Source: Plastoroseomonas arctica
GTDB lineage: Bacteria; Pseudomonadota; Alphaproteobacteria; Acetobacterales; Acetobacteraceae
Length of the DNA stretch: 64,000 bases
NCBI RefSeq assembly: GCF_018128965.1
Contig: NZ_JAAEDH010000001.1
Coordinates: forward strand, 186,001 to 250,000
Direction of reading: 5' to 3'
Position 1 is the first letter of the stretch. Each line of letters begins with the position of its first letter. Made by a program: the position numbers and the translations under genes. A model generated the notes under the pieces. It had not been told where the DNA came from and made no database searches. It worked only from the letters and a program-made list of their open reading frames with translations. Below, piece by piece: positions 1-64,000 of the stretch.

Positions 1-99
1 CGCCTGGCCGCCTTGCCGCCGCTGCCGCAAACCAATTACGCGACCAGCAGCGCCGAGGGCGAACTCATCCGTCGCGACGGCGGCCGGCGCGGCCGCTAA
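1..99 (+). CDS. C-terminal end of an unidentified protein (partial)
   Basis: An open frame enters from the left edge and stops at a TAA ending at base 99, giving 32 residues, ending in a basic Arg/Gly-rich tail. It is too short to assign a family. It lies on the same strand as the lipoprotein gene 78 bases downstream, so the two may share a transcript. The frame is chosen because it runs without a stop from base 1 and has ordinary codon use for the region; that is the only support. Confidence 0.45.
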   Translation, partial: RLAALPPLPQTNYATSSAEGELIRRDGGRRGR

Positions 100-177
100 G
101 GAGCCCGGCTTGTTGGCGCGCCCGGCAGGCGTCATCCTGGGTGGGATGCGCCAGGCTGCGCGCGGGAGGCTTGCCGG

Positions 178-795
178 ATGATACCACTTCGCCCCATCGC
201 CTCGGCATTCATGGCGCTGCTTGCCCTGGGTGGCTGCGCGGAGATGCTTCGGCCGCGCGTGGCGGCCCCGCCGCCGGCGGGTCTACTGCCGCCGATGGCC
301 GATCCGGTCGGCGGCGCCCTGGCGGCGACGACGGCGGCCTTCACCGACCAGGGCTCGGGCCTGCGCAGTCGCCCCGCTGAAGCGGCGCGCGCCGCGGCGC
401 AGCTGGAATACCTGGTGGAACAGGCGCCGGCCTGGACTCCTGTCTCCTCTGCCGCCGAGATCGCGCTCGCCGCTGCCCGCGCCGAGCTGCGCGCCGCAGT
501 CGGCGTGCCGGAGAATGCGACCCCGCGCCAAGCCATGGTGGCGCTGACCAATGCCGCGAACGCGCTGGACCGGCGCAACGAGGGTGCCGCACTCGCGGCC
601 CTGGCGCCGGTCGGCGGCGAACCCACGCTGCGCCGCCTGGGTGATCTCGGCGCACTGCCGAATGCGGAACAGGCGACCATCCTGCTCACCCGCGAAGTGG
701 CGCGAAGCGAGGCAGAGCTGCGTGTCGGCGCCCTGCAGGACACCGGCAACCAGCGAAACGACGTGCTGACCGAAGGTCTCGGCCGCGGTTTCTGA
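178..795 (+). CDS. Predicted lipoprotein of unknown function
   Basis: A 205-residue protein whose N-terminus is a short basic/hydrophobic signal ending in a lipobox (LGGC, Cys about residue 20), so it should be processed by signal peptidase II and anchored to a membrane. The rest is Ala/Arg/Glu-rich and looks mostly alpha-helical, with no recognisable catalytic motif. The ATG is preceded by GGGAGGC at a good distance, which fixes the start. I do not recognise the family. The next gene (ynfA-like) is on the opposite strand and converges on it with a 10-base gap. Confidence 0.7.
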   Translation: MIPLRPIASAFMALLALGGCAEMLRPRVAAPPPAGLLPPMADPVGGALAATTAAFTDQGSGLRSRPAEAARAAAQLEYLVEQAPAWTPVSSAAEIALAAARAELRAAVGVPENATPRQAMVALTNAANALDRRNEGAALAALAPVGGEPTLRRLGDLGALPNAEQATILLTREVARSEAELRVGALQDTGNQRNDVLTEGLGRGF

Positions 796-805
796 AGCAT
801 GTGCT

Positions 806-1126
806 TCAGCGCGGGGCGGCGATGATCAGCGCGGCTCCCGCGAGGCACAGCGCCGCGCCTGCCGCGTCCCAGCCATCCGGCCGCAACCCCTCGACCAGCG
901 CCGCCCAGGCGAGCGACGCCACGATGTAGACGCCGCCATAGGCCGCGAAGACCCGCCCCGCGGCGGCGGCCTCGACCCGCGTAAGCAGCAGCGCGAACCC
1001 CACCAACGCCAGCGTGCCCGGCACCACCCAGAGCGCCGAGCGGCCCAGCCGCAGCCAGGCCCAGAAGGCGAAACAGCCGCCGATCTCGGCCAGCGCCGCG
1101 CCGAGATAGAGGGCCGCCGTCCTCAA
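806..1126 (-). CDS. ynfA: YnfA/UPF0060-type small membrane protein
   Basis: A small integral membrane protein of 106 residues, the usual size of the YnfA (UPF0060) family. It shows four hydrophobic segments; the first contains [14 protein letters not shown] and the later AAYGGVYI and DxxGAxLCLxGAxII stretches are typical of the family, which is structurally related to small multidrug resistance transporters; its substrate is not firmly established. The reading frame extends much further upstream, but that part is antisense to phaC. The sensible start is a TTG at 1126 overlapping the phaC stop codon, so its translation is probably coupled to phaC. Confidence 0.8.
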
Positions 1127-2940
1127 TCGCTGGCCATCACCTTCACATAGCTGCCGGGTGCGGGTTCGAGCGCCGGCAGCCCCCCGGCGCCGGGCTGCCG
1201 CGCCGGTACCGTCTCCGGCGCCTGCGCCGCGATCCAGCGCTGCCAGTCCGGCCACCAGCTGCCGGCGAGTTCCGTCGCGCCCTGTAGCCAGGTATCCGCC
1301 TTCTCCGGCAGGTCCTTGCCGACCCAATGACTGTATTTGCCGCTCTCCGGCGGGTTCACCACGCCAGCGATATGGCCCGACGCCGCGAGCACGAAGCGCA
1401 TCGGTCCCTTGAACAGCTGCGTCGCGCGATAGGTGCTGGCCCAGGGCGCGATATGATCCTCGCGCGTGGATAGCATGTAGGTCGGAAGCTTGATGCGTCG
1501 AAGGTCGATCTTGACGCCGTTGAGCTCGATGCCGCCGGGCTTCACCAGGTCGTTCTGCTGGTACATGCGGCGCAGGTAGAAGCTGTGCATCTTGGCCGGC
1601 ATGCGCGTGGAATCATCGTTCCAGTAGAGCAGGTCGAACGGAAACGGCTCCTGACCGAGCAGGTAGTTGTTCACCACGAAGGACCAGATCAGGTCGTTGG
1701 CGCGGAGCATGTTGAAGGTGGTCGCCATCTCGCGCCCATCGAGGTAGCCGCGGCTGCCCATCTTCTCCTCGAGCGCCTGCAGCTGCTCCTCGTCAATGAA
1801 GACGCCGAGCTCGCCGGATTCCTCGAAGTCGAGCATGGTGGTGAAGAAGGTCGCGGACTTGATGCGCGTATCCTTTTTCGCCGCCATCTGCGCGAGCGTG
1901 GCCGCGAGCAGCGTTCCGCCCAGGCAGTAGCCGACGGCATTCACCTCACGCTCGCCCGTTGCCTTCTCGATCGCGTCGAGCGCGGCGTAGGGCCCCTCGC
2001 GCATGTAGCTGGAGAAATCCTTCTCGGCATGGCGCTCATCGGGGTTCACCCAGGAGCAGACGAACACTGTGTGCCCCTGCGCCACCGCCCATCGGATGAA
2101 ACTGTTCTTGGGACGGAGGTCGAGGATGTAGAACTTGTTGATCCAGGGCGGCAGGATCATCAGCGGCCGCTTCAGCACCGTCTCGGTCGTCGGCGTGTAC
2201 TGGATCAGCTGCATCAGGTCGTTCTGGAACACCACCTGGCCAGGCGTGACGGCGATGTTGTCGCCCAGCGCGAACTTCGTGTCGTCGGTCATGCGGATGC
2301 GCAGCTGGCCGCGGCCACGCTCGAGGTCGGCGAGCAGATTCGACAGGCCCTTGAGCAGGTTCTCGCCGCCGGTCTCGACGGTGCGGCGCAGCACCTCGGG
2401 GTTGGTCAGCAGGAAGTTCGTGGGGCTCATCGCGTCGACGAATTGCCGCGTGTAGAAATCGATTTTTTGCGCCGTGCGCGGGTCCAGGCCTTCCTTGTCG
2501 TCGACCACGTTGCGGAAGAAACGCGCCGAGAGCAGGTAGGATTGGCGGATGAAGTCGAACACCTCGCTCTCGCGCCAGGCCTCGTCCTTGAAGCGCTTGT
2601 CCTTGGCATCCTCGGCGATCACCGGCGTGATGGCGTCGCCCAGGATGCGCCGCGTGGTGTTCTGCCACAGCGTCATGTAGTCCTGCCAAAAGCCGAGCTG
2701 CGCCTGCACCAGCCGCTGCGGGTCGCGCATCAGCCGCGTGGTCATCTCGAAAAATGCGGAACCGATGTTGAAGGGGTCGATCGGGGCCTCGGCCACGGCG
2801 CCGGGGTGTTCGGCCTGGCGCTTGAGGAAATCATTGACGATGCGCTGCCCGCGCTCCGCGACATCGGCCATGGTGCGCGAGACGATGGCGGGATCGGGCA
2901 GTCGGAAATCCGGCGCGGCGTGTTCGGTGTCATCGGCCAT
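1123..2940 (-). CDS. phaC: Class I poly(3-hydroxyalkanoate) synthase
   Basis: Polymerises (R)-3-hydroxyacyl-CoA into PHA on the surface of storage granules. The 605-residue length fits class I synthases. It has an N-terminal PhaC_N region and an alpha/beta-hydrolase core with the lipase-like box GYCLGG, where Cys about 339 is the nucleophile; the later [10 protein letters not shown] and [11 protein letters not shown] segments carry the catalytic Asp and His. The frame is open further upstream, but the start is placed at MADDTEH because the family begins shortly before this homologous region. ynfA follows with overlapping stop and start. It is divergent from a lipoprotein gene at 3055. Confidence 0.93.
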
Positions 2941-3054
2941 GATCGTCCCTGACGGCTCCGTTCTGGCGCGGTTCCCGGTTCGGGTGCCACGCACGTGCTT
3001 GTTCGGCGCTTCCGCCATGATCAGGTTCGGGCTACCCATGCCCGCGGTTACGGG

Positions 3055-3630
3055 ATGAGGGCGCGAACGCGCATGCGGGACGCTGTGTCTGGACAGAAGG
3101 GTAGGGGTCCGCTCCCCCGCAATCAAGCACGGGGCCGTCTGCCGGTCGCGGGACTGCTTTGCGCCGTGCTTGCTCTGGCCGGCTGCGGCGGCACCGACCC
3201 ACGCACGACCATCGCGCGCGCCTTCGGCCCCTCCACTGAGGGACGCGACGCTCCGCCCGGCCTCGAGGAGGGGACACCCTACCCGGCGATCGGCAGCGTG
3301 CCGGCACGGCCGACGCGCCCCGACGCCGCGCTGCGCCTGGCGCTGACCGAACGCCTGGCGCGGGAGCGCGCCGTATCCCGTATCGAGGTCCCGGTGGCGG
3401 CGAGCGCCCGGGAGCCGGTTGGCGCCGGCGGTGGGCTGCCCGGGCCGCCGGAGCGCCCGCGCCTCGGCCCCAGCGTGGTGGCCGGGCCGCCCGTGCCGAA
3501 CGCTCCAGCGCTGCCCACTGCACCGACGCCGCGCGGCGCGGCGCCCGAGGCACCACCGGCCGACATGCTGGCCCCCGGTGCGCCGGCGCTGCCGGGGTCG
3601 GACCTGCTGGCACCGCCGCGGCTGCCGTGA
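3055..3630 (+). CDS. Predicted proline/alanine-rich lipoprotein
   Basis: About 191 residues. A basic N-terminus is followed by a hydrophobic stretch ending in the lipobox LALAGC, then a Gly-Gly and a long Pro/Ala/Arg-rich, probably disordered region with repeated PAL/PTAP-like pieces. This architecture suits a membrane-anchored spacer rather than an enzyme. The start is uncertain: ATG at 3055 and ATG at 3073 both give a workable signal peptide and neither has a strong ribosome site. It is divergent from phaC with about 114 bases between them. No family recognised. Confidence 0.6.
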   Translation: MRARTRMRDAVSGQKGRGPLPRNQARGRLPVAGLLCAVLALAGCGGTDPRTTIARAFGPSTEGRDAPPGLEEGTPYPAIGSVPARPTRPDAALRLALTERLARERAVSRIEVPVAASAREPVGAGGGLPGPPERPRLGPSVVAGPPVPNAPALPTAPTPRGAAPEAPPADMLAPGAPALPGSDLLAPPRLP

Positions 3631-3700
3631 CCCGCGCGGGAGCCATGTTGCCGGGCCGTGGCTTGCTCTATGGTCCGCGTCCTTGCCGATTTGGACCTGA

Positions 3701-4924
3701 ATGATGACCGAGGATTTCCACCGCATCCGCCGCCTGCCGCCCTATGTCTTCGCGGAGGTCAACGCCGCAAAGGCCAAGGCGCGCGCTGCCGCCGAGGACA
3801 TCATCGATCTCGGCATGGGCAATCCCGACGCCCCGACGCCGCCGCACATCGTCGCCAAGCTGATCGAGGCGGTGCAGGACACGCGCACGCATCGCTATTC
3901 CATGTCCAAGGGCATCCCTGGCTTGCGAAAGGCGTGCGCTGGCTACTACGAGCGCCGCTTCGGCGTGAAGCTGGATCCGGAGACGGAGGTGGTGGCCACG
4001 CTAGGCTCCAAGGAAGGCCTCGCCAACCTGGCGCAGGCGATCTCCTCGCCCGGCGACACCATCCTGGTGCCTAATCCGTCCTACCCGATCCACCAGTTCG
4101 GCTTCATCATCGCGGGTGCCTCGGTGCGCTCCATTCCCTACACGCCGGACGACGCGATGCTGCGTGCGCTCGACGTGGCGGTGCGCCACTCCGTGCCGAA
4201 GCCGACCGCCGTGATCGTGAACTTCCCGTCCAACCCGACCGCGCTCGTCGCCGACATCGCCTTCTACCGAGACCTCGTCGCCTTCTGCCGCAAGCACGAG
4301 CTCTTCATCCTCTCCGACCTCGCCTATGCCGAGCTGTATTTCGGCGACACGCCGCCGCCCTCCGTGCTCGAAGTGCCCGGTGCGAAGGATGTGACGGTCG
4401 AGTTCACCTCGATGAGCAAGACCTACAACATGCCTGGCTGGCGGATGGGCTTCGCCGTCGGCAATCCGCGCTTGGTCGCCGCGCTGACACGCGTCAAATC
4501 CTACCTCGACTACGGTGCCTTCACGCCCATTCAGGTCGCCGCCGCGGCCGCGCTGAACGGTCCGCAGGATTGCGTTGCCGAAATGCGCGCTCTGTACCGG
4601 GACCGCCGCGACGTGCTGGTGAAGGGCTTGCGCGGGGCCGGCTGGGACGTGCCATCCATCGAGGGCTCCATGTTCCTCTGGGCACCGATCCCGGAGAAAT
4701 TCCGCCACCTCGGCAGCGTGGGGTTCTCCAAGCTGCTGTTGGAGAAATCCAAGGTCGCGGTCGCGCCAGGCCTGGGCTTCGGCGAGCATGGCGACGGGCA
4801 TGTCCGCATTGCGCTGGTCGAGAACAATGCCCGCATCCGCCAGGCGCTGCGTGGGATCAAGACCTTCCTCGCCGGGGACAATGCCGGACCCGTCGAGGCC
4901 GAACCCGTGCTGACCCACGCGTGA
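3701..4924 (+). CDS. Class I/II PLP aminotransferase, AlaC / LL-DAP-aminotransferase-like
   Basis: A 407-residue fold-type I aminotransferase. Visible hallmarks are the N-terminal DLGMGNPDAPTP stretch, the substrate/PLP loop NFPSNPTA, the SDLAYAEL aspartate that contacts the PLP ring nitrogen, and SMSKTYNMPGWR with the PLP-binding lysine. The overall pattern is that of the alanine-synthesising AlaC group, often annotated as LL-diaminopimelate aminotransferase in alphaproteobacteria. It lies 28 bases upstream of homoserine dehydrogenase on the same strand, which points to amino-acid biosynthesis. Exact substrate cannot be told from sequence. Two adjacent ATG codons (3701, 3704) could both serve as start. 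Confidence 0.88.
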   Translation: MMTEDFHRIRRLPPYVFAEVNAAKAKARAAAEDIIDLGMGNPDAPTPPHIVAKLIEAVQDTRTHRYSMSKGIPGLRKACAGYYERRFGVKLDPETEVVATLGSKEGLANLAQAISSPGDTILVPNPSYPIHQFGFIIAGASVRSIPYTPDDAMLRALDVAVRHSVPKPTAVIVNFPSNPTALVADIAFYRDLVAFCRKHELFILSDLAYAELYFGDTPPPSVLEVPGAKDVTVEFTSMSKTYNMPGWRMGFAVGNPRLVAALTRVKSYLDYGAFTPIQVAAAAALNGPQDCVAEMRALYRDRRDVLVKGLRGAGWDVPSIEGSMFLWAPIPEKFRHLGSVGFSKLLLEKSKVAVAPGLGFGEHGDGHVRIALVENNARIRQALRGIKTFLAGDNAGPVEAEPVLTHA

Positions 4925-4952
4925 GGACGATGGACCACATGGATCACGCCTC

Positions 4953-6230
4953 GTGACTGCCCGTCCGCTCGCGATCGCCATCGCCGGCCTCGGCACCGTG
5001 GGCGCCGGGGTCGCGAAACTGCTGCGCGACAACGCCGATCTCATCGCCGCCCGCGCCGGCCGGCCCATCGTGGTGACCGCCATCTCCGCGCGCGACCGGC
5101 ACAAGGATCGCGGCGTCGCGACTGGGGGGATGCGCTGGTACGACGACCCGGTCGCACTCGCCGATGATGCCGGCGTCGATGTGGTGGTCGAGACCATTGG
5201 CGGCAGCGAAGGCCCGGCGCGCGCGCTGGTCGAGGCGGCACTCACGGCAGGCAAGCCCGTGGTGACGGCCAACAAGGCACTCCTCGCCGTCCATGGCGCC
5301 GCACTCGCACGCATGGGCGGCACGCTGGCCTTCGAGGCCGCGGTCGCCGGCGGCATTCCCGCCATCAAGGCCATCCGCGAAGGCCTCGCCGCCAATCGCC
5401 TCAGCCGCGTGGCGGGCATCCTCAACGGCACCTGCAACTACGTCCTGACCACGATGCGCGAACGAGGGCTGCAATTCGCCGAGGTCCTGCACGAGGCGCA
5501 GAAGCTGGGCTACGCCGAGGCCGACCCGGCCTTCGACATCGACGGCGTCGATGCCGCGCACAAGCTGGCCATCCTCGCCGCCCTCGCCTTCGGCCGCCCT
5601 GTCGATCTCGCAGCCGTGCATATCGAGGGCATCCGCGGCGTCAGCGCGCTCGACATCGCGCTCGCCGAGGAACTCGGCTTCCGCATCAAGCTGCTCGGCA
5701 TCGCAACGCGCAGCGCTGGGGGCGTGTCGACCCGCGTCCATCCCTGCATGGTGCCGAAAGGCGCCGCCATCGCCCGCGTCGAAGGCGTGTTCAACGCTGT
5801 CGTCGCCGAGGGCGATTTCTGCGGCCGTGTCATGCTCGAAGGCCGCGGCGCCGGCGCGGGCCCGACCGCAAGCGCGGTCGTCGCCGACCTCATCGACATC
5901 GCGCGCGGCCGCCTCACGCCCGTCTGGGGCGCGGAAGCATTGGACGACGTCCCCTCCCTGCCGATGGAGGCCCATGTCGGCGCCTACTACCTGCGCCTGA
6001 TGGTGCTCGACCGCCCCGGCGTGATCGCCGACGTCACCGGCATCCTGCGCGACGAGCGCATCAGCCTCGAATCCATGCTCCAACGCGGCCGCGCCCCCGG
6101 CGAGGCCGTGCCCGTCGTGCTCACCACCCATGATTGCGAGGAACGCCAGATGCGCGTCGCCATCGCCCGCATCGCCGCACTCGAGACCGTCGTCGAACCC
6201 CCCGCACTGATCCGGATCGAGGCGCTGTGA
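4953..6230 (+). CDS. hom: Homoserine dehydrogenase with ACT domain
   Basis: Reduces aspartate semialdehyde to homoserine for threonine and methionine synthesis. The 425-residue protein has an N-terminal Rossmann NAD(P) site GLGTVGAGV, the conserved ANKALLA and GGIPAIKAI segments, the catalytic-domain signature GILNGTCNYVL, the GYAEADPAFDIDG region with the catalytic acidic residues and lysine, and a C-terminal ACT domain from about residue 345 (YYLRLMVLDRPGVIADVTGIL) that normally mediates feedback by threonine. The start is GTG at 4953; the ATG codons just upstream read into a stop. The next gene overlaps its stop as TGATG. Confidence 0.95.
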   Translation: MTARPLAIAIAGLGTVGAGVAKLLRDNADLIAARAGRPIVVTAISARDRHKDRGVATGGMRWYDDPVALADDAGVDVVVETIGGSEGPARALVEAALTAGKPVVTANKALLAVHGAALARMGGTLAFEAAVAGGIPAIKAIREGLAANRLSRVAGILNGTCNYVLTTMRERGLQFAEVLHEAQKLGYAEADPAFDIDGVDAAHKLAILAALAFGRPVDLAAVHIEGIRGVSALDIALAEELGFRIKLLGIATRSAGGVSTRVHPCMVPKGAAIARVEGVFNAVVAEGDFCGRVMLEGRGAGAGPTASAVVADLIDIARGRLTPVWGAEALDDVPSLPMEAHVGAYYLRLMVLDRPGVIADVTGILRDERISLESMLQRGRAPGEAVPVVLTTHDCEERQMRVAIARIAALETVVEPPALIRIEAL

Positions 6231-6679
6231 TGCGACGCCTTGCCTTCCTCGCACTGCTGCTGGCCAGCTCGGCGGCCACCGCGCAGCAGGTGAGCGCGAC
6301 CTGGGTTGGCCACTACACCTGCCCGCAAGGCAACACCGCGGTGAACCTCACCATCATCGAGCCCAAGCCAGGCGTGCTGAACGCCTGGTTTCACTTCCAG
6401 GCCCCGCCCGACAACCCCTTCGTGCCGACCGGCTGCTACACCATGACCGGCACCTACGATGCCGCCAGCCGGCACGTCCGGCTCGATCCTGGCGCCTGGC
6501 TGCACCAGCCTTTCGGCTACGTGATGGTCGGGCTCGACGGCGAGGTCTCGCCCGACGGCACAACGTTTGAAGGGCAGATCGATCACCCCGCCTGCGGCGA
6601 CTTCGCCACCAGCCGCCGTGCCGGCCCGTCGAACGCGTCGCCGTGCCAGGACGGCGGCCCGCTGCTGTCGATGCGCTAA
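6230..6679 (+). CDS. Small exported protein of unknown function
   Basis: A 149-residue protein beginning with a clear Sec signal peptide (MRRLAFLALLLASSAATAQQ, cleavage likely after ATA). The mature part holds four cysteines that could form two disulfides and reads as a beta-rich domain with WVGHYTCPQG near its start. Its ATG overlaps the hom stop codon, so it is probably translationally coupled to hom. I do not recognise the family. The longer open frame upstream is antisense-like shadow of hom and is not used. Confidence 0.75.
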   Translation: MRRLAFLALLLASSAATAQQVSATWVGHYTCPQGNTAVNLTIIEPKPGVLNAWFHFQAPPDNPFVPTGCYTMTGTYDAASRHVRLDPGAWLHQPFGYVMVGLDGEVSPDGTTFEGQIDHPACGDFATSRRAGPSNASPCQDGGPLLSMR

Positions 6680-6771
6680 CTGGACGCGTCGCCGGACTGA
6701 CGCGCCCTCGGTTTCCGGCTAAGCCGACGCCTCACCTACCCCCACGCACCAGACGAGTCGGAGACACAGCA

Positions 6772-7782
<1,011 letters not shown>

Positions 7783-7799
7783 GGGTGGCACGGGAGCAA

Positions 7800-8085
7800 G
7801 GCGGGGGGCTCCGCCCCCTCGACCCCCGCCGGGGATCGCGCCGATCCCCGGACCCCTGCATGTGTTTGTCCTCGGTTTGGAAGGGGTGTGTTTCATCGAT
7901 GTGCGCCGGGTTGAGGAGGGGGCGCGTCATGGGAGTTTGCGCGACACAGCCGCTCCATGCGCCCCCTCCTCAACCCGGCTCGCCTCCGGCGAGCCTCAAC
8001 CCCCTCCCAAGCCCGAGAACGAACAGATGGAGGTCCAGGATCGACACGATCCTGGTGGGGTCCAGGGGCAGAGCCCCTGGCCTTC
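7800..8085. repeat. Extragenic palindrome cluster between glpX and recJ
   Basis: No gene is supported in the 307 bases between glpX and recJ. The stretch is built of inverted repeats: a GGGGGCTCCGCCCCC palindrome near 7806, GGGGATCG/CGATCCCC around 7832-7852, a perfect 20-base inverted repeat with arms at 7906-7925 and 7959-7978, CCAGGATCG/CGATCCTGG near 8035-8060, and CCAGGGGC/GCCCCTGG near 8062-8080 just before the recJ start. These could form hairpins in RNA and act as terminators, processing sites or REP-like elements. Confidence 0.75.
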
Positions 8086-8089
8086 TCCC

Positions 8090-9853
8090 ATGACCATCCT
8101 CGGCGTCGAGCGCAGTGTTACGGGGCGGCGATGGTTGTGGCGCGAGGGGGATGCGCGGGTTGGTGCGGGCATTGCGCAGCGTCTGGGTGTTTCGGAGTTG
8201 GTCGGGCGGTTGATGTCGGCGCGTGGCGTTGGGATTGCGGGGGCTGGGGATTTCTTCGAGCCGACGTTGCGGGCGTTGCTGCCGGACCCTTCGGTGCTGC
8301 GCGACATGGATGCGGCGGCGGAGCGAATTGCGGATGCGGTGCGTCGTGGCGAGCATGTGGCGGTGTTCGGCGATTACGATGTGGATGGGGCGTGTGCCGG
8401 CGCGCTGATGACGCGGGTGCTACGCGATCTTGGGTGTGCGGTGACGGCCTACGTGCCGGACCGGATGCGGGAGGGGTATGGCCCGAACCGGGACGCGATT
8501 GCGCTGCTGTGCAACCGGGGTGCGACGCTGATCATTTGTGTCGATTGCGGGATTGCGGCGCCGGCGGAGTTGGCGGTGGCGGAGGGGCGCGCGGATGTGG
8601 TGGTGCTGGACCACCACAAGGTCGAGGGCGCGTTGCCGCGCGTGGTGGCGGTGGTCAATCCGAACCGGTTGGATGACACGAGCGGGCTCGGCCATGTCTG
8701 CGCGGCGACGGTGGCGTTTCTGGCCTGCGTCGCGGTGCTGCGGGTGTTGCGGCGGTCGGGGCATTTTGCGCAACAGGCGGAGCCGGATTTGCGCACGCTG
8801 CTGGACATCGTGGCGCTGGCGACGGTGTGCGACGTGATGCCGCTGACGGGGATCAACCGCGCGCTCGTGACGCAAGGGCTGAAGGTGCTGGCGCGGCGGG
8901 AGCGGCCGGGGATTGCCTCCTTGTTGGATGTCGCTGGTGCGCGCGATCCGTACAACGCGCATACCTTCGGCTTCGCGCTGGGCCCGCGCATCAACGCCGG
9001 CGGGCGGATCGATGCGGCCGATCTCGGGCTGCGGCTTCTGCTGGAGGAGGACCCTATCGAGGCGCGCGCGATGGCCGAGCAGCTTGATGCCGTAAACCGC
9101 AAGCGGCAGGAGGTGGAAGCGCATGTCATCGCGTCCGCCTTCGCCGCGGCCGAGGCGCAGGCGAATGCCGGGTGTGCCGTGCTGATGGTGATGGGGGAGG
9201 GCTGGCACCCCGGCGTCGTTGGCATCGTGGCCGGGCGCGTGAAGGAACGCTTCAACCGGCCGGCCTGCATCGCGGGGCTTGGCATGGGCATCGCCAAGGG
9301 CTCCGGCCGCTCGGTGCCCGGGGTGGATCTGGGCAGCGCGGTGATCGCGGCACGCCAGGCGGGGCTGTTGCTGACTGGCGGCGGCCACGCCATGGCGGCG
9401 GGCTTTTCCTTCGTCGAAGACCGCTTCGCCGAGGTGCACGCCTTCTTCGAGGATCGCATGGTGGCGGCGAAGACGCTGCCGCAGGCCGCCGATCTCTCGC
9501 TCGAGGGCACGCTGAACGTCGGCGCCGCGACGGTGGAATTCGCCACGCAAGTGGAGCGCCTCGCCCCCTTCGGCGCCGGCAATGAGGAGCCGCTCTTCGC
9601 CATCGCCCGCGCGCGCGTGCTGAAGGCGGATCGCATCGGCAAGGAGGGTGCGACCATCCGCGCCATCATCGAGGGCGAGGGCGGCGGGCGGCTCAAGACC
9701 ATCTGCTTCCGGGCGAAGGATGGCCCGCTGGCCGAGGCGTTGCTGGCGAAGGATCGCGTGCCGATGCATCTCGCCGGCCATCTGCGCGCCGAGCGCTGGA
9801 ATGGCGACGTCTCGGCCTGTCTCCAGGTGGTGGACGCCGCGCCGGTCGGCTAG
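8090..9853 (+). CDS. recJ: Single-stranded-DNA-specific exonuclease RecJ
   Basis: Degrades single-stranded DNA 5' to 3' in recombination and mismatch/base-excision repair. The 587-residue protein has the DHH phosphoesterase motifs: VFGDYDVDGACAG (motif I), CVDCGIAAP (motif II) and LDHHKV (motif III, the DHH triad), then GPRINAGGRIDAA, and the DHHA1 region with TGGGHAMAAGFS, followed by the RecJ OB-type C-terminus. The ATG at 8090 is chosen because it begins the homologous region; the open frame upstream runs through non-coding palindromes. The first half of the gene is visibly richer in G at third positions than the second half. Confidence 0.95.
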   Translation: MTILGVERSVTGRRWLWREGDARVGAGIAQRLGVSELVGRLMSARGVGIAGAGDFFEPTLRALLPDPSVLRDMDAAAERIADAVRRGEHVAVFGDYDVDGACAGALMTRVLRDLGCAVTAYVPDRMREGYGPNRDAIALLCNRGATLIICVDCGIAAPAELAVAEGRADVVVLDHHKVEGALPRVVAVVNPNRLDDTSGLGHVCAATVAFLACVAVLRVLRRSGHFAQQAEPDLRTLLDIVALATVCDVMPLTGINRALVTQGLKVLARRERPGIASLLDVAGARDPYNAHTFGFALGPRINAGGRIDAADLGLRLLLEEDPIEARAMAEQLDAVNRKRQEVEAHVIASAFAAAEAQANAGCAVLMVMGEGWHPGVVGIVAGRVKERFNRPACIAGLGMGIAKGSGRSVPGVDLGSAVIAARQAGLLLTGGGHAMAAGFSFVEDRFAEVHAFFEDRMVAAKTLPQAADLSLEGTLNVGAATVEFATQVERLAPFGAGNEEPLFAIARARVLKADRIGKEGATIRAIIEGEGGGRLKTICFRAKDGPLAEALLAKDRVPMHLAGHLRAERWNGDVSACLQVVDAAPVG

Positions 9854-9885
9854 CCTCGCTGCAAATCCGCAGGAGGAAACGACCC

Positions 9886-10764
9886 ATGCCGCATGCCCCA
9901 TCCAACGGCGCCAACCTCTATTATGAGGAGACCGGCACCGGTCACCCGATCGTCTTCGTGCATGAATACGGTGCCGATCACCGCGAGTGGGAGACGCAGG
10001 TGCGTTTCTTCTCGCGCGAGTATCGCTGCATCACCTTCGCCGCGCGCGGCTACCCGCCCTCGGACGTGCCGGAGGATGGCGCGCTGTACGGTCAGGACCA
10101 CTCGGTCGCCGACATCAAGGCGGTGATGGACCACCTGAACATCGCCGAGGCGCATGTCGTGGGCTTGTCGATGGGCGCCTTCGCGACGCTGCTGTTCGGC
10201 ATTCGTCATCCGGATCGTGCGACGGCGCTTGTCGTGGCCGGCGTGGGCAGCGGCAGCGTCACGGACCCGGCGGCGCTGGCCGCCTTCCGAGCGGAGAATG
10301 TCGGCAAGGCGGATCGTCTTCGCGAACTTGGATGGCAGGACCTTGCGATCGAGGCCGGCACCACGCCGACCCGTATCCAGCTGCGCCACAAGGACCCGCG
10401 CGGCTGGGACGAGTTCATCGCGCATCTGCGCTCGCACTCAGCCATCGGCTCGGCGCTGACGACGCAGCATTACCAGGGCGCGCGCGACCCAGTCTACGCC
10501 TGGGAAGCGCAGCTGCGAACGATGGCGGTGCCGACCTTGCTGGCTGTCGGCGACGAGGACACGCCCTGCGTCGAGCCGAGCATCTTCATCAAGCGCATGC
10601 TGCCCAACGCGGGGCTGTGGATGCATCCGCGCACCGGGCACGCGATCAACCTGGAAGAACCAGCCGCCTTCAATTCCGCGGTCCAATCCTTCTTCTCGAC
10701 GGTCGAGCGCGGGCGATGGAGCCTCGCCGCGTCAGGCGGCGGCGGGGAAGCCGATCGCCCATAG
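9886..10764 (+). CDS. Alpha/beta-fold hydrolase
   Basis: A 292-residue alpha/beta hydrolase. The oxyanion loop region is HEYGADHREW, the nucleophile elbow is GLSMGAF (Ser about 93), the acid is likely in VGDEDTPC and the catalytic His in RTGHAINLEEP near the C-terminus. The set resembles esterases and 3-oxoadipate enol-lactone hydrolase-like proteins, but the substrate cannot be told. A strong AGGAGG lies just before the ATG. It follows recJ by 32 bases. Its last 33 bases overlap the 3' end of the convergent histidine kinase gene. Confidence 0.88.
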   Translation: MPHAPSNGANLYYEETGTGHPIVFVHEYGADHREWETQVRFFSREYRCITFAARGYPPSDVPEDGALYGQDHSVADIKAVMDHLNIAEAHVVGLSMGAFATLLFGIRHPDRATALVVAGVGSGSVTDPAALAAFRAENVGKADRLRELGWQDLAIEAGTTPTRIQLRHKDPRGWDEFIAHLRSHSAIGSALTTQHYQGARDPVYAWEAQLRTMAVPTLLAVGDEDTPCVEPSIFIKRMLPNAGLWMHPRTGHAINLEEPAAFNSAVQSFFSTVERGRWSLAASGGGGEADRP

Positions 10765-11889
10765 GGTTCCCGCACCAGGCTGCAGCTCCAGCGTGCCACC
10801 GATCCGCGCGACGATGCGGCGGCACAGGCTCAGGCCGCGCCGCGAGCTGCCGTCCTGCGGGCGATAGCCGATCCCGTCATCATGGATCGTCAGCATCGCG
10901 GTCTTGCCGCCGGAATCGAGCGCAAGATCGATCAGGATCTGCCCATCCCGGTCTGGGAAGGCGTGGCCGTAGCTGTTCGTGATGAGCTCGGCGACGACGA
11001 TGCCGAGCGAAGTGACCGCGTCGAGGTCCAGCAGCAGCCGGTCCGCCCGGCAATGGATCGCGACGCTGTGGGCACGCGGTCCCTGCAGGCCCGGCATGCT
11101 GACGCAAAGCGCATCGAGGTAGCCGGCGAAGTCGATGGTCTTGCTGAGGCCCACGCCGAGCAGGCTGTCATAGACCTGCGCCAGGATCGTCACCTGGCGG
11201 ATCATCGCATCCACACTGTGCCCGGCGACGCCAGCCTCGTCGCGCGCATGCGCCGAGAGCATGCTGGCCAGCATCTGGAGATTGTTACGCACCCTGTGTT
11301 GCAATTCCTCTGCCAGCAGGTTCTTCTGTTCGACGGATTCGCGCAACGCCTGGACGCGCGTGGCCGTCGCCACCGCTTCGGCCAGGACATTGGCGAAGCC
11401 GGTCAGGAAGTTGATGTCGTGGACGTCGTACTGATGCTGCGACGGGCTATCGATCTCAAGCACGCCAAAGGGCTTTCCGTCGAAGCCGGGAATGACGACG
11501 TCGACCGTGGAGATGATCCCGTGCTCGGCATAGAATTCCGGCAGCGCCAGGTCATTCGCGGTGATGATGTTGCGGATGATGACGGGCTTGCCGGTGACAT
11601 AGGCGCGACCCTGCGGCGAGGTTTCATTGGCCTGCGAGACGACGCCGCCGATGACGCCCGGCTTCCACCCGCATCCTGCGACGATGAGCAGGTCGTCCTC
11701 CGCCGGGCGATAGCGGCACACCTTGCAGAACGGCACTTCGAGCGAAGCCGCGCAGATGCGCGCCGCTTCGGTCAGGATCTTCTGGAGATCGGTCTCGCGA
11801 AAAGCGAAGCTGCCAAACGCCGCGAGGGCGGCCTGCTGGCGTTGCAGCTTCTCGACCGTCCGTTCCGTGACGCGTTGGGAATTGGGCAT
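10732..11889 (-). CDS. GAF-domain sensor histidine kinase (HisKA_2 type)
   Basis: A soluble 385-residue sensor kinase with no membrane segment, so probably cytoplasmic. The N-terminal 170 residues form a GAF domain (ICAASLEVPFCKVCRYRP through FGVLEIDSPSQHQYD), likely a small-ligand or redox sensor. It is followed by a HisKA_2 dimerisation helix with the phospho-accepting His in EELQHRVRNNLQML, then an HATPase_c domain with an N-box in VAELITNSYGHAF and a DDGIG motif. This kinase type often feeds the general stress response in alphaproteobacteria. No response regulator gene lies beside it. The start at 11889 gives the homologous N-terminus. Confidence 0.88.
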   Translation of the reverse strand: MPNSQRVTERTVEKLQRQQAALAAFGSFAFRETDLQKILTEAARICAASLEVPFCKVCRYRPAEDDLLIVAGCGWKPGVIGGVVSQANETSPQGRAYVTGKPVIIRNIITANDLALPEFYAEHGIISTVDVVIPGFDGKPFGVLEIDSPSQHQYDVHDINFLTGFANVLAEAVATATRVQALRESVEQKNLLAEELQHRVRNNLQMLASMLSAHARDEAGVAGHSVDAMIRQVTILAQVYDSLLGVGLSKTIDFAGYLDALCVSMPGLQGPRAHSVAIHCRADRLLLDLDAVTSLGIVVAELITNSYGHAFPDRDGQILIDLALDSGGKTAMLTIHDDGIGYRPQDGSSRRGLSLCRRIVARIGGTLELQPGAGTLWAIGFPAAA

Positions 11890-12090
11890 GCGATCGCCTA
11901 GGTGCAAAGTTCTATTTCGCCGGCGCAATGTGCGCGACGTGGAAGGCACCCTGGAGGCACGGGAGGCTTTGGAAAGACGCTGCCGGTCGGAGCGGGAAGG
12001 TATCGTCGTGACCTTCAACAGCTTTGTGACCTAGCAGGATTTCGCGCTCGCAATAAAGCTATAATGCGGCAGGCCACGCGACCGCAGGAC

Positions 12091-12897
12091 TCAGCTGCCT
12101 TGCAGCCAGACCGCGTCAGCGCCGAGTTCGGGCCAACCGATCGCGCGGTACGCCAGGGTGGCCTCGCTCCAGCCTGCAGCGATGATGCGGTGGCCGGTAA
12201 AGCCATCTGCCGCGTCGCTGAGCAGCCAGGCGAGCGGCGGGCCCATGATCGCGGGCTTCAGCATCGCGGCGCGGTCCCAGCCGGTGGCGTCGGAGATGAA
12301 GGGCGTGTCGGTCGGCCCGCCGGGGATCAGCACGTTGACGGTGATGCCGCTGCCCGCGAGCTCCTGCGCCCAGATCGCGGAGGCGGATTCGAGCGCCGCC
12401 TTGGTCGCGCCATACGGCAGCACGCGCAGCATGGTGCGGAAGCTGGTCGTGTTGTTGACCACCCGCCCCCACCCTGCTGCGCGCATATGCGGCAGGGCGC
12501 CGCGCAGCAGCAGCATCGGCGCGCGCAGGTTGATCGCGAAGAAGCGGTCCCAGGTCGCGGCGTCGAGCTCCTCGATGGCCGGCAGGCGCGTCTCGGCGTC
12601 GGGGCGGAGGCTGCTGACGCCGATGCCGGCATTGTTGACCAGCGCATCGATGCGCCCGAAATGCGCAAGGGTGTCGGCGATGGTCCCGGCGCAACCGGCC
12701 TCGGTGCCGAGGTCGGCGCATAGGGCGTGCAGCCGCGGCTGGTCCGGGTGCAGCGCGCGCAAGGCATCCAGCGCGGCGGCGTCGCGATCCATCGCCGCCA
12801 CCGCGTGCCCGGCCTCGAGCAGGGCCGCCACCATCGCGCGGCCGATGCCGCCAGCGGCGCCGGTGACCAGGGCGACGCGGGGTTTCGTCGGGGTCAT
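12091..12897 (-). CDS. Short-chain dehydrogenase/reductase (SDR)
   Basis: A 268-residue classical SDR oxidoreductase. It carries the cofactor-binding glycine motif TGAAGGIG, the structural NNAG motif, a serine in the NNTTSFRTML strand and the catalytic YGATK pair (Tyr and Lys). The Asp after strand 2 (AMDRD) favours NAD(H) over NADP(H). The C-terminus ends with a family-typical GHRIIAAGW segment. GGAGA lies before the ATG at 12897. It is divergent from the amidohydrolase gene, suggesting both act on the same class of organic substrate; the compound is unknown. Confidence 0.88.
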   Translation of the reverse strand: MTPTKPRVALVTGAAGGIGRAMVAALLEAGHAVAAMDRDAAALDALRALHPDQPRLHALCADLGTEAGCAGTIADTLAHFGRIDALVNNAGIGVSSLRPDAETRLPAIEELDAATWDRFFAINLRAPMLLLRGALPHMRAAGWGRVVNNTTSFRTMLRVLPYGATKAALESASAIWAQELAGSGITVNVLIPGGPTDTPFISDATGWDRAAMLKPAIMGPPLAWLLSDAADGFTGHRIIAAGWSEATLAYRAIGWPELGADAVWLQGS

Positions 12898-13017
12898 GGC
12901 GCATTCTCCCTGGCAGGCCGCCATGAGGTTAGGCGAACCGCGGCATGCGCGGCCAGGAGGTTCCGCCCGCGGCGCGCTGTGCCAAGCTGCGCTCAAACAC
13001 CGACCGAGGGACGCACG

Positions 13018-14058
13018 ATGAACACCACGACGCCGCAGCACTACCTGCCGGTGCGCGAAGCCTGGCTCAATGCGCGGCAGGAGGAGATCCTGGACCCGGC
13101 GCAGCGCATCGTGGACCCGCACCACCATCTGTGGGAACGGCCGGGCTGGCGCTACCTGCTGCACGAGTTCCTCGAGGATTTGCGCAGCGGCCATGACGTG
13201 CGCGCGACGGTCTTCATCCAGGCCCGCTCCATGCACCGCGCCGACGGGCCGGAGGCGATGCGCCCGGTCGGCGAGACCGAATTCGCCAATGGCGTCGCCG
13301 CCATGTGCGCGAGCGGCGGCTACGGCAATGTGCAGGTGAATGCCGGCATCGTGGGCTATGCGGACCTCACCCTGGGCGATGCCGTGCGGCCGGTGTTGGA
13401 GGCGCATATCCACGCCGGCGGCGACCGCTTCCGCGGCATCCGCCACATCGCGACCTGGGATGAGGATGCGGCGTTGCTGAACCCCGCCTATCGCCCAGCC
13501 GAGGACATGCTGGGCAGCGAGGGCTTCCGCGCCGGCTTCCGGCACCTGGGCGCGCTGGGGCTCAGCTACGATGCCTGGCTGTACTTCCCGCAGATCCCGC
13601 GCCTGACCGCGCTCGCCCGCGCCTTCCCAGAAACGCCGATCGTGCTCGACCATTGCGGCGGCATCCTAGGGATCGGGCGCTATGCCGGGCGGCAGGACGA
13701 GAATTTCGCTACCTGGCAGCGCCACATGGCGGAGCTCGCCGCGTGCCCGAACGTGATGGTGAAGCTCGGCGGCCTGGGGATGCGGCTGCCGGGCTTCGGC
13801 CTGGAGGAGGGCGCGATCGCGCCGTCTTCCGAGATGCTCGTCGATGCTTGGCGCCCGTGGATGGAGGGTGCGATCGAGTTGTTCGGCACCGCACGGTGCA
13901 TGTTCGAGAGCAACTTCCCGGTGGACAAGGGCGGGTTTGGCTATGCGGTCGGGTGGAACGCCTTCAAGCGCCTCGCCGCAGGTGCCGGCGCCGACGACAA
14001 GGCCGACCTGTTCTGGCGCAGCGCCGCGAGCTTCTACCGGCTGCCAGCTATCGCCTGA
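13018..14058 (+). CDS. Amidohydrolase-family metal-dependent hydrolase (Amidohydro_2)
   Basis: A 346-residue TIM-barrel hydrolase of the amidohydrolase_2 / 2-pyrone-4,6-dicarboxylate lactonase-like group. The N-terminal metal site IVDPHHHLWERPGWRY is diagnostic; later residues include RGIRHIA, VLDHCGG (metal-ligand His) and MFESNFPVDK near the C-terminus. Likely opens a lactone or cleaves a C-N or C-C bond of a small carboxylate. GAGGG lies just before the ATG. Its stop codon directly abuts the stop codon of the convergent enolase-superfamily gene within the palindrome TGATCA. Confidence 0.85.
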   Translation: MNTTTPQHYLPVREAWLNARQEEILDPAQRIVDPHHHLWERPGWRYLLHEFLEDLRSGHDVRATVFIQARSMHRADGPEAMRPVGETEFANGVAAMCASGGYGNVQVNAGIVGYADLTLGDAVRPVLEAHIHAGGDRFRGIRHIATWDEDAALLNPAYRPAEDMLGSEGFRAGFRHLGALGLSYDAWLYFPQIPRLTALARAFPETPIVLDHCGGILGIGRYAGRQDENFATWQRHMAELAACPNVMVKLGGLGMRLPGFGLEEGAIAPSSEMLVDAWRPWMEGAIELFGTARCMFESNFPVDKGGFGYAVGWNAFKRLAAGAGADDKADLFWRSAASFYRLPAIA

Positions 14059-15129
14059 TCAGAGGATCGGCTCCAGCCCCAGCCCCGGGGTGTCCGGCAC
14101 CGCGACGAACCCGCCGCGCGGCAGCAGCGCGTCGCCATATGGCGCGCGGGCGAGGTCGGCGGCGTAGATCTCGATGGGCTCCTCGGCATCGAGTGCGGCG
14201 AGCAGGTGCAGCGTGGCCAACAGGCCAGGCCCGAAATAGGGGGAATGCGGCACCATGCGGATGCCGGCACGCCTTGCCATCGCGCCGACCTCGAGCATGG
14301 CGGAAAGGCCGAGCTTGCTCACGCTCGGCTGCACCACATCGACCGCACCGGCCGCGATCATGGCGCCGAGTTCGGCCACGCTTCCGGTGCATTCCCCGGC
14401 GCTGATCGGGCAGGGAGCGGCCGCACGCACCGCGGCGATGGCGGCGAAATCCTCGGGCGGCCAGACCGGCTCCTCGACCCAGGCGATGTTCATGTCTGCC
14501 ACAGCCGCGCAGAAGACGTGCGCCTCCTCGACGCCGTTCCAGGCGCAGTTGATGTCGAGCATCAGGGGGATGTCCGCCGGCGCCGCGTCGCGGGCGGCGC
14601 GGATGCAGGCGAGGTCGACCTCGTGCAGCTTGATGCGGCGATACCCGGCGGCGACGGCGGCGCGGGTGTTACGCGCGACGTCCTCGGGCACGCCGTAGCG
14701 CAGCAGGCTGGCATAGGCGGGCACCCGTTTCCGCGCGGCTTTGCCGAGCAGCGCGTGCAGCGGCTGGCCCGCCGCCTTGGCCGCGATGTCCCACAGCGCG
14801 ATGTCGATGGCGGCGATGGCGAAGCTCGCCGCACCGTTGCGCCCGAAATTGTGCAGCCGCCGCTGCAGCCGATGGCCGAGGCCGCCGATGTCGCTGGCAT
14901 CCTCACCGAGGCAGGCCGGGATCACGAGGCGGTCCAACGCGTCGCGCGTGGTGTCGACCAGGGTGAAGCCGAAGCCTTCGCCCCACCCATGCAGGCCCGT
15001 GTCGGTCTCCACGCGGACCAGCAGCGTGTCCATGCTGCGCAGATGCAGGTTGCCGCCGACACCCGCGGCACTGGCGCCGAAGGTGAAGGGCGTGCGGTGG
15101 ATGTGGCTCTCGACCTTCACGATGCGCAT
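14059..15129 (-). CDS. Mandelate racemase / muconate lactonizing enzyme-family protein
   Basis: A 356-residue member of the enolase superfamily, probably a sugar-acid dehydratase or racemase. It has the capping domain, then the barrel with a lysine in RRIKLHEV, and the metal ligands Asp in MLDINCAW, Glu in WVEEPVWPP and Glu in ISAGECTG, followed by VVQPSVSKLGG-like strand and HSPYFGPGLLA at the C-terminus. A KxK motif is replaced by IKLHE, so the exact reaction is open. Next to the Bug receptor (divergent, 74 bases away) and the amidohydrolase it suggests a small catabolic unit. Confidence 0.85.
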   Translation of the reverse strand: MRIVKVESHIHRTPFTFGASAAGVGGNLHLRSMDTLLVRVETDTGLHGWGEGFGFTLVDTTRDALDRLVIPACLGEDASDIGGLGHRLQRRLHNFGRNGAASFAIAAIDIALWDIAAKAAGQPLHALLGKAARKRVPAYASLLRYGVPEDVARNTRAAVAAGYRRIKLHEVDLACIRAARDAAPADIPLMLDINCAWNGVEEAHVFCAAVADMNIAWVEEPVWPPEDFAAIAAVRAAAPCPISAGECTGSVAELGAMIAAGAVDVVQPSVSKLGLSAMLEVGAMARRAGIRMVPHSPYFGPGLLATLHLLAALDAEEPIEIYAADLARAPYGDALLPRGGFVAVPDTPGLGLEPIL

Positions 15130-15203
15130 GGCACTTCTCCCTGATCGGTTTTGGGCGATACTCGCATCGATGGGTGGTGCGCAGAAGCCACCGGGAGGAT
15201 CCT

Positions 15204-16172
15204 ATGAAAGCAACGCGCGCGATCGCCGCCGCACTCACCACGCTGCTCGCGCTGCCGCTCGCCGCGCAGGAGGCCTATCCGACGCGGCCCATTCGCCTCA
15301 TCGTGCCCTTTGCCGCCGGCGGGCCGAGCGACATCGTCGCGCGCCTGATCGGCCCGAAGATGGGCGCCGCGCTGGGCCAGCCGATCATCGTCGAGAACCG
15401 CCCAGGGGCAGGGGGTGTCACCGCCATCGAGGTCACCGCGCGCGCGGCACCGGATGGCTACACCTTCGCGATCGGGAGCGCCGGCGGGCTCGCCATCTCG
15501 CCGCGCCTGGACCGCGGCACCAGCTATGACCCGCTGCGCGACCTCGCACCCATCACGCTCGGGGTGCTGGTGCCCGAACCGCTGGTGGTGCCGGCGGCGA
15601 GCCCGTTCCGCAGCCTCGCCGACCTCATCGCGGCGGCGCGTGCACGGCCAGGGGCGCTGAACTACGGCTCCTCCGGCTCGGGTTCCATGCCGCATCTGGC
15701 GGGCGAATTGCTGCGCACCGCCGCGGGGCTCGACATCACGCACGTTTCCTACCGCGGCGGTGCGCCGCTCACGACCGCCCTGCTGCAGAACGAGATCCAG
15801 CTGGGCTTTGCCGACCTGCCGATCCTGTTGCCGCATATCCGCGCCGGCGCGCTGCGGCCGATCGGCGTCGGCACCGAGCAGCGGCTGTCCTGGCTGCCCG
15901 ATGTGCCGACCATGGCGGAACTCGGCTTGCCCGGGGTGGATGCCAACAACTGGCATGGCCTGGTCGCGCCGGTGCGCGTGCCGGAACGCGTCCTCGTCGC
16001 ACTGCACCGGGCTGCGGCAGATGCCCTGCACGACGCCGAGATCATGCGGCTGCTGAACGACCAGGGCGCCATTCCGGGCGGCGACACGCGCGAGATCTTC
16101 GGCCGCTTCCTGCGTGCGGAGCTGGAAAAATGGGGCGAGGTGATCCGCCGCGGCAATATCCGCGCCGAGTGA
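15204..16172 (+). CDS. Bug-family tripartite tricarboxylate transporter substrate-binding protein
   Basis: A 322-residue periplasmic solute receptor of the Bug/TctC family. A Sec signal (through LPLAAQ) leads into YPTRPIRLIVPFAAGGPSDIVAR, the characteristic first strand and carboxylate-binding loop; GAGGVTAIEVTARAAPDGYT and HVSYRGGAPLTTALLQNEI are further family segments. It should bind a carboxylate and deliver it to a TctAB permease, but no TctA or TctB gene is in the window. GGGAGG precedes the ATG. It is divergent from the enolase-superfamily gene and is likely its uptake partner. Confidence 0.9.
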   Translation: MKATRAIAAALTTLLALPLAAQEAYPTRPIRLIVPFAAGGPSDIVARLIGPKMGAALGQPIIVENRPGAGGVTAIEVTARAAPDGYTFAIGSAGGLAISPRLDRGTSYDPLRDLAPITLGVLVPEPLVVPAASPFRSLADLIAAARARPGALNYGSSGSGSMPHLAGELLRTAAGLDITHVSYRGGAPLTTALLQNEIQLGFADLPILLPHIRAGALRPIGVGTEQRLSWLPDVPTMAELGLPGVDANNWHGLVAPVRVPERVLVALHRAAADALHDAEIMRLLNDQGAIPGGDTREIFGRFLRAELEKWGEVIRRGNIRAE

Positions 16173-16270
16173 GCGGGAGCGCAGGATTGCGCAAAGGGGC
16201 TAGCCGCTGGGGAGCGGCTTGTGTATGCAGCGGCGCGCCCGCGATTTATGGCGGTTGCGCGTCTGCACCG

Positions 16271-16346
16271 GTCCCGTTCGTCTAGAGGCCTAGGACACCA
16301 GCCTTTCACGTTGGCAGCACGGGTTCGAATCCCGTACGGGACGCCA
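16271..16346 (+). tRNA. tRNA-Glu (anticodon TTC)
   Basis: A full cloverleaf can be folded: acceptor stem GTCCCGT paired with ACGGGAC, anticodon loop CTTTCAC giving anticodon TTC, T-loop GGTTCGAATCC, discriminator G and an encoded CCA at 16344-16346. The 3' end (16332-16346) is the left attachment site of the genomic island that follows; the tRNA remains intact because the island restores the same sequence. Confidence 0.97.
16332..16346 (+). repeat. attL: left 15-bp direct repeat (tRNA 3' end)
   Basis: CCGTACGGGACGCCA, identical to 35328-35342. The base before it differs between copies (C versus T), so 15 bases is the exact shared core. Copies of the octamer GTCCCCAC/TCCCCAC lie just inside at 16401-16409 and 16413-16420 and may be integrase arm sites. 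Confidence 0.92.
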
Positions 16347-16441
16347 TACGTCATTTTAAGCTATTGAAATTGCTGCCGACATCTAGAAGGGCCGCCAATC
16401 GTCCCCACAAAAATCCCCACTGCCGGCGGAGGTCGGGCGGA

Positions 16442-17956
16442 TCATCCGCCGTCACCGCCGCCCGGCGCGTTGAAACCGGCGTAGGCGCCAGCGGCATCCG
16501 GCGAGGCATAGCCGGTATTCGAGGAAAAGACGGTGCCGGGGTCGCTATTGGCCGCATCGGCCAACGACAGCGGCGTGAAGTTCGGATTGAACGGAATGCT
16601 GGGGTCGCCGTACTTGGCGTAGTAGGCCGCCCACCCCGCCTCCGGCGTCGGGTTGTTGCCAGCCTGGGTGAAGTAGCCCCACCCGCGCAACCGGTCATAG
16701 GCGCTGCCGAGGGCTTCATCGAAGTTGCCGGGCCGGCGGATGTCGAGAGGAGTGACGCCCTGCTCGCGGGCCGCCTGGAGATAGGCTGGGTCGCTCAGGT
16801 CGCCATAACCGCCACTTTCGGCGTAGCCCTGCGATGCGTCGGCGCCTGCGTAGAGGCCCCATATGTCGGGGCGGACCTCGCCTGCGCCGCGCTCATTGGG
16901 CTGCAGGAACCAGCCGCCCTCGCCGTCATGGGCGCCGCCTCCGAAGAAGTAGCCCTGCCCGGCCAGGCCGGTGTTGGGCACGAGGCCATCAGCCGCGGCG
17001 CGCTGGGCGAAGTAATCGGGGGCCACCTGCGCGAGCAGGTTGGCGTCATCCCACTTGCCGCCGCCGCGCGCCACGCCCGAGGCGTTGAAGTTGCCATCGG
17101 GGCCATAGAACCCCTGCGCATAGGCGCTGGGCATATTGGGCTCGCCGCCGATATTGGAGCCGATGAGGCCGCCGAAGTAGGCGCCAACCAGCGTGCCCAC
17201 GACCGGGATGGGGATGAAGGAGCCGATCGCGCCGCCGATTGCCGCGCCGATCTGGCCGTTTTCACGGCTGTCCAGTCGGCCATCGTTGATGCTCTGGCCG
17301 ATATAGTTGCCGGCGTAGCCGCCTACCGCGCCGCCAATACCGCCCGCTGCGCCGTCTACTAAGCCACCGTAGCCCAAGCTGCCGGCAGCGTTTTGCCCTG
17401 CGCTGCCTGCTGCGATATCCGCACCGCCGCTATAGGACGCCACGCTGTTGGCAAAGCTGTCAGCGGGCGCTGCCGCCCCACCGGGGACAACGCCGGACGC
17501 GGCCCCGCCCTGCCCGCTAACGAAGCTGTCGCCGAAGCCGCCCACTCCGTTGCCAAAGCTGTCGATCGCTCCCTCAGCGCCTGGCAGCGGCGCCGTGTAC
17601 GGCACGCTGTTGTCGTAGCTGTTGATGCTCGGGTCGTCGCCAAACAGCCCGCGCGCCTTATCCAAGTTGCGCAGCGCGGTCGGCCCGTACCGCGCCACCA
17701 GCGCAAGAAGGTTCGTCTCGCCGCCGCCGCCCTGATCGACCACCGAAACCGGTGCGCTGGGCGCGTAGCCGAACCCGCCGCCTCCGCCGTCATACTGCGC
17801 GGCCTGGGCAATGTAGGGATCGAACTGCACAGGCGCGCGCGACGCCACCTGCTGGAACCCGAAGTCCGGCGTAAACCGGCCATCGAGATGAGTCCCCGTG
17901 GACCTTGTCGGATTGTAGGTCAGCGCGTTCTGGTAGCGAGATGCGGTCTCTGACAC
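16442..17956 (-). CDS. Gly/Ala-rich protein with glycine-zipper segment, possible phage-type structural protein
   Basis: A 504-residue protein very rich in Gly, Ala, Ser and Asn. A central hydrophobic stretch (about residues 205-275) is a run of GxxxG-type glycine zippers such as IGGAVGGYAG and IGAAIGGAIG, flanking a predicted membrane-active hairpin (IPIPVVGTLVGAYFGGLIG). The ends are aromatic and polar with tandem Asn/Tyr/Asp-rich pieces. There is no signal peptide. Such composition is seen in phage internal or ejection proteins and in membrane-perturbing proteins, but I cannot name a family. It is the first gene inside the left island boundary, reading toward attL. Confidence 0.65.
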   Translation of the reverse strand: MSETASRYQNALTYNPTRSTGTHLDGRFTPDFGFQQVASRAPVQFDPYIAQAAQYDGGGGGFGYAPSAPVSVVDQGGGGETNLLALVARYGPTALRNLDKARGLFGDDPSINSYDNSVPYTAPLPGAEGAIDSFGNGVGGFGDSFVSGQGGAASGVVPGGAAAPADSFANSVASYSGGADIAAGSAGQNAAGSLGYGGLVDGAAGGIGGAVGGYAGNYIGQSINDGRLDSRENGQIGAAIGGAIGSFIPIPVVGTLVGAYFGGLIGSNIGGEPNMPSAYAQGFYGPDGNFNASGVARGGGKWDDANLLAQVAPDYFAQRAAADGLVPNTGLAGQGYFFGGGAHDGEGGWFLQPNERGAGEVRPDIWGLYAGADASQGYAESGGYGDLSDPAYLQAAREQGVTPLDIRRPGNFDEALGSAYDRLRGWGYFTQAGNNPTPEAGWAAYYAKYGDPSIPFNPNFTPLSLADAANSDPGTVFSSNTGYASPDAAGAYAGFNAPGGGDGG

Positions 17957-18122
17957 GGTTTACAGTCTCCAATTGCCACGGGCGTCAATGCGCGCTTCCA
18001 CTGAACAACTATAACACACTAGGGTGCGGCACCGGCCTGTATTTGCATCCGGGACAAGAGATTGGGGGACTGAAATGCACGACAGATTTACTGCCCCGCC
18101 CTTTCTCACGGGCGCCGCCCCG

Positions 18123-18584
18123 ATGAACCTCACCCGCTTTGCCGCCATCGTTGTTGTGGCGCTTGCCATGTCTGGGTGCGGCGCGGTCTATGACACGCCG
18201 TCTTTGACCGGTGCGCGGATGAACCCGGCCGGCCCAACCCTTCCGGAGGGCATTCAGATCTTCGAAGGCGAGCCGCCACATCGTTATGAGTTACTCGGCA
18301 TAGTCCGAACGACGCTGCGGCAGGCCAACGTCATATCTCCCATACCTACCCAGGAGCATGTGGCGGAGCGGCTACGCCAAGCTGCAGGGAGGCTTGGCGC
18401 CGACGCGATCATCAACGTTCGGTATGAGCCAGTGGGGATCGATCGTTTTGGGATGCTGCAAGTAGGGCTCGGCGATTTAGTCGGTTTGTCTGCAGCACAG
18501 AGCATGGCCGGACAGGGGCAAGCTGTGGTGTGGCGGGCAGGCCCGAACGAAAACCCTCCCCAAGGTGCTGGATCGCGGCAGTGA
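18123..18584 (+). CDS. Lipoprotein with a YbjQ/RcsF-like domain
   Basis: A 153-residue lipoprotein: hydrophobic signal ending in LAMSGC, then a domain with YELLGIVRTTLRQANVIS and a helix ending LGADAIINVRYEP. The pattern of a beta strand, an Ala/Arg-rich helix and GADAII-V-Y resembles the YbjQ-like (DUF74) fold also seen in RcsF, an inference from pattern only. The ATG at 18123 is used because it begins the signal peptide. Its stop overlaps the start of the next gene (GTGA), so the two are translationally coupled. Confidence 0.7.
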   Translation: MNLTRFAAIVVVALAMSGCGAVYDTPSLTGARMNPAGPTLPEGIQIFEGEPPHRYELLGIVRTTLRQANVISPIPTQEHVAERLRQAAGRLGADAIINVRYEPVGIDRFGMLQVGLGDLVGLSAAQSMAGQGQAVVWRAGPNENPPQGAGSRQ

Positions 18585-18862
18585 CCGGATCTCAGTATCT
18601 TTTGTTCTTTGGCTTAGTCGTAAGCGCCAGCGCTTGCGCCGCGCCAAATACGGCCCCGCCGCAGGTGATCGCACGCACGCCCGCGAATGTTGTGCTTGTG
18701 GCCGGCGCGCGCAGCCATATTCAAGAGACCTTGACCGCGGCAGAGAACGAGTGTCAGCGGCAGGGGGTGCGGAATGCCGTGCAGCGCAGCGCTGTCCTGT
18801 TAGGGGACAGCACATCTGGGAACGTCCGATTTACATTCGAGTGCGTGCGCGACCCGCAATAG
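18581..18862 (+). CDS. Small exported protein coupled to the preceding lipoprotein
   Basis: A 93-residue protein starting at a GTG that overlaps the previous stop. The N-terminus is a signal peptide (LLFFGLVVSASACAA), with a Cys at the expected cleavage point, though the lipobox is weak at position -3. The mature part has two further cysteines (NECQRQG and FECVRD) that could form a disulfide and a regular NVRFTFEC strand. No family recognised. Pairing with the lipoprotein suggests an envelope-associated two-protein unit carried by the island. Confidence 0.6.
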   Translation: MTGSQYLLFFGLVVSASACAAPNTAPPQVIARTPANVVLVAGARSHIQETLTAAENECQRQGVRNAVQRSAVLLGDSTSGNVRFTFECVRDPQ

Positions 18863-18910
18863 GGCGGAGGCGAGGGCTGTGCGCCAGTCGTTAGCGGGCT
18901 GTCCCGCGCC

Positions 18911-19249
18911 CTAGCACCACGCCCGTTTAGCGAGGTGCGCCGTCACCACCGGGTCCGCATTGGCAGCTTCGATGATGGCTGCGTGCAATGCTTCCTCGAT
19001 GCGCTCCGGCAGGAATAGCGCCGGCTGATTGTCTGGATCGCGCGGAGGCGTGACCACCCATCGTTGCCCACGTCTAGCGGCAAGGTGGAACACCACCTCC
19101 GCCGGACCAAGCCGCACCCGTGCCGCTGCCAGGGGGGTGCGGCGCGTGTCCGGAAGAGCGGTCAGGCCCAGGATTGTGAAGGGGACAGAGCCTTCAGAGC
19201 CCTCGCGCGCGGGCGCCTCTGCGCGCGTGTTTTTCGCGGTCTCAACCAT
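18911..19249 (-). CDS. Conserved-looking small protein of unknown function
   Basis: A 112-residue protein, last gene of the leftward chain of overlapping genes that starts at 24153. After a polar N-terminus it has a compact domain with short beta strands (PFTILGLTAL, ARVRLGPAEVVFHLAARRGQRWVVTPPRD) and a C-terminal helix (ERIEEALHAAIIEAA). Its start overlaps the end of the upstream gene by eight bases. The ARVRLG and WVVTPPR arrangement hints at a nucleic-acid- or partner-binding domain, but I cannot assign a family. Confidence 0.6.
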   Translation of the reverse strand: MVETAKNTRAEAPAREGSEGSVPFTILGLTALPDTRRTPLAAARVRLGPAEVVFHLAARRGQRWVVTPPRDPDNQPALFLPERIEEALHAAIIEAANADPVVTAHLAKRAWC

Positions 19250-19817
19250 TGCCGTTAGCCTCCATGATGTGTGGAATTGCAGTGACTAGCGCCGCGGCGA
19301 TGTCAGCTCTCGCCCAGAGCTCCCTTCCGTCCGGGAGGCGGAGTAGCAGTCCACCGGCCGGGCAGGCCTCGCGCACCGCGCCATCTTCGAGGGCTGCGCG
19401 AAAGGTCTGGGTCATGCTGGTCAACGGGCTTTGCGGAGCGGCCGTGTCGGCAGGCTTGCAAAGCGTAGCGCGGCCGGAAACTGGCGCAGGTTGCGCCCCT
19501 CTCAGGAGACCATCGCGCAGGTCGCACGGATCGCTCGGAAGGTAGGGGGTAGTGCTCGGCGGCGCCGCGTAGTGTGCCGCCATCGCCTCGCGCTCCGGAT
19601 CGTCGCAAGCGGACGGAGAAGGCTCCGGCGCCACCACAACACCCGGCAACCGCCAGCGCGCCGCCATAGCCCAAAGTGCCCCCATCGCTGCCCCATCTCT
19701 GTTTTCGGCTGGGGCAAGTGGGGCAGAGTGGGGCAAGGCCCATTCTGCATGGGTTTCCTCGCTTTTTGGGGCGTTGGGGCAAGCTGGGGCAAGTGGGGCA
19801 AGGGCTGGGGCAATCAT
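19242..19817 (-). CDS. Unknown island protein with iteron-derived N-terminus
   Basis: A 191-residue protein whose ATG overlaps the stop of the DUF927 gene (ATGA). The first 40 residues (LAPLAPACPNAPK and ALPHSAPLAPAEN) are simply the translation of the repeated TTGCCCCA motif, so this part is probably not folded. A C-terminal portion with LLLRLPDGRELWARADIAAALVTAIP looks like a small globular domain. No family recognised. The repeat inside the coding region matches a second, non-coding copy at 33.65 kb, which suggests the DNA repeat, not the peptide, is what is conserved. Confidence 0.55.
   Translation of the reverse strand: MIAPALAPLAPACPNAPKSEETHAEWALPHSAPLAPAENRDGAAMGALWAMAARWRLPGVVVAPEPSPSACDDPEREAMAAHYAAPPSTTPYLPSDPCDLRDGLLRGAQPAPVSGRATLCKPADTAAPQSPLTSMTQTFRAALEDGAVREACPAGGLLLRLPDGRELWARADIAAALVTAIPHIMEANGNG
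19708..19814 (-). repeat. Iteron-like TTGCCCCA repeat cluster, copy 1
   Basis: Seven copies of TGGGGCA(A/G) on the plus strand within about 105 bases (starting near 19710, 19719, 19729, 19775, 19785, 19794 and 19806), mostly spaced 9-12 bases apart. The block, including GAATGGGCC in its middle, recurs in inverted orientation at 33651-33741. It overlaps the start of a coding sequence. Confidence 0.8.
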
Positions 19818-21661
19818 GCCTCGCCCTCCAAGCCGCCGATGATCGCGCCCTGAATGGCGTAGACGCGGGGCCTGCCGACGCCAGTGATGGCGGCCGCTTT
19901 GGTATCGAGCCGCCCGTCATCGTGTCGGAGAAAGCCGGCGCGCCTAAGGGCGGCCAACACCGTCCTATGATCTCGCCCGGCGCAAATTTCGGCACGGAAC
20001 ACGCTGGTTTCTGCCAGGTACTCCTGTTGCCGGCCCGTCTGCGCCTGGCCGTCCGCTGGCACCCACCGCCAGCCAACGCGTCCCCCGAGGATGCGATCGC
20101 CGCCTTCGATGAGCCGCACTGGCTCGCCCTCGCGGAGCAGAGGCGCGAAGCGGGCTGTGCCGTGCGCCACGAGAAAGCGCCGAACATGGTCGACGGCTTC
20201 TGCGTCCTCATGCGCCCCGGCGCCGCCGCGATGACGTACCCAGAGCCGGAAGCCTGCCGCCGCCGCGCGTGACGCCTCGCCTGCCGGCCAGGGCAGGATG
20301 CCGAAGCTGGCGGCCAGCTCGCCGGCCGCAGCGATGATGCCAAAGCGCCGGGCCGCAGCGGAGACTTGCCCCTCCGCATCTGCCGGCAGGTTGCTCGCTA
20401 CCCAAGCATCCCGCGCCGCGTTGATGATCGCTGCTAGGCCCGCAGCATCTTCCGCCCTCATCGCCGCGAGCCTTTCGAGGAAGGCCGGGGCAGCCGTGCC
20501 ATGGAAGCGGCGGGCGGCCTCATTAGCTGCGATCAGCAGAGCGCCGCTGGTCTCGCGCCCATGCAAGGCTTGCCCCATCGGCCCGGCCTCGGGCAGTGGG
20601 ATGTTCAGCAGCCGGACCAGCTGCCCGGCCATCGCGCGCTTGCCGCCTTCCGCAAGCTTGGCGGCAAGATCCATCTCGCCAGTCGAAAGAAGCATAAGGC
20701 GCCAGCTTCGCGCCGCCCTTGCACTGCCATCGCGTGCGGCGCGGGACTTCCCGGCGCCATTCGCGAAAAGGTAGGCAATCTCGCCCGCCTCCCGCGCATC
20801 GCACTGGCCAAGTTCATCGAGGGACAGCAGCGCGTCATTGCAGGCAGCCGCCACGCCCTCGATGCCGTTCGACGTGCTGCGCCACGTCCTGAGCGCGGCA
20901 CCCGCCTCAGGCTTTCCCCACACGCTCGCAGCCAAGCGAAGGATGGTCGTCTTGCCCTTCTGCGATGCGCCGAAGGCGTGCAGCCCGCCCGAAGGTTCGC
21001 CGGCGATATCGAGGATCGGCCCGGCGAAGGCAGCGGCGAGAAACAGCGCGGCCAGATCGTTTCCCACCGCCATCGCCGCGACATGCTCTTGCCACTCTGC
21101 AAGCGTCCCGCTTGGCGCCACCGCCGCCGCTGCATCGGGCGAGGCGCCCTGCAGAACGATGCGCTCCGCTGAAGGCCCGAAGCTTGCACCATCGCCGGCG
21201 ATGTAGACCGCGCCCCCGGCGCTATGGTGCCAGCCCATTCGAGAGACGCTGGTAATCCGCTGGGTCGTGCGGAGGTTCATCAGCGCGTCGCGGAACCTCT
21301 GCCGAAGTGGCGGCGAGCTTGCGATGCGCATGCCCCTGCTGAGTAACTCGCCCTCAAACTCGCGCGCCTCGCCGAGCAATAAGCGCCGCGGCACGGCGAA
21401 AGTGTGGGGCCGCTTGTCGCTGTCCTGCCAAGAAAGCAGAAAGCCCCACTCCATCCCCGCGCCCGTGCGCGTTTCGCCCTCAACCGCGAAGGGGGATGTC
21501 AGCCAGAGAACCGGCGCATCCTCCGCCGGCCCCTGCCAATGGAGCCCGCTGGCTTTCATCGTGAAGCCCCGCGGCCAGGTCACCGCCGCAGCGTGGATCT
21601 CCGGCGCTGCGTCGGCGCGCGGGCCGTCCTCCGCGTCGCGCATGTCGATGCCGTCAACCAT
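19814..21661 (-). CDS. DUF927-domain helicase-like ATPase
   Basis: A 615-residue protein of the DUF927 family found in phages, satellites and integrative elements beside Toprim primases. The ATPase core shows a Walker A GASQKGKTTIL near residue 231 and a Walker B LLSLDELGQC near residue 280, and a later arginine-rich stretch follows. An upstream beta-rich region (residues 30-170) and the C-terminal winged-helix-like part (TVLAALRRAGFLRHDDGRL) flank it. It probably unwinds or remodels DNA at the element's origin. Its ATG overlaps the primase stop by eight bases and the next gene overlaps its stop. Confidence 0.82.
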   Translation of the reverse strand: MVDGIDMRDAEDGPRADAAPEIHAAAVTWPRGFTMKASGLHWQGPAEDAPVLWLTSPFAVEGETRTGAGMEWGFLLSWQDSDKRPHTFAVPRRLLLGEAREFEGELLSRGMRIASSPPLRQRFRDALMNLRTTQRITSVSRMGWHHSAGGAVYIAGDGASFGPSAERIVLQGASPDAAAAVAPSGTLAEWQEHVAAMAVGNDLAALFLAAAFAGPILDIAGEPSGGLHAFGASQKGKTTILRLAASVWGKPEAGAALRTWRSTSNGIEGVAAACNDALLSLDELGQCDAREAGEIAYLFANGAGKSRAARDGSARAARSWRLMLLSTGEMDLAAKLAEGGKRAMAGQLVRLLNIPLPEAGPMGQALHGRETSGALLIAANEAARRFHGTAAPAFLERLAAMRAEDAAGLAAIINAARDAWVASNLPADAEGQVSAAARRFGIIAAAGELAASFGILPWPAGEASRAAAAGFRLWVRHRGGAGAHEDAEAVDHVRRFLVAHGTARFAPLLREGEPVRLIEGGDRILGGRVGWRWVPADGQAQTGRQQEYLAETSVFRAEICAGRDHRTVLAALRRAGFLRHDDGRLDTKAAAITGVGRPRVYAIQGAIIGGLEGEA

Positions 21662-22547
21662 TGGCCACCTCCGGCGCGAGGCGGGCGCGCAGCATGTCGT
21701 TGAAGTCCTGGCCGGCGGGCGGTGTGGCCACCTTCACCGAACGGCCCTCGGCTCGCCATCGCGTGGCCGCCGCCCACGCCTCGCGCTGCCCTACAGGGTC
21801 AGGGTCGGCGGCGATAATCACGTCGCGCGCCTCTTCCGGCAGCAGGATCTTCGCGAAGTTACCTGCCGCGATGGCCGCCCACGCCGCACCGCTGCCGAGT
21901 AGTAGCCTCGCGGAAAGCGCAGTCTCGATGCCTTCCGCGATCACGAGCGGCCCGGCGCTGGTCACAGGCTCTAGGGCGATGACACCGCCCCCAATACCGC
22001 CCTGTGTCTTCTTCGGCGTATCAACCGCCGCCTTCCCGCTGCCATCGGCGGCCAGGAAGGTGCGATGGATCGCGATCACCTCAGGCGAGCCGGGCAAGGT
22101 GACTGCCGCCACCATGGCGGGAAGACGTTGTCCGACCTCGGTGTTGTAGAGGGCGGCGTGGAACCGGAGCGCGCCAGAAGCGACGCACGGCAATCCGCGC
22201 GCGGCCAGGTATACCGCCGCAAGCGTGCCGGGGATGGGCACCGCCTCGCCCCAGATCGCAATTGCGCGGAGGCGGGCTTTCTCGCGCTCTGCGGCCTTCG
22301 CGGCGTCGTCGGCGACGAATGCTGCGGCGGGGCGTGACGGTGGAGTGTAGCCGCTTCCCAGCGCGTCCCTGATGGCAGCGCCAATGGCGCGCCCATCACC
22401 GCACGAGTGGCAGTGATAGAGGGCGCGCCCGTCCTCAGACTGGCGAACAGCGAAGGTCGTCGCGTAGCCGCAGGCGGGGCAATCGCCCTGCCAGCCGGCG
22501 CCAGCCCTCTTCATGCGGAAGGCTGCGGCAATCTCATTGGCCATCAT
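21654..22547 (-). CDS. Zinc-finger/Toprim DNA primase-like protein
   Basis: A 297-residue protein with an N-terminal zinc ribbon (CPACGY and CHSCGDGRAI), a central helical region, and a Toprim domain with the catalytic Glu in VIAEGIETALSA and the metal-binding acidic pair in IIAADPDPVGQ. This is the usual layout of primases in phages and P4-like satellites. GGAGG lies 7 bases before the paired ATG codons at 22547/22544; the longer open frame upstream overlaps another gene and is not used. Together with the DUF927 ATPase it should prime and unwind replication of the excised element. Confidence 0.87.
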   Translation of the reverse strand: MMANEIAAAFRMKRAGAGWQGDCPACGYATTFAVRQSEDGRALYHCHSCGDGRAIGAAIRDALGSGYTPPSRPAAAFVADDAAKAAEREKARLRAIAIWGEAVPIPGTLAAVYLAARGLPCVASGALRFHAALYNTEVGQRLPAMVAAVTLPGSPEVIAIHRTFLAADGSGKAAVDTPKKTQGGIGGGVIALEPVTSAGPLVIAEGIETALSARLLLGSGAAWAAIAAGNFAKILLPEEARDVIIAADPDPVGQREAWAAATRWRAEGRSVKVATPPAGQDFNDMLRARLAPEVANG

Positions 22548-22767
22548 GGCGGGCCTCCATTTCGCGGAGCGCGGCAAGTGCGGTCGAAAGTGACGGGAAG
22601 GCGCGGAGAGGTCCGCCGGGGGCCGCAATGCAGGCGCGCGGCTCGCCCTCGGCGTCGCGCAGATCGGCTCGGAGGTAGAGCCTTGCTGGGCAACGCTTGG
22701 CGCCCTGATTTGCCGCGCCCCAGGCGAACAGGGGCAAGGGCGCCGGCCTAGCCATGTTGGCACTCAC
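22534..22767 (-). CDS. Small unknown protein upstream of the primase
   Basis: A 77-residue protein beginning at a GTG that overlaps the previous stop (GTGA), with an in-frame ATG four codons later as an alternative. It contains ARLYLRADLRDAEGEPRACIAA and FPSLSTALAALREMEARH, suggesting a small mixed alpha/beta fold. Its 3' end overlaps the primase start by 14 bases. The tight overlap on both sides, rather than any motif, is the reason for calling it real. No function can be named. Confidence 0.55.
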   Translation of the reverse strand: MSANMARPAPLPLFAWGAANQGAKRCPARLYLRADLRDAEGEPRACIAAPGGPLRAFPSLSTALAALREMEARHDGQ

Positions 22768-23051
22768 AACACACCTCGCACGCGCAGGCGGATGTTGGCC
22801 TCTTCAGCCATAGCGTTCGCGATCAGGAGAACCATGGCCGGGGCGCTGGTCACGTTCCGCAGGATCGGAGTGGCGGCAGCAAGTGCGGCCTGCATCACCG
22901 CCTCATGTGCTTGGCCGGCCGACTCGCCCCAAGGCGTCATGGCCAAGCCTTCCCAGGCTTTCGCTTCCAGCTCCGATGCGGCGTACGCGGCATCGAGGGC
23001 TTCTTGCAGCACCGCGCCGGAAGCGCGGGGCGGGAAAGGAACGACGCTCAT
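22764..23051 (-). CDS. Small helical protein of unknown function
   Basis: A 95-residue, mostly alpha-helical protein (ALDAAYAASELEAKAWEGLA and HEAVMQAALAAATPILRN), with a conserved-looking basic C-terminus IRLRVRGVL. Its ATG overlaps the stop of the upstream gene (23048) and its stop overlaps the next start, so it belongs to the same polycistronic message. No family recognised. Confidence 0.6.
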   Translation of the reverse strand: MSVVPFPPRASGAVLQEALDAAYAASELEAKAWEGLAMTPWGESAGQAHEAVMQAALAAATPILRNVTSAPAMVLLIANAMAEEANIRLRVRGVL

Positions 23052-23554
23052 TGAAGCACCGTCCCGGCGGGAATGACCGCGCTCGGATGCTGGCCGCCCT
23101 TGGGGGGCGCGACGACCAACCCGGGCGTGCCGGGCGCAGTCACCAACTTGAAGTCGATCCAGTCGCGCAGGCAGGCGGTGGTGGTTTCCGCAATAACCAC
23201 CCGACCATGCGCACGCGCAGCATCTCGGGCGATTTCGTAGTGCAGCGGATGGCCCCCGGCGCCGTGCACCATGATGAACCGCGCCCAGCCGAACAGGTGG
23301 CGTGCTTGGGGGAAGTGGCCGGGACCCGCCGGCGGGTCATTATCGCCAGCGAGGATCACGACCAGCGGGATCGGGCGCTTCGCCATGTCGAGCAGATCGA
23401 GGGGCACTCGCCCTTCCGGCGAGAGCATCAGCAGCCGCAACTCATCGGTCATCGCGGCGCGGATCAGAGGCGCGTGCCAGCCGGCTCCGGCTTGTTCAAG
23501 GCGCACAGCGAGATCCGCCATTTGCCTCTTGGTTTTCAGTATCGAGATGGTCAT
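23048..23554 (-). CDS. Unknown protein of the island replication operon
   Basis: A 168-residue protein with alternating helices and strands: PLVVILAGDNDPPAGPGHF, then HLFGWARFIMVHGAGGHPLHYEIARDAA, then GRVVIAETTTACLRDWIDF. The pattern of parallel strands each followed by a short loop suggests a Rossmann-like fold, but no nucleotide motif is visible. It lies in the leftward overlapping gene chain between the AlpA-like regulators and the primase. Function unknown. Confidence 0.65.
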   Translation of the reverse strand: MTISILKTKRQMADLAVRLEQAGAGWHAPLIRAAMTDELRLLMLSPEGRVPLDLLDMAKRPIPLVVILAGDNDPPAGPGHFPQARHLFGWARFIMVHGAGGHPLHYEIARDAARAHGRVVIAETTTACLRDWIDFKLVTAPGTPGLVVAPPKGGQHPSAVIPAGTVLQ

Positions 23555-23713
23555 GCGTCACCTTCAAGGGAGGTGCGCGGAGTGCTGGAAAGACGCGGCC
23601 GAGTGGGCTACATAGCGGGGGCCAGAGTCCGCTTGAGCCTACCCGAACCCCTGCCAGCGCAACCGCGCGGCGGGGGTTTTAGGTTTTGGAGCAGCCAGCG
23701 AGAGTGGGGGCGA

Positions 23714-23923
23714 TCACGGTTCCACCCCCAGTAGTTGCCGAAGGCTCGAACCAACGATCAAGGTGCGCGAGCCGACCTTGCGGAGCGTCAGCTGCCCCTC
23801 CGCTGCTCGCCGGCGCAAACTCGAGATGCTCAGGCCAGAGGCGCTGGCCGCCTGCTGCAGTGTGAAAGAAAGCGGCTCTGCCGCGGGACGCAACGTCGGT
23901 TTGGCCAAGGGGTCGCGCATCAC
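23714..23923 (-). CDS. Small helix-turn-helix protein (excisionase-like)
   Basis: A 69-residue protein whose core FTLQQAASASGLSISSLRRRAAEGQLTLRKVGSRT (described here as a winged helix) is the typical MerR/Xis fold: helix, turn, recognition helix and a basic wing. It may be an excisionase or a regulator of integration. Its start overlaps the stop of the AlpA-like gene upstream. 159 bases without a gene separate it from the next gene at 23554. Confidence 0.75.
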   Translation of the reverse strand: MMRDPLAKPTLRPAAEPLSFTLQQAASASGLSISSLRRRAAEGQLTLRKVGSRTLIVGSSLRQLLGVEP

Positions 23924-24153
23924 GCTATCACCGCCAGCCAGGACAGGCGCCAGCGCGGAGCCCTTGGGGTGACGCGAACGGGCGGCTTCACCGTGCCAGC
24001 GCGCACGTCACGCCAAAAAGTCGAAAGGCCTTGCCGACGATAGGCTGCCGCTTCACGCGCGGTCAGCAGCGGGTCGCCGCCCGCGAAGGACGGAACCGGC
24101 GGCATCGGCACCTTGCGGCGTGGGCGAGGTTTGTTGGTCATGGTCGCGGTCAC
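23920..24153 (-). CDS. AlpA-like DNA-binding regulator
   Basis: A 77-residue protein: a basic, Pro-rich N-terminus followed by LLTAREAAAYRRQGLSTFWR and a basic wing (PRAPRWRLSWL). That is the layout of AlpA/MerR-type proteins, which activate integrase or excision genes in P4-like elements. First gene of the leftward overlapping chain; the downstream HTH gene overlaps it as ATGA. Confidence 0.75.
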   Translation of the reverse strand: MTATMTNKPRPRRKVPMPPVPSFAGGDPLLTAREAAAYRRQGLSTFWRDVRAGTVKPPVRVTPRAPRWRLSWLAVIA

Positions 24154-24242
24154 TGGGATGCACCTCCGTCTTGGAATGTGCTTCTCAGGCTATGGATGGA
24201 GGTTCGCTCTCGCCCGGCGGAACCCGGCGGAACCCGGCAAAA

Positions 24243-25148
24243 CTAGTCTGGTGCAAAAAGCTCCGGCAGAACGAGATCGTCTATCTTCCGCTCAATTGTG
24301 CGTTCGTCAGGCGGGTGAAGCATATTCCGGCCTACCCAATCCTTCATCTCGCGTCGGAACGCAGTCCGCGTCAGGTTCCCGCCGTCTAAAGCAAGTCGCC
24401 GTGTCACCTCCCGCTGAAATGCAGCCCAGCCTTCGCGCGGCGGTCGTCCTCCAGGGTGGGATCGAACCGGTGTGGGTAGGGACGGCACAACCTCTAAGTC
24501 AGGCGGCGTTGTCGTATTATCCGACCGCGCTTCTCGATCTTGGGGCTTGGTCGCGTGAGGTTCGTTTGCAGGGCTTGAAACACCCCAGGAGCCAATGCCT
24601 CTTACAGTCCGCGGCGGCGGAGGTGCTTTGCTTATCTGCGCCACGAGTGGGCGCTTGTCTCGTGCCCAGTCTGGAATTGAACGGGGAGCCCGGGAGGCAA
24701 GCTCGGGCCCAGGCCAGCCGGGAGGACGTTCAAGCGGAGCCGGCGGTGGGTGCGCCCCCATCCAATTGCAGAGGTCGGCTTGTGCGATCATGGGGATGAC
24801 CTGAACGCCGTTGCCAAGATCCATCTTGCGCCCCTCGACTGCCTCGTCGAAAGGGTCCAGGGCGCGGTTGGGGGGGGCATCTTGAATGATCTTCGCGCGC
24901 CAAAACTGCTGGCGGAGAAGCACCAAGTCTCCGGTCTCCTCGCACAGGCCGACCGCGAAGATATCGCCAGACCGAAGGGACTCGCGCAGATCGGCTCGAG
25001 CCACTTTGGCAAGCGGTGTCGATGCGCTTTCCGCATCCGTGCGGCACTGATCTTCTTGCCACTCTGCAACTTGAAGCGCCTTCACAAGGCTCCAGTAACC
25101 CCTCAAGGGCTCCGCCGATGAAACAGCGGGGCTGCCAAACTCTGCCAT
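24243..25148 (-). CDS. Unknown 301-residue island protein
   Basis: A 301-residue protein. The N-terminal half (to about residue 130) looks globular with WSLVKALQVAEWQ, GDIFAVGLCEETGDLVLL and FWRAKIIQD; the middle is Pro-rich and disordered; the C-terminal 70 residues are charged and helical (FQREVTRRLALDGGNLTRTAF, ERTIERKIDDLVLPEL) and resemble a DNA-binding or winged-helix tail often seen in phage regulators. GGAGG before the ATG at 25148 sets the start; the open frame upstream lacks any ribosome site. No family recognised. 89 bases separate it from the AlpA-like gene. Confidence 0.65.
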   Translation of the reverse strand: MAEFGSPAVSSAEPLRGYWSLVKALQVAEWQEDQCRTDAESASTPLAKVARADLRESLRSGDIFAVGLCEETGDLVLLRQQFWRAKIIQDAPPNRALDPFDEAVEGRKMDLGNGVQVIPMIAQADLCNWMGAHPPPAPLERPPGWPGPELASRAPRSIPDWARDKRPLVAQISKAPPPPRTVRGIGSWGVSSPANEPHATKPQDREARSDNTTTPPDLEVVPSLPTPVRSHPGGRPPREGWAAFQREVTRRLALDGGNLTRTAFRREMKDWVGRNMLHPPDERTIERKIDDLVLPELFAPD

Positions 25149-25218
25149 TCTATGCGCCTCCGCTGCGCCCTCCGCTGGGTATCGGCGGGGGCGGCCCAGC
25201 GCGGAGTTACTGGGCACG

Positions 25219-25232
25219 CAGGTGGCCACCTG
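25219..25232. promoter_or_regulatory. Perfect 14-bp palindrome, possible operator
   Basis: CAGGTGGCCACCTG lies in the 240-base gap between genes at 25148 and 25389, about 70 bases upstream of the 301-residue protein's start. A perfect palindrome of this size in an island promoter region is a plausible repressor site. Nearby at about 25289-25310 the decamer AGCTCGGACC occurs twice. No gene is supported in this gap. Confidence 0.4.
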
Positions 25233-25388
25233 GCCCCCACCGAGTCGCAGTGTACGGCATGCCCTAGGTCCGAGGACATGCCTCCAGAGCTCGGACCCCA
25301 GCTCGGACCTGCCGGCCCGTGCGTGGGGGCTTCGAGGGCGCCGGCGGCGGCAGTGGCACCGTGCGAGGCGGCCAGACAAAGCCGCGGG

Positions 25389-25820
25389 TCACAGTGGCAG
25401 CCCCGGAAAGAACCGCTCGATCTCGAGAGAGGCGCCCTCGAGGCAATCCTTCTCGCAATCCATGAAGTTCCAGTCGTTGTCCTTCATGCGCCGGAGCATG
25501 AACGCGACCTTCAACAGCGCGTCGCGCGGGGTTTGCGACTGTGCCTCAGCGAGCGCCTCAGCGGCATCCCAGTCGTCCTGGCACCAGGCGTCGACCTCCT
25601 CTTGCGTGCTATCGACCCGGTTGATCCAGTCCCTGCGATCCTGGACAGCCTTGAGCGCCGCGCAGGCGAGCGCCACGGGCGTCAGCGGCGCGCCGGGGGT
25701 GCTGGCCAAAAGCTCGGCGCTGGCCGCCGGCAGGGGTACGCCCAGCGACAGGCCGAATAGTGCGGCGAGATTGCGCCTGCCGATTGGGTTCGAGGGTGTG
25801 ATATTGACGTCGTCAGCCAT
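25389..25820 (-). CDS. Unknown protein with twin-arginine-like N-terminus
   Basis: A 143-residue protein with IGRRNLAALFGLSLGVPLPAASA near the N-terminus, which resembles a twin-arginine signal. The rest is acidic and helical with five acidic clusters and Trp-rich pieces (RRDWINRVDSTQEEVDAWCQDDWDAAE). AAGGAGAAGG before the ATG at 25820 sets the start; the in-frame extension upstream overlaps the operator region and is rejected. It is transcribed away from the XRE repressor gene, so it is likely under that repressor's control. Function unknown. Confidence 0.65.
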   Translation of the reverse strand: MADDVNITPSNPIGRRNLAALFGLSLGVPLPAASAELLASTPGAPLTPVALACAALKAVQDRRDWINRVDSTQEEVDAWCQDDWDAAEALAEAQSQTPRDALLKVAFMLRRMKDNDWNFMDCEKDCLEGASLEIERFFPGLPL

Positions 25821-25902
25821 AGCCTTCTCCTTCACGAGAGGGTGGTGGTCAGCAGGCCGGGAGGGTTGGGTGCAACACCCCTCTCGGCCGTCATCCGCGG
25901 GG

Positions 25903-25956
25903 ATAACGAATTTCGTTATACCTACCCTATTAGGTAGCGGCAACGAAAATCGTTAT
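25903..25956. promoter_or_regulatory. Operator cluster between divergent repressor and leftward gene
   Basis: Three palindromic elements sit in a row: ATAACGAATTTCGTTAT (25903-25919), CTACCCTATTAGGTAG (25922-25937, arms CTACC/GGTAG) and AACGAAAATCGTTAT (25942-25956). The first and third are versions of the same AACGA-n-TCGTT dyad. The arrangement, in an A/T-rich window directly before the XRE gene, is that of phage-type repressor operators controlling divergent promoters. Confidence 0.75.
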
Positions 25957-25988
25957 GTTCCTTCGCCAGCGCGTGGCATATTCCACGA

Positions 25989-26234
25989 ATGGAATCGTTG
26001 ACCCCGGCGACATGCCGAGCCGCTCGTGGCCTTGTAGGTGTCTCGCAAGAGGACCTCGCTAGACGTGCTGGCGTGGGGCCTTCCACCGTCAGGAACTATG
26101 AGGCGGGCCGCTCGGTACCCGTGCCCAGCAATCTCAGCGCAATCCGCTTGGCGCTCGAAGCAGCGGGCGTTCAATTCATCCCGGAGAATGGAGGAGGTGC
26201 CGGCGTGCGGCTCGTGAAGGCTGCGGTGTCTTGA
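25989..26234 (+). CDS. XRE-family transcriptional repressor
   Basis: An 81-residue HTH_XRE protein: [33 protein letters not shown] is the typical five-helix DNA-binding core, followed by [20 protein letters not shown], the common tail of small Cro/CI-like regulators. It probably binds the palindromes directly upstream and keeps the island quiet. It is transcribed opposite to the leftward genes. The downstream gene overlaps its stop (TTGA). Confidence 0.87.
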
Positions 26235-26581
26235 GTAAGGACCCTCCTCGGGAGGCCCCGCCCTTCACCGCCCTTCTCAGCCTTACCCAGGCCAGCGCTC
26301 GCCTGGGCAAGTCAGAACGCACCATGCGGCGCCTGTTGCCTGCAATCATGCGAGAAAACCCGTCTCTCACAATTACGAAGGCGGGGCGCACAGTGATGTT
26401 CACTGAAGCGCAGTTCGCAGAGCTACTGAAGGCGATGGAATGGCGGCCCCCGTCAGTGATCGGCGGGCCAGGCACCGCGATTGGAGGAAGACGCCGCGTC
26501 TCGCACGCGACTGCCCAGGAGATTGCGCTAGAGCTGATGCGTGAGAGGTTAAAAAAACCACCGAAAAAGGCGACGCGTTAG
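26231..26581 (+). CDS. Small HTH/excisionase-like protein
   Basis: A 116-residue protein with a MerR/Xis-like segment ([25 protein letters not shown] followed by a strand and wing ending [18 protein letters not shown]) and a basic C-terminus with clusters of Arg and Lys ([21 protein letters not shown]). It starts at a TTG overlapping the repressor stop, so both are translated as a pair. It may be a second excision factor for the island integrase. Confidence 0.7.
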
Positions 26582-26675
26582 CTTTCACTGAATATCAACT
26601 GAGAATGGCATGGCAAGACCTGCCCGCCACCACACTGTAAAGTCGCTGTCCACCACCTAGGGCGTCAGCACCACC

Positions 26676-26894
26676 ATGGTCTGTCACCCCATCGCCCGAA
26701 GCGAGAACGGCCACATCCGCATTGGTTCCGCCATCCGCATTCGACGCGAGGACGTAGCAACGTACGAAACCTCTCGATGGCAGGCGCCTAGGCGCGCCGA
26801 CCTAGCTTTAGCCTTGCCCACCACCACGCGCCCGCTGAAGGCCGAAAGTTCGCCTATGCCAGCCAACACGGCGTTTCTCCCGGGCAGGCGATGA
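26676..26894 (+). pseudogene. Possible remnant of an HTH/excisionase-type protein
   Basis: A 72-codon frame containing GHIRIGSAIRIRREDVATYE, which looks like the wing and C-terminal strand of an excisionase-type HTH protein, but without the preceding recognition helix. The rest of the frame has no recognisable character. Most likely a truncated gene. The flanking stretch 26582-27072 otherwise shows only short frames, the best being 26937-27050 (37 codons). Confidence 0.35.
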
Positions 26895-26936
26895 GAAAGA
26901 AGCACGATCAAACCTAGTCGCAAGGCTGCGCCCAGC

Positions 26937-27050
26937 ATGGCGACGCCGGCACTTGAGGTGAGGGCGGAGTTTGAAAAGGAATTGCTCGCGGCTTTTGTCA
27001 CGAACCCCCTAGCGGCAGCAGAAATGCGCCGGCCGGGCTGGTGCCACTAA
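26937..27050 (+). CDS. Possible 37-codon small ORF
   Basis: ATG at 26937 to TAA at 27050. The product is helical and charged (LEVRAEFEKELLAAFVTNPL) then ends in RRPGWCH. Codon use is reasonable but there is no convincing ribosome site, so this may be a fragment of an older gene rather than a working one. Confidence 0.25.
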   Translation: MATPALEVRAEFEKELLAAFVTNPLAAAEMRRPGWCH

Positions 27051-27072
27051 CTAGGGAAGTGCGTTTTTCCCT

Positions 27073-27342
27073 TCAATCACAGTCGTCGCCAGTGGGAGCG
27101 GTAGCGAACTTCGATTGAATCCCAAGGCGGCGATCGTATTGGCCGACCATAGTCGGCGCCAACCTCTCCTCGAGCGCAGTGTCTGCGATCAAAAGATGCC
27201 GCCCCTCTCTCTCCAGGATGTAGAGAGCGCACGGGCGCTCGGCCTCGTCTGCGATCGTTGTCTTCGTCAACTTGCAGCCGTGCCGGCTAGCCTCAGCTAG
27301 GTAGTCGTTCAGGGTGGGGTGGCCACCGAATGGAAACGACAC
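27073..27342 (-). CDS. Small protein, partner of the HicB-like gene
   Basis: An 89-residue protein lying 10 bases downstream of the HicB-like gene on the same strand. It has a helical start (TLNDYLAEASRHGCKLTKTTI), a strand region (CALYILEREGRHLLIADTAL) and a helix ending in RLGIQ. It does not show the HicA dsRNA-binding pattern. A hypothetical protein of similar pattern often follows HicB-like proteins in alphaproteobacteria as I recall, so the pair may be a module. Possible roles are toxin, antitoxin partner or regulator; none is proven. Confidence 0.65.
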   Translation of the reverse strand: MSFPFGGHPTLNDYLAEASRHGCKLTKTTIADEAERPCALYILEREGRHLLIADTALEERLAPTMVGQYDRRLGIQSKFATAPTGDDCD

Positions 27343-27351
27343 CAGCCGCCT

Positions 27352-27639
27352 CTAGGCAGCGAGACGGAAAGGCGGAACCTGCTTCGCCCCATCGGAACTT
27401 ACGTTCAAATAGGCGGCATCAAACATGTCGGTCACATACTGCGGAGCACGACCAACGCCCTCGAAAATCGCTTTGTCATGTTGCTCTGCGTAGACCCGCT
27501 CGGCCTCGACGGTGAGTCGAAGGCGACGGATGGCAGCGTCCAGCGACACGGCGCTCGCCGCGATATCATGGTCCACACAATGAGCGATGAACATGCCATC
27601 CTCTTGGAAAGCAATGATTCTCACGGGGGTCTTTTCCAT
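27352..27639 (-). CDS. HicB-like protein
   Basis: A 95-residue protein whose first 60 residues fit the HicB antitoxin fold: VRIIAFQEDGMFIAHCVDHDIAASAVSLDAAIRRL (strand-strand-helix, with the HD residue pair and the helical SLDAAIRRLRLTVEAER). A conserved-looking GRAPQYVTDMFDAAY segment follows, and the usual C-terminal HTH or RHH of HicB is absent. The ATG at 27639 (AGGAG 11 bases upstream) is preferred to the longer frame. Together with the next gene it forms a two-gene unit that may act as a toxin-antitoxin or immunity module. Confidence 0.7.
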   Translation of the reverse strand: MEKTPVRIIAFQEDGMFIAHCVDHDIAASAVSLDAAIRRLRLTVEAERVYAEQHDKAIFEGVGRAPQYVTDMFDAAYLNVSSDGAKQVPPFRLAA

Positions 27640-27849
27640 TGCGTTTCTCGCTCCTGAAGGCATAACACCCAACCACTACCATGAGATGTACGACTGCCGT
27701 CAAATTCGTTTGGCGAGCGGCGTAGATCTGGACGTGCTTGAACGATCGATATAACGCTCGTCACCAATTTCCTGATGCCAAGCGCTCGCCAGCGCGGTCT
27801 TGCGCCCTGAAGGATTTAGACACGCTTCAGAACCAAGCTGTAGCCAACT

Positions 27850-28091
27850 CAAGCTGCTTGGGCGCGTGGGCCGGTCGGGCGTGCCGCCCTACGGAATGCG
27901 CAGCACCTTCCTCGACTGCGCAGGGGACGACCAGCACGCCGCGCGAGGTGGTGGAGATGGCGCTGGCCCTCCGGCTCGGCGACAAGGCGAAGCAGGCATA
28001 TGCGCGAGGGGATCTGTTTGCCAAGCGTCGGGCGCTGATGGACGTATGTGGCGCCTACTGCACGTCCGTCGCAGAGCGCGCTGCCGCCTGA
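27850..28091 (+). pseudogene. Frameshifted C-terminal remnant of a second tyrosine integrase
   Basis: Two frames together spell the C-terminus of a tyrosine recombinase: in one frame VPPYGMRSTFLDCAGDDQ (a form of the catalytic HGFRSTFRDW box, His replaced by Tyr), and one base shift later TPREVVEMALALRLGDKAKQAYARGDLFAKRRALM, which contains the catalytic Tyr and its usual tail. No start or N-terminal catalytic region remains upstream. The fragment is therefore dead. It shows that an earlier element with its own integrase occupied or was captured by this island. Confidence 0.75.
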
Positions 28092-28153
28092 GCCAGGCCG
28101 AAGCGGTCCTCTCAACCCGCCGAAAACGCAGCGAAAATCGTTGCGGTTTGGGC

Positions 28154-28429
28154 ATGCACGCTTTACCAGAGGTTGTTTGGTCATTGCGAGGTATCGACTT
28201 GTTCTTCTCGGAGCTGGAAGAGCAATTAGCGGTTGTAACAAGCTACGCTGCGGCGTTGTCCACGGCGTATGTCAGTTTGGTGCAAACACTCGCCAAGCGC
28301 GGGGTGATTACCTCAGCCGAATCAGAAGAACTCTTGGCGATCATGCCGCCCCCCGTGCCCCGGGCGGTGGCGCCGCTCTCGCCAGAAGAGGCGGCGGCGG
28401 AAACGCTTCGAGCTGTCGATTCCATTTAG
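28154..28429 (+). CDS. Small protein of unknown function
   Basis: A 91-residue frame with a long hydrophobic/amphipathic helix (LEEQLAVVTSYAAALSTAYVSLVQTLAKRGVIT) and an acidic C-terminus with Pro. Ribosome site upstream of the ATG is weak. Composition is protein-like, but it overlaps the tail of the integrase remnant region and has no recognisable family, so confidence is limited. Confidence 0.45.
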   Translation: MHALPEVVWSLRGIDLFFSELEEQLAVVTSYAAALSTAYVSLVQTLAKRGVITSAESEELLAIMPPPVPRAVAPLSPEEAAAETLRAVDSI

Positions 28430-28534
28430 TCAATCAACAGGGCCAGGCTTCAGAGGCGTGGAACCGTGCCGCCTGGCAGGAGCATCAACCAATCTTGGAT
28501 GGACGAGAGAACATAGCTAGAACAATGTCGGCCC

Positions 28535-29008
28535 ATGACGGACGATCCCAAGCCACCACCCGAGATTGATCGCGCCACCATCACCACCATGCAGATGATG
28601 GTCCGCGGTGCCGTCAACGACCGCCATGTGACCGTGGGAGAGGCCGCAGAGCTTGTCCGGGGCTATTGCTATGCCCGCCACCCTGCCTTGCCCGCCACTG
28701 CGCTCAGCGCCGCCGTCGACTACGTGCTGATGAGCCTGCAGCTGCTACGCCCGGTGCCATTCAGTGTGGAGCGCGACGGCCGGGAATACAGCGAGGTCAG
28801 CCCGCATCATCTCGCCCAGCACATCGGTTACATGTTCCGGTTCGATGAGCGCGGGAAGCCATACGGTGCGGCCTCGTTGAAGGAGGATCTAGCTTCCGTT
28901 GCGGCGCTCTACCTCGTCAGGCACATGACCGCCCGTGGCTACATCGTGCTAGCCCCGAAGCAGACCAAGGTAGCGTCAAGCGCCGGCAACCATTGGCCGA
29001 AACCTTAA
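28535..29008 (+). CDS. Hypothetical island protein
   Basis: A 157-residue protein with helices such as RATITTMQMMVRGAVNDRHV and AAVDYVLMSLQLL, then short strands (PVPFSVERDGREYSEVS) and a helix (AASLKEDLASVAALYLVRHMTARGY). Fold not recognised. The frame starts at ATG 28535 with normal codon use and is followed 45 bases later by a small paralogous-protein gene. It is likely cargo of the island. Confidence 0.65.
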   Translation: MTDDPKPPPEIDRATITTMQMMVRGAVNDRHVTVGEAAELVRGYCYARHPALPATALSAAVDYVLMSLQLLRPVPFSVERDGREYSEVSPHHLAQHIGYMFRFDERGKPYGAASLKEDLASVAALYLVRHMTARGYIVLAPKQTKVASSAGNHWPKP

Positions 29009-29052
29009 CCGACGCCAGGTCGTTACCTCCCGTTATCATGAGAGGGTCCGCC

Positions 29053-29352
29053 GTGAGTGAGACCTATCAATGTCCCGACGGGCGCACGATTCTCCTAAGT
29101 TTTAATGAGGAAGACTTGAGCGTGGAGGCCTCGAACCAGGGAGGTGAGACCATCGGACGCTACCAATTCGAGTTGATTGGGCCGGATGGCGAAGAAATCG
29201 ACGCGATGGATGACACTAGCTGGGCGGTATGGCTCAAATTGGCGCACAGCGACCTGCACGACGTGTGGCACCACCAGGGCATTACCGAACGGGTTATGTC
29301 CCTAGTTGCGGAAGAGACTCGCGTATCGCCGCACGATCCCTCGCCTTCCTAG
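29053..29352 (+). CDS. CPDG-family small protein, copy 1 (unknown function)
   Basis: A 99-residue protein from a GTG start with AGAGGG upstream. It opens SETYQCPDGRTILLSFNEEDLSVEAS and ends ITERVMSLVAEETRVSPHD. The protein at 31769 shares the order CPDGR, I-G-x-F/Y-QF, DG-x-x-ID-x-MDD and ITERVM-LVA-E-x-VSP over its whole length, so the two are paralogs from one duplication. The domain looks beta-rich with a C-terminal helix. The paralog match chose this start over the upstream TTG and ATG. It overlaps the convergent SRAP gene by four bases. Confidence 0.7.
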   Translation: MSETYQCPDGRTILLSFNEEDLSVEASNQGGETIGRYQFELIGPDGEEIDAMDDTSWAVWLKLAHSDLHDVWHHQGITERVMSLVAEETRVSPHDPSPS

Positions 29353-30089
29353 GTCGCGGTTGCCATCCTCTCCGGGTCGGGGTCCCTCTTCGATCCTCTA
29401 GCCACAACCATCAGTGCGCCATCGGGCAGCGGCCTTTGCAGCGACAGCGCCTCCATCGGATCAGCGGACAACCAGGTCTCAATCTCCGCAGGCGTCGTCA
29501 GGATGACCGGCATCGCCTTCGGGTGGATCGCGCCCACCTCGGCGTTTGGCTCCGTGGTGAGGAAAGCGAAGAGATCGCAGGTCTCCTCGCCCGTCCGGAC
29601 CTTCCTCACACAGGTGAATTGAGGCACATGGATGCCCGCGAAGAACGCCAGCGGGCGTTCCGGCGCGAGCGCAAACCAAATATCGCCCCCGGCCTCGCGG
29701 TTGAACTCCGAGAAGGACGTAAACGGCACCACGCAGCGATTGTCGCGGCCGAGCCAGCGCTTCCAATGGGAAGATGCAGTGTTCCTAACATTGGTAGTCC
29801 CGCTATCCGGCTCCATGCGCAGGAGGGCATCGAAGTCGACGGGCTTCCCCTTGGCGCGCAGCTTGTCAGCTCGCTTCGTCGCAGCATCGAGGAGCGCCTT
29901 GCGCGAGGAAGGCAGGCCCCACCGAGACATGCACAGTTCGCGACCTGTCGGCGTGTTGCGCACGATCGGCGCGGCGTAGTCGGGGAAGATACCCGGCAGC
30001 GTTGGCATATTGCCGATGGCATCGGTCCAGCCGGCGATCAAGTCGCGGATCGCCTGCTGATTGCTTGTCATGGAGTACAGGTTGCACAT
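29349..30089 (-). CDS. SRAP-domain (YedK/HMCES-like) abasic-site protein
   Basis: A 246-residue SOS-response-associated peptidase family protein. HMCES/YedK proteins crosslink through Cys2 to abasic sites in single-stranded DNA and protect stalled forks. Here Cys2 follows the initiator Met at once (MCNLYS), which fixes the start at 30089. The Asn loop (VRNTASS), the CVVPFTSFSEF strand with the catalytic Glu, and AIHPKAMPVIL with the catalytic His are all present. In mobile elements such genes may guard the element's replication intermediates. It is convergent with the CPDG gene. Confidence 0.88.
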   Translation of the reverse strand: MCNLYSMTSNQQAIRDLIAGWTDAIGNMPTLPGIFPDYAAPIVRNTPTGRELCMSRWGLPSSRKALLDAATKRADKLRAKGKPVDFDALLRMEPDSGTTNVRNTASSHWKRWLGRDNRCVVPFTSFSEFNREAGGDIWFALAPERPLAFFAGIHVPQFTCVRKVRTGEETCDLFAFLTTEPNAEVGAIHPKAMPVILTTPAEIETWLSADPMEALSLQRPLPDGALMVVARGSKRDPDPERMATAT

Positions 30090-30198
30090 GCGAGTAAGCC
30101 TGCCACACCGGGACGTTAGAGTCGCGGCCTGGACCCACAAGCACACATCAGCGGGGTCTGCGGATTCACGAAAAAGACTTCTGCACGGCAATCGATTG

Positions 30199-30660
30199 TC
30201 AGAGTTGTCGCTTTAGAAAGAGGCTTATCGGCGATGGCTGGTAAGGCGAAAAAGGCTCGCAGGGTTCATAGCCAGATCTTCGATAAAGGGCTTGTGCTTC
30301 CGCATTGCGGACACCCACCTCCAGGACGATTGTATCGGCGCCGAGGCGTTTAGCTTCAGCTTCTACGCCGCGCAGCAGCGCAGCTCCGACGCCGCGCCCT
30401 CGTGCCCCCTCTGCCACGATCATGCGCTTCAACTCTGCCGTACCGTCGCCCCGCTCGAACACAGCGCAGAGCCCAACTGCCGTGCCGGCGCAGCGCGCGA
30501 TCAGGACATGGGTTCCCGACCTAGTCAGCGTCTCGGCGGTGATCGGGCGTCGAGGCTCTCCTGGGTAAAGCCGCTCAGCAACCGCATCCGACTGACACAG
30601 AAGGGTTGTCACCTCTTCCTGTAGGGGGCTTTCAACTTCGACGAGCGCCGCTTCCATCAT
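30199..30660 (-). CDS. GNAT-family N-acetyltransferase
   Basis: A 153-residue acetyl-CoA-dependent acyltransferase. It has the strand and loop VLIARCAGTAVGLCAVF, the acetyl-CoA-binding RGRGVGAALLRGVEAEAKRLG (motif A), and the C-terminal VRNAEAQALYRRSGYEP (motif B). The substrate is unknown. It is likely island cargo; it lies upstream of and in the same direction as the SRAP gene with 109 bases between. Confidence 0.85.
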   Translation of the reverse strand: MMEAALVEVESPLQEEVTTLLCQSDAVAERLYPGEPRRPITAETLTRSGTHVLIARCAGTAVGLCAVFERGDGTAELKRMIVAEGARGRGVGAALLRGVEAEAKRLGADTIVLEVGVRNAEAQALYRRSGYEPCEPFSPYQPSPISLFLKRQL

Positions 30661-30855
30661 CCTACGGTATTCCGGATGTTGCTGGGGGCGGAAGCGTCTG
30701 TAGCAGTAGGAAACCCCTGTAGAACAAGGCTTGCCCCACTTGGCTCAGCTTCGCGCTTGTCGGCCAAGACGGTGCGACGATCGACCTGTCAGGCGGCCAG
30801 CTGTCGGCGAAGCGTTTGATTGAAGCTCCGTCCCGCGTGGGCTACCGATGCATAG

Positions 30856-31050
30856 ATGGAGAACCTGTGGCTGGCAGCGGGCATCACGGCGGTCGCCACG
30901 CTGGCGTTGCTCCGGTTGCGTCAGATGCTGCGCTGGGTGCGGTGCGAGGCGACCTTTCAGGCGATCGAGAGCCCAAGTGTCTGGCGTGTGTCTCATATGG
31001 TCCAGGCGCTAACGCCGAATGGGCCTCGGCTGTTCCGCTGCTGGCATTGA
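30856..31050 (+). CDS. Possible small membrane protein
   Basis: A 64-residue frame with an N-terminal hydrophobic segment (LWLAAGITAVATLALLRL). The neighbouring frame also encodes a hydrophobic stretch (LALISALLVIALVVVL) near 31040-31100, so a frameshifted two-helix gene is possible. No ribosome site is clear. The surrounding stretch 30661-31129 otherwise holds nothing I can support. Confidence 0.3.
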   Translation: MENLWLAAGITAVATLALLRLRQMLRWVRCEATFQAIESPSVWRVSHMVQALTPNGPRLFRCWH

Positions 31051-31129
31051 TCTCCGCATTGCTAGTTATTGCTCTCGTCGTAGTTCTGCGTGGAAGTTAG
31101 GCGCTCCCCACGCCGGAATGCGCCGGGAA

Positions 31130-31270
31130 ATGGCTGAAATCCTCTCTTTCGCGCGCCTGCGGCCGCACCGAGACGATACGCCGGCCGGCGCTGCTGCAAA
31201 AGCCGCCAAGCCAGTTTTGGGGCCAGACAGCTTCAATGAACGACTCGCAATCAGGAAAAAACCGCCGTAG
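31130..31270 (+). CDS. Possible 46-residue small protein
   Basis: A short frame from ATG 31130 to 31270, giving MAEILSFARLRPHRD at its start and GPDSFNERLAIRKKPP at its end. It is polar and basic, has ordinary codon use and an AGGG-poor upstream. Possibly a real small island gene, not assignable. Confidence 0.35.
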   Translation: MAEILSFARLRPHRDDTPAGAAAKAAKPVLGPDSFNERLAIRKKPP

Positions 31271-31410
31271 CGTCAGCCCATCCAGGGATGAAATCATCCT
31301 TCATCTTTTGGTGGCCGCTTTGCCCCTGACTATCGCGGCCGGGTGCAAAGCAGGTGGCGGGGTGTATCGCGCATGCGCCCCGCCACTCTGCCCGCATGGT
31401 GGAGGGCGTC

Positions 31411-31725
31411 ATGGACGAGTTGCAGAAGACGTTCCGACAGGAGGTCGAACGCGCGCTCGATGAGCGTTGGTTGACCTCGAGCTTGGCCCAGTGGATGGAC
31501 TCCAATCACGGCGAGGCCGCGGCGCTGCTGGGCCACGAGCGCATGGACTGGGAAATGGCCGCGGCGGCGCTGGGGGCGCACGGGCTGAAGGATCATGCCG
31601 GCAGACCACCTTCCGCGGCGATCGCGCGCGAGACCTGGCTGCAAGTAGAGGCTCGCCGACGAGTCGGAATGATGTTTCGTGAAACGAATGGAGAGGTCAC
31701 ATCAATCAAGCGCGCGCAACCATGA
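31411..31725 (+). CDS. Small helical protein, possibly DNA-associated
   Basis: A 104-residue protein with GGAGG before the ATG at 31411. It is largely helical (LQKTFRQEVERALDERWLTSSLAQWM) and has a central DWEMAAAALGAHGLKD. The tail PSAAIARETWLQVEARRR, with the AR-x-TW-x-V pattern, is seen in small proteins of plasmids and integrative elements. This is only a similarity by eye. It is 43 bases upstream of the second CPDG paralog. Confidence 0.6.
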   Translation: MDELQKTFRQEVERALDERWLTSSLAQWMDSNHGEAAALLGHERMDWEMAAAALGAHGLKDHAGRPPSAAIARETWLQVEARRRVGMMFRETNGEVTSIKRAQP

Positions 31726-31768
31726 TCTTTCTCAGGTAGTTGGCAATCTTCCACATAGGAAGGGCCCC

Positions 31769-32080
31769 ATGAAAACGACCTATCGCTGCCCCGACGGGCG
31801 AGAGGTGGTGCTGTTCTTGAAAGAGGACACCCTGCGGGTAGACGCCAGCACACGAGAGGGCGAACGCATCGGCAGTTTCCAATTCGCTCTGGTCGGGCGC
31901 GACGGCAAGGTTATCGACCTGATGGACGATATTGGCGAGACCGGGGACGCCGTGTCGATCAAGTTGGCGGAGGGCAACCTCGATGAGGGCTGGCGGCACG
32001 AGGGCATCACCGAGCGCGTCATGAACTTGGTGGCGGACGAGATCAGCGTCTCGCCAAAGTTCGAGTTGCCGAAGGGGTAG
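31769..32080 (+). CDS. CPDG-family small protein, copy 2 (unknown function)
   Basis: A 103-residue paralog of the protein at 29053. It starts MKTTYRCPDGREVVLFL and carries the shared IGSFQFALVGRDGKVIDLMDD and ITERVMNLVADEISVSP. AGGAAGG lies before the ATG. Keeping both copies with a conserved core inside a 3-kb stretch suggests that the family does something useful to the element or host. No known family comes to mind. Confidence 0.7.
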   Translation: MKTTYRCPDGREVVLFLKEDTLRVDASTREGERIGSFQFALVGRDGKVIDLMDDIGETGDAVSIKLAEGNLDEGWRHEGITERVMNLVADEISVSPKFELPKG

Positions 32081-32255
32081 GGCTGCCTCCGGCGCTGTGC
32101 CCGGCTTTGGACTGGATGGCCGGCGGGCTGAAGTCGGCGGCGCTGGATCGCCGGCTCTGAAGTGCGCTGTGTCTCGCACTCTTGGCATTTGCAGATACGG
32201 CACCATACCGCAATCGGCGGTGTGAACCCCGCCCCATTACCGGAGCGTGCCGCGC

Positions 32256-33506
32256 ATGTCGCAATCCCTGACCGCCGGCTCGATCGCATTCACCTTCTAC
32301 GACGCCGATGGCGGCAATGGCTTCGCGTTCGTCGCCGTCGATGCGATCGCTGCCGGCACCGTCATCCACTTCACCGACAATGAGCCCAGCGGCCCGGGCG
32401 CGCTCAATACCGGCGAGGGTTCGATCACCTGGACGGCACCCGCCGGGGGCGTGCCGGCCGGCCGCGAGGTCGTCTTCAGCAACGTCACCGTTTCCGCGAC
32501 GCGCAGCGTATCCACCGGGTCGATCACTGTGACGGGCAGCTTCGACCCCGGCGCCGAGAATGAATCGCTCTACGCTTTCCAGGGCACGAACAACACCACG
32601 CCGACGACTTACCTCTCGGCCATCTCGAACAACAATTTTTCCGCAGTGTCCGGCACCGGCACGCTCGCCAACACGGGCCTGACCGTGGGCGTCAATGCGG
32701 TCGGCCTGACCGGCAATGTCGATGTGGCGCGCTATGTCGGACCGACTGATTTCAACGACAGCGGCAACCAGGCCACCAGCCGCGCCGCCGCACTCGCCGC
32801 GCTCACCGACACCGACCCGGTGACCGGTACCCAGGACACGTCGACGCAGGCGAGTCAGGGCTATTGGATCACGCAGGGCGGCGCGAACGCCCAGGATGCC
32901 GACGGCATCGGGCCCGATGCCGGCGCCCCGCCGCGCCAGTTCGACATCATCTGCTTCTACCCCGGCACATTGATCGCGACGCCTGGCGGAGAGCGTGCGG
33001 TCGAGACGCTCGCTATCGGCGACCTGGTTTTAACCAACACGGGCGTGGCGGCGCCTGTGCGCTGGATGGGGCGCCAGACCGTCTCCACGCGCTTCGCCGA
33101 TCCACTGCGCGTGCTGCCCATCCGCATCGCCGCGGACGCCCTGGCGGAGGGTTTGCCGCTGCGCGACCTGTTGCTCTCCCCGGACCACGCCGTGCTGTTG
33201 GGGGGCATCCTCATCCAGGCCGGCGCGCTGGTGAATGGGGCGTCCATACGCCGCGAAGACGCCGTGCCGGAGGTGTTCACCTATCATCATGTGGAACTCG
33301 CCGATCACAGCCTGATCCTGGCCGAGGGCGTGGCAGCGGAGACCTTTGTCGACAATGCCGGCCGCCTCGCCTTCGACAATTGGGAGGAGCACGAGGCGCT
33401 CTATGGCCACCTTCCCAGCATTCCCGAGATGGCCATCCCGCGCGCCAAGGCACAGCGGCAGGTGCCTGCTCGGGTGCGTGCAGCACTGGTCTCCCGCGCC
33501 GCCTGA
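32256..33506 (+). CDS. Hint-domain (Hedgehog/intein) protein with N-terminal beta domain
   Basis: A 416-residue protein. The N-terminal 220 residues are Ser/Thr/Gly-rich strands (FTFYDADGGNGFAFVAVDAI, TVIHFTDNEPSG) typical of a secreted beta domain. From about residue 233 a Hint_2 domain begins with the nucleophile Cys in CFYPGTLIATPGGERAVE and contains LLLSPDHAVLLGGILIQAGALVNG. Hint domains can self-cleave or form esters; in alphaproteobacteria they often sit in secreted or surface proteins. No Sec signal is visible. GGAG lies 10 bases before the ATG at 32256. It is the last cargo gene before the integrase. Confidence 0.85.
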   Translation: MSQSLTAGSIAFTFYDADGGNGFAFVAVDAIAAGTVIHFTDNEPSGPGALNTGEGSITWTAPAGGVPAGREVVFSNVTVSATRSVSTGSITVTGSFDPGAENESLYAFQGTNNTTPTTYLSAISNNNFSAVSGTGTLANTGLTVGVNAVGLTGNVDVARYVGPTDFNDSGNQATSRAAALAALTDTDPVTGTQDTSTQASQGYWITQGGANAQDADGIGPDAGAPPRQFDIICFYPGTLIATPGGERAVETLAIGDLVLTNTGVAAPVRWMGRQTVSTRFADPLRVLPIRIAADALAEGLPLRDLLLSPDHAVLLGGILIQAGALVNGASIRREDAVPEVFTYHHVELADHSLILAEGVAAETFVDNAGRLAFDNWEEHEALYGHLPSIPEMAIPRAKAQRQVPARVRAALVSRAA

Positions 33507-33650
33507 CCTGGGGAAGACGCGGAAGAAGTGATACAGCGCACCGCCCCGGAGCCCGGCGGTGGCGGGATCGCTTCTACGCCTTCCCCTCCGGTCGTTTCGG
33601 AAGCGCCGCCAGGCCATCTTCGACCAGCGCCGTCGGAGTAGGCGGCTGCC

Positions 33651-33741
33651 TTGCCCCACTTGCCCCAACGCTGCCCCAAGGCTGGGGCAAGCGAAAAAGC
33701 CTTGTAGAATGGGCCTTGCCCCACTCGCCCCAGTTGCCCCA
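33651..33741 (+). repeat. Iteron-like TTGCCCCA repeat cluster, copy 2
   Basis: TTGCCCCA or close variants at 33651, 33660, 33671 (CTGCCCCA), inverted at 33683, then 33716, 33725 (TCGCCCCA) and 33734, with GAATGGGCC in the middle. It matches copy 1 (19708-19814) in inverted orientation. It lies in the 269-base gap between the Hint gene and the integrase gene, which contains no gene. A hairpin (CCCCAAGGCTGGGG) is present at 33674-33687. Confidence 0.8.
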
Positions 33742-33775
33742 ACGCAAAACAGATAGGGGAGGGCTTGGGACACCA

Positions 33776-35152
33776 TCACGCGCTCTCGCGAGCCAAGGTG
33801 CGGATGGGCTGCCCCGAAGCGGAGGGCGCCGCGCAGTGCGTCGCCCATGCCTCCATCAGGCCAATCCGCCGGTCGAACAGGTCGGAGCGGCGATAGGCAC
33901 CCGAGACCACGTTGCGATCCTCATGCGCCAAGGCGCGCTCCGCCGCCTCCGCCTCGCCCGGCATGGTGTCGTCTACCCAGGTCCGGAAGGTGGCGCGGAA
34001 GCCGTGTGGCACCGCTTCGCGTCCGTCAGCATCCCGCCACGGCGGCGGCGCGCCCTCCGGCCGCGCCTCGTTCAAGCGCCGGATGCAGGCGGAGAGGGTC
34101 ATGTCGGAAAGCGGCTTGGTGAGGTTGGAAGATGGGAAGATGAGGGAGTTCCCCCGCAGCGCCGCAAGCTTGGGCAGCTCCGCCGCCGTGACCGGCTTGC
34201 CAGCCAACAGGCTGTAAGCGCGCGCGAGCGTATCGATGGCGGCCCCCGACAAGGGCACCCGATGCGGCTGCACGGTCGACGCCTTCTTTTGCTTCATGCG
34301 CTCGCCCGGCACCGTCCATGCCGGGGCGCCATCAAATGAGACTTCGGACCAGCGCGCGCCGCGAACCTCGTTCGAACGCATGGCCGTCAGCACTGCAAAT
34401 CGCAGCGCCAGAGGCCCAAACCCGTCCATGGTGTCGAGAGCCACAAGGAAGGCGGGCGCCTTGGCCCATGCGAGGGAAGGTAGCTTGCGCCCGCCCGGAA
34501 GCGAGGGAAGCCCAAGGTGGCGCAGCATGCGGGGATCCGCCGGGTTGTCGTTCAATCGCCAGCCGTGCGCCGCGGCATAGCGGAGGATAGAACCGATGCG
34601 GCGCAGCACCTTGCGAGCAGTGGCCGGGCGGGTTGTCCATACGTCCTCGATGGCGCGCATCACCGCAGCCCGATCGATCTCGGCAATGGGCATGTCACCA
34701 AGCGTGGGGTGGGCATGGGAAGCAAGGGAGGCGCGCCACAGGTCGACCGTGCGCTTGCTCTTCCAGCCTGGCGCCTGACCTGCGATGCAGGCTTCCGCCA
34801 CCGCCTTGAAGGTGCGGGGGCCGGCCTCTGCAGCCGCCTTCTCCGCGGCTATTGCTGCGACCCTGGCGGCCTTGTCGGCATCGCGGGCAGCGATAGGGTC
34901 AACTCCGCTCCGGGCGGCCTGCCGCGCCGCCGTCGCAGCCCCTCGGGCAGCGGCAAGCGTCACCACCGGATAGCCGCCAAGGCCCATATCGCGGCGCCGG
35001 CCGTCCACAGTCAGGCGGCACACCCAGATCTTCGCGCCGGTCGGACGCACTTCGAGAAGAAGCCCACCTCCATCGGTGATCCGATAAATGGATCCGCGTG
35101 GCTTCAGTGCGTCGATGGTCTTGACGTCCAGAGACTTGCCGGGGCGCTTCAT
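33776..35152 (-). CDS. Tyrosine integrase of the island
   Basis: A 458-residue P4-type site-specific recombinase. The N-terminus has a DUF4102/arm-binding domain (ITDGGGLLLEVRPTGAKIWVCR); the core has the catalytic Arg in TAMRSNEVRGARW near residue 258, the HGFRATFRTW box near 383 and the nucleophile Tyr in AYRRSDLFDRRIGLM near 420, with a second His in ALAHED. It is placed next to attR, reading inward, and is therefore the enzyme that integrated the island into tRNA-Glu. The ATG at 35152 is chosen because the homologous domain begins there; a longer frame exists. Confidence 0.93.
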   Translation of the reverse strand: MKRPGKSLDVKTIDALKPRGSIYRITDGGGLLLEVRPTGAKIWVCRLTVDGRRRDMGLGGYPVVTLAAARGAATAARQAARSGVDPIAARDADKAARVAAIAAEKAAAEAGPRTFKAVAEACIAGQAPGWKSKRTVDLWRASLASHAHPTLGDMPIAEIDRAAVMRAIEDVWTTRPATARKVLRRIGSILRYAAAHGWRLNDNPADPRMLRHLGLPSLPGGRKLPSLAWAKAPAFLVALDTMDGFGPLALRFAVLTAMRSNEVRGARWSEVSFDGAPAWTVPGERMKQKKASTVQPHRVPLSGAAIDTLARAYSLLAGKPVTAAELPKLAALRGNSLIFPSSNLTKPLSDMTLSACIRRLNEARPEGAPPPWRDADGREAVPHGFRATFRTWVDDTMPGEAEAAERALAHEDRNVVSGAYRRSDLFDRRIGLMEAWATHCAAPSASGQPIRTLARESA

Positions 35153-35167
35153 GAGGAGAGAGCCTTC

Positions 35168-35308
35168 TGTGGGGACCAGCTTCGACGTCCCCACCTTAGT
35201 CCCCACAATATTCTAGCGCTAGCCTGAACCGTCCTGCATCACCCCGCGACGGTAAATACAATAATAATATGGCTTTCTCGGGGTGTGCAGCGTCGGCCTG
35301 CATCACCC
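35168..35308. promoter_or_regulatory. Integrase arm-type repeats and 12-bp direct repeats at the right end
   Basis: GTCCCCAC occurs in both orientations at 35168-35176, 35187-35194 and 35199-35207, matching the copies beside attL. Further right, CCTGCATCACCC is repeated directly at 35233-35244 and 35297-35308 in an A/T-rich stretch (about 35253-35272). This arrangement is what an integrase/excisionase recombination region looks like. The 175 bases between integrase start and attR hold no gene. Confidence 0.6.
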
Positions 35309-35327
35309 TGATTGTGGGGCGTGGCGT

Positions 35328-35342
35328 CCGTACGGGACGCCA
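35328..35342 (+). repeat. attR: right 15-bp direct repeat
   Basis: CCGTACGGGACGCCA, identical to the tRNA-Glu 3' end at 16332-16346. The following 135 bases to 35477 show no gene and are the tail of the original chromosome. Confidence 0.9.
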
Positions 35343-35477
35343 GGATCCAGGCGGAAAGGGCCTTCACGACAAATCAAGTCGGTAGTCCCGACACAGCGGC
35401 TTCAGGCTCGTGAAGCAAGACATGACGCGGTGGCACAATTGCGCGCACATATTCGTTGACGGTATCGGGTTCCTTCA

Positions 35478-38053
35478 TCACCACGTAGCGCCTCGGCTCA
35501 TCGACCGCAGAGGCGTGCCGAAGAACAGCCATTTTGCGACCTCGACCAATGCCAGATAGGCGAGGGTCGTGCCGAACAGAAAAGCAAAGAACAGCGGCGG
35601 TGGCGCTACGAAGCCGAACCACGCGCCAACCGGCAGTAGCGGCAGCACAATGGCCAGGGCCACCACCCCGAGGGCCAGGCCGACGAGCAGACCGCGCGGC
35701 CGGCTGCGGAAGAACGCACGCCGGGTTCGGATGGCGAACACCACCAGCACCTGCGTCGTCATCGACACGATGAACCACCCGGTCTGGAACAGCGCCTCGC
35801 CGGCGCCGAAGACGTGCAGCAGCACGTAGAAGGTCAGGAAGTCGAACACCGAGCTGAGCGGGCCGAACACCAGCATGAAGCGCTCGATCAGCCGTACATC
35901 CCAGCTCACCGGAGCGGCGACCTGCTCCTCATCCACCCGGTCGAACGGGATCGCGATCTCAGAGACGTCGTACATCAGGTTGTTGAGCAGGATCTGGATC
36001 GGCAGCATCGGCAGAAAGGGCAGGAAGAGCGCTGCTCCGGCCATGGAGAACATGTTCCCGAAGTTCGAGCTCGACCCCATCAGCACGTATTTCGCTACGT
36101 TCTGCACCGCCGCGCGGCCGGCCAGCACCGCCTGGTTCACCACCGACAGGTCGTGGTCGAGCAGGATGATGTCGGCGGCCGCGCGTGCGGCATCTGCCGC
36201 GCCATCGACGGAAATTCCGACATCGGCGGCATGCAGCGCGGGCGCGTCGTTGATGCCGTCACCCATGAAGCCCACGACATGGCCGAGCCGCTTGAGGCCG
36301 AGCAGTATGCGGTGCTTCTGCTGCGGATTGACCCGGCAGAACAGATTCACCCGCGGCAGCTGCCCCAGCAGCGCCTCGTCGGAGAGCTCGGACAGCGCGT
36401 CGCCGGTGAGAACGCCGGTGACGGCGACGCCGATCTCCGCGAAGACGTGCCGCGTCACCTGCTCATTGTCGCCGGTCAGCACCTTGACGGTGATGCCGGC
36501 TGCGGCCAAGGCCCGGATCGTTTCGCCGGCACTCACCTTGGGCGGGTCGAGGAAGACGGCGAAGCCGCAGAACACCAGGTCGCTCTCGTCGCTGATCGCG
36601 GCGATAGCATGATCGGCGGCGACCTCTCGGCGCGCGATGCCGAGCGCACGGAAGCCCTCGCCGCCCAGGCCATCGAGCGTCGCCTGGCAGGCCGCACGCG
36701 TGGCCGCGTCCAGCGGGCGTTCCTGCCCATCGGCCGTCTCGAACCGGCCGGACAGCCGCAGCAGGTCCTCCGGCGCGCCCTTGACGATGAGGCTGCGCGC
36801 GCCGCCGTGCTCGACCAGCACCGAGATGCGGCGGCGCTCGAAGTCGAACGGCACTTCGTCCAGCTTGGTCCATCCCGCGGCCTCGGACGCGGTGGCGGCG
36901 AGGATCGCCTCGTCGAGCGGGCTGCGCATGCCGCTCTCGAAGCGGCTGTTGACCACCGCCAGCGCCAGGGCGCGCGGGCTTTGTGTCCCAACCCCGTCGA
37001 TCGTGCGCACCAGCCGGATCGTCGCCTCCGTCAGCGTCCCGGTCTTGTCGGTGCACAGCACGTCCATCGCTCCGAGGTCGTGGATCGCTGAGAGCCGCTT
37101 CACGATGGCACGCCGCTCGGCGAGTGCCGTCGCCGCGCGCGCAAGAGTGACGGTGACGATCATCGGCAGCAGCTCGGGCGTGAGGCCCACGGCCAGCGCT
37201 AGCGCGTAGAGCAGCGATCCACCACCGGGCGCTCGAGCGCGATGTTCACCACCAGCACGAACAGCACCATGAACATGGTGAAGCGCAAGATCAGCATGCT
37301 GAAGCGGTGGATGCCGGTGGCGAATGCCGTCGCCGGCGGCTTCTCCGCCAGCGACTTGACCAGCGCGCCCAGCGCGGTGTCCGCCCCGGTGCGGCAGAGC
37401 AGGATGGTGGCCTTGCCGGAAATGACGGAGGTCCCGGCGAAGACGCAGTTGGACGCACCGGCCGGCGTGTCGGTATCGGCTGCCTGGTCGCCGGCCTGCT
37501 TGGCCGCGGGGTAGGGCTCGCCGGTCAACAGCGCCTGGTTGATGAACAGGTCGCGGCTGTCGAGCAGCCGCGCATCGGCGGGCACCAGGTCGCCGGCGAT
37601 CAGCTCGACCACATCGCCGGGCATCAGCGCCGCCATGGCGACCGAGACCGCCATGCCGTCGCGGCGCACCAGCGCCTGCACCGCGACCGAGCGGCGCAGC
37701 ACGTCGACCGCGTTCTGCGCCCGCATTTCCTGGACGAAGTCGAGGCCCATGCTGGCGACGACGATCATCGTGATGATGACGAAGCTCGCGATGTCCCCGG
37801 TCAGCGCCGAGAGCCCGCTCGCCACCAGTAGGATGATGATCAGCGGGTTGGAGAAGCGGCGGAGGAACTGCAGCCAGGCGGGGGCGCGCTTCTCGGTGCC
37901 GGTGTCGTTCGGCCCGCAGTGCTGCAGCCGCAGGCGCGCCTCGGCGGCGCTGAGGCCGTGCGGGGCGCTGTCGAGGCGCGTGAGTAGCCGCTCCGCCGGC
38001 TCGCGCCACAGCTCGGCCGGCGCGATCACGAAGCGGGAAGGGGTATCCGCCAC
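35478..38053 (-). pseudogene. mgtA: Frameshifted MgtA-type magnesium P-type ATPase
   Basis: A P-type ATPase related to MgtA (Mg2+ import). Two frames are needed: the N-terminal part (38053 to about 37215) contains the actuator loop with TGEP, the C-terminal part (about 37215 to 35478) has LTPELLPMIVTVTLAR, the phosphorylation site CTDKTGTLTE, the hinge GDGINDAP and the last membrane segments. A single missing base near 37217, in the ERPVV to SLLYALALAVG junction, splits the gene in two. It may be a true mutation or a sequencing slip. The GTG start at 38053 lies 7 bases downstream of the PstB-like gene. Confidence 0.85.
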
Positions 38054-38060
38054 GCCGCGC

Positions 38061-38876
38061 CTAGCCGAAGCGGCCGGTAATGTAGCGCTGGGTCTGCTTG
38101 TGCCGGGGTGACGTGAAGATCTGCGCGGCCGTGCCGCACTCGACCATCTCGCCAAGATAGAGGAACGCCGCCTTGTCAGAGCAACGCGCCGCCTGTGCGA
38201 GGTTGTGGGTCACCAGGGCGACGGTGACGTGCCCCTTGAGCGAGATGATCAGCTCCTCAATCAGCGCCATCGAGCGCGGGTCGAGCGCGCTGGTTGGCTC
38301 GTCGAGCAGCAGCACCTCGGGCTTCACCGCGAGCGCGCGGGCGATGCACAGGCGTTGCTGCTGCCCGCCGGACAGGCGTGCGGCCGGCTCGGCCAGCCGG
38401 TCCTTGACCTCACCCCACAGCGCGGCGCGGGTCAGCGCCTGTTCCACGCGCAATGCCGTCTCGGCGCGCGTCAGACGCTCGTGCAGCGCGATGCCGAAGG
38501 CGATATTGGCCTGGATCGACATCGGGAAGGTGGTGGCTTCCTGGAACACCATGCCGACGCGGCTGCGCAGGCGGCGCAGGTCCACCTCCGGTCCCAGGAT
38601 GTCGATGCCGTCGAGCGTCGCCGCACCGGTCGCGACCTGGCCAGGATACATGTCGTAGAGGCGGTTGAACACGCGCAGCAACGTCGACTTGCCACATCCC
38701 GAGGGACCGATAAGCGCGGTCACCTGATGCGCTGGCAAGTCGAGCGTGATGCATTTCAGCGCCACGGTCGCGCCATAGCGGAAGCCGAGATCGCGGATGG
38801 CGACTTTCGGCTGGCTTTTCTCGGGCATTGCACGCACCGGTGCGGGTTGGGCCAGGGCGAGCGGAGCGGGGATCAT
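38061..38876 (-). CDS. pstB: PstB-like phosphate ABC transporter ATP-binding protein
   Basis: A 271-residue ABC ATPase. It has Walker [14 protein letters not shown]-loop [12 protein letters not shown], signature LSGGQQQR, Walker [13 protein letters not shown] and a switch His in [13 protein letters not shown], with the PstB-typical [19 protein letters not shown]. No PstS, PstC or PstA lies nearby, so it is an orphan or works with a distant permease. The ATG at 38876 overlaps the upstream stop (ATGA). It is placed between a hypothetical gene and the mgtA pseudogene on the same strand, so a joint transcript is likely. Confidence 0.88.
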
Positions 38877-39685
38877 GCGGCCGCCCGTCCGTGCCAGCCG
38901 GCGATTGGCTCCAACAGCGCGTCCGGCCGTTCGGTGGCCGGCGCCGATTCGACCATGAAGACTGCGTCGCCATTCCCGCCGTCGACATGGATGACGAGGG
39001 CCTGCGCGTCGGCTGTGCCGATGTCGATCTGTATCCACAGGCGCGCAGCAGCACGGGCCCCCGTGGTGTCGAAGCCGGGATGGTCGAACTTCGGCGGCGC
39101 TGCGCGGTACAGCCCGGCCATGAAGGCCGCGACCTGCGGCTGGTCCGCGGCGGTGATCCCACAGACGGCCGCACCGTCGAGTATCTTCTCGGCAAGGTCG
39201 GCCTGCGTCGCGTTCAGCAGGTTGTGCAAATCCAGCAACAGCTGGTGTGGGCTGTCATGGCCGGCCTGCGTGATCGCGGCGGGCGAGATCAAGCGATAAG
39301 TCGCCGCGGGCAGGGGGCCCATCATGGCAGGGACCGGCTTCGCGAGCCCCGCCGTTGTGCCGGTCGGCAGCGCTGGCGCCGCCATGGGGCGCAGATCGTC
39401 GGGGATGCGCGCGCATATCTCGGATGCCTGCGGGATGCGGCGATCCGCGCCGGCCATCGCGGCGCCGGCGATGACCGGGCCGGCGATCCGGCGCGTCGAT
39501 GCCTCAGGCAATGCTTTCCGCCTTGAGGGCGCCCACCCGGGGTGCGGATGCTCCGCGTGGTCCATCGCCATCTGCGGCAGGCAGATGGCGTATTTCAGGC
39601 GGTCATCTGCAGCCAGCGCCGCGTTCACGGCGGCGCCGGGCCGAAGGCCGGCCTCGCCGATTGACGCGAGTATCTGCTGCTTCAT
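38873..39685 (-). CDS. Conserved protein of unknown function in the stress cluster
   Basis: A 270-residue protein without signal peptide or membrane helix. Readable pieces are [20 protein letters not shown] near the N-terminus, [22 protein letters not shown] in the middle and [35 protein letters not shown] in the C-terminal half. I recall similar proteins beside universal stress proteins in other alphaproteobacteria, but I cannot name the family. Its promoter region carries the shared motif (CGGAAACTACGG, 39759-39770), and it starts divergently from the USP gene. Confidence 0.7.
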
Positions 39686-39758
39686 CGAAGGGAGCCTCTC
39701 AGGCGGCGTGTGCGGTTCGGCGGAACAGCTAGCCGCCGCGGCTTCGCCACGGCAGGGG

Positions 39759-39813
39759 CGGAAACTACGGCGCCGTCCGGCCCCGCGCGGGCGAGACGCT
39801 GCGTAGTTTCCGA
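39759..39813. promoter_or_regulatory. Paired facing motif in divergent promoter, site A
   Basis: CGGAAACTACGG (39759-39770) and CGTAGTTTCCGA (39802-39813) are the same 11-base core on opposite strands, one facing each divergent gene. They lie 74 and 92 bases from the respective start codons. The same arrangement recurs at 53256-53307. Best explained as binding sites of one activator. Confidence 0.7.
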
Positions 39814-39904
39814 GGCTGCACGTCCCGCCCAGGCAGGCGGTAGAGAGGCGATCCGGCCCGCGTCACGCGATCTCGCGCGGCGCGCTGCCCCGATCGGACC
39901 CGCC

Positions 39905-40753
39905 ATGTTCCAGCATATCCTGCTGCCCGCCACCGGCGCGCCCGCCGACGCGGTGGTCTACGCAACGGCACGCGCCGCCGGCCTCGGCCAGCCGGTGCAT
40001 CTCGAAGTGCTGCACGTGAAGCGCGACCCGGTGGCCGCCGCGATCGGCCTGGCCGGCAGCGGCATGGATGGCGGCTATGGGGTGAGTTTGATGATCGACA
40101 CCATCGAAAAGGACGAGGTCGCCGCCGAGGCCGCGGCGCGCGCATCCTTCGCGTCGTTCCGCGCCGAATCCGGCGAGGCCACCGCCACCCTCACCGTCGA
40201 GACCAGCGATGAAGAACAATCCCTGATCGCGCATGGCCGCACCGCCGACCTCGTGGTGATCGGGCGCGGCGATGGCGGCGAGGATGTGGCGCTCGGCCGG
40301 ATGCAGGCGGTGCTGGCCGGGGTCGGGCGGCCGCTGCTGATCGCCGCGGCGCATAGCCCGCGCGCGCTGCTGGACACCGTCGTGATCGCCTGGAAGGACA
40401 CCGCCGAGGCGGCGCGCGCCGTGGGTGCGGCGATGCCCTTCATCGCGCGCGCCGGCCGCGTCCTGGTGGTGACCATCGGCGAAGATGAAGCCCCCACCGA
40501 GCCCGGCCCGGCCTCCGCCGCGCGGCTGGTGGCGACGCTGCTGCGGCACAATCCCGAGGTCAGCGCCTGGCATGTACCCGCCGGCGCCGGCAAGACCGGT
40601 GCGGAGGCATTGCTGGCGGCCGCGACCGAAGCGCGCGCGACGCTGCTGGTGATGGGCGCCTACGGCCATGGCGAGCTGCGCGAGATGGTGTTCGGCGGCT
40701 TCACCCGCAGCGTGCTCGGCGGCGCGCCGATGCCCGTGTTGATGATGCATTGA
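39905..40753 (+). CDS. Universal stress protein (tandem UspA domains)
   Basis: A 282-residue protein of two UspA-like halves. The first half begins MFQHILLPATGAPADAVVYATARAAGLG; the second ends with the ATP-binding signature MGAYGHGELREMVFGGFTRSVL. Tandem USPs are typical of stress- and low-oxygen-response regulons. The start follows the family N-terminus. The gene's stop overlaps the next start (TGATG), so it heads the exporter operon. Its upstream region holds the shared CGTAGTTTCCG motif. Confidence 0.9.
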   Translation: MFQHILLPATGAPADAVVYATARAAGLGQPVHLEVLHVKRDPVAAAIGLAGSGMDGGYGVSLMIDTIEKDEVAAEAAARASFASFRAESGEATATLTVETSDEEQSLIAHGRTADLVVIGRGDGGEDVALGRMQAVLAGVGRPLLIAAAHSPRALLDTVVIAWKDTAEAARAVGAAMPFIARAGRVLVVTIGEDEAPTEPGPASAARLVATLLRHNPEVSAWHVPAGAGKTGAEALLAAATEARATLLVMGAYGHGELREMVFGGFTRSVLGGAPMPVLMMH

Positions 40754-41973
40754 TGGCAAGCCCGCCCGCGGCGCCGCGCAGCCTCACACGATACTGGCGC
40801 TGGGGGCTGGCGCTGATCCCGGTGCTTGCGCTCGGCGCCTGGTTCGGCCCGGCGCTGCTGCTCGGCCCGCGCGTCAGTGTCACCCTGGTCTCTCGCGGCA
40901 CCCTGCTGCGAAGCGTGGTCGCGACCGGCGTCGTGACGACGCCCTATCGCGTAGCCATCGCCAGCCAGATCACCGGCACGGTCGCCGAGATCCCGGTGCT
41001 GGAGGGCCAGGCGGTCACCCTCGGCCAGGTGCTGGTCCGGCTCGAGGATGGCGAGCTGCAGGCGGGCCTCGCCCAGGCCCGCAGCGCCGTCGCGCAGGCG
41101 GAGACCCAGCTGCACCACCTCACCGAGGTGACCTTGCCGGTCGCGATCCGCACCCTCGCCCAATCCGAGGCGACGCTGCTCAATGCTGGCCGGCAATTCG
41201 CCCGCAGCGAGGCGCTGCAGACGAGTGGCTTCGCGACCCGCGCCGCGCTGGACGAGGCGCGTGTCGCGCGCGACGTCGCCGAGGCGCAGATGCAGGCCGC
41301 GCGCATCCAGCGCGACTCCAACACCCAGGGCGGCACCGATGAGGTCCTGGCCCAGGCGGTGCTGACCGAGGCGCGGGCCAGCCTGCGCGCGGCGCAGTCG
41401 CGCCTGGACCACGCCACCATCGCGGCACCCGTCGCCGGAACGCTCATCGCGCGGAGCATCGAGCGCGGCGATGTGGTGCAGGCGAACACGCCGTTGATGA
41501 CACTCTCGCCGCGGGCCGCGCCGCAGCTGGTGGTGCAGATCGACGAGCGCAACCTGGGCCTGATCGCCCTGGGCCAGCCGGCGCTGGCGTCGGCCGATGC
41601 CTATCCGCAGGCGCGATTCTCGGCGCGCGTCGCCTACATCAATCCCTCGGTGGACCCGCAGCGCGCGGCGGTCGAGGTGAAGCTCGACGTCCGCGAACCG
41701 CCGCCGGCGCTGCGCGAGGACATGACGGTCTCGGTCGACATCACCGTGGCCGAGCGCACCGGCATCCTGATCCTGCCGCTCACCGCGATCCGTGATGCCG
41801 CCGGTGCCGCCTGGATTCTGCGCGCCGAGGCCGGCCATGCGCGGCGGGTGCCGGTTCGCCTGGGGCTGCGCGGCGCCGTCGCGGCGGAAATCCTCGAAGG
41901 CCTTAGCGAGGGCGACCGGGTGCTGCCTGCCAGTGCCGCCGTCGCCGCCGGAGACCGGGTGCGCGCGCCATGA
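40753..41973 (+). CDS. MacA/HlyD-type membrane fusion protein
   Basis: A 406-residue periplasmic adaptor. It has one N-terminal membrane helix (WRWGLALIPVLALGAWFGPALLL), a barrel-sandwich segment (VVATGVVTTPYRVAIASQITGTVAEIPVLEGQAVTLGQVL), a long coiled-coil hairpin of Ala/Gln/Glu-rich helices, then beta-barrel (LVVQIDERNLGLIALGQPAL). Works with the permease and ATPase that follow. Its ATG overlaps the USP stop and its stop overlaps the permease start, so it is one transcription unit. Confidence 0.88.
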   Translation: MASPPAAPRSLTRYWRWGLALIPVLALGAWFGPALLLGPRVSVTLVSRGTLLRSVVATGVVTTPYRVAIASQITGTVAEIPVLEGQAVTLGQVLVRLEDGELQAGLAQARSAVAQAETQLHHLTEVTLPVAIRTLAQSEATLLNAGRQFARSEALQTSGFATRAALDEARVARDVAEAQMQAARIQRDSNTQGGTDEVLAQAVLTEARASLRAAQSRLDHATIAAPVAGTLIARSIERGDVVQANTPLMTLSPRAAPQLVVQIDERNLGLIALGQPALASADAYPQARFSARVAYINPSVDPQRAAVEVKLDVREPPPALREDMTVSVDITVAERTGILILPLTAIRDAAGAAWILRAEAGHARRVPVRLGLRGAVAAEILEGLSEGDRVLPASAAVAAGDRVRAP

Positions 41974-43196
41974 TCCGCTGGCTGCCCTTCGAGGGCATCG
42001 CCGCGCTGCGCTTCATGCGCGAGGGCTGGATCCAGACCATCTTCATCCTCGTGGGGGTCTCGCTGGGCGTGGCGGTGACGGTGTTCGAGACCTCCATCCT
42101 CACCGGGGTGCAGGCGAACTTCCTCAAACGCGTCCTGACCAGCCAAGCGCATATCGTGCTGCTGCCGCCCGACGAGGTCGCACGCCCGCTGCACGATGGC
42201 CCCGGCATCGTCGAGGATGCGACGCTGCAGCGCCCCAACCAGCGGTTGCGCTCGATTGACCAGTGGCAAACCATCCGCGCGACAGTCGCCTCCACCCCCG
42301 GCGTGCGCGTCGTTGCCTCCGTCGCCTCCGGCGCGGCGATGGCCGTGCGCGGGGACGCGACGGCGTCGATCTCCATCATCGGCGCCGAGCCCGAGGACTA
42401 CTTCCGCATCGTCCGCGTGCCCGACTACATCGTGGCCGGCACCTGGCGCCTGACCAGCGATGACATCCTGATCGGCACCGACCTCGCCACCCTGCTTGGC
42501 GTGACGGTGGGCGACCGGCTGTTCGTCACGGGGCGCTCGCCCACGCCGCGCGCGCTCACCATCACCGCCATCTTCGACCTCGGCAGCAAAGGGGCGAATC
42601 TGCGCACCACCTTCGTAGCCTTCCGCACCGGGCAGAGCCTGCTGAACCTGGTCGGCGGCGTCACCAGCCTCGAGATCGCGGTCGCCGACGCCTTCGCCGC
42701 CGAGACCATCGCGCAGGATCTGTCGGCCCGCACCGGCGTGCGCGCGGATAGCTGGATCAAGACCAATGCGCAGTTCTTCACCGCCGTGCAGGCCCAGAAC
42801 ACCTCCAACATCGTGATCAGCTCGGCCGTTGCGCTGTCGGTGGCCTTCGGCGTGGCGAGCGTGCTGGTGGTCTCGGTGGTGCAGCGCGGGCGCGAGATCG
42901 GCATCCTGCGCGCGATGGGCGCGCGGCGGGGGCAGGTGCTGCTGGTCTTTCTCCTCCAGGGCGGCGTGCTGGGCTTTCTCGGCGCGGTGCTGGGCTCACT
43001 GATCGGGGCGGGGCTGCTGCTCGTCTGGCATGACCAGGTGCGGCAGACGGATGGGACCGAGCTGTTCCCCTATGTCCTCGATCCGCTGCTGATCGGCGGC
43101 ACGCTCGCCTTCGCCTCCGTGGTCGGGTTGCTCGCCGGCATGGCGCCGGCGATGCAGGCGGCGCGGCTTGACCCGGCGGTGGCGATTCGTGGCTGA
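41970..43196 (+). CDS. MacB/FtsX-type ABC transporter permease
   Basis: A 408-residue permease. It has an N-terminal membrane helix ([19 protein letters not shown]), a periplasmic domain of about 220 residues, and a C-terminal FtsX domain of three helices with [38 protein letters not shown]. The conserved E-G-LRA-GA coupling motif ([13 protein letters not shown]) contacts the ATPase. ATGA overlap with the adaptor gene. The substrate of this MacAB-like complex is unknown. Confidence 0.88.
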
Positions 43197-43878
43197 GGAC
43201 GCGCTGCTGAGCGGCATCCGCAAATCCTTCAACATCGGCGCGCCCGCCGAGGTGGAGATCCTGCACGGCATCGACATCACGCTCGAACATGGCGCCTTCT
43301 GCGCGCTGATCGGGCCCTCGGGGTCGGGGAAATCCACCCTGCTCAACATCATCGGCCTGCTCGACCGGCAGAGTGCGGGGCGGCTGGTCATCGGGGGCAA
43401 GGATACCCAGGGCCTCGATGATGCGGCGCTGACGCGGCTGCGCGGCGAGACGATCGGCTTCGTCTTCCAGGCGCACAACCTGATCCCGGCCTTCACCGCG
43501 GCCGAGAACGTGATGATGCCCATGCTGCTCAGCCGCGGCTGGGCCGATGCCGCCATGCGCGCGGCGGCCGAGGCGCTGCTCGACCGCGTGGGCATGACGC
43601 GCTGGCGTGATGCGCGGGTGGGCAATCTCTCTGGCGGCCAGGCGCAGCGCGTGTCTATCGCGCGCGCGCTGATGATGAAGCCGGTGCTGGTGCTGGCCGA
43701 CGAGCCGACCGGCAATCTCGACACCGCCGCCGCCGACGGCGTCTTCGACATGATGCACACCATGAACCAGGAGCAGGGCATGACCTTCCTCATCGTCACG
43801 CATGATCCGCGGCTGGCCAAGCGCTGCGGGCGCATCATCGAGCTCGTCGACGGGCAGGTCGTGCAGGGGGCCGCCTAG
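43189..43878 (+). CDS. MacB/LolD-type ABC transporter ATP-binding protein
   Basis: A 229-residue ABC ATPase with Walker [14 protein letters not shown]-loop [12 protein letters not shown], signature [10 protein letters not shown], Walker [14 protein letters not shown] and the H-loop [11 protein letters not shown]. The pattern is that of LolD/MacB-type ATPases for lipoprotein or peptide export. It begins at a GTG overlapping the permease stop. It completes a MacAB-like exporter, whose next gene starts directly after its stop. Confidence 0.9.
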
Positions 43879-46158
43879 ATGCGCCGCAAGATCCTGCTGG
43901 CCTGGGTGCTGCTCGGCCTTGCGGGCGGCGCGGTGGCGTTCGCGCTTGGCTATGGCGTGGCGGCGGGCTGGGTCTGGTCCATCACCGCCTTGCCGGTGGC
44001 CGCCCATGTTGCCATCGGCGTCGTCCGCTCCCTGCTCGGCGGCAAGCTAGGCGTCGACATCATCGCGCTCGCCGCCATCCTGGCCGCCGTGGGCATGGGC
44101 GAGCCACTGACCGGCGCCGTCGTCGCGCTGATGGTGGCCGGCGGCGAGGCGCTGGAGGGCTGGGCGGAGGGCCGCGCCACGCGCGCGCTGACCGCCCTGC
44201 TCGCGCGCGCGCCGCGCCAGGCCGCGCGGGTGACCGCGACCGGGGTCGAGGAGATCGAGGTGGGCGCGATCGCGGTGGGCGACATCCTTCTCGTGCGCGC
44301 CGGCGAGACGGTGCCCTCCGATGGCGCGCTGGAGGATGCCGCCGCCACGCTCGACGACAGCGCGCTGACCGGCGAATCCCTGCCCGTCAACCTCGTCCAG
44401 GGCGGGCGGCTGCGCAGCGGCGCGGTCAATGCCGGCGCCGCCTTTCGCATGCGCGCCGAGCAGACCGCCGCGACGAGCAGCTATGCCGCCATCATCCGCC
44501 TCACGCGCGATGCCGCCGAGACCCGCCCGCCCCTCGCGCGGCTCGCGGATCAATGGGCGCTGGGATTCGTGGCACTCACCGCGCTCGTCGCCGGCGGTGC
44601 CTGGGCCTGGACGGGCGATTCGGTGCGCGCGCTGGCCGTGCTGGTGGTGGCCACGCCCTGCCCGCTGATCCTCGCCGCGCCCATCGCCCTGGTGGCGGGC
44701 ATTGGGCGCGCGGCGGCGCGCGGCATCGTCATCAAGGGCGGCGGCGCGCTGGAGCGTCTCGCGCGTGTCCAGACCATGCTGTTCGACAAGACCGGCACGC
44801 TCACCACCGGCCATCTGCGCCTCGCCGCCATGGATGTGGCGCCGGGGATGGATCGCGATGCGGCGCTGCGCCTCGCCGGCATCCTGGCGCAGGGCTCGAC
44901 GCATCCGGTCTCCGAGGCGCTGGCCCAGGCAGCGCGGGCACGCGGCCTCGCGCTGCCGCTACTGGATGCGCCGGAGGAGGCGGCGGGCGGCGGTGTCGCG
45001 GGCAGCGTGGCGGGCGTGCGCGTGCTGCTCGGCAGCCAGGCCTTCCTGGCGAAGCAGGGCGTGGCCGATCTGGATGGCCTCGGCGCCTCGGCGGCGCTGG
45101 TCGCGGTGGCGGGCTCCGTGTCCTTCCTGGCGCGGGAGGGTCGCGCGGTGGCGGTGTTCGTCCTGGCCGACACGCTGCGCCCCGAGGCCCCGCGCACGCT
45201 GCGCGCGCTTCGCGGGCTGGGCGTGACGCGGATGGTGATGCTGACCGGCGATCGCGCCGCTGCCGCCGCGCCCATCGCCGCCGCCCTGCGCCTTGATGCG
45301 GTGCAGGCGGATTGCGCACCGGCCGAGAAGATCACCGCCGTGCACCAGGAATCGGCCAAGGTCGCGACCGCGATGGTCGGCGACGGCATCAATGACGCGC
45401 CGGCGCTGGCCGCGGCTGGGGTGGGAATCGCCATGGGCGCGCAGGGCACCGCGGCGGCGGCCGAGGCCGGTGATGTGGTGCTGCTGGTCGACCGGCTGGA
45501 CCGCGTCGTGGACGCGATCGCCATCGCGCGGCGCAGCCGGCGCATCGCGTTGCAGGCGATTGGCCTGGGGATGGGGCTGTCGGGTGTCGCGATGGTGGCG
45601 GCGGCCGGCGGGCTGCTCATGCCGCTCGCGGGCGCGGTGCTGCAGGAGGGGATCGACGTCCTCGCCATCCTGTTCGCGCTGACCGCCTTGCGGCCAGGCC
45701 GGAGCGAGCGTGCGTCGGCGCCGTTGCCCGCTTCCGCCGGCCTTGCGGAGCGCGAGGCGGAGCACACCGCGCTGCGCGGGCTTGCCGAAGCGCTGCGCGA
45801 CACCGCCGAGGGCATGGATGCCGGCGCGGGCGCCCTCCCCGCCATCGAGGCGCTGGACGCGCGCCTGCGCGCCGAGGTGCTGCCGCATCAGCGCGCCGAG
45901 GAAAGCACTCTCTACCCGGCCGCGGCGCAGCGCCTGGGCGGGGTGGACCCAATGGGCCCGCTGATCCGCATGCACAGCGCCATCGAAATCCTGGTCGGCC
46001 AGCTCGGCCACCTCATCGTCGCCGCGCATGGTCCGGGCGGCTGGGAGGCCGCATCCGGCCCCATCCGGCGCAGCCTGTTCGAGCTGGAAGCGATGCTCAG
46101 CCTGCACCTGACCATCGAGGAGGAGGCGCTCGCTGAACTCGGCGACGCGCCTGCGTAG
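43879..46158 (+). CDS. P1B-type metal-transport ATPase fused to a C-terminal hemerythrin domain
   Basis: A 759-residue heavy-metal P-type ATPase. Visible motifs: TGES actuator, the membrane metal site ATPCPLI near residue 258, the phosphorylated Asp in FDKTGTLTTG near 302, GDGINDAPAL near 500, and a last-helix motif VLQEGID near 588. There is no N-terminal HMA domain. Residues 614-759 form a hemerythrin-like domain with EREAEHTALR, LPHQRAEESTLYP, RMHSAIE and LSLHLTIEEEALAEL carrying the expected His/Glu ligands. This combination is that of the P1B-5 group, described with Ni/Fe/Co, and hemerythrin is an O2/Fe sensor. It begins at the ATPase stop. Confidence 0.9.
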   Translation: MRRKILLAWVLLGLAGGAVAFALGYGVAAGWVWSITALPVAAHVAIGVVRSLLGGKLGVDIIALAAILAAVGMGEPLTGAVVALMVAGGEALEGWAEGRATRALTALLARAPRQAARVTATGVEEIEVGAIAVGDILLVRAGETVPSDGALEDAAATLDDSALTGESLPVNLVQGGRLRSGAVNAGAAFRMRAEQTAATSSYAAIIRLTRDAAETRPPLARLADQWALGFVALTALVAGGAWAWTGDSVRALAVLVVATPCPLILAAPIALVAGIGRAAARGIVIKGGGALERLARVQTMLFDKTGTLTTGHLRLAAMDVAPGMDRDAALRLAGILAQGSTHPVSEALAQAARARGLALPLLDAPEEAAGGGVAGSVAGVRVLLGSQAFLAKQGVADLDGLGASAALVAVAGSVSFLAREGRAVAVFVLADTLRPEAPRTLRALRGLGVTRMVMLTGDRAAAAAPIAAALRLDAVQADCAPAEKITAVHQESAKVATAMVGDGINDAPALAAAGVGIAMGAQGTAAAAEAGDVVLLVDRLDRVVDAIAIARRSRRIALQAIGLGMGLSGVAMVAAAGGLLMPLAGAVLQEGIDVLAILFALTALRPGRSERASAPLPASAGLAEREAEHTALRGLAEALRDTAEGMDAGAGALPAIEALDARLRAEVLPHQRAEESTLYPAAAQRLGGVDPMGPLIRMHSAIEILVGQLGHLIVAAHGPGGWEAASGPIRRSLFELEAMLSLHLTIEEEALAELGDAPA

Positions 46159-46249
46159 AATCCGAAGCTGCCTTGACGGTGTAGCGCGCGCCTAGGGTGC
46201 CGTCGCTCGAGCAAGCCGCTTATCGATGCCCCCGTTCGAGGAATTCCCC

Positions 46250-46345
46250 ATGTCGCACAACGCCCAGCTGAAGCAGGCCGTTCTTTCGGATTGAACTGGG
46301 AGCCCAGTATCCATTCCGCCCATACATCGCTTCGCCGACCGGGCC
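46250..46345 (+). pseudogene. Truncated and frameshifted remnant of a BON-domain protein
   Basis: ATG 46250 gives MSHNAQLKQAVLSD then a stop, but one frame over the sequence continues LNWEPSIHSAHTS. The joined reading is the start of a BON-domain, OsmY-like protein. One base is missing between the two parts, and everything after position about 46340 is lost and replaced by a nitroreductase remnant on the other strand. Dead gene. Confidence 0.6.
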
Positions 46346-46352
46346 TGATCGC

Positions 46353-46570
46353 AGCGCCCCTACAACTCTCCGCCGTGCAGCCAAGGCTCACGAACAGATG
46401 GTGGTCATCGGGGTCGACCATCATGGTGCGTTGCGCGAGGTCCGGCAGGATGTCCACGCCCTCAGCGCGCACCCGGATGCGCCACGTCTGCCTGTTGTGG
46501 AAGTTGGGCGCGAGCGTCGCGTGCCGGATGAGGTCCGGCATGCCGGGCGGTACGGGGGGAGCCTGGCGTG
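46353..46570 (-). pseudogene. Fragment of an Acg-like nitroreductase
   Basis: Minus-strand frame with PPVPPGMPDLIRHATLAPNF, then HNRQTWRIRV and MMVDPDDHHLFVSLGCTAES. It matches in character the N-terminal third of Acg/nitroreductase-family proteins common in low-oxygen regulons. No start in context and no C-terminal two-thirds, so it is a truncated remnant. Together with the BON fragment it fills most of the 511-base gap between 46158 and 46670. Confidence 0.6.
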
Positions 46571-46669
46571 AGGGGAGGCGGCTTCGCACGCCTATTCGCC
46601 TATGCCGCGTCTCGCACGCGCGGTGAGCGCCACCGCGACGCCCCGGCGCCGGCCCGACCAGACGGCGAT

Positions 46670-49600
46670 TCATGCCACGGGCGTCGTCAGGGCATCGGCA
46701 TGGAAGCGGCTGCCGTCGCGCGCGGCCAGCGCCTCGTAATCCGCGTATTTCTCCAACACCGCCAACTGCGCCTGCGCGAGGAGCACTGCGGCCTCGTCCG
46801 GCCGGGTGTTCACCAGGCTGCGGTAGCGCAGCTCGTTATAGGCGTAGTCCTTCAGCGGGATGGCGGGCCTGGGGCTGTCGAGGCGGAAGGGCGCCTCGCC
46901 GGCGCGGCGCATCGCCGGGTTGAAGCGGAACAGCGGCCAGTAGCCCGAGGCCGTCGCCAGGTCCTGCTGCTTCATCCCGTAGCGCAGGTCATAGCCATGC
47001 GCGATGCAGTGGCTGTAGGCGAGGATGAGCGAAGGCCCCGGCCAAGCCTCGGCCTCGCGGAAGGCGAGCAGCGTGTGTTGCGGGTTCGCCCCCATCGCCA
47101 CCTGCGCGACGTAGACATTGCCGTATGCGATGGCCTGCAGGGCGAGGTCCTTGCGCGCAGTGCGCTTGCCGGCCGCGGCGAATTTCGCGACCGCGCCCAA
47201 AGGTGTGGCCTTCGAGGCCTGGCCGCCAGTGTTGGAATACACCTCCGTGTCCAGGACCAGTACGTTCACGTCGCGGCCGCTAGCGAGCACGTGGTCCAGC
47301 CCGCCGAAGCCGATGTCATAGGCCCAGCCATCGCCACCCACGAGCCAGATGCTGCGACGGACCATGTGGTCGAGCACGGAGAGCAGGTCGCGCGCGCCGG
47401 GTGCGTCGCCGAGTGCCAGCAGCCGCGTCTGCAGCGCCGCCACGCGCTGGCGCTGCGCGACGATTTCGGATTCGCGGATCTGCGGCGCGGCGATCGCGGC
47501 TTCGACCAGGTCTGCGCCCAGCTGAGGTGCCAACTGCCGCAGCAACCGGATGGCAAGCGCGAGGTGCATGTCGGCGGCGAGCCGGAAGCCTAGGCCGAAT
47601 TCCGCATTGTCCTCGAACAGCGAGTTCGACCAGGCCGGCCCGCGCCCGGCCTTGTCCTTGGCCCAAGGGGTGACCGGCAGGTTACCGCCATAGATGGAGG
47701 AGCAGCCGGTGGCATTGGCGATCTGCGCGCGGTCGCCGAACAGCTGCGAGAGCAGGCGCAGATAGGGCGTTTCGCCGCAGCCGCCGCAGGCGCCGGAGAA
47801 TTCGAACAGCGGCTCGAGGAACTGCACGCCGCGCACATCGGCGAAATCGACCAGCGCGCGGTCGTTCACCGGTAGCGTTTCGAAGAAGGCGATGTTGTCC
47901 CGCTCGGCCGCCAGCACCGGGCCCTTGGGCGCCATGTTGATCGCGCGGTGCTTCGGATCCTCCGGTGCATGCGCGGGGCAGACCTCCACGCACAATCCGC
48001 AGCCGGTGCAGTCCTCGACATAGAATTGCAGGGTGAATCGTGAGTCCGGATAGCCGCGCGCGTTCACCGGCGCCGTCTTGAAGGTCTTGGGCACGTCGAC
48101 GAGACGGACCGTGTCGAAGAAGCGCGCGCGGATCACCGAATGCGGGCAGGCGATGGAACACTGGCCGCACTGGATGCAGAGCTCCGTGTCCCAGATCGGC
48201 ACATCCTCGGCGATGTTGCGCTTCTCCCAGGCCGCGGTGCCGACGGGGAAGGTGCCGTCAACCGGCATCGCGCTCACCGGCAGCGCATCGCCATGCCCGG
48301 CCATGATCGCGGCGGTCACCCGCTTGACGAAGGCGGGGGCGGCGTCCGGCACGATGGGCGGGCGTTCGAGCGTGCTGGTGGCACTCGCGGGGATCGTCAC
48401 CTCGTGCAGGTTGGCCAGCGCCTGGTCCACGGCCGCGTTGTTCTGCGCCACCACGGCGGCGCCCTTTTCGGCGTAGCTGTGCGTGATCATGGCCTTGATG
48501 CGGCGGATCGCCTCGTCGCGCGGCAGCACGCCCGAGAGCGCGAAGAAGCAGGTCTGCAGCACGGTGTTGATGCGCCCGCCAAGGCCCGCGTCGCGCGCCA
48601 CCTTCGTGGCATCGATCACGAAGAGGCGCAGCTGCTTCGCGATGATGTCCTGCTGCACCGTGCGCTGCAGATGCGCCCAGGCCTCGCTTGCCGGATGCGG
48701 GCAGTTGAGCAGGAAGGCCGCGCCTGGTGCGGCCAGGCTAAGCACGTCCACACGCTCGAGAAACTCGAACTGGTGGCAGCCGACGAAGCTGGCCTGCGCG
48801 ATCAAGTAGGGCGCCTCGATCGGCGCCGACCCGAAGCGCAGATGCGAGACGGTCTGCGCGCCGGATTTGTGCGAATCATAGACGAAGTAGCCCTGCGCGT
48901 AGCGGCCCGCATCCTCGGACAGGATCTTCACGCTGCCCTTGTTGGCGCCCACCGTGCCGTCCGAGCCGAGGCCGTAGAAGACCGCACGCGTCACCGTCGA
49001 TGGCTCGATGGAGAAGTGCGGGTCCAAGGTGAGGCTGGTATGCGTGATGTCGTCGTCGATGCCGATGGTGAAGCCATGGCGCGGCGCCGGCTTGCCCAGC
49101 TCGTCGAACACGGCCTTCGCCATGGCCGGGGTGAAGTCCTTCGACGACAGGCCATAGCGCCCACCGATCACGCGCGGCATCACGGCGCGGGTGCCCGACG
49201 CCACCGCTTGCGCCAGCGTGGCGATCACGTCGAGGTAGAGCGGCTCGCCGGTAGCACCGGGTTCCTTGACGCGGTCCAGGACCGCCACGGCGCGCGCCGT
49301 GATCGGCAGTGCTGCGAGGAAATGCGTGGCCGAGAATGGCCGGTAGAGCCGCACCTGCAACACGCCGAGCTTCGCATCGCCCGCAAGCGCGGCGGCGGTG
49401 CCGCGTGCGGTCTCCGCTGCCGAGCCGATCAGCACCACCACCCGCTCGGCGTCCGGCGCCCCGGCATATTCGAACAGCCGGTAGCGGCGCCCGGTCAGGG
49501 TCGCGAAGCGCGCCATGGCGGCGTCCACGATCGCGGGTGTGGCGGCGTAGAAAGGGTTGGAGGCCTCGCGCGCCTGGAAGAAGGTGTCCGGGTTCTGCGC

Positions 49601-50290
49601 CGTACCGCGCATCACCGGATGCTCTGGCGAGAGCGCCCGCGCGCGATGCGCCCAGACCAGCGGCTCGGGGATCATCGCGCGGATCTCGGCATCATCGAGC
49701 AGGGTCAGTGTGTTCAGCTCGTGCGAGGTGCGGAAGCCGTCGAAGAAATGCATGAAGGGCACGCGGCTCTCGAGCGTCGCGGCCTGGGCGATGAGCGCCA
49801 TGTCATGCGCCTCCTGCACCGAGCCGGCCGAGAGCAGCGCGAAGCCGGTGGAGCGGATCGCCATCACATCCGAATGGTCGCCGAAGATGGACAGTGCCTG
49901 GGTCGCGACCGAACGCGCGGCGACATGGAAGACGCAGGAGGTCAACTCACCCGCGATCTTGAACATGTTGGGCAGCATCAGCAGCAGCCCTTGGGAGGAG
50001 GTGAAGGTGGTGGTCAGCGCGCCCGATTGCAGCGCGCCATGCACCGCGCCGGCGGCACCGCCCTCGCTCTGCATCTCCTGGACCACCGGGATGCCGCCCC
50101 AGATGTTGGTGAGCCCATCGGCGGCCCATTCATCGGCGAGTTCCGCCATCGTCGAGGAGGGCGTGATGGGGTAGATCGCGCAGACCTCGTTCACCCGGTA
50201 GGCGACATGCGCGCAGGCGGTGTTGCCGTCCATCGTTGCCTTGGCGTGAGTAGCCGTGGCGGTCTGGAGAATGGGGGACAGGGCGTTCAT
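46670..50290 (-). CDS. nifJ: Pyruvate:ferredoxin (flavodoxin) oxidoreductase
   Basis: A 1206-residue single-chain PFOR, converting pyruvate, CoA and oxidised ferredoxin to acetyl-CoA, CO2 and reduced ferredoxin without oxygen. Seen in order: the pyruvate-binding domain YPITPSSTMAELADEW; the gamma/linker parts; two 4Fe-4S ferredoxin sites, CIQCGQCSIACPH and CTGCGLCVEVCPA; and the TPP-binding C-terminus with GACGGCGETPYL, NATGCSSIYGG and the GDGWAYDIGFGGLD metal-TPP motif. The ATG at 50290 overlaps the upstream stop. Unusual for a mostly aerobic genus, so it implies micro-oxic or anaerobic metabolism. Confidence 0.95.
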   Translation of the reverse strand: MNALSPILQTATATHAKATMDGNTACAHVAYRVNEVCAIYPITPSSTMAELADEWAADGLTNIWGGIPVVQEMQSEGGAAGAVHGALQSGALTTTFTSSQGLLLMLPNMFKIAGELTSCVFHVAARSVATQALSIFGDHSDVMAIRSTGFALLSAGSVQEAHDMALIAQAATLESRVPFMHFFDGFRTSHELNTLTLLDDAEIRAMIPEPLVWAHRARALSPEHPVMRGTAQNPDTFFQAREASNPFYAATPAIVDAAMARFATLTGRRYRLFEYAGAPDAERVVVLIGSAAETARGTAAALAGDAKLGVLQVRLYRPFSATHFLAALPITARAVAVLDRVKEPGATGEPLYLDVIATLAQAVASGTRAVMPRVIGGRYGLSSKDFTPAMAKAVFDELGKPAPRHGFTIGIDDDITHTSLTLDPHFSIEPSTVTRAVFYGLGSDGTVGANKGSVKILSEDAGRYAQGYFVYDSHKSGAQTVSHLRFGSAPIEAPYLIAQASFVGCHQFEFLERVDVLSLAAPGAAFLLNCPHPASEAWAHLQRTVQQDIIAKQLRLFVIDATKVARDAGLGGRINTVLQTCFFALSGVLPRDEAIRRIKAMITHSYAEKGAAVVAQNNAAVDQALANLHEVTIPASATSTLERPPIVPDAAPAFVKRVTAAIMAGHGDALPVSAMPVDGTFPVGTAAWEKRNIAEDVPIWDTELCIQCGQCSIACPHSVIRARFFDTVRLVDVPKTFKTAPVNARGYPDSRFTLQFYVEDCTGCGLCVEVCPAHAPEDPKHRAINMAPKGPVLAAERDNIAFFETLPVNDRALVDFADVRGVQFLEPLFEFSGACGGCGETPYLRLLSQLFGDRAQIANATGCSSIYGGNLPVTPWAKDKAGRGPAWSNSLFEDNAEFGLGFRLAADMHLALAIRLLRQLAPQLGADLVEAAIAAPQIRESEIVAQRQRVAALQTRLLALGDAPGARDLLSVLDHMVRRSIWLVGGDGWAYDIGFGGLDHVLASGRDVNVLVLDTEVYSNTGGQASKATPLGAVAKFAAAGKRTARKDLALQAIAYGNVYVAQVAMGANPQHTLLAFREAEAWPGPSLILAYSHCIAHGYDLRYGMKQQDLATASGYWPLFRFNPAMRRAGEAPFRLDSPRPAIPLKDYAYNELRYRSLVNTRPDEAAVLLAQAQLAVLEKYADYEALAARDGSRFHADALTTPVA

Positions 50291-51924
50291 GCGTGGGCTT
50301 CCTGGACCATGTCGATGGCGTGGCAGGGGCATTGCTCGAAGCAGATGGCGCAGCCGGTGCAGTGGTCGAGATCGACGTCATAGCCGGCGCCGTGGGCGAG
50401 CTTGACGATCGCCTGCTCGGGACAGGATGCGAAGCACTGGTCGCACTCGTAGCAGTTGCCGCAGGAGAGGCAGCGCTGCGCCTCGTGCCGCGCGGCGGGT
50501 TCGGCAAGGCCATCCGTGGTCTCGACGAAGCTCGCGCCCATGCGCGCGCCGACCGGCAGCTCGTGCTGGGTCGCGAGTGGGGCATCGGCGTAGATCGGCA
50601 GGTGCAGCATATCGAAGCTGATGCCGGTGCGCGGCGGCTGTGCGGCCACCGTCACGCCACGCAGCCAGGCGTCGATATGGCGAGCGGCCTTCTTGCCGCC
50701 GCCCACCGCTGCGGTCACGCTGCGGTCACCGGAGACCATGTCACCGCCGGCGAAGACGCCCGCATGCCCGGTCATCATGCCGGCATCGACCTGCACATTG
50801 CCGTCCGCGCCGATCACCATGCCGGGGATGGCGCCGAGGAAGCCGGTATCAGCCTTCTGCCCGAGGGCGAGGACCACGGAATCGGCGGCGAGCGTCTCCA
50901 TCTCGCCGGTCGGCTGCGCGCGTCCCTCGGCATCGAGCGCCATGCGCTCCACCGTGATCGCGCCCGCGCCGATGTCGTGGATGCTGCTGAGCCAATGGAT
51001 TTTGATGCCTTCGTCGAGCGCCTCCTGCGCCTCGAAGGCATGCGCCTCCATATGCGCGCGGTCGGAGATGAAGACGATCATCGCCTCCTCGGCGCCCAGC
51101 CGCCGGGCGGTGCGTGCGGCATCCATCGCCGTGTTGCCCGCGCCATAGACCACGACACGGCGACCGAGTTTTGGCGCGGTGCCGGCGGCCGCGTCGTGCA
51201 GCAAGTTGATGGCGGTGAACACCTTCGCCGCATCGCGCGCGGGGATGTCGATGCGCTTGCCGATCTGCGTGCCGATCGCGATGAACACCGCGTCGAAGCG
51301 GCCTTCCGCCTGTTCCGCCAGCAGGTCCGTCACCTTGTGGTTCACCGTGATGGTCACGCCCATCGCTTCGATGCGCCGGACCTCCTTCATCAACTCCTCG
51401 CGCGGCAGGCGATAGGCGGGGATGCCGAAATGCAGCATGCCGCCCGGCAGTGGCCCGGCGTCGCGGATTTCCACCGTGTGGCCGGCGCGCGCGAGGTGAT
51501 AGGCGGCGGCCATGCCCGAGGGTCCGGCGCCGATCACCAGCACGCGCTTGCCGCTCGGCGCGGCGGTGATGCGCGGCACCCAGCCCTGGGCCGACGCCAT
51601 GTCGCCGAGGAAGCGCTCGACGGCATGGATGCTCACCGCGCTGTCGAGCTGCGCGCGATTGCAGCCGGTTTCGCAGGGGTGATAGCAGACGCGGCCATGC
51701 ACGGCAGGGAAGGGGTTGTCGCGCAGGATCACCTCCCACGCCTCGCGAAATTTCCCCGCCTGGGCGAGGTCGAGCCACGCCTGGATGTCCTCGCCGGCCG
51801 GGCAGGCAGCGTTGCAGGGCGGCAGCAGTGCGACCCATTCGGGATGCTTTGTCCGCGCCGGGCCGGTGCCCTTCTGGCGCAGCAGGTCGATGGTCGGCGT
51901 GAAGTCGGCGAGGAGAGCGGTCAT
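50287..51924 (-). CDS. GltD-like FAD/NAD(P) oxidoreductase with C-terminal 4Fe-4S domain
   Basis: A 545-residue protein of the glutamate synthase small-subunit family. N-terminal Fe-S region with PPCNAACPAGEDIQAWLDL and CYHPCETGCNR, then FAD site VLVIGAGPSGMAAAYHLARAG, NADPH site VVVYGAGNTAMDAARTARR, and GDMVSGDRSVTAAV. The C-terminus adds two ferredoxin clusters (CLSCGNCYECDQCFASCP and CTGCAICFEQCP). No large GltB subunit is near, so it probably moves electrons between NADPH and the ferredoxin used by PFOR. It overlaps both neighbours by four bases. Confidence 0.9.
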   Translation of the reverse strand: MTALLADFTPTIDLLRQKGTGPARTKHPEWVALLPPCNAACPAGEDIQAWLDLAQAGKFREAWEVILRDNPFPAVHGRVCYHPCETGCNRAQLDSAVSIHAVERFLGDMASAQGWVPRITAAPSGKRVLVIGAGPSGMAAAYHLARAGHTVEIRDAGPLPGGMLHFGIPAYRLPREELMKEVRRIEAMGVTITVNHKVTDLLAEQAEGRFDAVFIAIGTQIGKRIDIPARDAAKVFTAINLLHDAAAGTAPKLGRRVVVYGAGNTAMDAARTARRLGAEEAMIVFISDRAHMEAHAFEAQEALDEGIKIHWLSSIHDIGAGAITVERMALDAEGRAQPTGEMETLAADSVVLALGQKADTGFLGAIPGMVIGADGNVQVDAGMMTGHAGVFAGGDMVSGDRSVTAAVGGGKKAARHIDAWLRGVTVAAQPPRTGISFDMLHLPIYADAPLATQHELPVGARMGASFVETTDGLAEPAARHEAQRCLSCGNCYECDQCFASCPEQAIVKLAHGAGYDVDLDHCTGCAICFEQCPCHAIDMVQEAHA

Positions 51925-53195
51925 GCCCGGACCTCCTTCGCACCGGTCTCGCGCAGCACGAAGGTCAGGACCAGCGCGAGCAGGATCGCGCCCAGCCAGA
52001 TGAAATTGGCCTGGGCGAAGACATCGGCCGAGAGCGGCGCGCCGTTCGCGATCCGCATCAACGCATAGCCGAAGGCGGGGGCGAGCAGCGCGGAGCAGCT
52101 GAACACCAGGAAATTCATCGCCCCCGTGGCGCTGCCCTTCACGCGGTCCGGGTTCGCTTCCTTGATCATTGCGTATGGGATCATCGCGGCACCCGAGCCG
52201 ATGCCGAAGACCAAGCCGCCGAGATAGGGCGGGATCACATGGCCGAACCAGGCGATGCCCACGCCCGAGAGCAGCATCAACGCGATGCCGCCATAAAGCG
52301 CGGGCTTCCGCCGCCCCATACGGTCCGCAATGTAGCCCAGCAGCGGCGCGCCGATCACCCAGCCGAGCGGCACCATCGAGGCGCGCGTGACCGCTTCACC
52401 CGTCGCGACACCTTCGCCGAGATGGAGGAAGGGCACGCCCCAGATCATGTCGCCGATGGTGGTCGGCATGAACAGCAGCCCGCCGATCAGGCCGCAGAGC
52501 CAGGATTGCGGATTGGCCAGCACCACCTTGAATGGTGCGAACATCGTCCAGATCGAGCCCTTGGCGGGCTCATGGTTGGCCGGTGTCACGATCAGCATCA
52601 GCACCGCGACGATCGCGACCGCCGCACCCGCGATGAACCAGAAGGACTGCCAGGCGATCGGCCCATGCACCAGCGGTCCCACCGCGAATTGCCCGGCGAA
52701 GCCACCCAGCATCCCGGCCAGCTGCGTGAAGCCCACCGCGGTGGCCAGCCACTTCGCGGAGAACCCGTGCACCGCAAGATAGACCGCGCCGGTGAAGGCG
52801 AAGGCCGATCCCGCGCCCTGCAAAAGCCTCCCGCCCTCGACCGAGCTGATCGAGCCCAGCCCGAACAGCACGCTGCCCGCCGCAGTCGCCAGCAGGCCGA
52901 TGAAGATCGGCAGCTTGGCGCCGAAGCGGTCGAGCGAGGCGCCCGAGATCAGCGCGAATCCGGCATAGGTGTAGTAGTACATGCCCAGCAGCGCGCTGAC
53001 GCCGAGCGTGGTCAGGCCGAAGGCGGCGGTGAGCTCGGGGATCATGACGCCCGGCGCGGAGCGGATCGCGTATTGCAGGAAGTAGAAGACCAGGCAGAGC
53101 GCCCAGGCGATGATGTACATCGTGCGGGGCTCCGCCGCCGTGGCGCGCGGCGGCGCCAGGAGCAGCGGTGGGGCGATCGCGATCGTCTCGGCCAT
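51921..53195 (-). CDS. Major facilitator superfamily transporter
   Basis: A 424-residue transporter with twelve hydrophobic segments and the MFS loop motif DRFGAKLPIF between helices 2 and 3, repeated as DRMGRRKPALY between 8 and 9. Members of this branch move small organic acids or nitrate. Being first in the operon with PFOR and the GltD-like flavoprotein and divergent from a D-lactate-type dehydrogenase, a carboxylate such as lactate, formate or pyruvate is a reasonable guess. AGGAGC precedes the ATG. Its promoter carries a version of the shared motif (53256). Confidence 0.87.
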   Translation of the reverse strand: MAETIAIAPPLLLAPPRATAAEPRTMYIIAWALCLVFYFLQYAIRSAPGVMIPELTAAFGLTTLGVSALLGMYYYTYAGFALISGASLDRFGAKLPIFIGLLATAAGSVLFGLGSISSVEGGRLLQGAGSAFAFTGAVYLAVHGFSAKWLATAVGFTQLAGMLGGFAGQFAVGPLVHGPIAWQSFWFIAGAAVAIVAVLMLIVTPANHEPAKGSIWTMFAPFKVVLANPQSWLCGLIGGLLFMPTTIGDMIWGVPFLHLGEGVATGEAVTRASMVPLGWVIGAPLLGYIADRMGRRKPALYGGIALMLLSGVGIAWFGHVIPPYLGGLVFGIGSGAAMIPYAMIKEANPDRVKGSATGAMNFLVFSCSALLAPAFGYALMRIANGAPLSADVFAQANFIWLGAILLALVLTFVLRETGAKEVRA

Positions 53196-53255
53196 GGCGT
53201 CTGCTCCTGTTCGTTGGCCAGAGGTTAGTCGCGGTAGCGCATCGCGGGGCAGGTT

Positions 53256-53307
53256 CGGAAAGTACCGAGGCGCCGCCGCTCGCGCCCCCTGCCTGCGTAG
53301 TTTCCGA
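53256..53307. promoter_or_regulatory. Paired facing motif in divergent promoter, site B
   Basis: CGGAAAGTACCG (53256-53267) faces the leftward MFS/PFOR operon and CGTAGTTTCCGA (53296-53307) faces the rightward dehydrogenase. The pair repeats site A (39759/39802), with nearly equal spacing (40 versus 43 bases) and 57-61 bases to the start codons. The rightward copy shares GCGTAGTTTCCGA with site A, followed by CGC or GGC. Confidence 0.7.
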
Positions 53308-53363
53308 CGCTCTCACCCCCTGCGGCGCCGCGGCTACACAGGCGGAACACGGAGGCGCTCGCC

Positions 53364-54356
53364 ATGCATGTCGCGGTCTTCAGCAGCAAACCCTATGACG
53401 AGCACTTCCTCGGTGCCGCCGCGTCGGGGACGCATGAGTTGGATTTCCTCGAGGCGCGGCTGACGCCGCAGACGGCAGTGTTGGCGCGAGGCGCCGACGC
53501 TGTCTGCGCCTTCGTCAACGACCAGGTGAACGCGGCCGTGCTGGCCGAGTTCAAGGCGCTGGGCGTGGGCATCGTCGCGCTGCGGGCGGCGGGGTACAAC
53601 AATGTCGATCTTGACGCGGCGCAGCGCTGCGGCATCACCATCGCCTATGTGCCGGCCTATTCGCCCGATGCCGTGGCCGAGCATGCGCTGGCCATGATGA
53701 TGGCCCTGAACCGTAACATCCACCGAGCCTGGCTGCGCGTGCGGGAGGGAAACTTCGCCCTCGAGGGCCTGCTTGGATTCAACATGCGCGGGCGCTGCGT
53801 CGGCATCATCGGCACCGGGCGGATCGGTGCGGCGATGGTGCGCATCATGCTGGGGATGGGGTGCAGGGTAATCGCGCATGACCCGGTGCCCGACCCGACG
53901 CTGGGCATCGCCTACCTGCCGCTGGACGCGGTGCTGGCGGAGGCCGATATCCTCACGCTGCACTGCCCGCTCACCCCCGCGACGCGGCACCTGATCGATG
54001 CCGCGACCATCGCGCGCATGAAGCGCGGGGTGATGCTGATCAACACCAGCCGCGGCGCCATCGTGGATACGGCGGCAGTGATCGCGGGCCTGAAGACCGG
54101 CGCCATCGGCCATCTCGGCCTCGACGTCTACGAGGAGGAGGCGGGGCTGTTCTTCGAGGACAAGTCCGACGCGATGATCGGCGACGACGTCTTCGCCCGC
54201 CTGCTGACCTTCCCCAACGTGCTGGTCACCGGCCACCAGGGTTTTTTCACCGCCGAGGCGTTGACCGCCATAGCGCAGACCACCATCGCTAACCTTGCGG
54301 CCTTCGCCGCGACTGGGCGCGCGGTGCATGAGATCGCCGCACCGTCCGCCGGCTAG
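53364..54356 (+). CDS. D-2-hydroxyacid dehydrogenase (D-lactate dehydrogenase type)
   Basis: A 330-residue NAD-dependent 2-hydroxyacid dehydrogenase, of LdhA type. It starts MHVAVFSSKPYDEHFL, with RAAGYNNVDL (substrate-binding Arg region), AEHALAMMMALNR, the NAD loop GIIGTGRIGAAM, INTSRGAIVDT with the catalytic Arg, LDVYEEE with the catalytic Glu, and VTGHQGFFTAEAL with the catalytic His. Reduces pyruvate to D-lactate, which would regenerate NAD+ in low oxygen. Preceded by a motif copy 57 bases upstream and GGAGGC near the ATG. Confidence 0.9.
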   Translation: MHVAVFSSKPYDEHFLGAAASGTHELDFLEARLTPQTAVLARGADAVCAFVNDQVNAAVLAEFKALGVGIVALRAAGYNNVDLDAAQRCGITIAYVPAYSPDAVAEHALAMMMALNRNIHRAWLRVREGNFALEGLLGFNMRGRCVGIIGTGRIGAAMVRIMLGMGCRVIAHDPVPDPTLGIAYLPLDAVLAEADILTLHCPLTPATRHLIDAATIARMKRGVMLINTSRGAIVDTAAVIAGLKTGAIGHLGLDVYEEEAGLFFEDKSDAMIGDDVFARLLTFPNVLVTGHQGFFTAEALTAIAQTTIANLAAFAATGRAVHEIAAPSAG

Positions 54357-54396
54357 TCCGGCGCAGCCAAGAATTCCACGCGCCGGGTTGGCGCCA

Positions 54397-54600
54397 GCGA
54401 CGACGCAGATGTCCGCCGCCGAGGCGCCAATCCGGATGCCGCTGTCGCGCAATCCCGCTGCCACGCGCATCAACATCGCCGAGCGCGCGAGCAGCATCGC
54501 GGCGTAGTTGTCGATCGCGAAGTTCAACTCGTAGACCACCACGCTGTCGGAGAATTCGCAAGCGTAGGCGAGCGGCAGCGTACCGCGCGACACATCGGGG
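54397..54600 (-). pseudogene. C-terminal remnant of a mechanosensitive-channel-type gene
   Basis: A minus-strand open stretch in the 336-base gap between the dehydrogenase and the Bug receptor reads VVVYELNFAIDNYAAMLLAR, then MRVAAGLRDSGIRIG. This is the pattern of the MscS C-terminal cytoplasmic domain. There is no start and nothing before it, so it is a leftover. Nothing else can be supported in this gap. Confidence 0.5.
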
Positions 54601-54692
54601 CTGCCCGACCGGCCCGCACCGGTTTGGTGTGCAGCACGCTTTCGGCCTAGCCTTGGCGCAACCGTCCGGTGATGAGGCGCGTCGAGGAAACC

Positions 54693-55676
54693 ATGTCCCT
54701 GTCCATCAAGCGACGCGGCCTGCTGGCCGCATCCCTGGGCGCCGGCCTTGCCGCGCCGACGATCCTGCAGGCGCAGCCGGCCTGGCCACGCGAGCGGCCC
54801 ATCCAGATCATCGTTCCCTTCCCGCCAGGGGGCGGCACCGACATCAACATCCGCGCCATGGTGAGCCACTTCGAGCGGCACCTGCCCGGCGCGCGGTTCG
54901 TCATCGTGAATCGTGGCGGCGCGGGCGGCGAGATCGGCTACACCGCGATGGCGACCGCCGCGCCCGACGGCCTCACGCTCGGCACGGTCATCACGCCGAG
55001 CCTGCAGACCATCACCATCGAGCGACAGCCGCGCTACGCCCTGACGGACTTTGCCTACCTCGCCACCATCGTGGAGGATCCTGGCGGCTTTCATGTCGCC
55101 CCGAACGGTCCCATCCGCAGCCTCGAAGACCTGGTCGCGCAGGCGAAGGCGCGGCCAGGCGACATCGCCGTCGGCACCGCGGGCATCGGCTCGGATGATC
55201 ACCTGCTGATGCTGGCGCTGGAGCGTGCGGCGGGCATCAGCCTCAACCACGTGCCCTTCGCCGGCCAGGCGCCGACGGTCACGGCGCTGATCGGCGGCCA
55301 CATCCAGGTCGCGTCGATGAACATGGGCGAGAGCGTGGCGCTGATCCGCGACGGCTCCGTGCGCGCGGTGGCCGCCGCCGGCCCGCAGCGCTTTGCGATG
55401 ACGCCGGAGGTGCCGACCTTCCGCGAGGCCGGCTACGCGATCGACACCGGCGTGGTACGCAGCCTGGTTGCCCCCGCCGCCACGCCCGAGCCAATCCGCC
55501 GTCGCCTGGAGGCGATGATCGAGGCGACAATGCGGGACCCGGCCTGGATCGCAGAGGCGGAGCGGCTGTTCGTGCCGCTGCACTACCGCGGCCCGGCCGA
55601 GACACGGGACCTGGTGCTGCGCGAGGCGGAATCGCTGCGCGACGTCTGGCGCCAGCGCCCCTGGCGCGACGGCTGA
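54693..55676 (+). CDS. Bug-family substrate-binding protein with TAT-like signal
   Basis: A 327-residue tripartite tricarboxylate receptor of the Bug family. The N-terminus KRRGLLAASLGAGLAAPTILQAQ is twin-arginine-like. The core has RPIQIIVPFPPGGGTDINIR, RGGAGGEIGYTAMATAAPDG and HVPFAGQAPTVTALIGGHIQ. No TctA or TctB nearby. GAGG before ATG 54693 (a shorter leader than the upstream ATG). First gene of the unit with cyclase and SDR, 11 bases before the next start. Confidence 0.9.
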   Translation: MSLSIKRRGLLAASLGAGLAAPTILQAQPAWPRERPIQIIVPFPPGGGTDINIRAMVSHFERHLPGARFVIVNRGGAGGEIGYTAMATAAPDGLTLGTVITPSLQTITIERQPRYALTDFAYLATIVEDPGGFHVAPNGPIRSLEDLVAQAKARPGDIAVGTAGIGSDDHLLMLALERAAGISLNHVPFAGQAPTVTALIGGHIQVASMNMGESVALIRDGSVRAVAAAGPQRFAMTPEVPTFREAGYAIDTGVVRSLVAPAATPEPIRRRLEAMIEATMRDPAWIAEAERLFVPLHYRGPAETRDLVLREAESLRDVWRQRPWRDG

Positions 55677-55687
55677 GGAGAAGCGTA

Positions 55688-56362
55688 GTGCGCGTGATCG
55701 ACCTGTCGACCGCTGTGAAGACCGGCCATTTCCGCTGGAGCGACGTCCAGCGTCGGCTGCTGAAGAGCCACGACACCGGCGCCGGGCAGGGCACCTGGGC
55801 GGGGTGGAACCTCCACTCCTTCACGCATATGGACAGCCCCCGCCACGTGGACCCCGAGGGCTTCACCACCGACGCCATTACCCCCGACATGACGGTCGGG
55901 CCGGGCGCGGTGATCGACGTCTCCGCCATCCCCGCCAACCAGCCGATCCGCGGCGAGGCGATCGCGGCCGCCGGCGCACATGTGCGGCGCGGCGACTTCG
56001 CGCTGATCCGCACGCGCTGGGATGAGCGCGCCAGCATCGACACTCCGGAGTACTGGCTGCACGCGCCGTGGATGACGGCGGAGGGCGCGATCTGGCTCTA
56101 CGACCAGGGGGTGAAGGCGGTTGGCTTCGACTTCCCGCAGGATCACTGCATCCGCCACTTCCTGACCGGCGAGGCGCGGCCGCCGCTGCCGGAGCACGTC
56201 ACGCATTTCCACCTGCTCAAGCGCGGCGTGATCATGTTCGAATACTTGTGCAACATGGGTGCGCTGACGCGGCCACGAAACCAGGTGGTCGGCCTGCCCA
56301 TCAAGATCCCTGACTCCGATGGCGCGCCGGCGCGCGTCATCGCGATTGAGGACGCGCCGTGA
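55688..56362 (+). CDS. Cyclase-family (kynurenine-formamidase-like) metal hydrolase
   Basis: A 224-residue cyclase family protein. The metal site is HMDSPRHVDPEG (an HxDxPxH motif), with supporting H residues later (DFPQDHCIRH). Family members hydrolyse formamides or lactams. GAGGAG precedes a GTG start at 55688. It ends inside the start of the SDR gene (GTGA). Between a Bug receptor and an SDR, the set probably takes up and degrades one organic acid or amide. Confidence 0.87.
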   Translation: MRVIDLSTAVKTGHFRWSDVQRRLLKSHDTGAGQGTWAGWNLHSFTHMDSPRHVDPEGFTTDAITPDMTVGPGAVIDVSAIPANQPIRGEAIAAAGAHVRRGDFALIRTRWDERASIDTPEYWLHAPWMTAEGAIWLYDQGVKAVGFDFPQDHCIRHFLTGEARPPLPEHVTHFHLLKRGVIMFEYLCNMGALTRPRNQVVGLPIKIPDSDGAPARVIAIEDAP

Positions 56363-57141
56363 GCATCGCCGGACAGGCTGCGCTGGTCACCGGCGGCGGG
56401 TCCGGCATCGGCGCCGGGATCGCGCAGCGGCTCGCGCGCGACGGCGCCGAAGTGCTGGTCGCGGACATCAACGCCGCCGCGGCCGAGGCGGTCGCCGCCG
56501 GCATCCGCGACGCGGGCGGAACCGCGCAGCCTTTCGCGATGGACGTGGCGGAACCCGATCTGGCGGCGGCCGCAGTCGCCGAGGCTGAGGCGCGTTTCGG
56601 GCGGCTGCGCATCGCCGTCTGCAATGCCGGCATCACCGATCGAAAGCCTGTGCTGGAGATGTCCCTGGGTGATTTCGAGCGCGTGCTGCGGGTGAACCTC
56701 ATCGGCTGCTTCGTGACTGCGCAGGCGGCCGGCCGAGCCATGGCATGCGGCCCGGAAGAGGCGCGTGGCGGCCGCATCGTCACCATCTCCTCCGTCTCTG
56801 GTCAGTTCGGCGGCACCGGGAGAGCCGCCTACGGCGCGAGCAAGGGCGGCATCGAGATGCTGACGAAGGTGCTGGCGGCCGAGTTGGCGGAATACGGCAT
56901 CACGGTGAACGCCGTCGCCCCGGGGCCGACGCAGATTGCGCGCACGGCGCATGGCCCGCGCCAGCGCGCCGCATTCCTCGGCCGCATGGCCATCAAGCGC
57001 TACGGCACGCCCGAGGACATCGCCGCAGCCGTCGCTTTCCTGTGCGGTCCCGATTGCGGCTTCATCACCGGGCACATCCTGAACGTCGATGGCGGCTTCG
57101 CCTCGAGCGGGGTGCTGTATGATCCGAACGAGGGCGCCTGA
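56359..57141 (+). CDS. Short-chain dehydrogenase/reductase (SDR)
   Basis: A 260-residue classical SDR: TGGGSGIGAGIA cofactor loop, ADINAAAAE (Asp for NAD(H)), NAGIT, SSVSG with catalytic Ser, YGASKGG with catalytic Tyr and Lys, and the C-terminal FITGHILNVDGGFASS. Starts at GTG 56359 overlapping the cyclase stop, which supports coupling. Likely NAD-dependent oxidation of the cyclase product. It ends 10 bases from the convergent TPP-enzyme gene. Confidence 0.9.
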   Translation: MSIAGQAALVTGGGSGIGAGIAQRLARDGAEVLVADINAAAAEAVAAGIRDAGGTAQPFAMDVAEPDLAAAAVAEAEARFGRLRIAVCNAGITDRKPVLEMSLGDFERVLRVNLIGCFVTAQAAGRAMACGPEEARGGRIVTISSVSGQFGGTGRAAYGASKGGIEMLTKVLAAELAEYGITVNAVAPGPTQIARTAHGPRQRAAFLGRMAIKRYGTPEDIAAAVAFLCGPDCGFITGHILNVDGGFASSGVLYDPNEGA

Positions 57142-57151
57142 TCTCGACCGG

Positions 57152-58780
57152 TCAATTGTGCCGTGACACCTCCGTTTCCTTGCTGGTGATGAATTCCAGC
57201 AGCGCGGGTACGCCTGCTTCCGTCTGCGCAATCGCGCGGCGGATGGCGGGAACGATCTCGCTGGGCTCCGTCACCCGCTCGCCATGGCCGCCGAAGGCGC
57301 GCGCCATCGCGGCATAGTCGCCCGAGATGTCCGTGCTGCGGTATTTCTCGGTGCTGACCGGCATGACCTTGAGTTCGATCGCCATGGAGAAGTTGTTCAG
57401 CAGCACCGACAGGATCGGGATGCGCTCGCGCACGCAGGTCTCGAAGTCCATGCCCGTGAAACCGATGGCCGCGTCGCCCCAAACGTTCATGCAAAGCTTC
57501 TCGGGCTTGGCGAGCTCCGCCCCCATCGCGAGGCCCAGCCCGTAGCCGAGCTGCGTCGTCTTGCCCCAGCCGAGGTAGCTCAGCGGCTCGGTCGCGCGCC
57601 AGAACGGGCTGAGCTGGTCGCGCGGGCTGCCGGCGTCATGGGTGATGATCGTGTTCTTTATGTCCACCGTGTGCTGCAGGTCCCACAGCACGCGATAGGG
57701 GTTGAGCGGTGCGGAACCGGCGGTGAGCTTGCCCATCCATTCGTCCATCCAGGCCTCGTGCCCGGCGGCGATCTCCGCGGCCGTGGCGCTGTAGTCGCGC
57801 GGCTGGACCTGGCCGGCGAGTTCTTCGAGCAGCGCGTCCAGCGTCAGGGACGCATCGCCGATCAGCCCGATTTCGGCGCGCAGGTCCTTGTTCAGATGCA
57901 TCGGGTCGAGCGTGGCGTGGATGTAGCGCGGCCCCTTGGGCATGCGGATGCCGAAATTCGTCTCCGTGAAACTGCACCCGATGCCGAGCACGACGTCGGC
58001 GCGGTCAAGGAAGGTCCGCACCGGCCGAGGCATCGCCAGACCGCCCGAGCCGAGCGAGAGCGGATGATCCTCGGGAAAGGACGATTTGCCGCCGAGGCTG
58101 GTCGTCACCGGCGCGCCCAACAGCTCCGCCAGCGTGCGCAGCTGCGGCCAGGCCTCGGCCCAATGCACGCCGGTGCCAGCGTAGATGACTGGGTGCCTCG
58201 CATTGGCCAGCAGCGCCGCCGCGCGCTTGATCTCGGCCGGGTCCGGCCCGTAGCGCGTTGCCATGACGGGTGTGTAGTCGAGCGGTTCGGGAACCTCCTC
58301 GTTCCACATGTCGGTTGGCACCTCGACGATGACCGGTCCGCCGCGGCCATTGCGCAGGCGGGTGAAGGCTCGGCGCATGATGTTGCCGATCTCGGCGGCA
58401 ATGAAGACGGGCTCGGACGACTTCGAGATGCCCTTCATCGCGATGGTGGAATTGAAGTTCGGGTCGATATGCGCGATGCGCCGCGCATAGCCCATCGGCA
58501 CCACCAGGATCGGCACGCTCTCGCCATAGGCCTGCGCAACGCCGCCATAGGCGTTCTCGGCACCGGGGCCGTGCTGCATGCAGAGGGCGCCGATCTTGCG
58601 CCCCGAGGTGACGCGCGAAATCGCGTCGGCCATATGCAGGCCGATGCGTTCCTGGCGCACCATCACCGGGCGGATGTAGCGCGCGGCGGCGAATTCGATG
58701 AGGTGGTTGACCGGATAGCCCGTGAGGATCTCGATCCCCTCGCGCTTCATGATCTCCGCAATGGCGGCGCCGAGTTTCAT
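57152..58780 (-). CDS. Thiamine-diphosphate-dependent enzyme (acetolactate-synthase-like)
   Basis: A 542-residue TPP enzyme of the pyruvate oxidase/acetolactate synthase superfamily. The catalytic Glu is likely in RQERIGLHMADA, the FAD/mid-domain follows, and the metal-TPP motif is GDAAIGFTGMDFETCVRERIPILSVLLNN. AGGAGG precedes the ATG at 58780. It lacks an obvious ALS signature and could be a decarboxylase for an oxo-acid made by the hydantoinase operon upstream. Same strand as the RidA and hydantoinase genes, 78 bases downstream. Confidence 0.87.
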   Translation of the reverse strand: MKLGAAIAEIMKREGIEILTGYPVNHLIEFAAARYIRPVMVRQERIGLHMADAISRVTSGRKIGALCMQHGPGAENAYGGVAQAYGESVPILVVPMGYARRIAHIDPNFNSTIAMKGISKSSEPVFIAAEIGNIMRRAFTRLRNGRGGPVIVEVPTDMWNEEVPEPLDYTPVMATRYGPDPAEIKRAAALLANARHPVIYAGTGVHWAEAWPQLRTLAELLGAPVTTSLGGKSSFPEDHPLSLGSGGLAMPRPVRTFLDRADVVLGIGCSFTETNFGIRMPKGPRYIHATLDPMHLNKDLRAEIGLIGDASLTLDALLEELAGQVQPRDYSATAAEIAAGHEAWMDEWMGKLTAGSAPLNPYRVLWDLQHTVDIKNTIITHDAGSPRDQLSPFWRATEPLSYLGWGKTTQLGYGLGLAMGAELAKPEKLCMNVWGDAAIGFTGMDFETCVRERIPILSVLLNNFSMAIELKVMPVSTEKYRSTDISGDYAAMARAFGGHGERVTEPSEIVPAIRRAIAQTEAGVPALLEFITSKETEVSRHN

Positions 58781-58858
58781 CCCGCTTTCCTCCTGCTTTT
58801 ACCCGACTATGCGCGTGGCAGGCAGGAGAGGCCAAGGGGCGGGATCAGGCGCGCGCGG

Positions 58859-59251
58859 TCAGCCTGCGCGGAAGGCCTCGCACTCGATCTCGACCACCCA
58901 TTGCGGCGCAGCGAGCGCGGCCACCACGAGCAACGTGCTCGCGGGTGCGGCACCCTGCATCAGCGCCGCGCGGCGCGCGCGCAATTCCCCGATCAGACCA
59001 GCGTCCGTGAGGAAAACCGTCATCTTGACGATGTCGTGCGGTCGCATGTCGTGGGCGGCGAGATTGGCGAGCAGATTGGCTAACGCCTGGTCGATCTGTG
59101 CACCGGCATCGGCGGGCGTCGTACCCTCCGGCGTCACGCCGACCTGGCCGGACATGACCAGGCGCGTGCCCGGCCCGGTGACCAAAGCCACGTGGCTGTA
59201 GGAGGGGGCCGGGGGGTGGACACCCGCCGGGTTCGTGAAGGTCAGGGTCAT
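58859..59251 (-). CDS. RidA/YjgF-family enamine/imine deaminase-like protein
   Basis: A 130-residue RidA/YjgF/UK114 protein. Seen are the SGQVGVTPEG strand, AQIDQALANLLANLAAHDM helix, VKMTVFLTDAG and a final Glu in VEIECEAF. It would remove reactive imines or enamines arising during amine or amide breakdown. The ATG at 59251 follows GTCAGG. It lies between hydantoinase B and the TPP enzyme on the same strand. Confidence 0.9.
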   Translation of the reverse strand: MTLTFTNPAGVHPPAPSYSHVALVTGPGTRLVMSGQVGVTPEGTTPADAGAQIDQALANLLANLAAHDMRPHDIVKMTVFLTDAGLIGELRARRAALMQGAAPASTLLVVAALAAPQWVVEIECEAFRAG

Positions 59252-59296
59252 GGCGCGAGAGTGCGCAAGCACGGCGCCTCCCGCAAGGGCCCAGCG

Positions 59297-60898
59297 TCAA
59301 CCATAGCCGGCGTCGCGATCGGCCTGCCGCGCCGCGGCGTCGCGCTCGGCGGGCGGGCCGTGGCCGCCGCCGCCGGGGGTCGCCATCGAAACCGTGTCTC
59401 CGTGCCGCAGCACGTATTGCCGCTTCGGGTCCACCCGTTCGCCGTTGATCTCCAGCACGCCCGGTGCGCCGGCCTGCCCACCCTCGATGCCGAAGGCCGC
59501 GAAGATGGTGCGCTCGGCGAGGAAGGAGACGGCGATCGGCGTCGGTGAGCGGTTCTCGAACAGGATCTCCTGGCCCAGCCCGCCCCGATGACGGCCATCG
59601 CCGCCGCTGCCCTGGCGCAGCCGCTTGTGCCGGATGAGAACCGGCGCGATCTGCTCGCTGATCTCGACCGCGGTGGAGGAGACGTTGGACGGCCAGGACA
59701 GGCAGGAGAGCCCATCGCCGCGCGTGTTGCCGCCCATGCCGCCGTTGAAGAAGAACATGTTGGCGTAGGGTTTTCCCCCCTCGCGCTGGCCGGACTGGTT
59801 CATGCCCCACATCGGCGACCCGCAGGCGGCCATCACGCGCTCGGGGACCACCTGGCCGAGGCAGCCGAAGACCAGCATCGGCAGATAATGTCCGATCAGC
59901 ATGCGCGAGCCACCGGAGGCCGGGAATTGCGGGTTCACGATGCATCCCGGTGGCGCGAGCACCGTGATCGGCCGCCACGCACCTTCGTTGTTCGGCAAGG
60001 TAGCGGAGGTGCACACCTTGATGCCGTACATCGTCATCGCATAGGTGTAGCAGAGCGCGCAATTGATCGCGCGATCGACCTGGGCGTCGGTGCCGGCGTA
60101 GTCCACCGTGATGGCGTCGCCCGCGATGGTCAGCGCCATCTTCAGCGTCACGGGACGGTCGGCCACGCCATCGGTCTGCAACGAGGAATGGTAGGTGCCG
60201 TCGGGCAGGGCGCGGATCGCCTCGCGCATTGCCGCATCGCAGCGGCCGTGGATGTCGGCGGCGAGGTCGCGCAGGTGGTCGAGCTTCGCCTGCGCCATCA
60301 GGACGAGCAGGCGCTCCTCCATCAAATCCAGGGCGACGACCTGCGCCCAGAGGTCGCCCAGCGTCTGCTCCGGCGTGCGCACATTCTGGCGGATCATCGC
60401 GACCAGCGTCTCGTCCACACGGCCGGCATGCATCAGGCGCAGCGGTGGGATCTGCAAGCCCTCCTCGAACACCTCGCGCGGCTCGGGGCTGCGGATCTTG
60501 CCGCCGATGTCGGGCGCATGCGCGGTCGACGCGCTGAACGCCACCAGCCTGCCGTCGAGGAAGATCGGCTTGGCGACCGTGATGTCCGGCAGATGCCCCG
60601 TGCCGAGCCAGATGTCGTTGGTGATCAGCACGTCGCCGGGCGAGAGCGTCTCCTCGGGGAAGGCGCGCAGGAAATGCTTCACCGTCTCGGGCAGGGTGCC
60701 GATGAAGCTCGGGATGCTCTCGGTCGCCTGCACCAGCGACTGGCCGGCGGCGTCGGTGACGATGCAGGAGAAGTCGTAGCTCTCCCGCACCAGGGTGGAG
60801 AAGCTGGTGCGCACCAGCGCGGCCGCGGCCTCGTCGACCAGCGAGATCAGGCGGCGCCAGAGCAGTTCGATCTCGACGGCGTCGAAGGTACGGGTCAT
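59297..60898 (-). CDS. Hydantoinase B / oxoprolinase family protein
   Basis: A 533-residue HyuB-type protein, half of an ATP-dependent hydantoinase/acetone-carboxylase-like complex. Typical sections are ELLWRRLISLVDEAAAALVR, GDVLITNDIWLGTGHLPD with metal ligands, GGKIRSPEPREVFEEG, and GGSRMLIGHYLPML, with QREGGKPY and GGMGGNTRGDGL later. It must pair with HyuA. ATGA overlap with hyuA at 60895. Ring opening of hydantoin, oxoproline or a related imide is expected. Confidence 0.92.
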   Translation of the reverse strand: MTRTFDAVEIELLWRRLISLVDEAAAALVRTSFSTLVRESYDFSCIVTDAAGQSLVQATESIPSFIGTLPETVKHFLRAFPEETLSPGDVLITNDIWLGTGHLPDITVAKPIFLDGRLVAFSASTAHAPDIGGKIRSPEPREVFEEGLQIPPLRLMHAGRVDETLVAMIRQNVRTPEQTLGDLWAQVVALDLMEERLLVLMAQAKLDHLRDLAADIHGRCDAAMREAIRALPDGTYHSSLQTDGVADRPVTLKMALTIAGDAITVDYAGTDAQVDRAINCALCYTYAMTMYGIKVCTSATLPNNEGAWRPITVLAPPGCIVNPQFPASGGSRMLIGHYLPMLVFGCLGQVVPERVMAACGSPMWGMNQSGQREGGKPYANMFFFNGGMGGNTRGDGLSCLSWPSNVSSTAVEISEQIAPVLIRHKRLRQGSGGDGRHRGGLGQEILFENRSPTPIAVSFLAERTIFAAFGIEGGQAGAPGVLEINGERVDPKRQYVLRHGDTVSMATPGGGGHGPPAERDAAARQADRDAGYG

Positions 60899-62964
60899 AG
60901 CAGGCGCTCCGCGAGCATGGCACCATCCGGCAACACGGTGATCTGCGCGTTCGGGCCGACGACGAAGGTGCTCTCGTTTTCCTCGAAGATGGCGGGTCCG
61001 TGCAGCACGGAGCCGATCGGCAGGGCATAGCGGTCATAGACGGGCGTCTCGACCGCGCCACCCGCGGCTTCGAAATGGACCGGGCGGTGGCCCTTGAGTG
61101 GGGCGGTCCCGGCCGCGCCGGTGATGATGAGCGAGCCGCCGGCGCCAGGCATCGGCGCGGTCAGCGCCAGCCGCAACGCCACGAACTGCGCCTGCGCGCC
61201 CGGCGGCGTGCGGCCGAAGAGCTGCCTGTAGGCAGCCTCGAAGGCGGCCAGCACGCAGGCCGCATCCATCGCCTCGGGCACGGCGAAGGTGATCTCCGAG
61301 CCCTGGCCGACATAGCGCATGTCGGCAAGACGGCGCACGCTCTGCCGCGCGAGATCGGCGCCGGTGTCGCGCACCACGGCGCGCGCATCGGCCTCGAGCG
61401 TTTCAAAGATGGCCGCGATGCGAGTCCAATCCGCGGCCGCGAGCACGGTGGTGTAGGAGGCGACGCGATCGACGCGCGCGGCCGCCATCAGCATCCCGAT
61501 GGTGCTGCCCACCCCCGCACCCGGCGGGCACAGCACGCGGTCGATGCCGAGCTTCTCCGCCACGTTCCAGGCATGCACCGGCGCCGCACCGCCGGTGGCC
61601 AGCAGCGCGTAATCTCGCGGCACCCGCCCGCGCTCTGCGATGGCGACGCGCGCGGCCCCGGCCATCGTCTCGTTCACCACGTCATGGATGCCGAAGGCGC
61701 TGCGCGAGGCTTCGATCCCCAGCCCCGCCGCCAGCGCGCCGAGGGCGGCCTGCGCCGGCGCCATCGCGATCCGCATCGCGCCGCCCAAGAAGAAATCCGC
61801 GTTGAGGTAGCCCAGCGCGAGGTCGGAATCGGTCACCGTGGGTGCCGTGCCGCCGCGCACGTAGCAGACCGGGCCCGGTTCGGCTCCCGCGCTGTCGGGG
61901 CCGACCTGCAATGTGCCAAGCCCGGAGGCGCGCGCGATGGAGCCACCGCCGGCGCCGATCTCGATGAGCTCCACCGTCGCGATCTGCACCGGCAGGCCGC
62001 TGCCGCGCAGGAAGCGCTTGGTGCGCGCGGCTTCGAAACCCCAGGCGACCAGCGGTTCCCCGTCATCGACCAGCGCGAGCTTCGCCGTGGTGCCGCCCAT
62101 GTCGAAGGCGAGCACGCGGTCCAGCCCCGCCTTGCGACCGAACCAGGCGCCGGCGAGGGCCCCCGCGGCTGGCCCACTCTCCAGCAGCTGCACCGGCGCG
62201 CGCTTGGCCTCGGCGCCATGGGTGAGGCCGCCATTGGACAGCATCAGGAACAGCGCGCCAGGCACGCCGGACGCCTTTAGCGCCGCCTCCAGCCGGTCGA
62301 GATAGACCTCCGCGATAGGCCGCACATAGGCGTTGGCGACGGTGGTCGCCATGCGCGGGTATTCGCGGATCTCGGGTGCCACGTCGCAGGAGAGCGAGAG
62401 GCTCAGCGCCGGGAAACGCGCCGCGATCGCTGCGGCCGCCGCACGCTCATGGGCGGGGTTCGCATAGGCGTGCAGGAAGCAGATGGCGAGGCTGGTGACG
62501 CCCGCCTCCACCAGCGCCGCGGCCTCGGCCAGCACCGCCTCGATATCCAGCGGTATCTCCACGCTGCCATCGGCGTTCAGCCGTTCGGGCACCTCGCGCC
62601 GCCAGGGGCGCGGGACCAGCGGCTTGGGCATTTCCAGGAACAGGTCGTAGAGCTCGTATTTCCGCTCGCGCCCGATCTCGAGAATGTCGCGGAAACCGGC
62701 CGTGGTGATGAGACCCGTCGCCGCACCTTTCCGCTCGATCAGCGCATTGGTGAACAGCGTCGTCGCGTGCACCACGCGCCCGATCTCGGCGGCGGCGATC
62801 CCGCTTGCATCGAGCAGCCGCGCAAGCCCGCCCATCGCACCGCGCGAGGGGTCATCGGGCGTGGTGCTTTCCTTCCAGATCGCGGTGCGGCCGGTCTCCG
62901 GGTCCAGCAGCACCAGGTCGGTGAAGGTGCCGCCGATGTCGATACCGAGCGAATAGCGCGCCAT
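60895..62964 (-). CDS. Hydantoinase A / oxoprolinase family protein
   Basis: A 689-residue HyuA-type subunit with an ASKHA ATPase fold: N-terminal phosphate loop GIDIGGTFTDLVLLDPETG, TTLFTNALIERKG, the second phosphate loop AFDMGGTTAKLALVDDG, and IGAGGGSIAR; a GPGPVCY and LLATGGAAPVHAW segment follow. ATP is used to open an imide ring together with HyuB. Starts 12 bases downstream of the Bug receptor gene and ends overlapping hyuB. Confidence 0.93.
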   Translation of the reverse strand: MARYSLGIDIGGTFTDLVLLDPETGRTAIWKESTTPDDPSRGAMGGLARLLDASGIAAAEIGRVVHATTLFTNALIERKGAATGLITTAGFRDILEIGRERKYELYDLFLEMPKPLVPRPWRREVPERLNADGSVEIPLDIEAVLAEAAALVEAGVTSLAICFLHAYANPAHERAAAAAIAARFPALSLSLSCDVAPEIREYPRMATTVANAYVRPIAEVYLDRLEAALKASGVPGALFLMLSNGGLTHGAEAKRAPVQLLESGPAAGALAGAWFGRKAGLDRVLAFDMGGTTAKLALVDDGEPLVAWGFEAARTKRFLRGSGLPVQIATVELIEIGAGGGSIARASGLGTLQVGPDSAGAEPGPVCYVRGGTAPTVTDSDLALGYLNADFFLGGAMRIAMAPAQAALGALAAGLGIEASRSAFGIHDVVNETMAGAARVAIAERGRVPRDYALLATGGAAPVHAWNVAEKLGIDRVLCPPGAGVGSTIGMLMAAARVDRVASYTTVLAAADWTRIAAIFETLEADARAVVRDTGADLARQSVRRLADMRYVGQGSEITFAVPEAMDAACVLAAFEAAYRQLFGRTPPGAQAQFVALRLALTAPMPGAGGSLIITGAAGTAPLKGHRPVHFEAAGGAVETPVYDRYALPIGSVLHGPAIFEENESTFVVGPNAQITVLPDGAMLAERLL

Positions 62965-62976
62965 GAAAAATCCTGA

Positions 62977-63960
62977 TTACCCGTCGGAGCGGATGTTGCC
63001 GGCGATGGCGACAGCGCGCCAGCGCTCGCGGTCGCGCCGGATGCGCGCGACGAAGGCAGGCCCGCTTTCGATCATCGGTTCCAGCCCACGCTCGCGCAGG
63101 GTGCGCGCCGTTTGCGCATCGGCCAGGGCGAGGGCGAACAGCTCGGCGAGGCCGGCGCGGATGTCGTCGGGCAGGTTGGCCGGCCCGGCCACACCGAACC
63201 AGTTGTTGATGTCGAGGGCGGGATACTGCACGGCGAAGGGCAGCAGGTTGGGCAGCATCGCGACCGGCGTCGCCGAGGTGATGCCCAGCGCCTTCACCTC
63301 GCCCGCGCGGATCAGCTGCGCGACCTCGGCGACATTGGCCATGAAGATATCGACGCGCCGTGCCGCGACATCCATCACCGCCGGCGCGCCGCCGCGATAG
63401 GCGACATGGGTCATCTCGACCCCCAGCTCATGCAGCAGATGCGCCGCGGCGAGCTGATTGGTCGAGCCATTGCCGGCCGAGGCGAAGGTGCCGGCGCCAT
63501 TCTGCGCGCGCGCGTAGCGGGCCAGCCCCTCGAGGTCCGAGAAGGGTGCGTCGAGCCGCGCGATCAGCGCCATCGGCGTGCCGGCGAGTGCCGCGACCGG
63601 GGTGAGGTCGCGGTCCACGTCGATGGGCATGATGCTGCCTGGCAGCACCGGGGACACGCACATCATGCCCATGATGGCACTCGCCAGCGTATAGCCATCG
63701 GGTGTGGCGCGGGATGCGGCCTGGGCGGCGATGAAGCCATAGGCGCCGGAGCGCACCTCCTGCACGATGGTCTTGCCGGTGAGGCGCAGCACGCCCTCGG
63801 CGACGACGCGGAAGACGATGTCGACGGACCCGCCGGGCGGGTAGCCGTTGAAGATGCGGATGGGTTGCGTCGGGCTCCAGGCCGCGCGGGCATGGCCTGC
63901 CGCGAGCAGCAGGGGCACGGCCAGCATGGCGCGGCGGGACAGGCGTGTGGTGCGCATCAT
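62977..63960 (-). CDS. Bug-family substrate-binding protein heading the hydantoinase operon
   Basis: A 327-residue Bug receptor with a twin-arginine-like signal (TRLSRRAMLAVPLLLAAGHARA). The core has TQPIRIFNGYPPGGSVDIVFR, RSGAYGFIAAQAASRATPDGYT and HVAYRGGAPAVMDVAARRVD. Preceded by GGAGG before the ATG at 63960. No TctA/TctB seen. Likely captures the substrate of the following hydantoinase. Nothing can be assigned in the last 40 bases. Confidence 0.9.
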   Translation of the reverse strand: MMRTTRLSRRAMLAVPLLLAAGHARAAWSPTQPIRIFNGYPPGGSVDIVFRVVAEGVLRLTGKTIVQEVRSGAYGFIAAQAASRATPDGYTLASAIMGMMCVSPVLPGSIMPIDVDRDLTPVAALAGTPMALIARLDAPFSDLEGLARYARAQNGAGTFASAGNGSTNQLAAAHLLHELGVEMTHVAYRGGAPAVMDVAARRVDIFMANVAEVAQLIRAGEVKALGITSATPVAMLPNLLPFAVQYPALDINNWFGVAGPANLPDDIRAGLAELFALALADAQTARTLRERGLEPMIESGPAFVARIRRDRERWRAVAIAGNIRSDG

Positions 63961-64000
63961 CGGACCTCCAGCAGTCACGGATGGCGGCCTCCCGAGGCAA

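Follow-up and report, generated by a model that had tools for sequence, protein, structure and literature searches.

The 64-kb window of Plastoroseomonas arctica DNA analysed here (64,000 nucleotides of one contig) contains two divergent promoter regions (divergons), one separating a leftward operon from a universal stress protein (USP) operon and one separating an operon for an MFS transporter, an oxidoreductase and pyruvate:ferredoxin oxidoreductase (PFOR) from a D-2-hydroxyacid dehydrogenase gene. Their features, in window coordinates, are as follows.

35478-37190 and 37199-38053, minus strand: cation P-type ATPase spread over two reading frames, a downstream member of the leftward operon
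38061-38876, minus strand: ABC ATPase, downstream in the leftward operon (within 35478..38876)
38873..39685, minus strand: opens the leftward operon; encodes a 270-aa protein, the truncated paralog of a 628-aa protein whose function is unknown
39726..39731, minus strand: inferred -10 box TAGCTG of the leftward promoter, at the fixed spacing
39754..39772, minus strand: predicted activator site CGCCGTAGTTTCCGCCCCT of the leftward operon; 2 mismatches from the 19-mer, TA at +38
39799..39817, plus strand: predicted activator site of the USP operon; exact 19-mer, TA at +39
39841..39846, plus strand: inferred -10 box TAGAGA of the USP promoter, at the fixed spacing
39905..40753, plus strand: USP (Pfam Usp), first gene of the rightward operon
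40753..46158, plus strand: HlyD-type, ABC permease, ABC ATPase and P-type ATPase-hemerythrin genes, likely in the USP operon
46151..46169, plus strand: degenerate fifth site CTGCGTAGAATCCGAAGCT before a BON gene remnant; 2 mismatches, TA at +39
46193-46198, plus strand: -10 box TAGGGT of the degenerate fifth site
46670-50290, minus strand: PFOR (TIGR02176, 1656 bits, cut-off 911), in an operon spanning 46670..53195
50287-51924, minus strand: NAD(P)-binding GltD-like oxidoreductase
51921-53195, minus strand: MFS transporter
53222..53227, minus strand: inferred -10 box TAACCT of the MFS-PFOR promoter, at the fixed spacing
53251..53269, minus strand: predicted activator site of the MFS-oxidoreductase-PFOR operon; exact 19-mer, TA at +39
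53293..53311, plus strand: predicted activator site of the D-2-hydroxyacid dehydrogenase gene; exact 19-mer, TA at +39
53335..53340, plus strand: inferred -10 box TACACA of the dehydrogenase promoter, at the fixed spacing
53364..54356, plus strand: D-2-hydroxyacid dehydrogenase (Pfam 2-Hacid_dh)

One of the four motif-bearing operons thus begins with a truncated copy of the 628-aa gene; the 270-aa product is 65% identical to residues 1-246 of the longer protein, and a Pfam search with it returned no match. Relatives of this gene occur in 21 of 249 family genomes (24 matched loci), and a perfect core is present at these loci in just 3 genomes besides P. arctica; the gene is therefore not always part of the regulon discussed below. 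The region of the degenerate fifth site is 76% identical over 193 bp to the promoter and gene start of a BON gene on contig C2.

The initial annotation described facing copies of a short motif in both divergons, and these are indeed present: the 11-mer CGTAGTTTCCG occurs exactly at 39759-39769 (minus), 39802-39812 (plus) and 53296-53306 (plus), while the fourth copy, at 53256-53266 (minus), is GGTACTTTCCG, with two mismatches to it. The whole window contains four perfect GTASTTTCC cores, all at these two divergons, with core-to-core distances of 43 bp (USP) and 40 bp (MFS/dehydrogenase). Genome-wide, the short word occurs at the chance frequency that the initial annotation had taken as counting against a regulon (6 occurrences of the 11-mer versus 4 of its reversed control; 9 versus 11 for GTASTTTCCG), and allowing 3 mismatches or fewer in the 19-mer gives 32 occurrences versus 64 for its control. 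The exact 19-mer CTNNGTASTTTCCGANSCT, on the other hand, is far above expectation, with 5 copies in the genome, 3 of them inside the window, against about 0.003 expected from base composition and none for the reversed control. The 11-mer is the core of this longer site, which has a -10 box downstream at a constant distance.

The five exact copies are confined to two clusters, the window and a paralogous locus on C2. Not all sites of this genome can be counted as independent, since the USP divergon duplicates the C2 locus (80.7% over 1,842 bp) and the MFS promoter has a 109-bp stretch with 82.6% identity to the promoter of the C2 nitroreductase gene. That the motif copies are simply leftovers of such duplication, carrying no regulatory signal, nevertheless seems highly improbable, since the two window divergons are otherwise unlike each other (their longest exact shared stretch, 15 bp, is at the motif, and other common words are at most 13 bp) and since other genera and orders have the 19-mer with its -10 spacing upstream of unrelated genes, where the intervening sequence is not conserved.

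The spacing between site and promoter was profiled in 86 sites, counting identical 40-mers once (90 reduced to 86), keeping near-identical sites from sister genomes and removing four core matches by hand (two in a Saprospiraceae contig, L117, one intragenic in L112 and one at the edge of L076). A TA lies at +38/+39 from the core G in 58 of these sites and at any other offset in four or fewer; 28 sites lack it. In separate site sets it is found in 19 of 33 and 15 of 31, and it is present in all 9 credible sites of the P. arctica genome, including all four at the window divergons. Four further matches in this genome were dismissed as chance occurrences without a TA at +38/+39: C1:452224, which lies inside a gene, C14:64325, C4:171979 (L091) and C31:33248 (L092). 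An OYE gene also has a possible weak site upstream (C2:267143), with 3 mismatches and no -10 TA.

Relative to the start inferred from the -10 box, the site would occupy about -52 to -35, a position typical of an activator, and the recurrent spacing supports this placement. The usual -35/-10 spacer is 16-19 bp. A word that keeps a constant distance to the start region downstream of it could in principle represent a -35 element for an alternative sigma factor, but with the core G 38-39 bp before the -10 TA it is too far away for such a spacer, and the core matches the known FixJ site quoted in PMC4999443, so we regard this explanation as very unlikely. Each site is predicted to act on the promoter facing outward from it, and facing pairs arise where two such promoters diverge. 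The nearly equal spacing of the two pairs, to which the initial annotation attached meaning, proved uninformative: in searches that allowed gaps of 25-60 bp, 29 distinct pairs (one of them from Saprospiraceae) are 34-67 bp apart, with no helical phasing (Rayleigh p 0.81).

Within the family, 138 exact 19-mers occur in 44 of 395 genomes, compared to 1 occurrence of the reversed pattern, and 12 facing pairs occur in 9 of the 395, compared to 2 control pairs. A first strict pair search (26-41 bp gap, 299 genomes) returned nothing beyond P. arctica because other genomes use wider gaps. A stricter facing pair was found in 22 named stretches, 21 of which are alphaproteobacterial by title; such pairs are present across Alphaproteobacteria, ahead of fermentation, energy and stress genes. 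In one family genome a partial cNMP-binding (CRP-like) gene lies 247 bp behind a one-mismatch site. The proposal that the four window operons share one activator is thus supported as regards a common regulon, an activator-type site position and an energy and fermentation gene set, while the argument from equal spacing falls away.

Many of the targets are oxygen-sensitive or fermentative (PFOR, phosphoketolase, Pta, AckA, alcohol dehydrogenase), which favors low oxygen as the cue. Others are general stress genes (USP, YflT, DnaJ, Cpn10, ferritin-like, SPFH), and the kinase-receiver part of the candidate regulator described below is closest to the NahK/ErcS' family (343 bits, below the cut-off of 400); a regulator working as proposed that responds instead to energy or envelope stress, nitric oxide or light is accordingly a real, if less favored, possibility.

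The candidate regulator is encoded outside the window (C2:267174-271427), 1.2 kb from a C2 site. It is a 1417-aa hybrid protein with the Pfam architecture CheB-CheR-PAS-histidine kinase-REC-REC-HTH, thus containing both a receiver and a GerE/LuxR-type HTH, and its C-terminal 210 aa have FixJ (5xso) as their best PDB match (E 1.5e-37). Matches to the hybrid number 77 in the family, some stopping short of the HTH, and are found in 36 of 44 genomes with the 19-mer and 41 of 351 without (p 5e-22, related genomes not being independent); by genus, the only correction for kinship, the figures are 24 of 26 and 14 of 73 (p 3e-11). Of 117 sites among those listed (the first places per genome), 26 lie within 20 kb of a hybrid gene chosen as relevant and 13 within 5 kb. 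A site precedes the estimated start of the regulator gene in at least 10 genomes, for hybrid genes chosen as relevant or by a usable start. The HTH signature SKNIAADLGISQRTVE is present in 49 of 52 loci scanned, and the DNA-binding helix is nearly invariant, recurring without the kinase in motif-bearing Caulobacterales and Rhodobacter-type genomes. The earlier guess of a NarL/FixJ-type regulator is supported by this co-occurrence and linkage of a FixJ-like HTH protein and by the core itself, which agrees at 9 of 10 positions with the SELEX consensus of FixJ, GTAGTTTCCC, quoted in PMC4999443.

The association is incomplete in both directions. Of the 41 hybrid-positive genomes that lack an exact site, 20 also lack a one-mismatch site (39 comparison genomes were searched in list order rather than at random, with two omitted), and among the 44 family genomes with sites 5 have no REC-HTH match at E<=1e-15, including one rated 100% complete. 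The latter, together with the location of the HTH in other proteins in Caulobacterales and Rhodobacter-type genomes, could indicate that a separate DNA-binding protein reads the motif and that the hybrid gene merely travels with the regulon. We consider this unlikely, as the hybrid is the only close FixJ-like receiver-HTH protein in the P. arctica genome at E<=1e-12 and the HTH signature shares a contig with the pair even in cases that lack the kinase.

Our preferred reading, which we hold with good confidence on the strength of sequence comparison, is that the word is the core of an activator site, CTNNGTASTTTCCGANSCT, read by a FixJ-type HTH, most likely that of the 1417-aa hybrid, in a switch for fermentation, energy and stress genes. 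Upon a drop in oxygen or electron-acceptor supply, the hybrid kinase would phosphorylate its receivers, and the HTH would bring RNA polymerase to a weak -35 region, inducing the PFOR and hydroxyacid dehydrogenase operons, two USP operons, a BON-to-AckA operon and the nitroreductase gene. The site is thus probably a shared on-switch for fermentation and stress-survival genes in P. arctica and many relatives, and the hybrid is probably the protein that works it.

More broadly, we think it reasonably likely that these loci belong to an undescribed alphaproteobacterial anoxia/energy regulon, in which one operator and one FixJ-like helix (SKNIAADLGISQRTVENHRA) are retained and the input module is swapped by lineage. 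Acetobacteraceae, Sphingomonadales and Rhizobiales would use a single-protein CheB-CheR-PAS-kinase-REC-REC-HTH phosphorelay, Caulobacterales a plain REC-HTH, and Rhodobacter-type genomes a protein that is either PAS-like-HTH or HTH-only. Neither the motif nor its regulator is named among the literature matches listed (several listings being the best 12-20 of 59-262), and the matches listed likewise name no regulator for the recurrent alphaproteobacterial gene set of phosphoketolase, Pta-AckA, PFOR, alcohol dehydrogenase, USP and BON, for which our results supply a specific operator, a promoter geometry and a candidate master regulator. If this hypothesis is correct, the hybrid would amount to a phosphorelay condensed into a single polypeptide, at once sensor and DNA binder, the system would show one DNA-binding module rewired to different sensors with its operator unchanged, and targets would be predictable from sequence in many genomes, including those of uncultured organisms.

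Among known systems, FixJ is similar in its REC-HTH output module and in the core GTAGTTTCC, which also occurs in the SELEX consensus quoted in PMC4999443; the hybrid HTH is also close to that of S. meliloti FixJ (1x3u). However, the hybrid output is fused to its own CheB-CheR-PAS-kinase-REC rather than paired with a separate haem-PAS kinase, FixL, and at 203.7 bits it falls below the NCBIfam FixJ equivalog cut-off of 255, so we do not file it as FixJ itself. The targets also differ, being fermentation and stress operons here, whereas the published alphaproteobacterial reconstruction, as excerpted, gives nifA, fixK, fixX and a proline hydroxylase gene for Rhizobiales and fixK for Caulobacterales (PMC4999443). 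The hybrid kinase and first receiver (residues 840-1202) are closest to the NCBIfam NahK/ErcS' family, but score 342.9 bits, under its cut-off, and the hybrid additionally has CheB-CheR at its N terminus and a DNA-binding receiver at its C terminus. The DosR dormancy regulon has a similar arrangement, in which a NarL/FixJ-family regulator acts during hypoxia on USP and metabolic genes through paired upstream sites, with a site that differs from CTNNGTASTTTCCGANSCT. A similar gene set is found in the low-oxygen-activated (lxa) locus of Burkholderia cenocepacia, where USPs and metabolic and stress genes are induced at low oxygen.

The core GTASTTTCC occurs without mismatch at only four places in the window, all within two divergent intergenic regions. 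Three of these are copies of the 11-mer CGTAGTTTCCG (39759 on the reverse strand, 39802 and 53296 on the forward strand), and the fourth, GGTACTTTCCG at 53256 on the reverse strand, differs from CGTAGTTTCCG at two positions, so the facing motif copies at two divergent promoters described in the initial annotation are indeed present. Each core points to its own gene, whose start codon lies 67–102 bp further on. The genes concerned are:

38873–39685: gene for a 270-aa protein, divergent from the universal stress protein (USP) operon
39905 onward: USP operon, divergent from the 270-aa gene
53195 down to 46670: MFS/oxidoreductase/pyruvate:ferredoxin oxidoreductase (PFOR) operon, divergent from the dehydrogenase gene
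53364–54356: D-2-hydroxyacid dehydrogenase gene, divergent from the MFS/PFOR operon

The short core from which a regulon had been predicted is at chance frequency in the genome of Plastoroseomonas arctica, with 6 matches to the 11-mer versus 4 to a reversed control pattern and 9 to GTASTTTCCG versus 11, but a longer 19-mer site, CTNNGTASTTTCCGANSCT, recognised from sites in other genomes, is not: the window holds three exact copies and contig C2 another two, five in all, where base composition predicts about 0.003. A single one-mismatch copy precedes the C2 USP gene, and the 4.44 Mb scanned contain no further exact or one-mismatch copies. At up to three mismatches there are 32 matches versus 64 for the control, so only the close matches are informative. 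The placement of the short core is nonetheless unusual, as its matches outside the window bunch at 257–266 kb on C2, in a locus paralogous to the window region (80.7% over 1,842 bp).

When 86 sites are aligned by their core (four of the 90 found having been taken out by hand), they share a conserved T at −2, the core, G10, A11, C14, and T15, with G16-C17-C18 weakly conserved and little beyond until a TA. This TA lies at +38 or +39 in 58 of the 86 sites, with any other offset accounting for at most four, and in 19/33 and 15/31 sites of two largely separate sets from which overlap was removed. All nine credible sites in P. arctica have it: four on C2 and five in the window, the fifth of which, at 46151, is degenerate. 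Stray matches at 452k on contig C1 and on contig C14, which we rejected, lack it. If the TA is read as a −10 box, the site would occupy about −52 to −35, an activator position. Nearly equal spacing within the pairs, to which the initial annotation had appealed, does not hold up as an argument: the spacing in 29 distinct pairs ranges from 34 to 67 bp and shows no helical phase, and the facing arrangement therefore represents two divergent promoters. The 19-mer is almost certainly a conserved activator-type operator.

The exact 19-mer is found in 44 of 395 genomes of the family Acetobacteraceae, at 138 sites, versus one occurrence of the reversed pattern. The 395 include Rhodopila, two of the contigs having sequence in common with named Rhodopila records. 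Facing pairs with a gap of 30–60 bp number 12, in 9 of the 395 genomes, versus two control pairs. One scan of a named genome collection for a stricter pair returned 22 stretches in 21 genomes; the titles of 21 stretches place them in the Alphaproteobacteria (Acetobacteraceae, Rhizobiales, Sphingomonadales, Caulobacterales, Rhodobacter-type, and Magnetospirillum), and the remaining one belongs to a Saprospiraceae bin.

The first genes behind the sites in the comparison loci comprise 117 distinct sequences, part of which were annotated. The annotated part includes a zinc alcohol dehydrogenase, phosphoketolase, MaoC-Pta, acetate kinase, aldehyde dehydrogenase, PfkB kinase, transaldolase/PGI, the MFS-PFOR operon, and an Asp-Ala exchanger, as well as YflT-like and BON stress proteins, USPs, DnaJ, Cpn10, SPFH, ferritin-like, SOUL, and VIT proteins, and a partial cNMP-binding protein. 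On C2, one site is followed in series by BON, YflT, a 582-aa gene, MaoC-Pta, AckA, and an enoyl-ACP-reductase-type gene. This gene set reads as one for fermentation, energy, and survival, and its content somewhat favors low oxygen as the signal.

In the window region the C2 locus seems to have a duplicate that has partly decayed. Relics of BON and nitroreductase genes, the former with its promoter, lie at 46151–46673 and match their C2 counterparts at 76% over 193 and 329 bp. A P-type ATPase with a C-terminal hemerythrin domain is encoded as a single protein at 43879–46158. A cation P-type ATPase at 35478–38053 occupies two reading frames, and the break between them, near 37190–37199, reflects a frameshift or else an assembly error. 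A conserved 628-aa protein of unknown function (comparison locus L016:5380–7266), the C-terminal part of which gives a sub-threshold PhoU-like match and nothing else, is truncated in the window. Adjoining the regulon cluster, 16271–35206 is possibly an integrated element, with these features:

16271–16346: tRNA-Glu
24–32 kb: lower GC
33776–35206: phage-type integrase
also in this stretch: a DUF927 protein

The regulator of the 19-mer sites in P. arctica is probably a 1417-aa hybrid protein encoded on C2, 1.2 kb away from the nitroreductase site, with CheB, CheR, PAS, HisKA, HATPase, two receiver, and GerE domains (Pfam). Among 60 candidates scored in this genome, it is the only FixJ-like receiver-HTH protein at E ≤ 1e-12. 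Kinase-to-HTH matches to it at E ≤ 1e-120 occur in 77 of the 395 family genomes, some of these alignments ending short of the HTH, at least two of them at contig ends. Both site and protein are present in 36 genomes, the site alone in 8, and the protein alone in 41, while 310 have neither (odds ratio 34, p 5e-22); by genus, grouping into genera being the only correction for kinship, the counts are 24, 2, 14, and 59 (p 3e-11). A looser search of the eight site-only genomes found a REC-HTH relative in three and none at E ≤ 1e-15 in five. One-mismatch sites are present in 21 of the 41 protein-only genomes (59 sites versus 8 for the control) and in 7 of 39 genomes with neither (11 versus 5). Of the 117 sites listed for protein-positive genomes, 26 are no more than 20 kb from the gene, 13 of them no more than 5 kb. 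In 10 genomes a site precedes the estimated start of the regulator gene by 123–243 bp; all face the divergent neighbor, and autoregulation is therefore not suggested. Small single-receiver genes lie behind a site and divergent from the hybrid gene in Sphingomonas (L270:6157–6537, a weak receiver match in Pfam) and Roseiarcus (L271:4794–5174), and may be part of the hybrid's phosphorelay.

Of 30 family loci, 28 have a helix signature of the NIAADLGISQRTVENHRA type, as do 21 of the 22 best loci of a further search; it is missing from three scanned loci (L137, L155, and L222). The matched module ends an open frame of more than 1000 aa in 14 of the 21 named genomes, and in two Caulobacterales the helix is carried by a REC-HTH protein. 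Two further carriers have neither receiver nor kinase: a 257-aa PAS-like-HTH protein in a Rhodobacter genome (L268:9347–10120), the N-terminal part of which matches the hybrid PAS (27% over 97 aa, E 5e-5), and a 127-aa HTH-only protein in a Pseudorhodobacter genome (L269:5236–5619). Three of the 21 named genomes lack the helix, namely the 1.9 Mb Methylovirgula bin, the Saprospiraceae bin, and Magnetospirillum, whose modules, 40% identical, carry a different helix. Pair and regulator share a contig in 10 of the 22 stretches, placed directly or by shared sequence in eight (L114, L118, L120, L121, L127, L129, L130, and L133) and on an indirect basis in two (L113 and L131).

The initial guess of a NarL/FixJ-type activator was right as to class. 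The best solved-structure match to the last 210 residues of the hybrid is FixJ (5xso, E 1.5e-37), and the S. meliloti FixJ DNA-binding domain is also matched; the score of the hybrid on the FixJ model, 203.7 bits, is below the cut-off of 255, and we therefore class it as FixJ-like rather than as FixJ. PMC4999443 gives the FixJ SELEX consensus as GTAGTTTCCC or GTAMGTAG and quotes TAAGTAATTTCCCTTA as the fixK site of S. meliloti.
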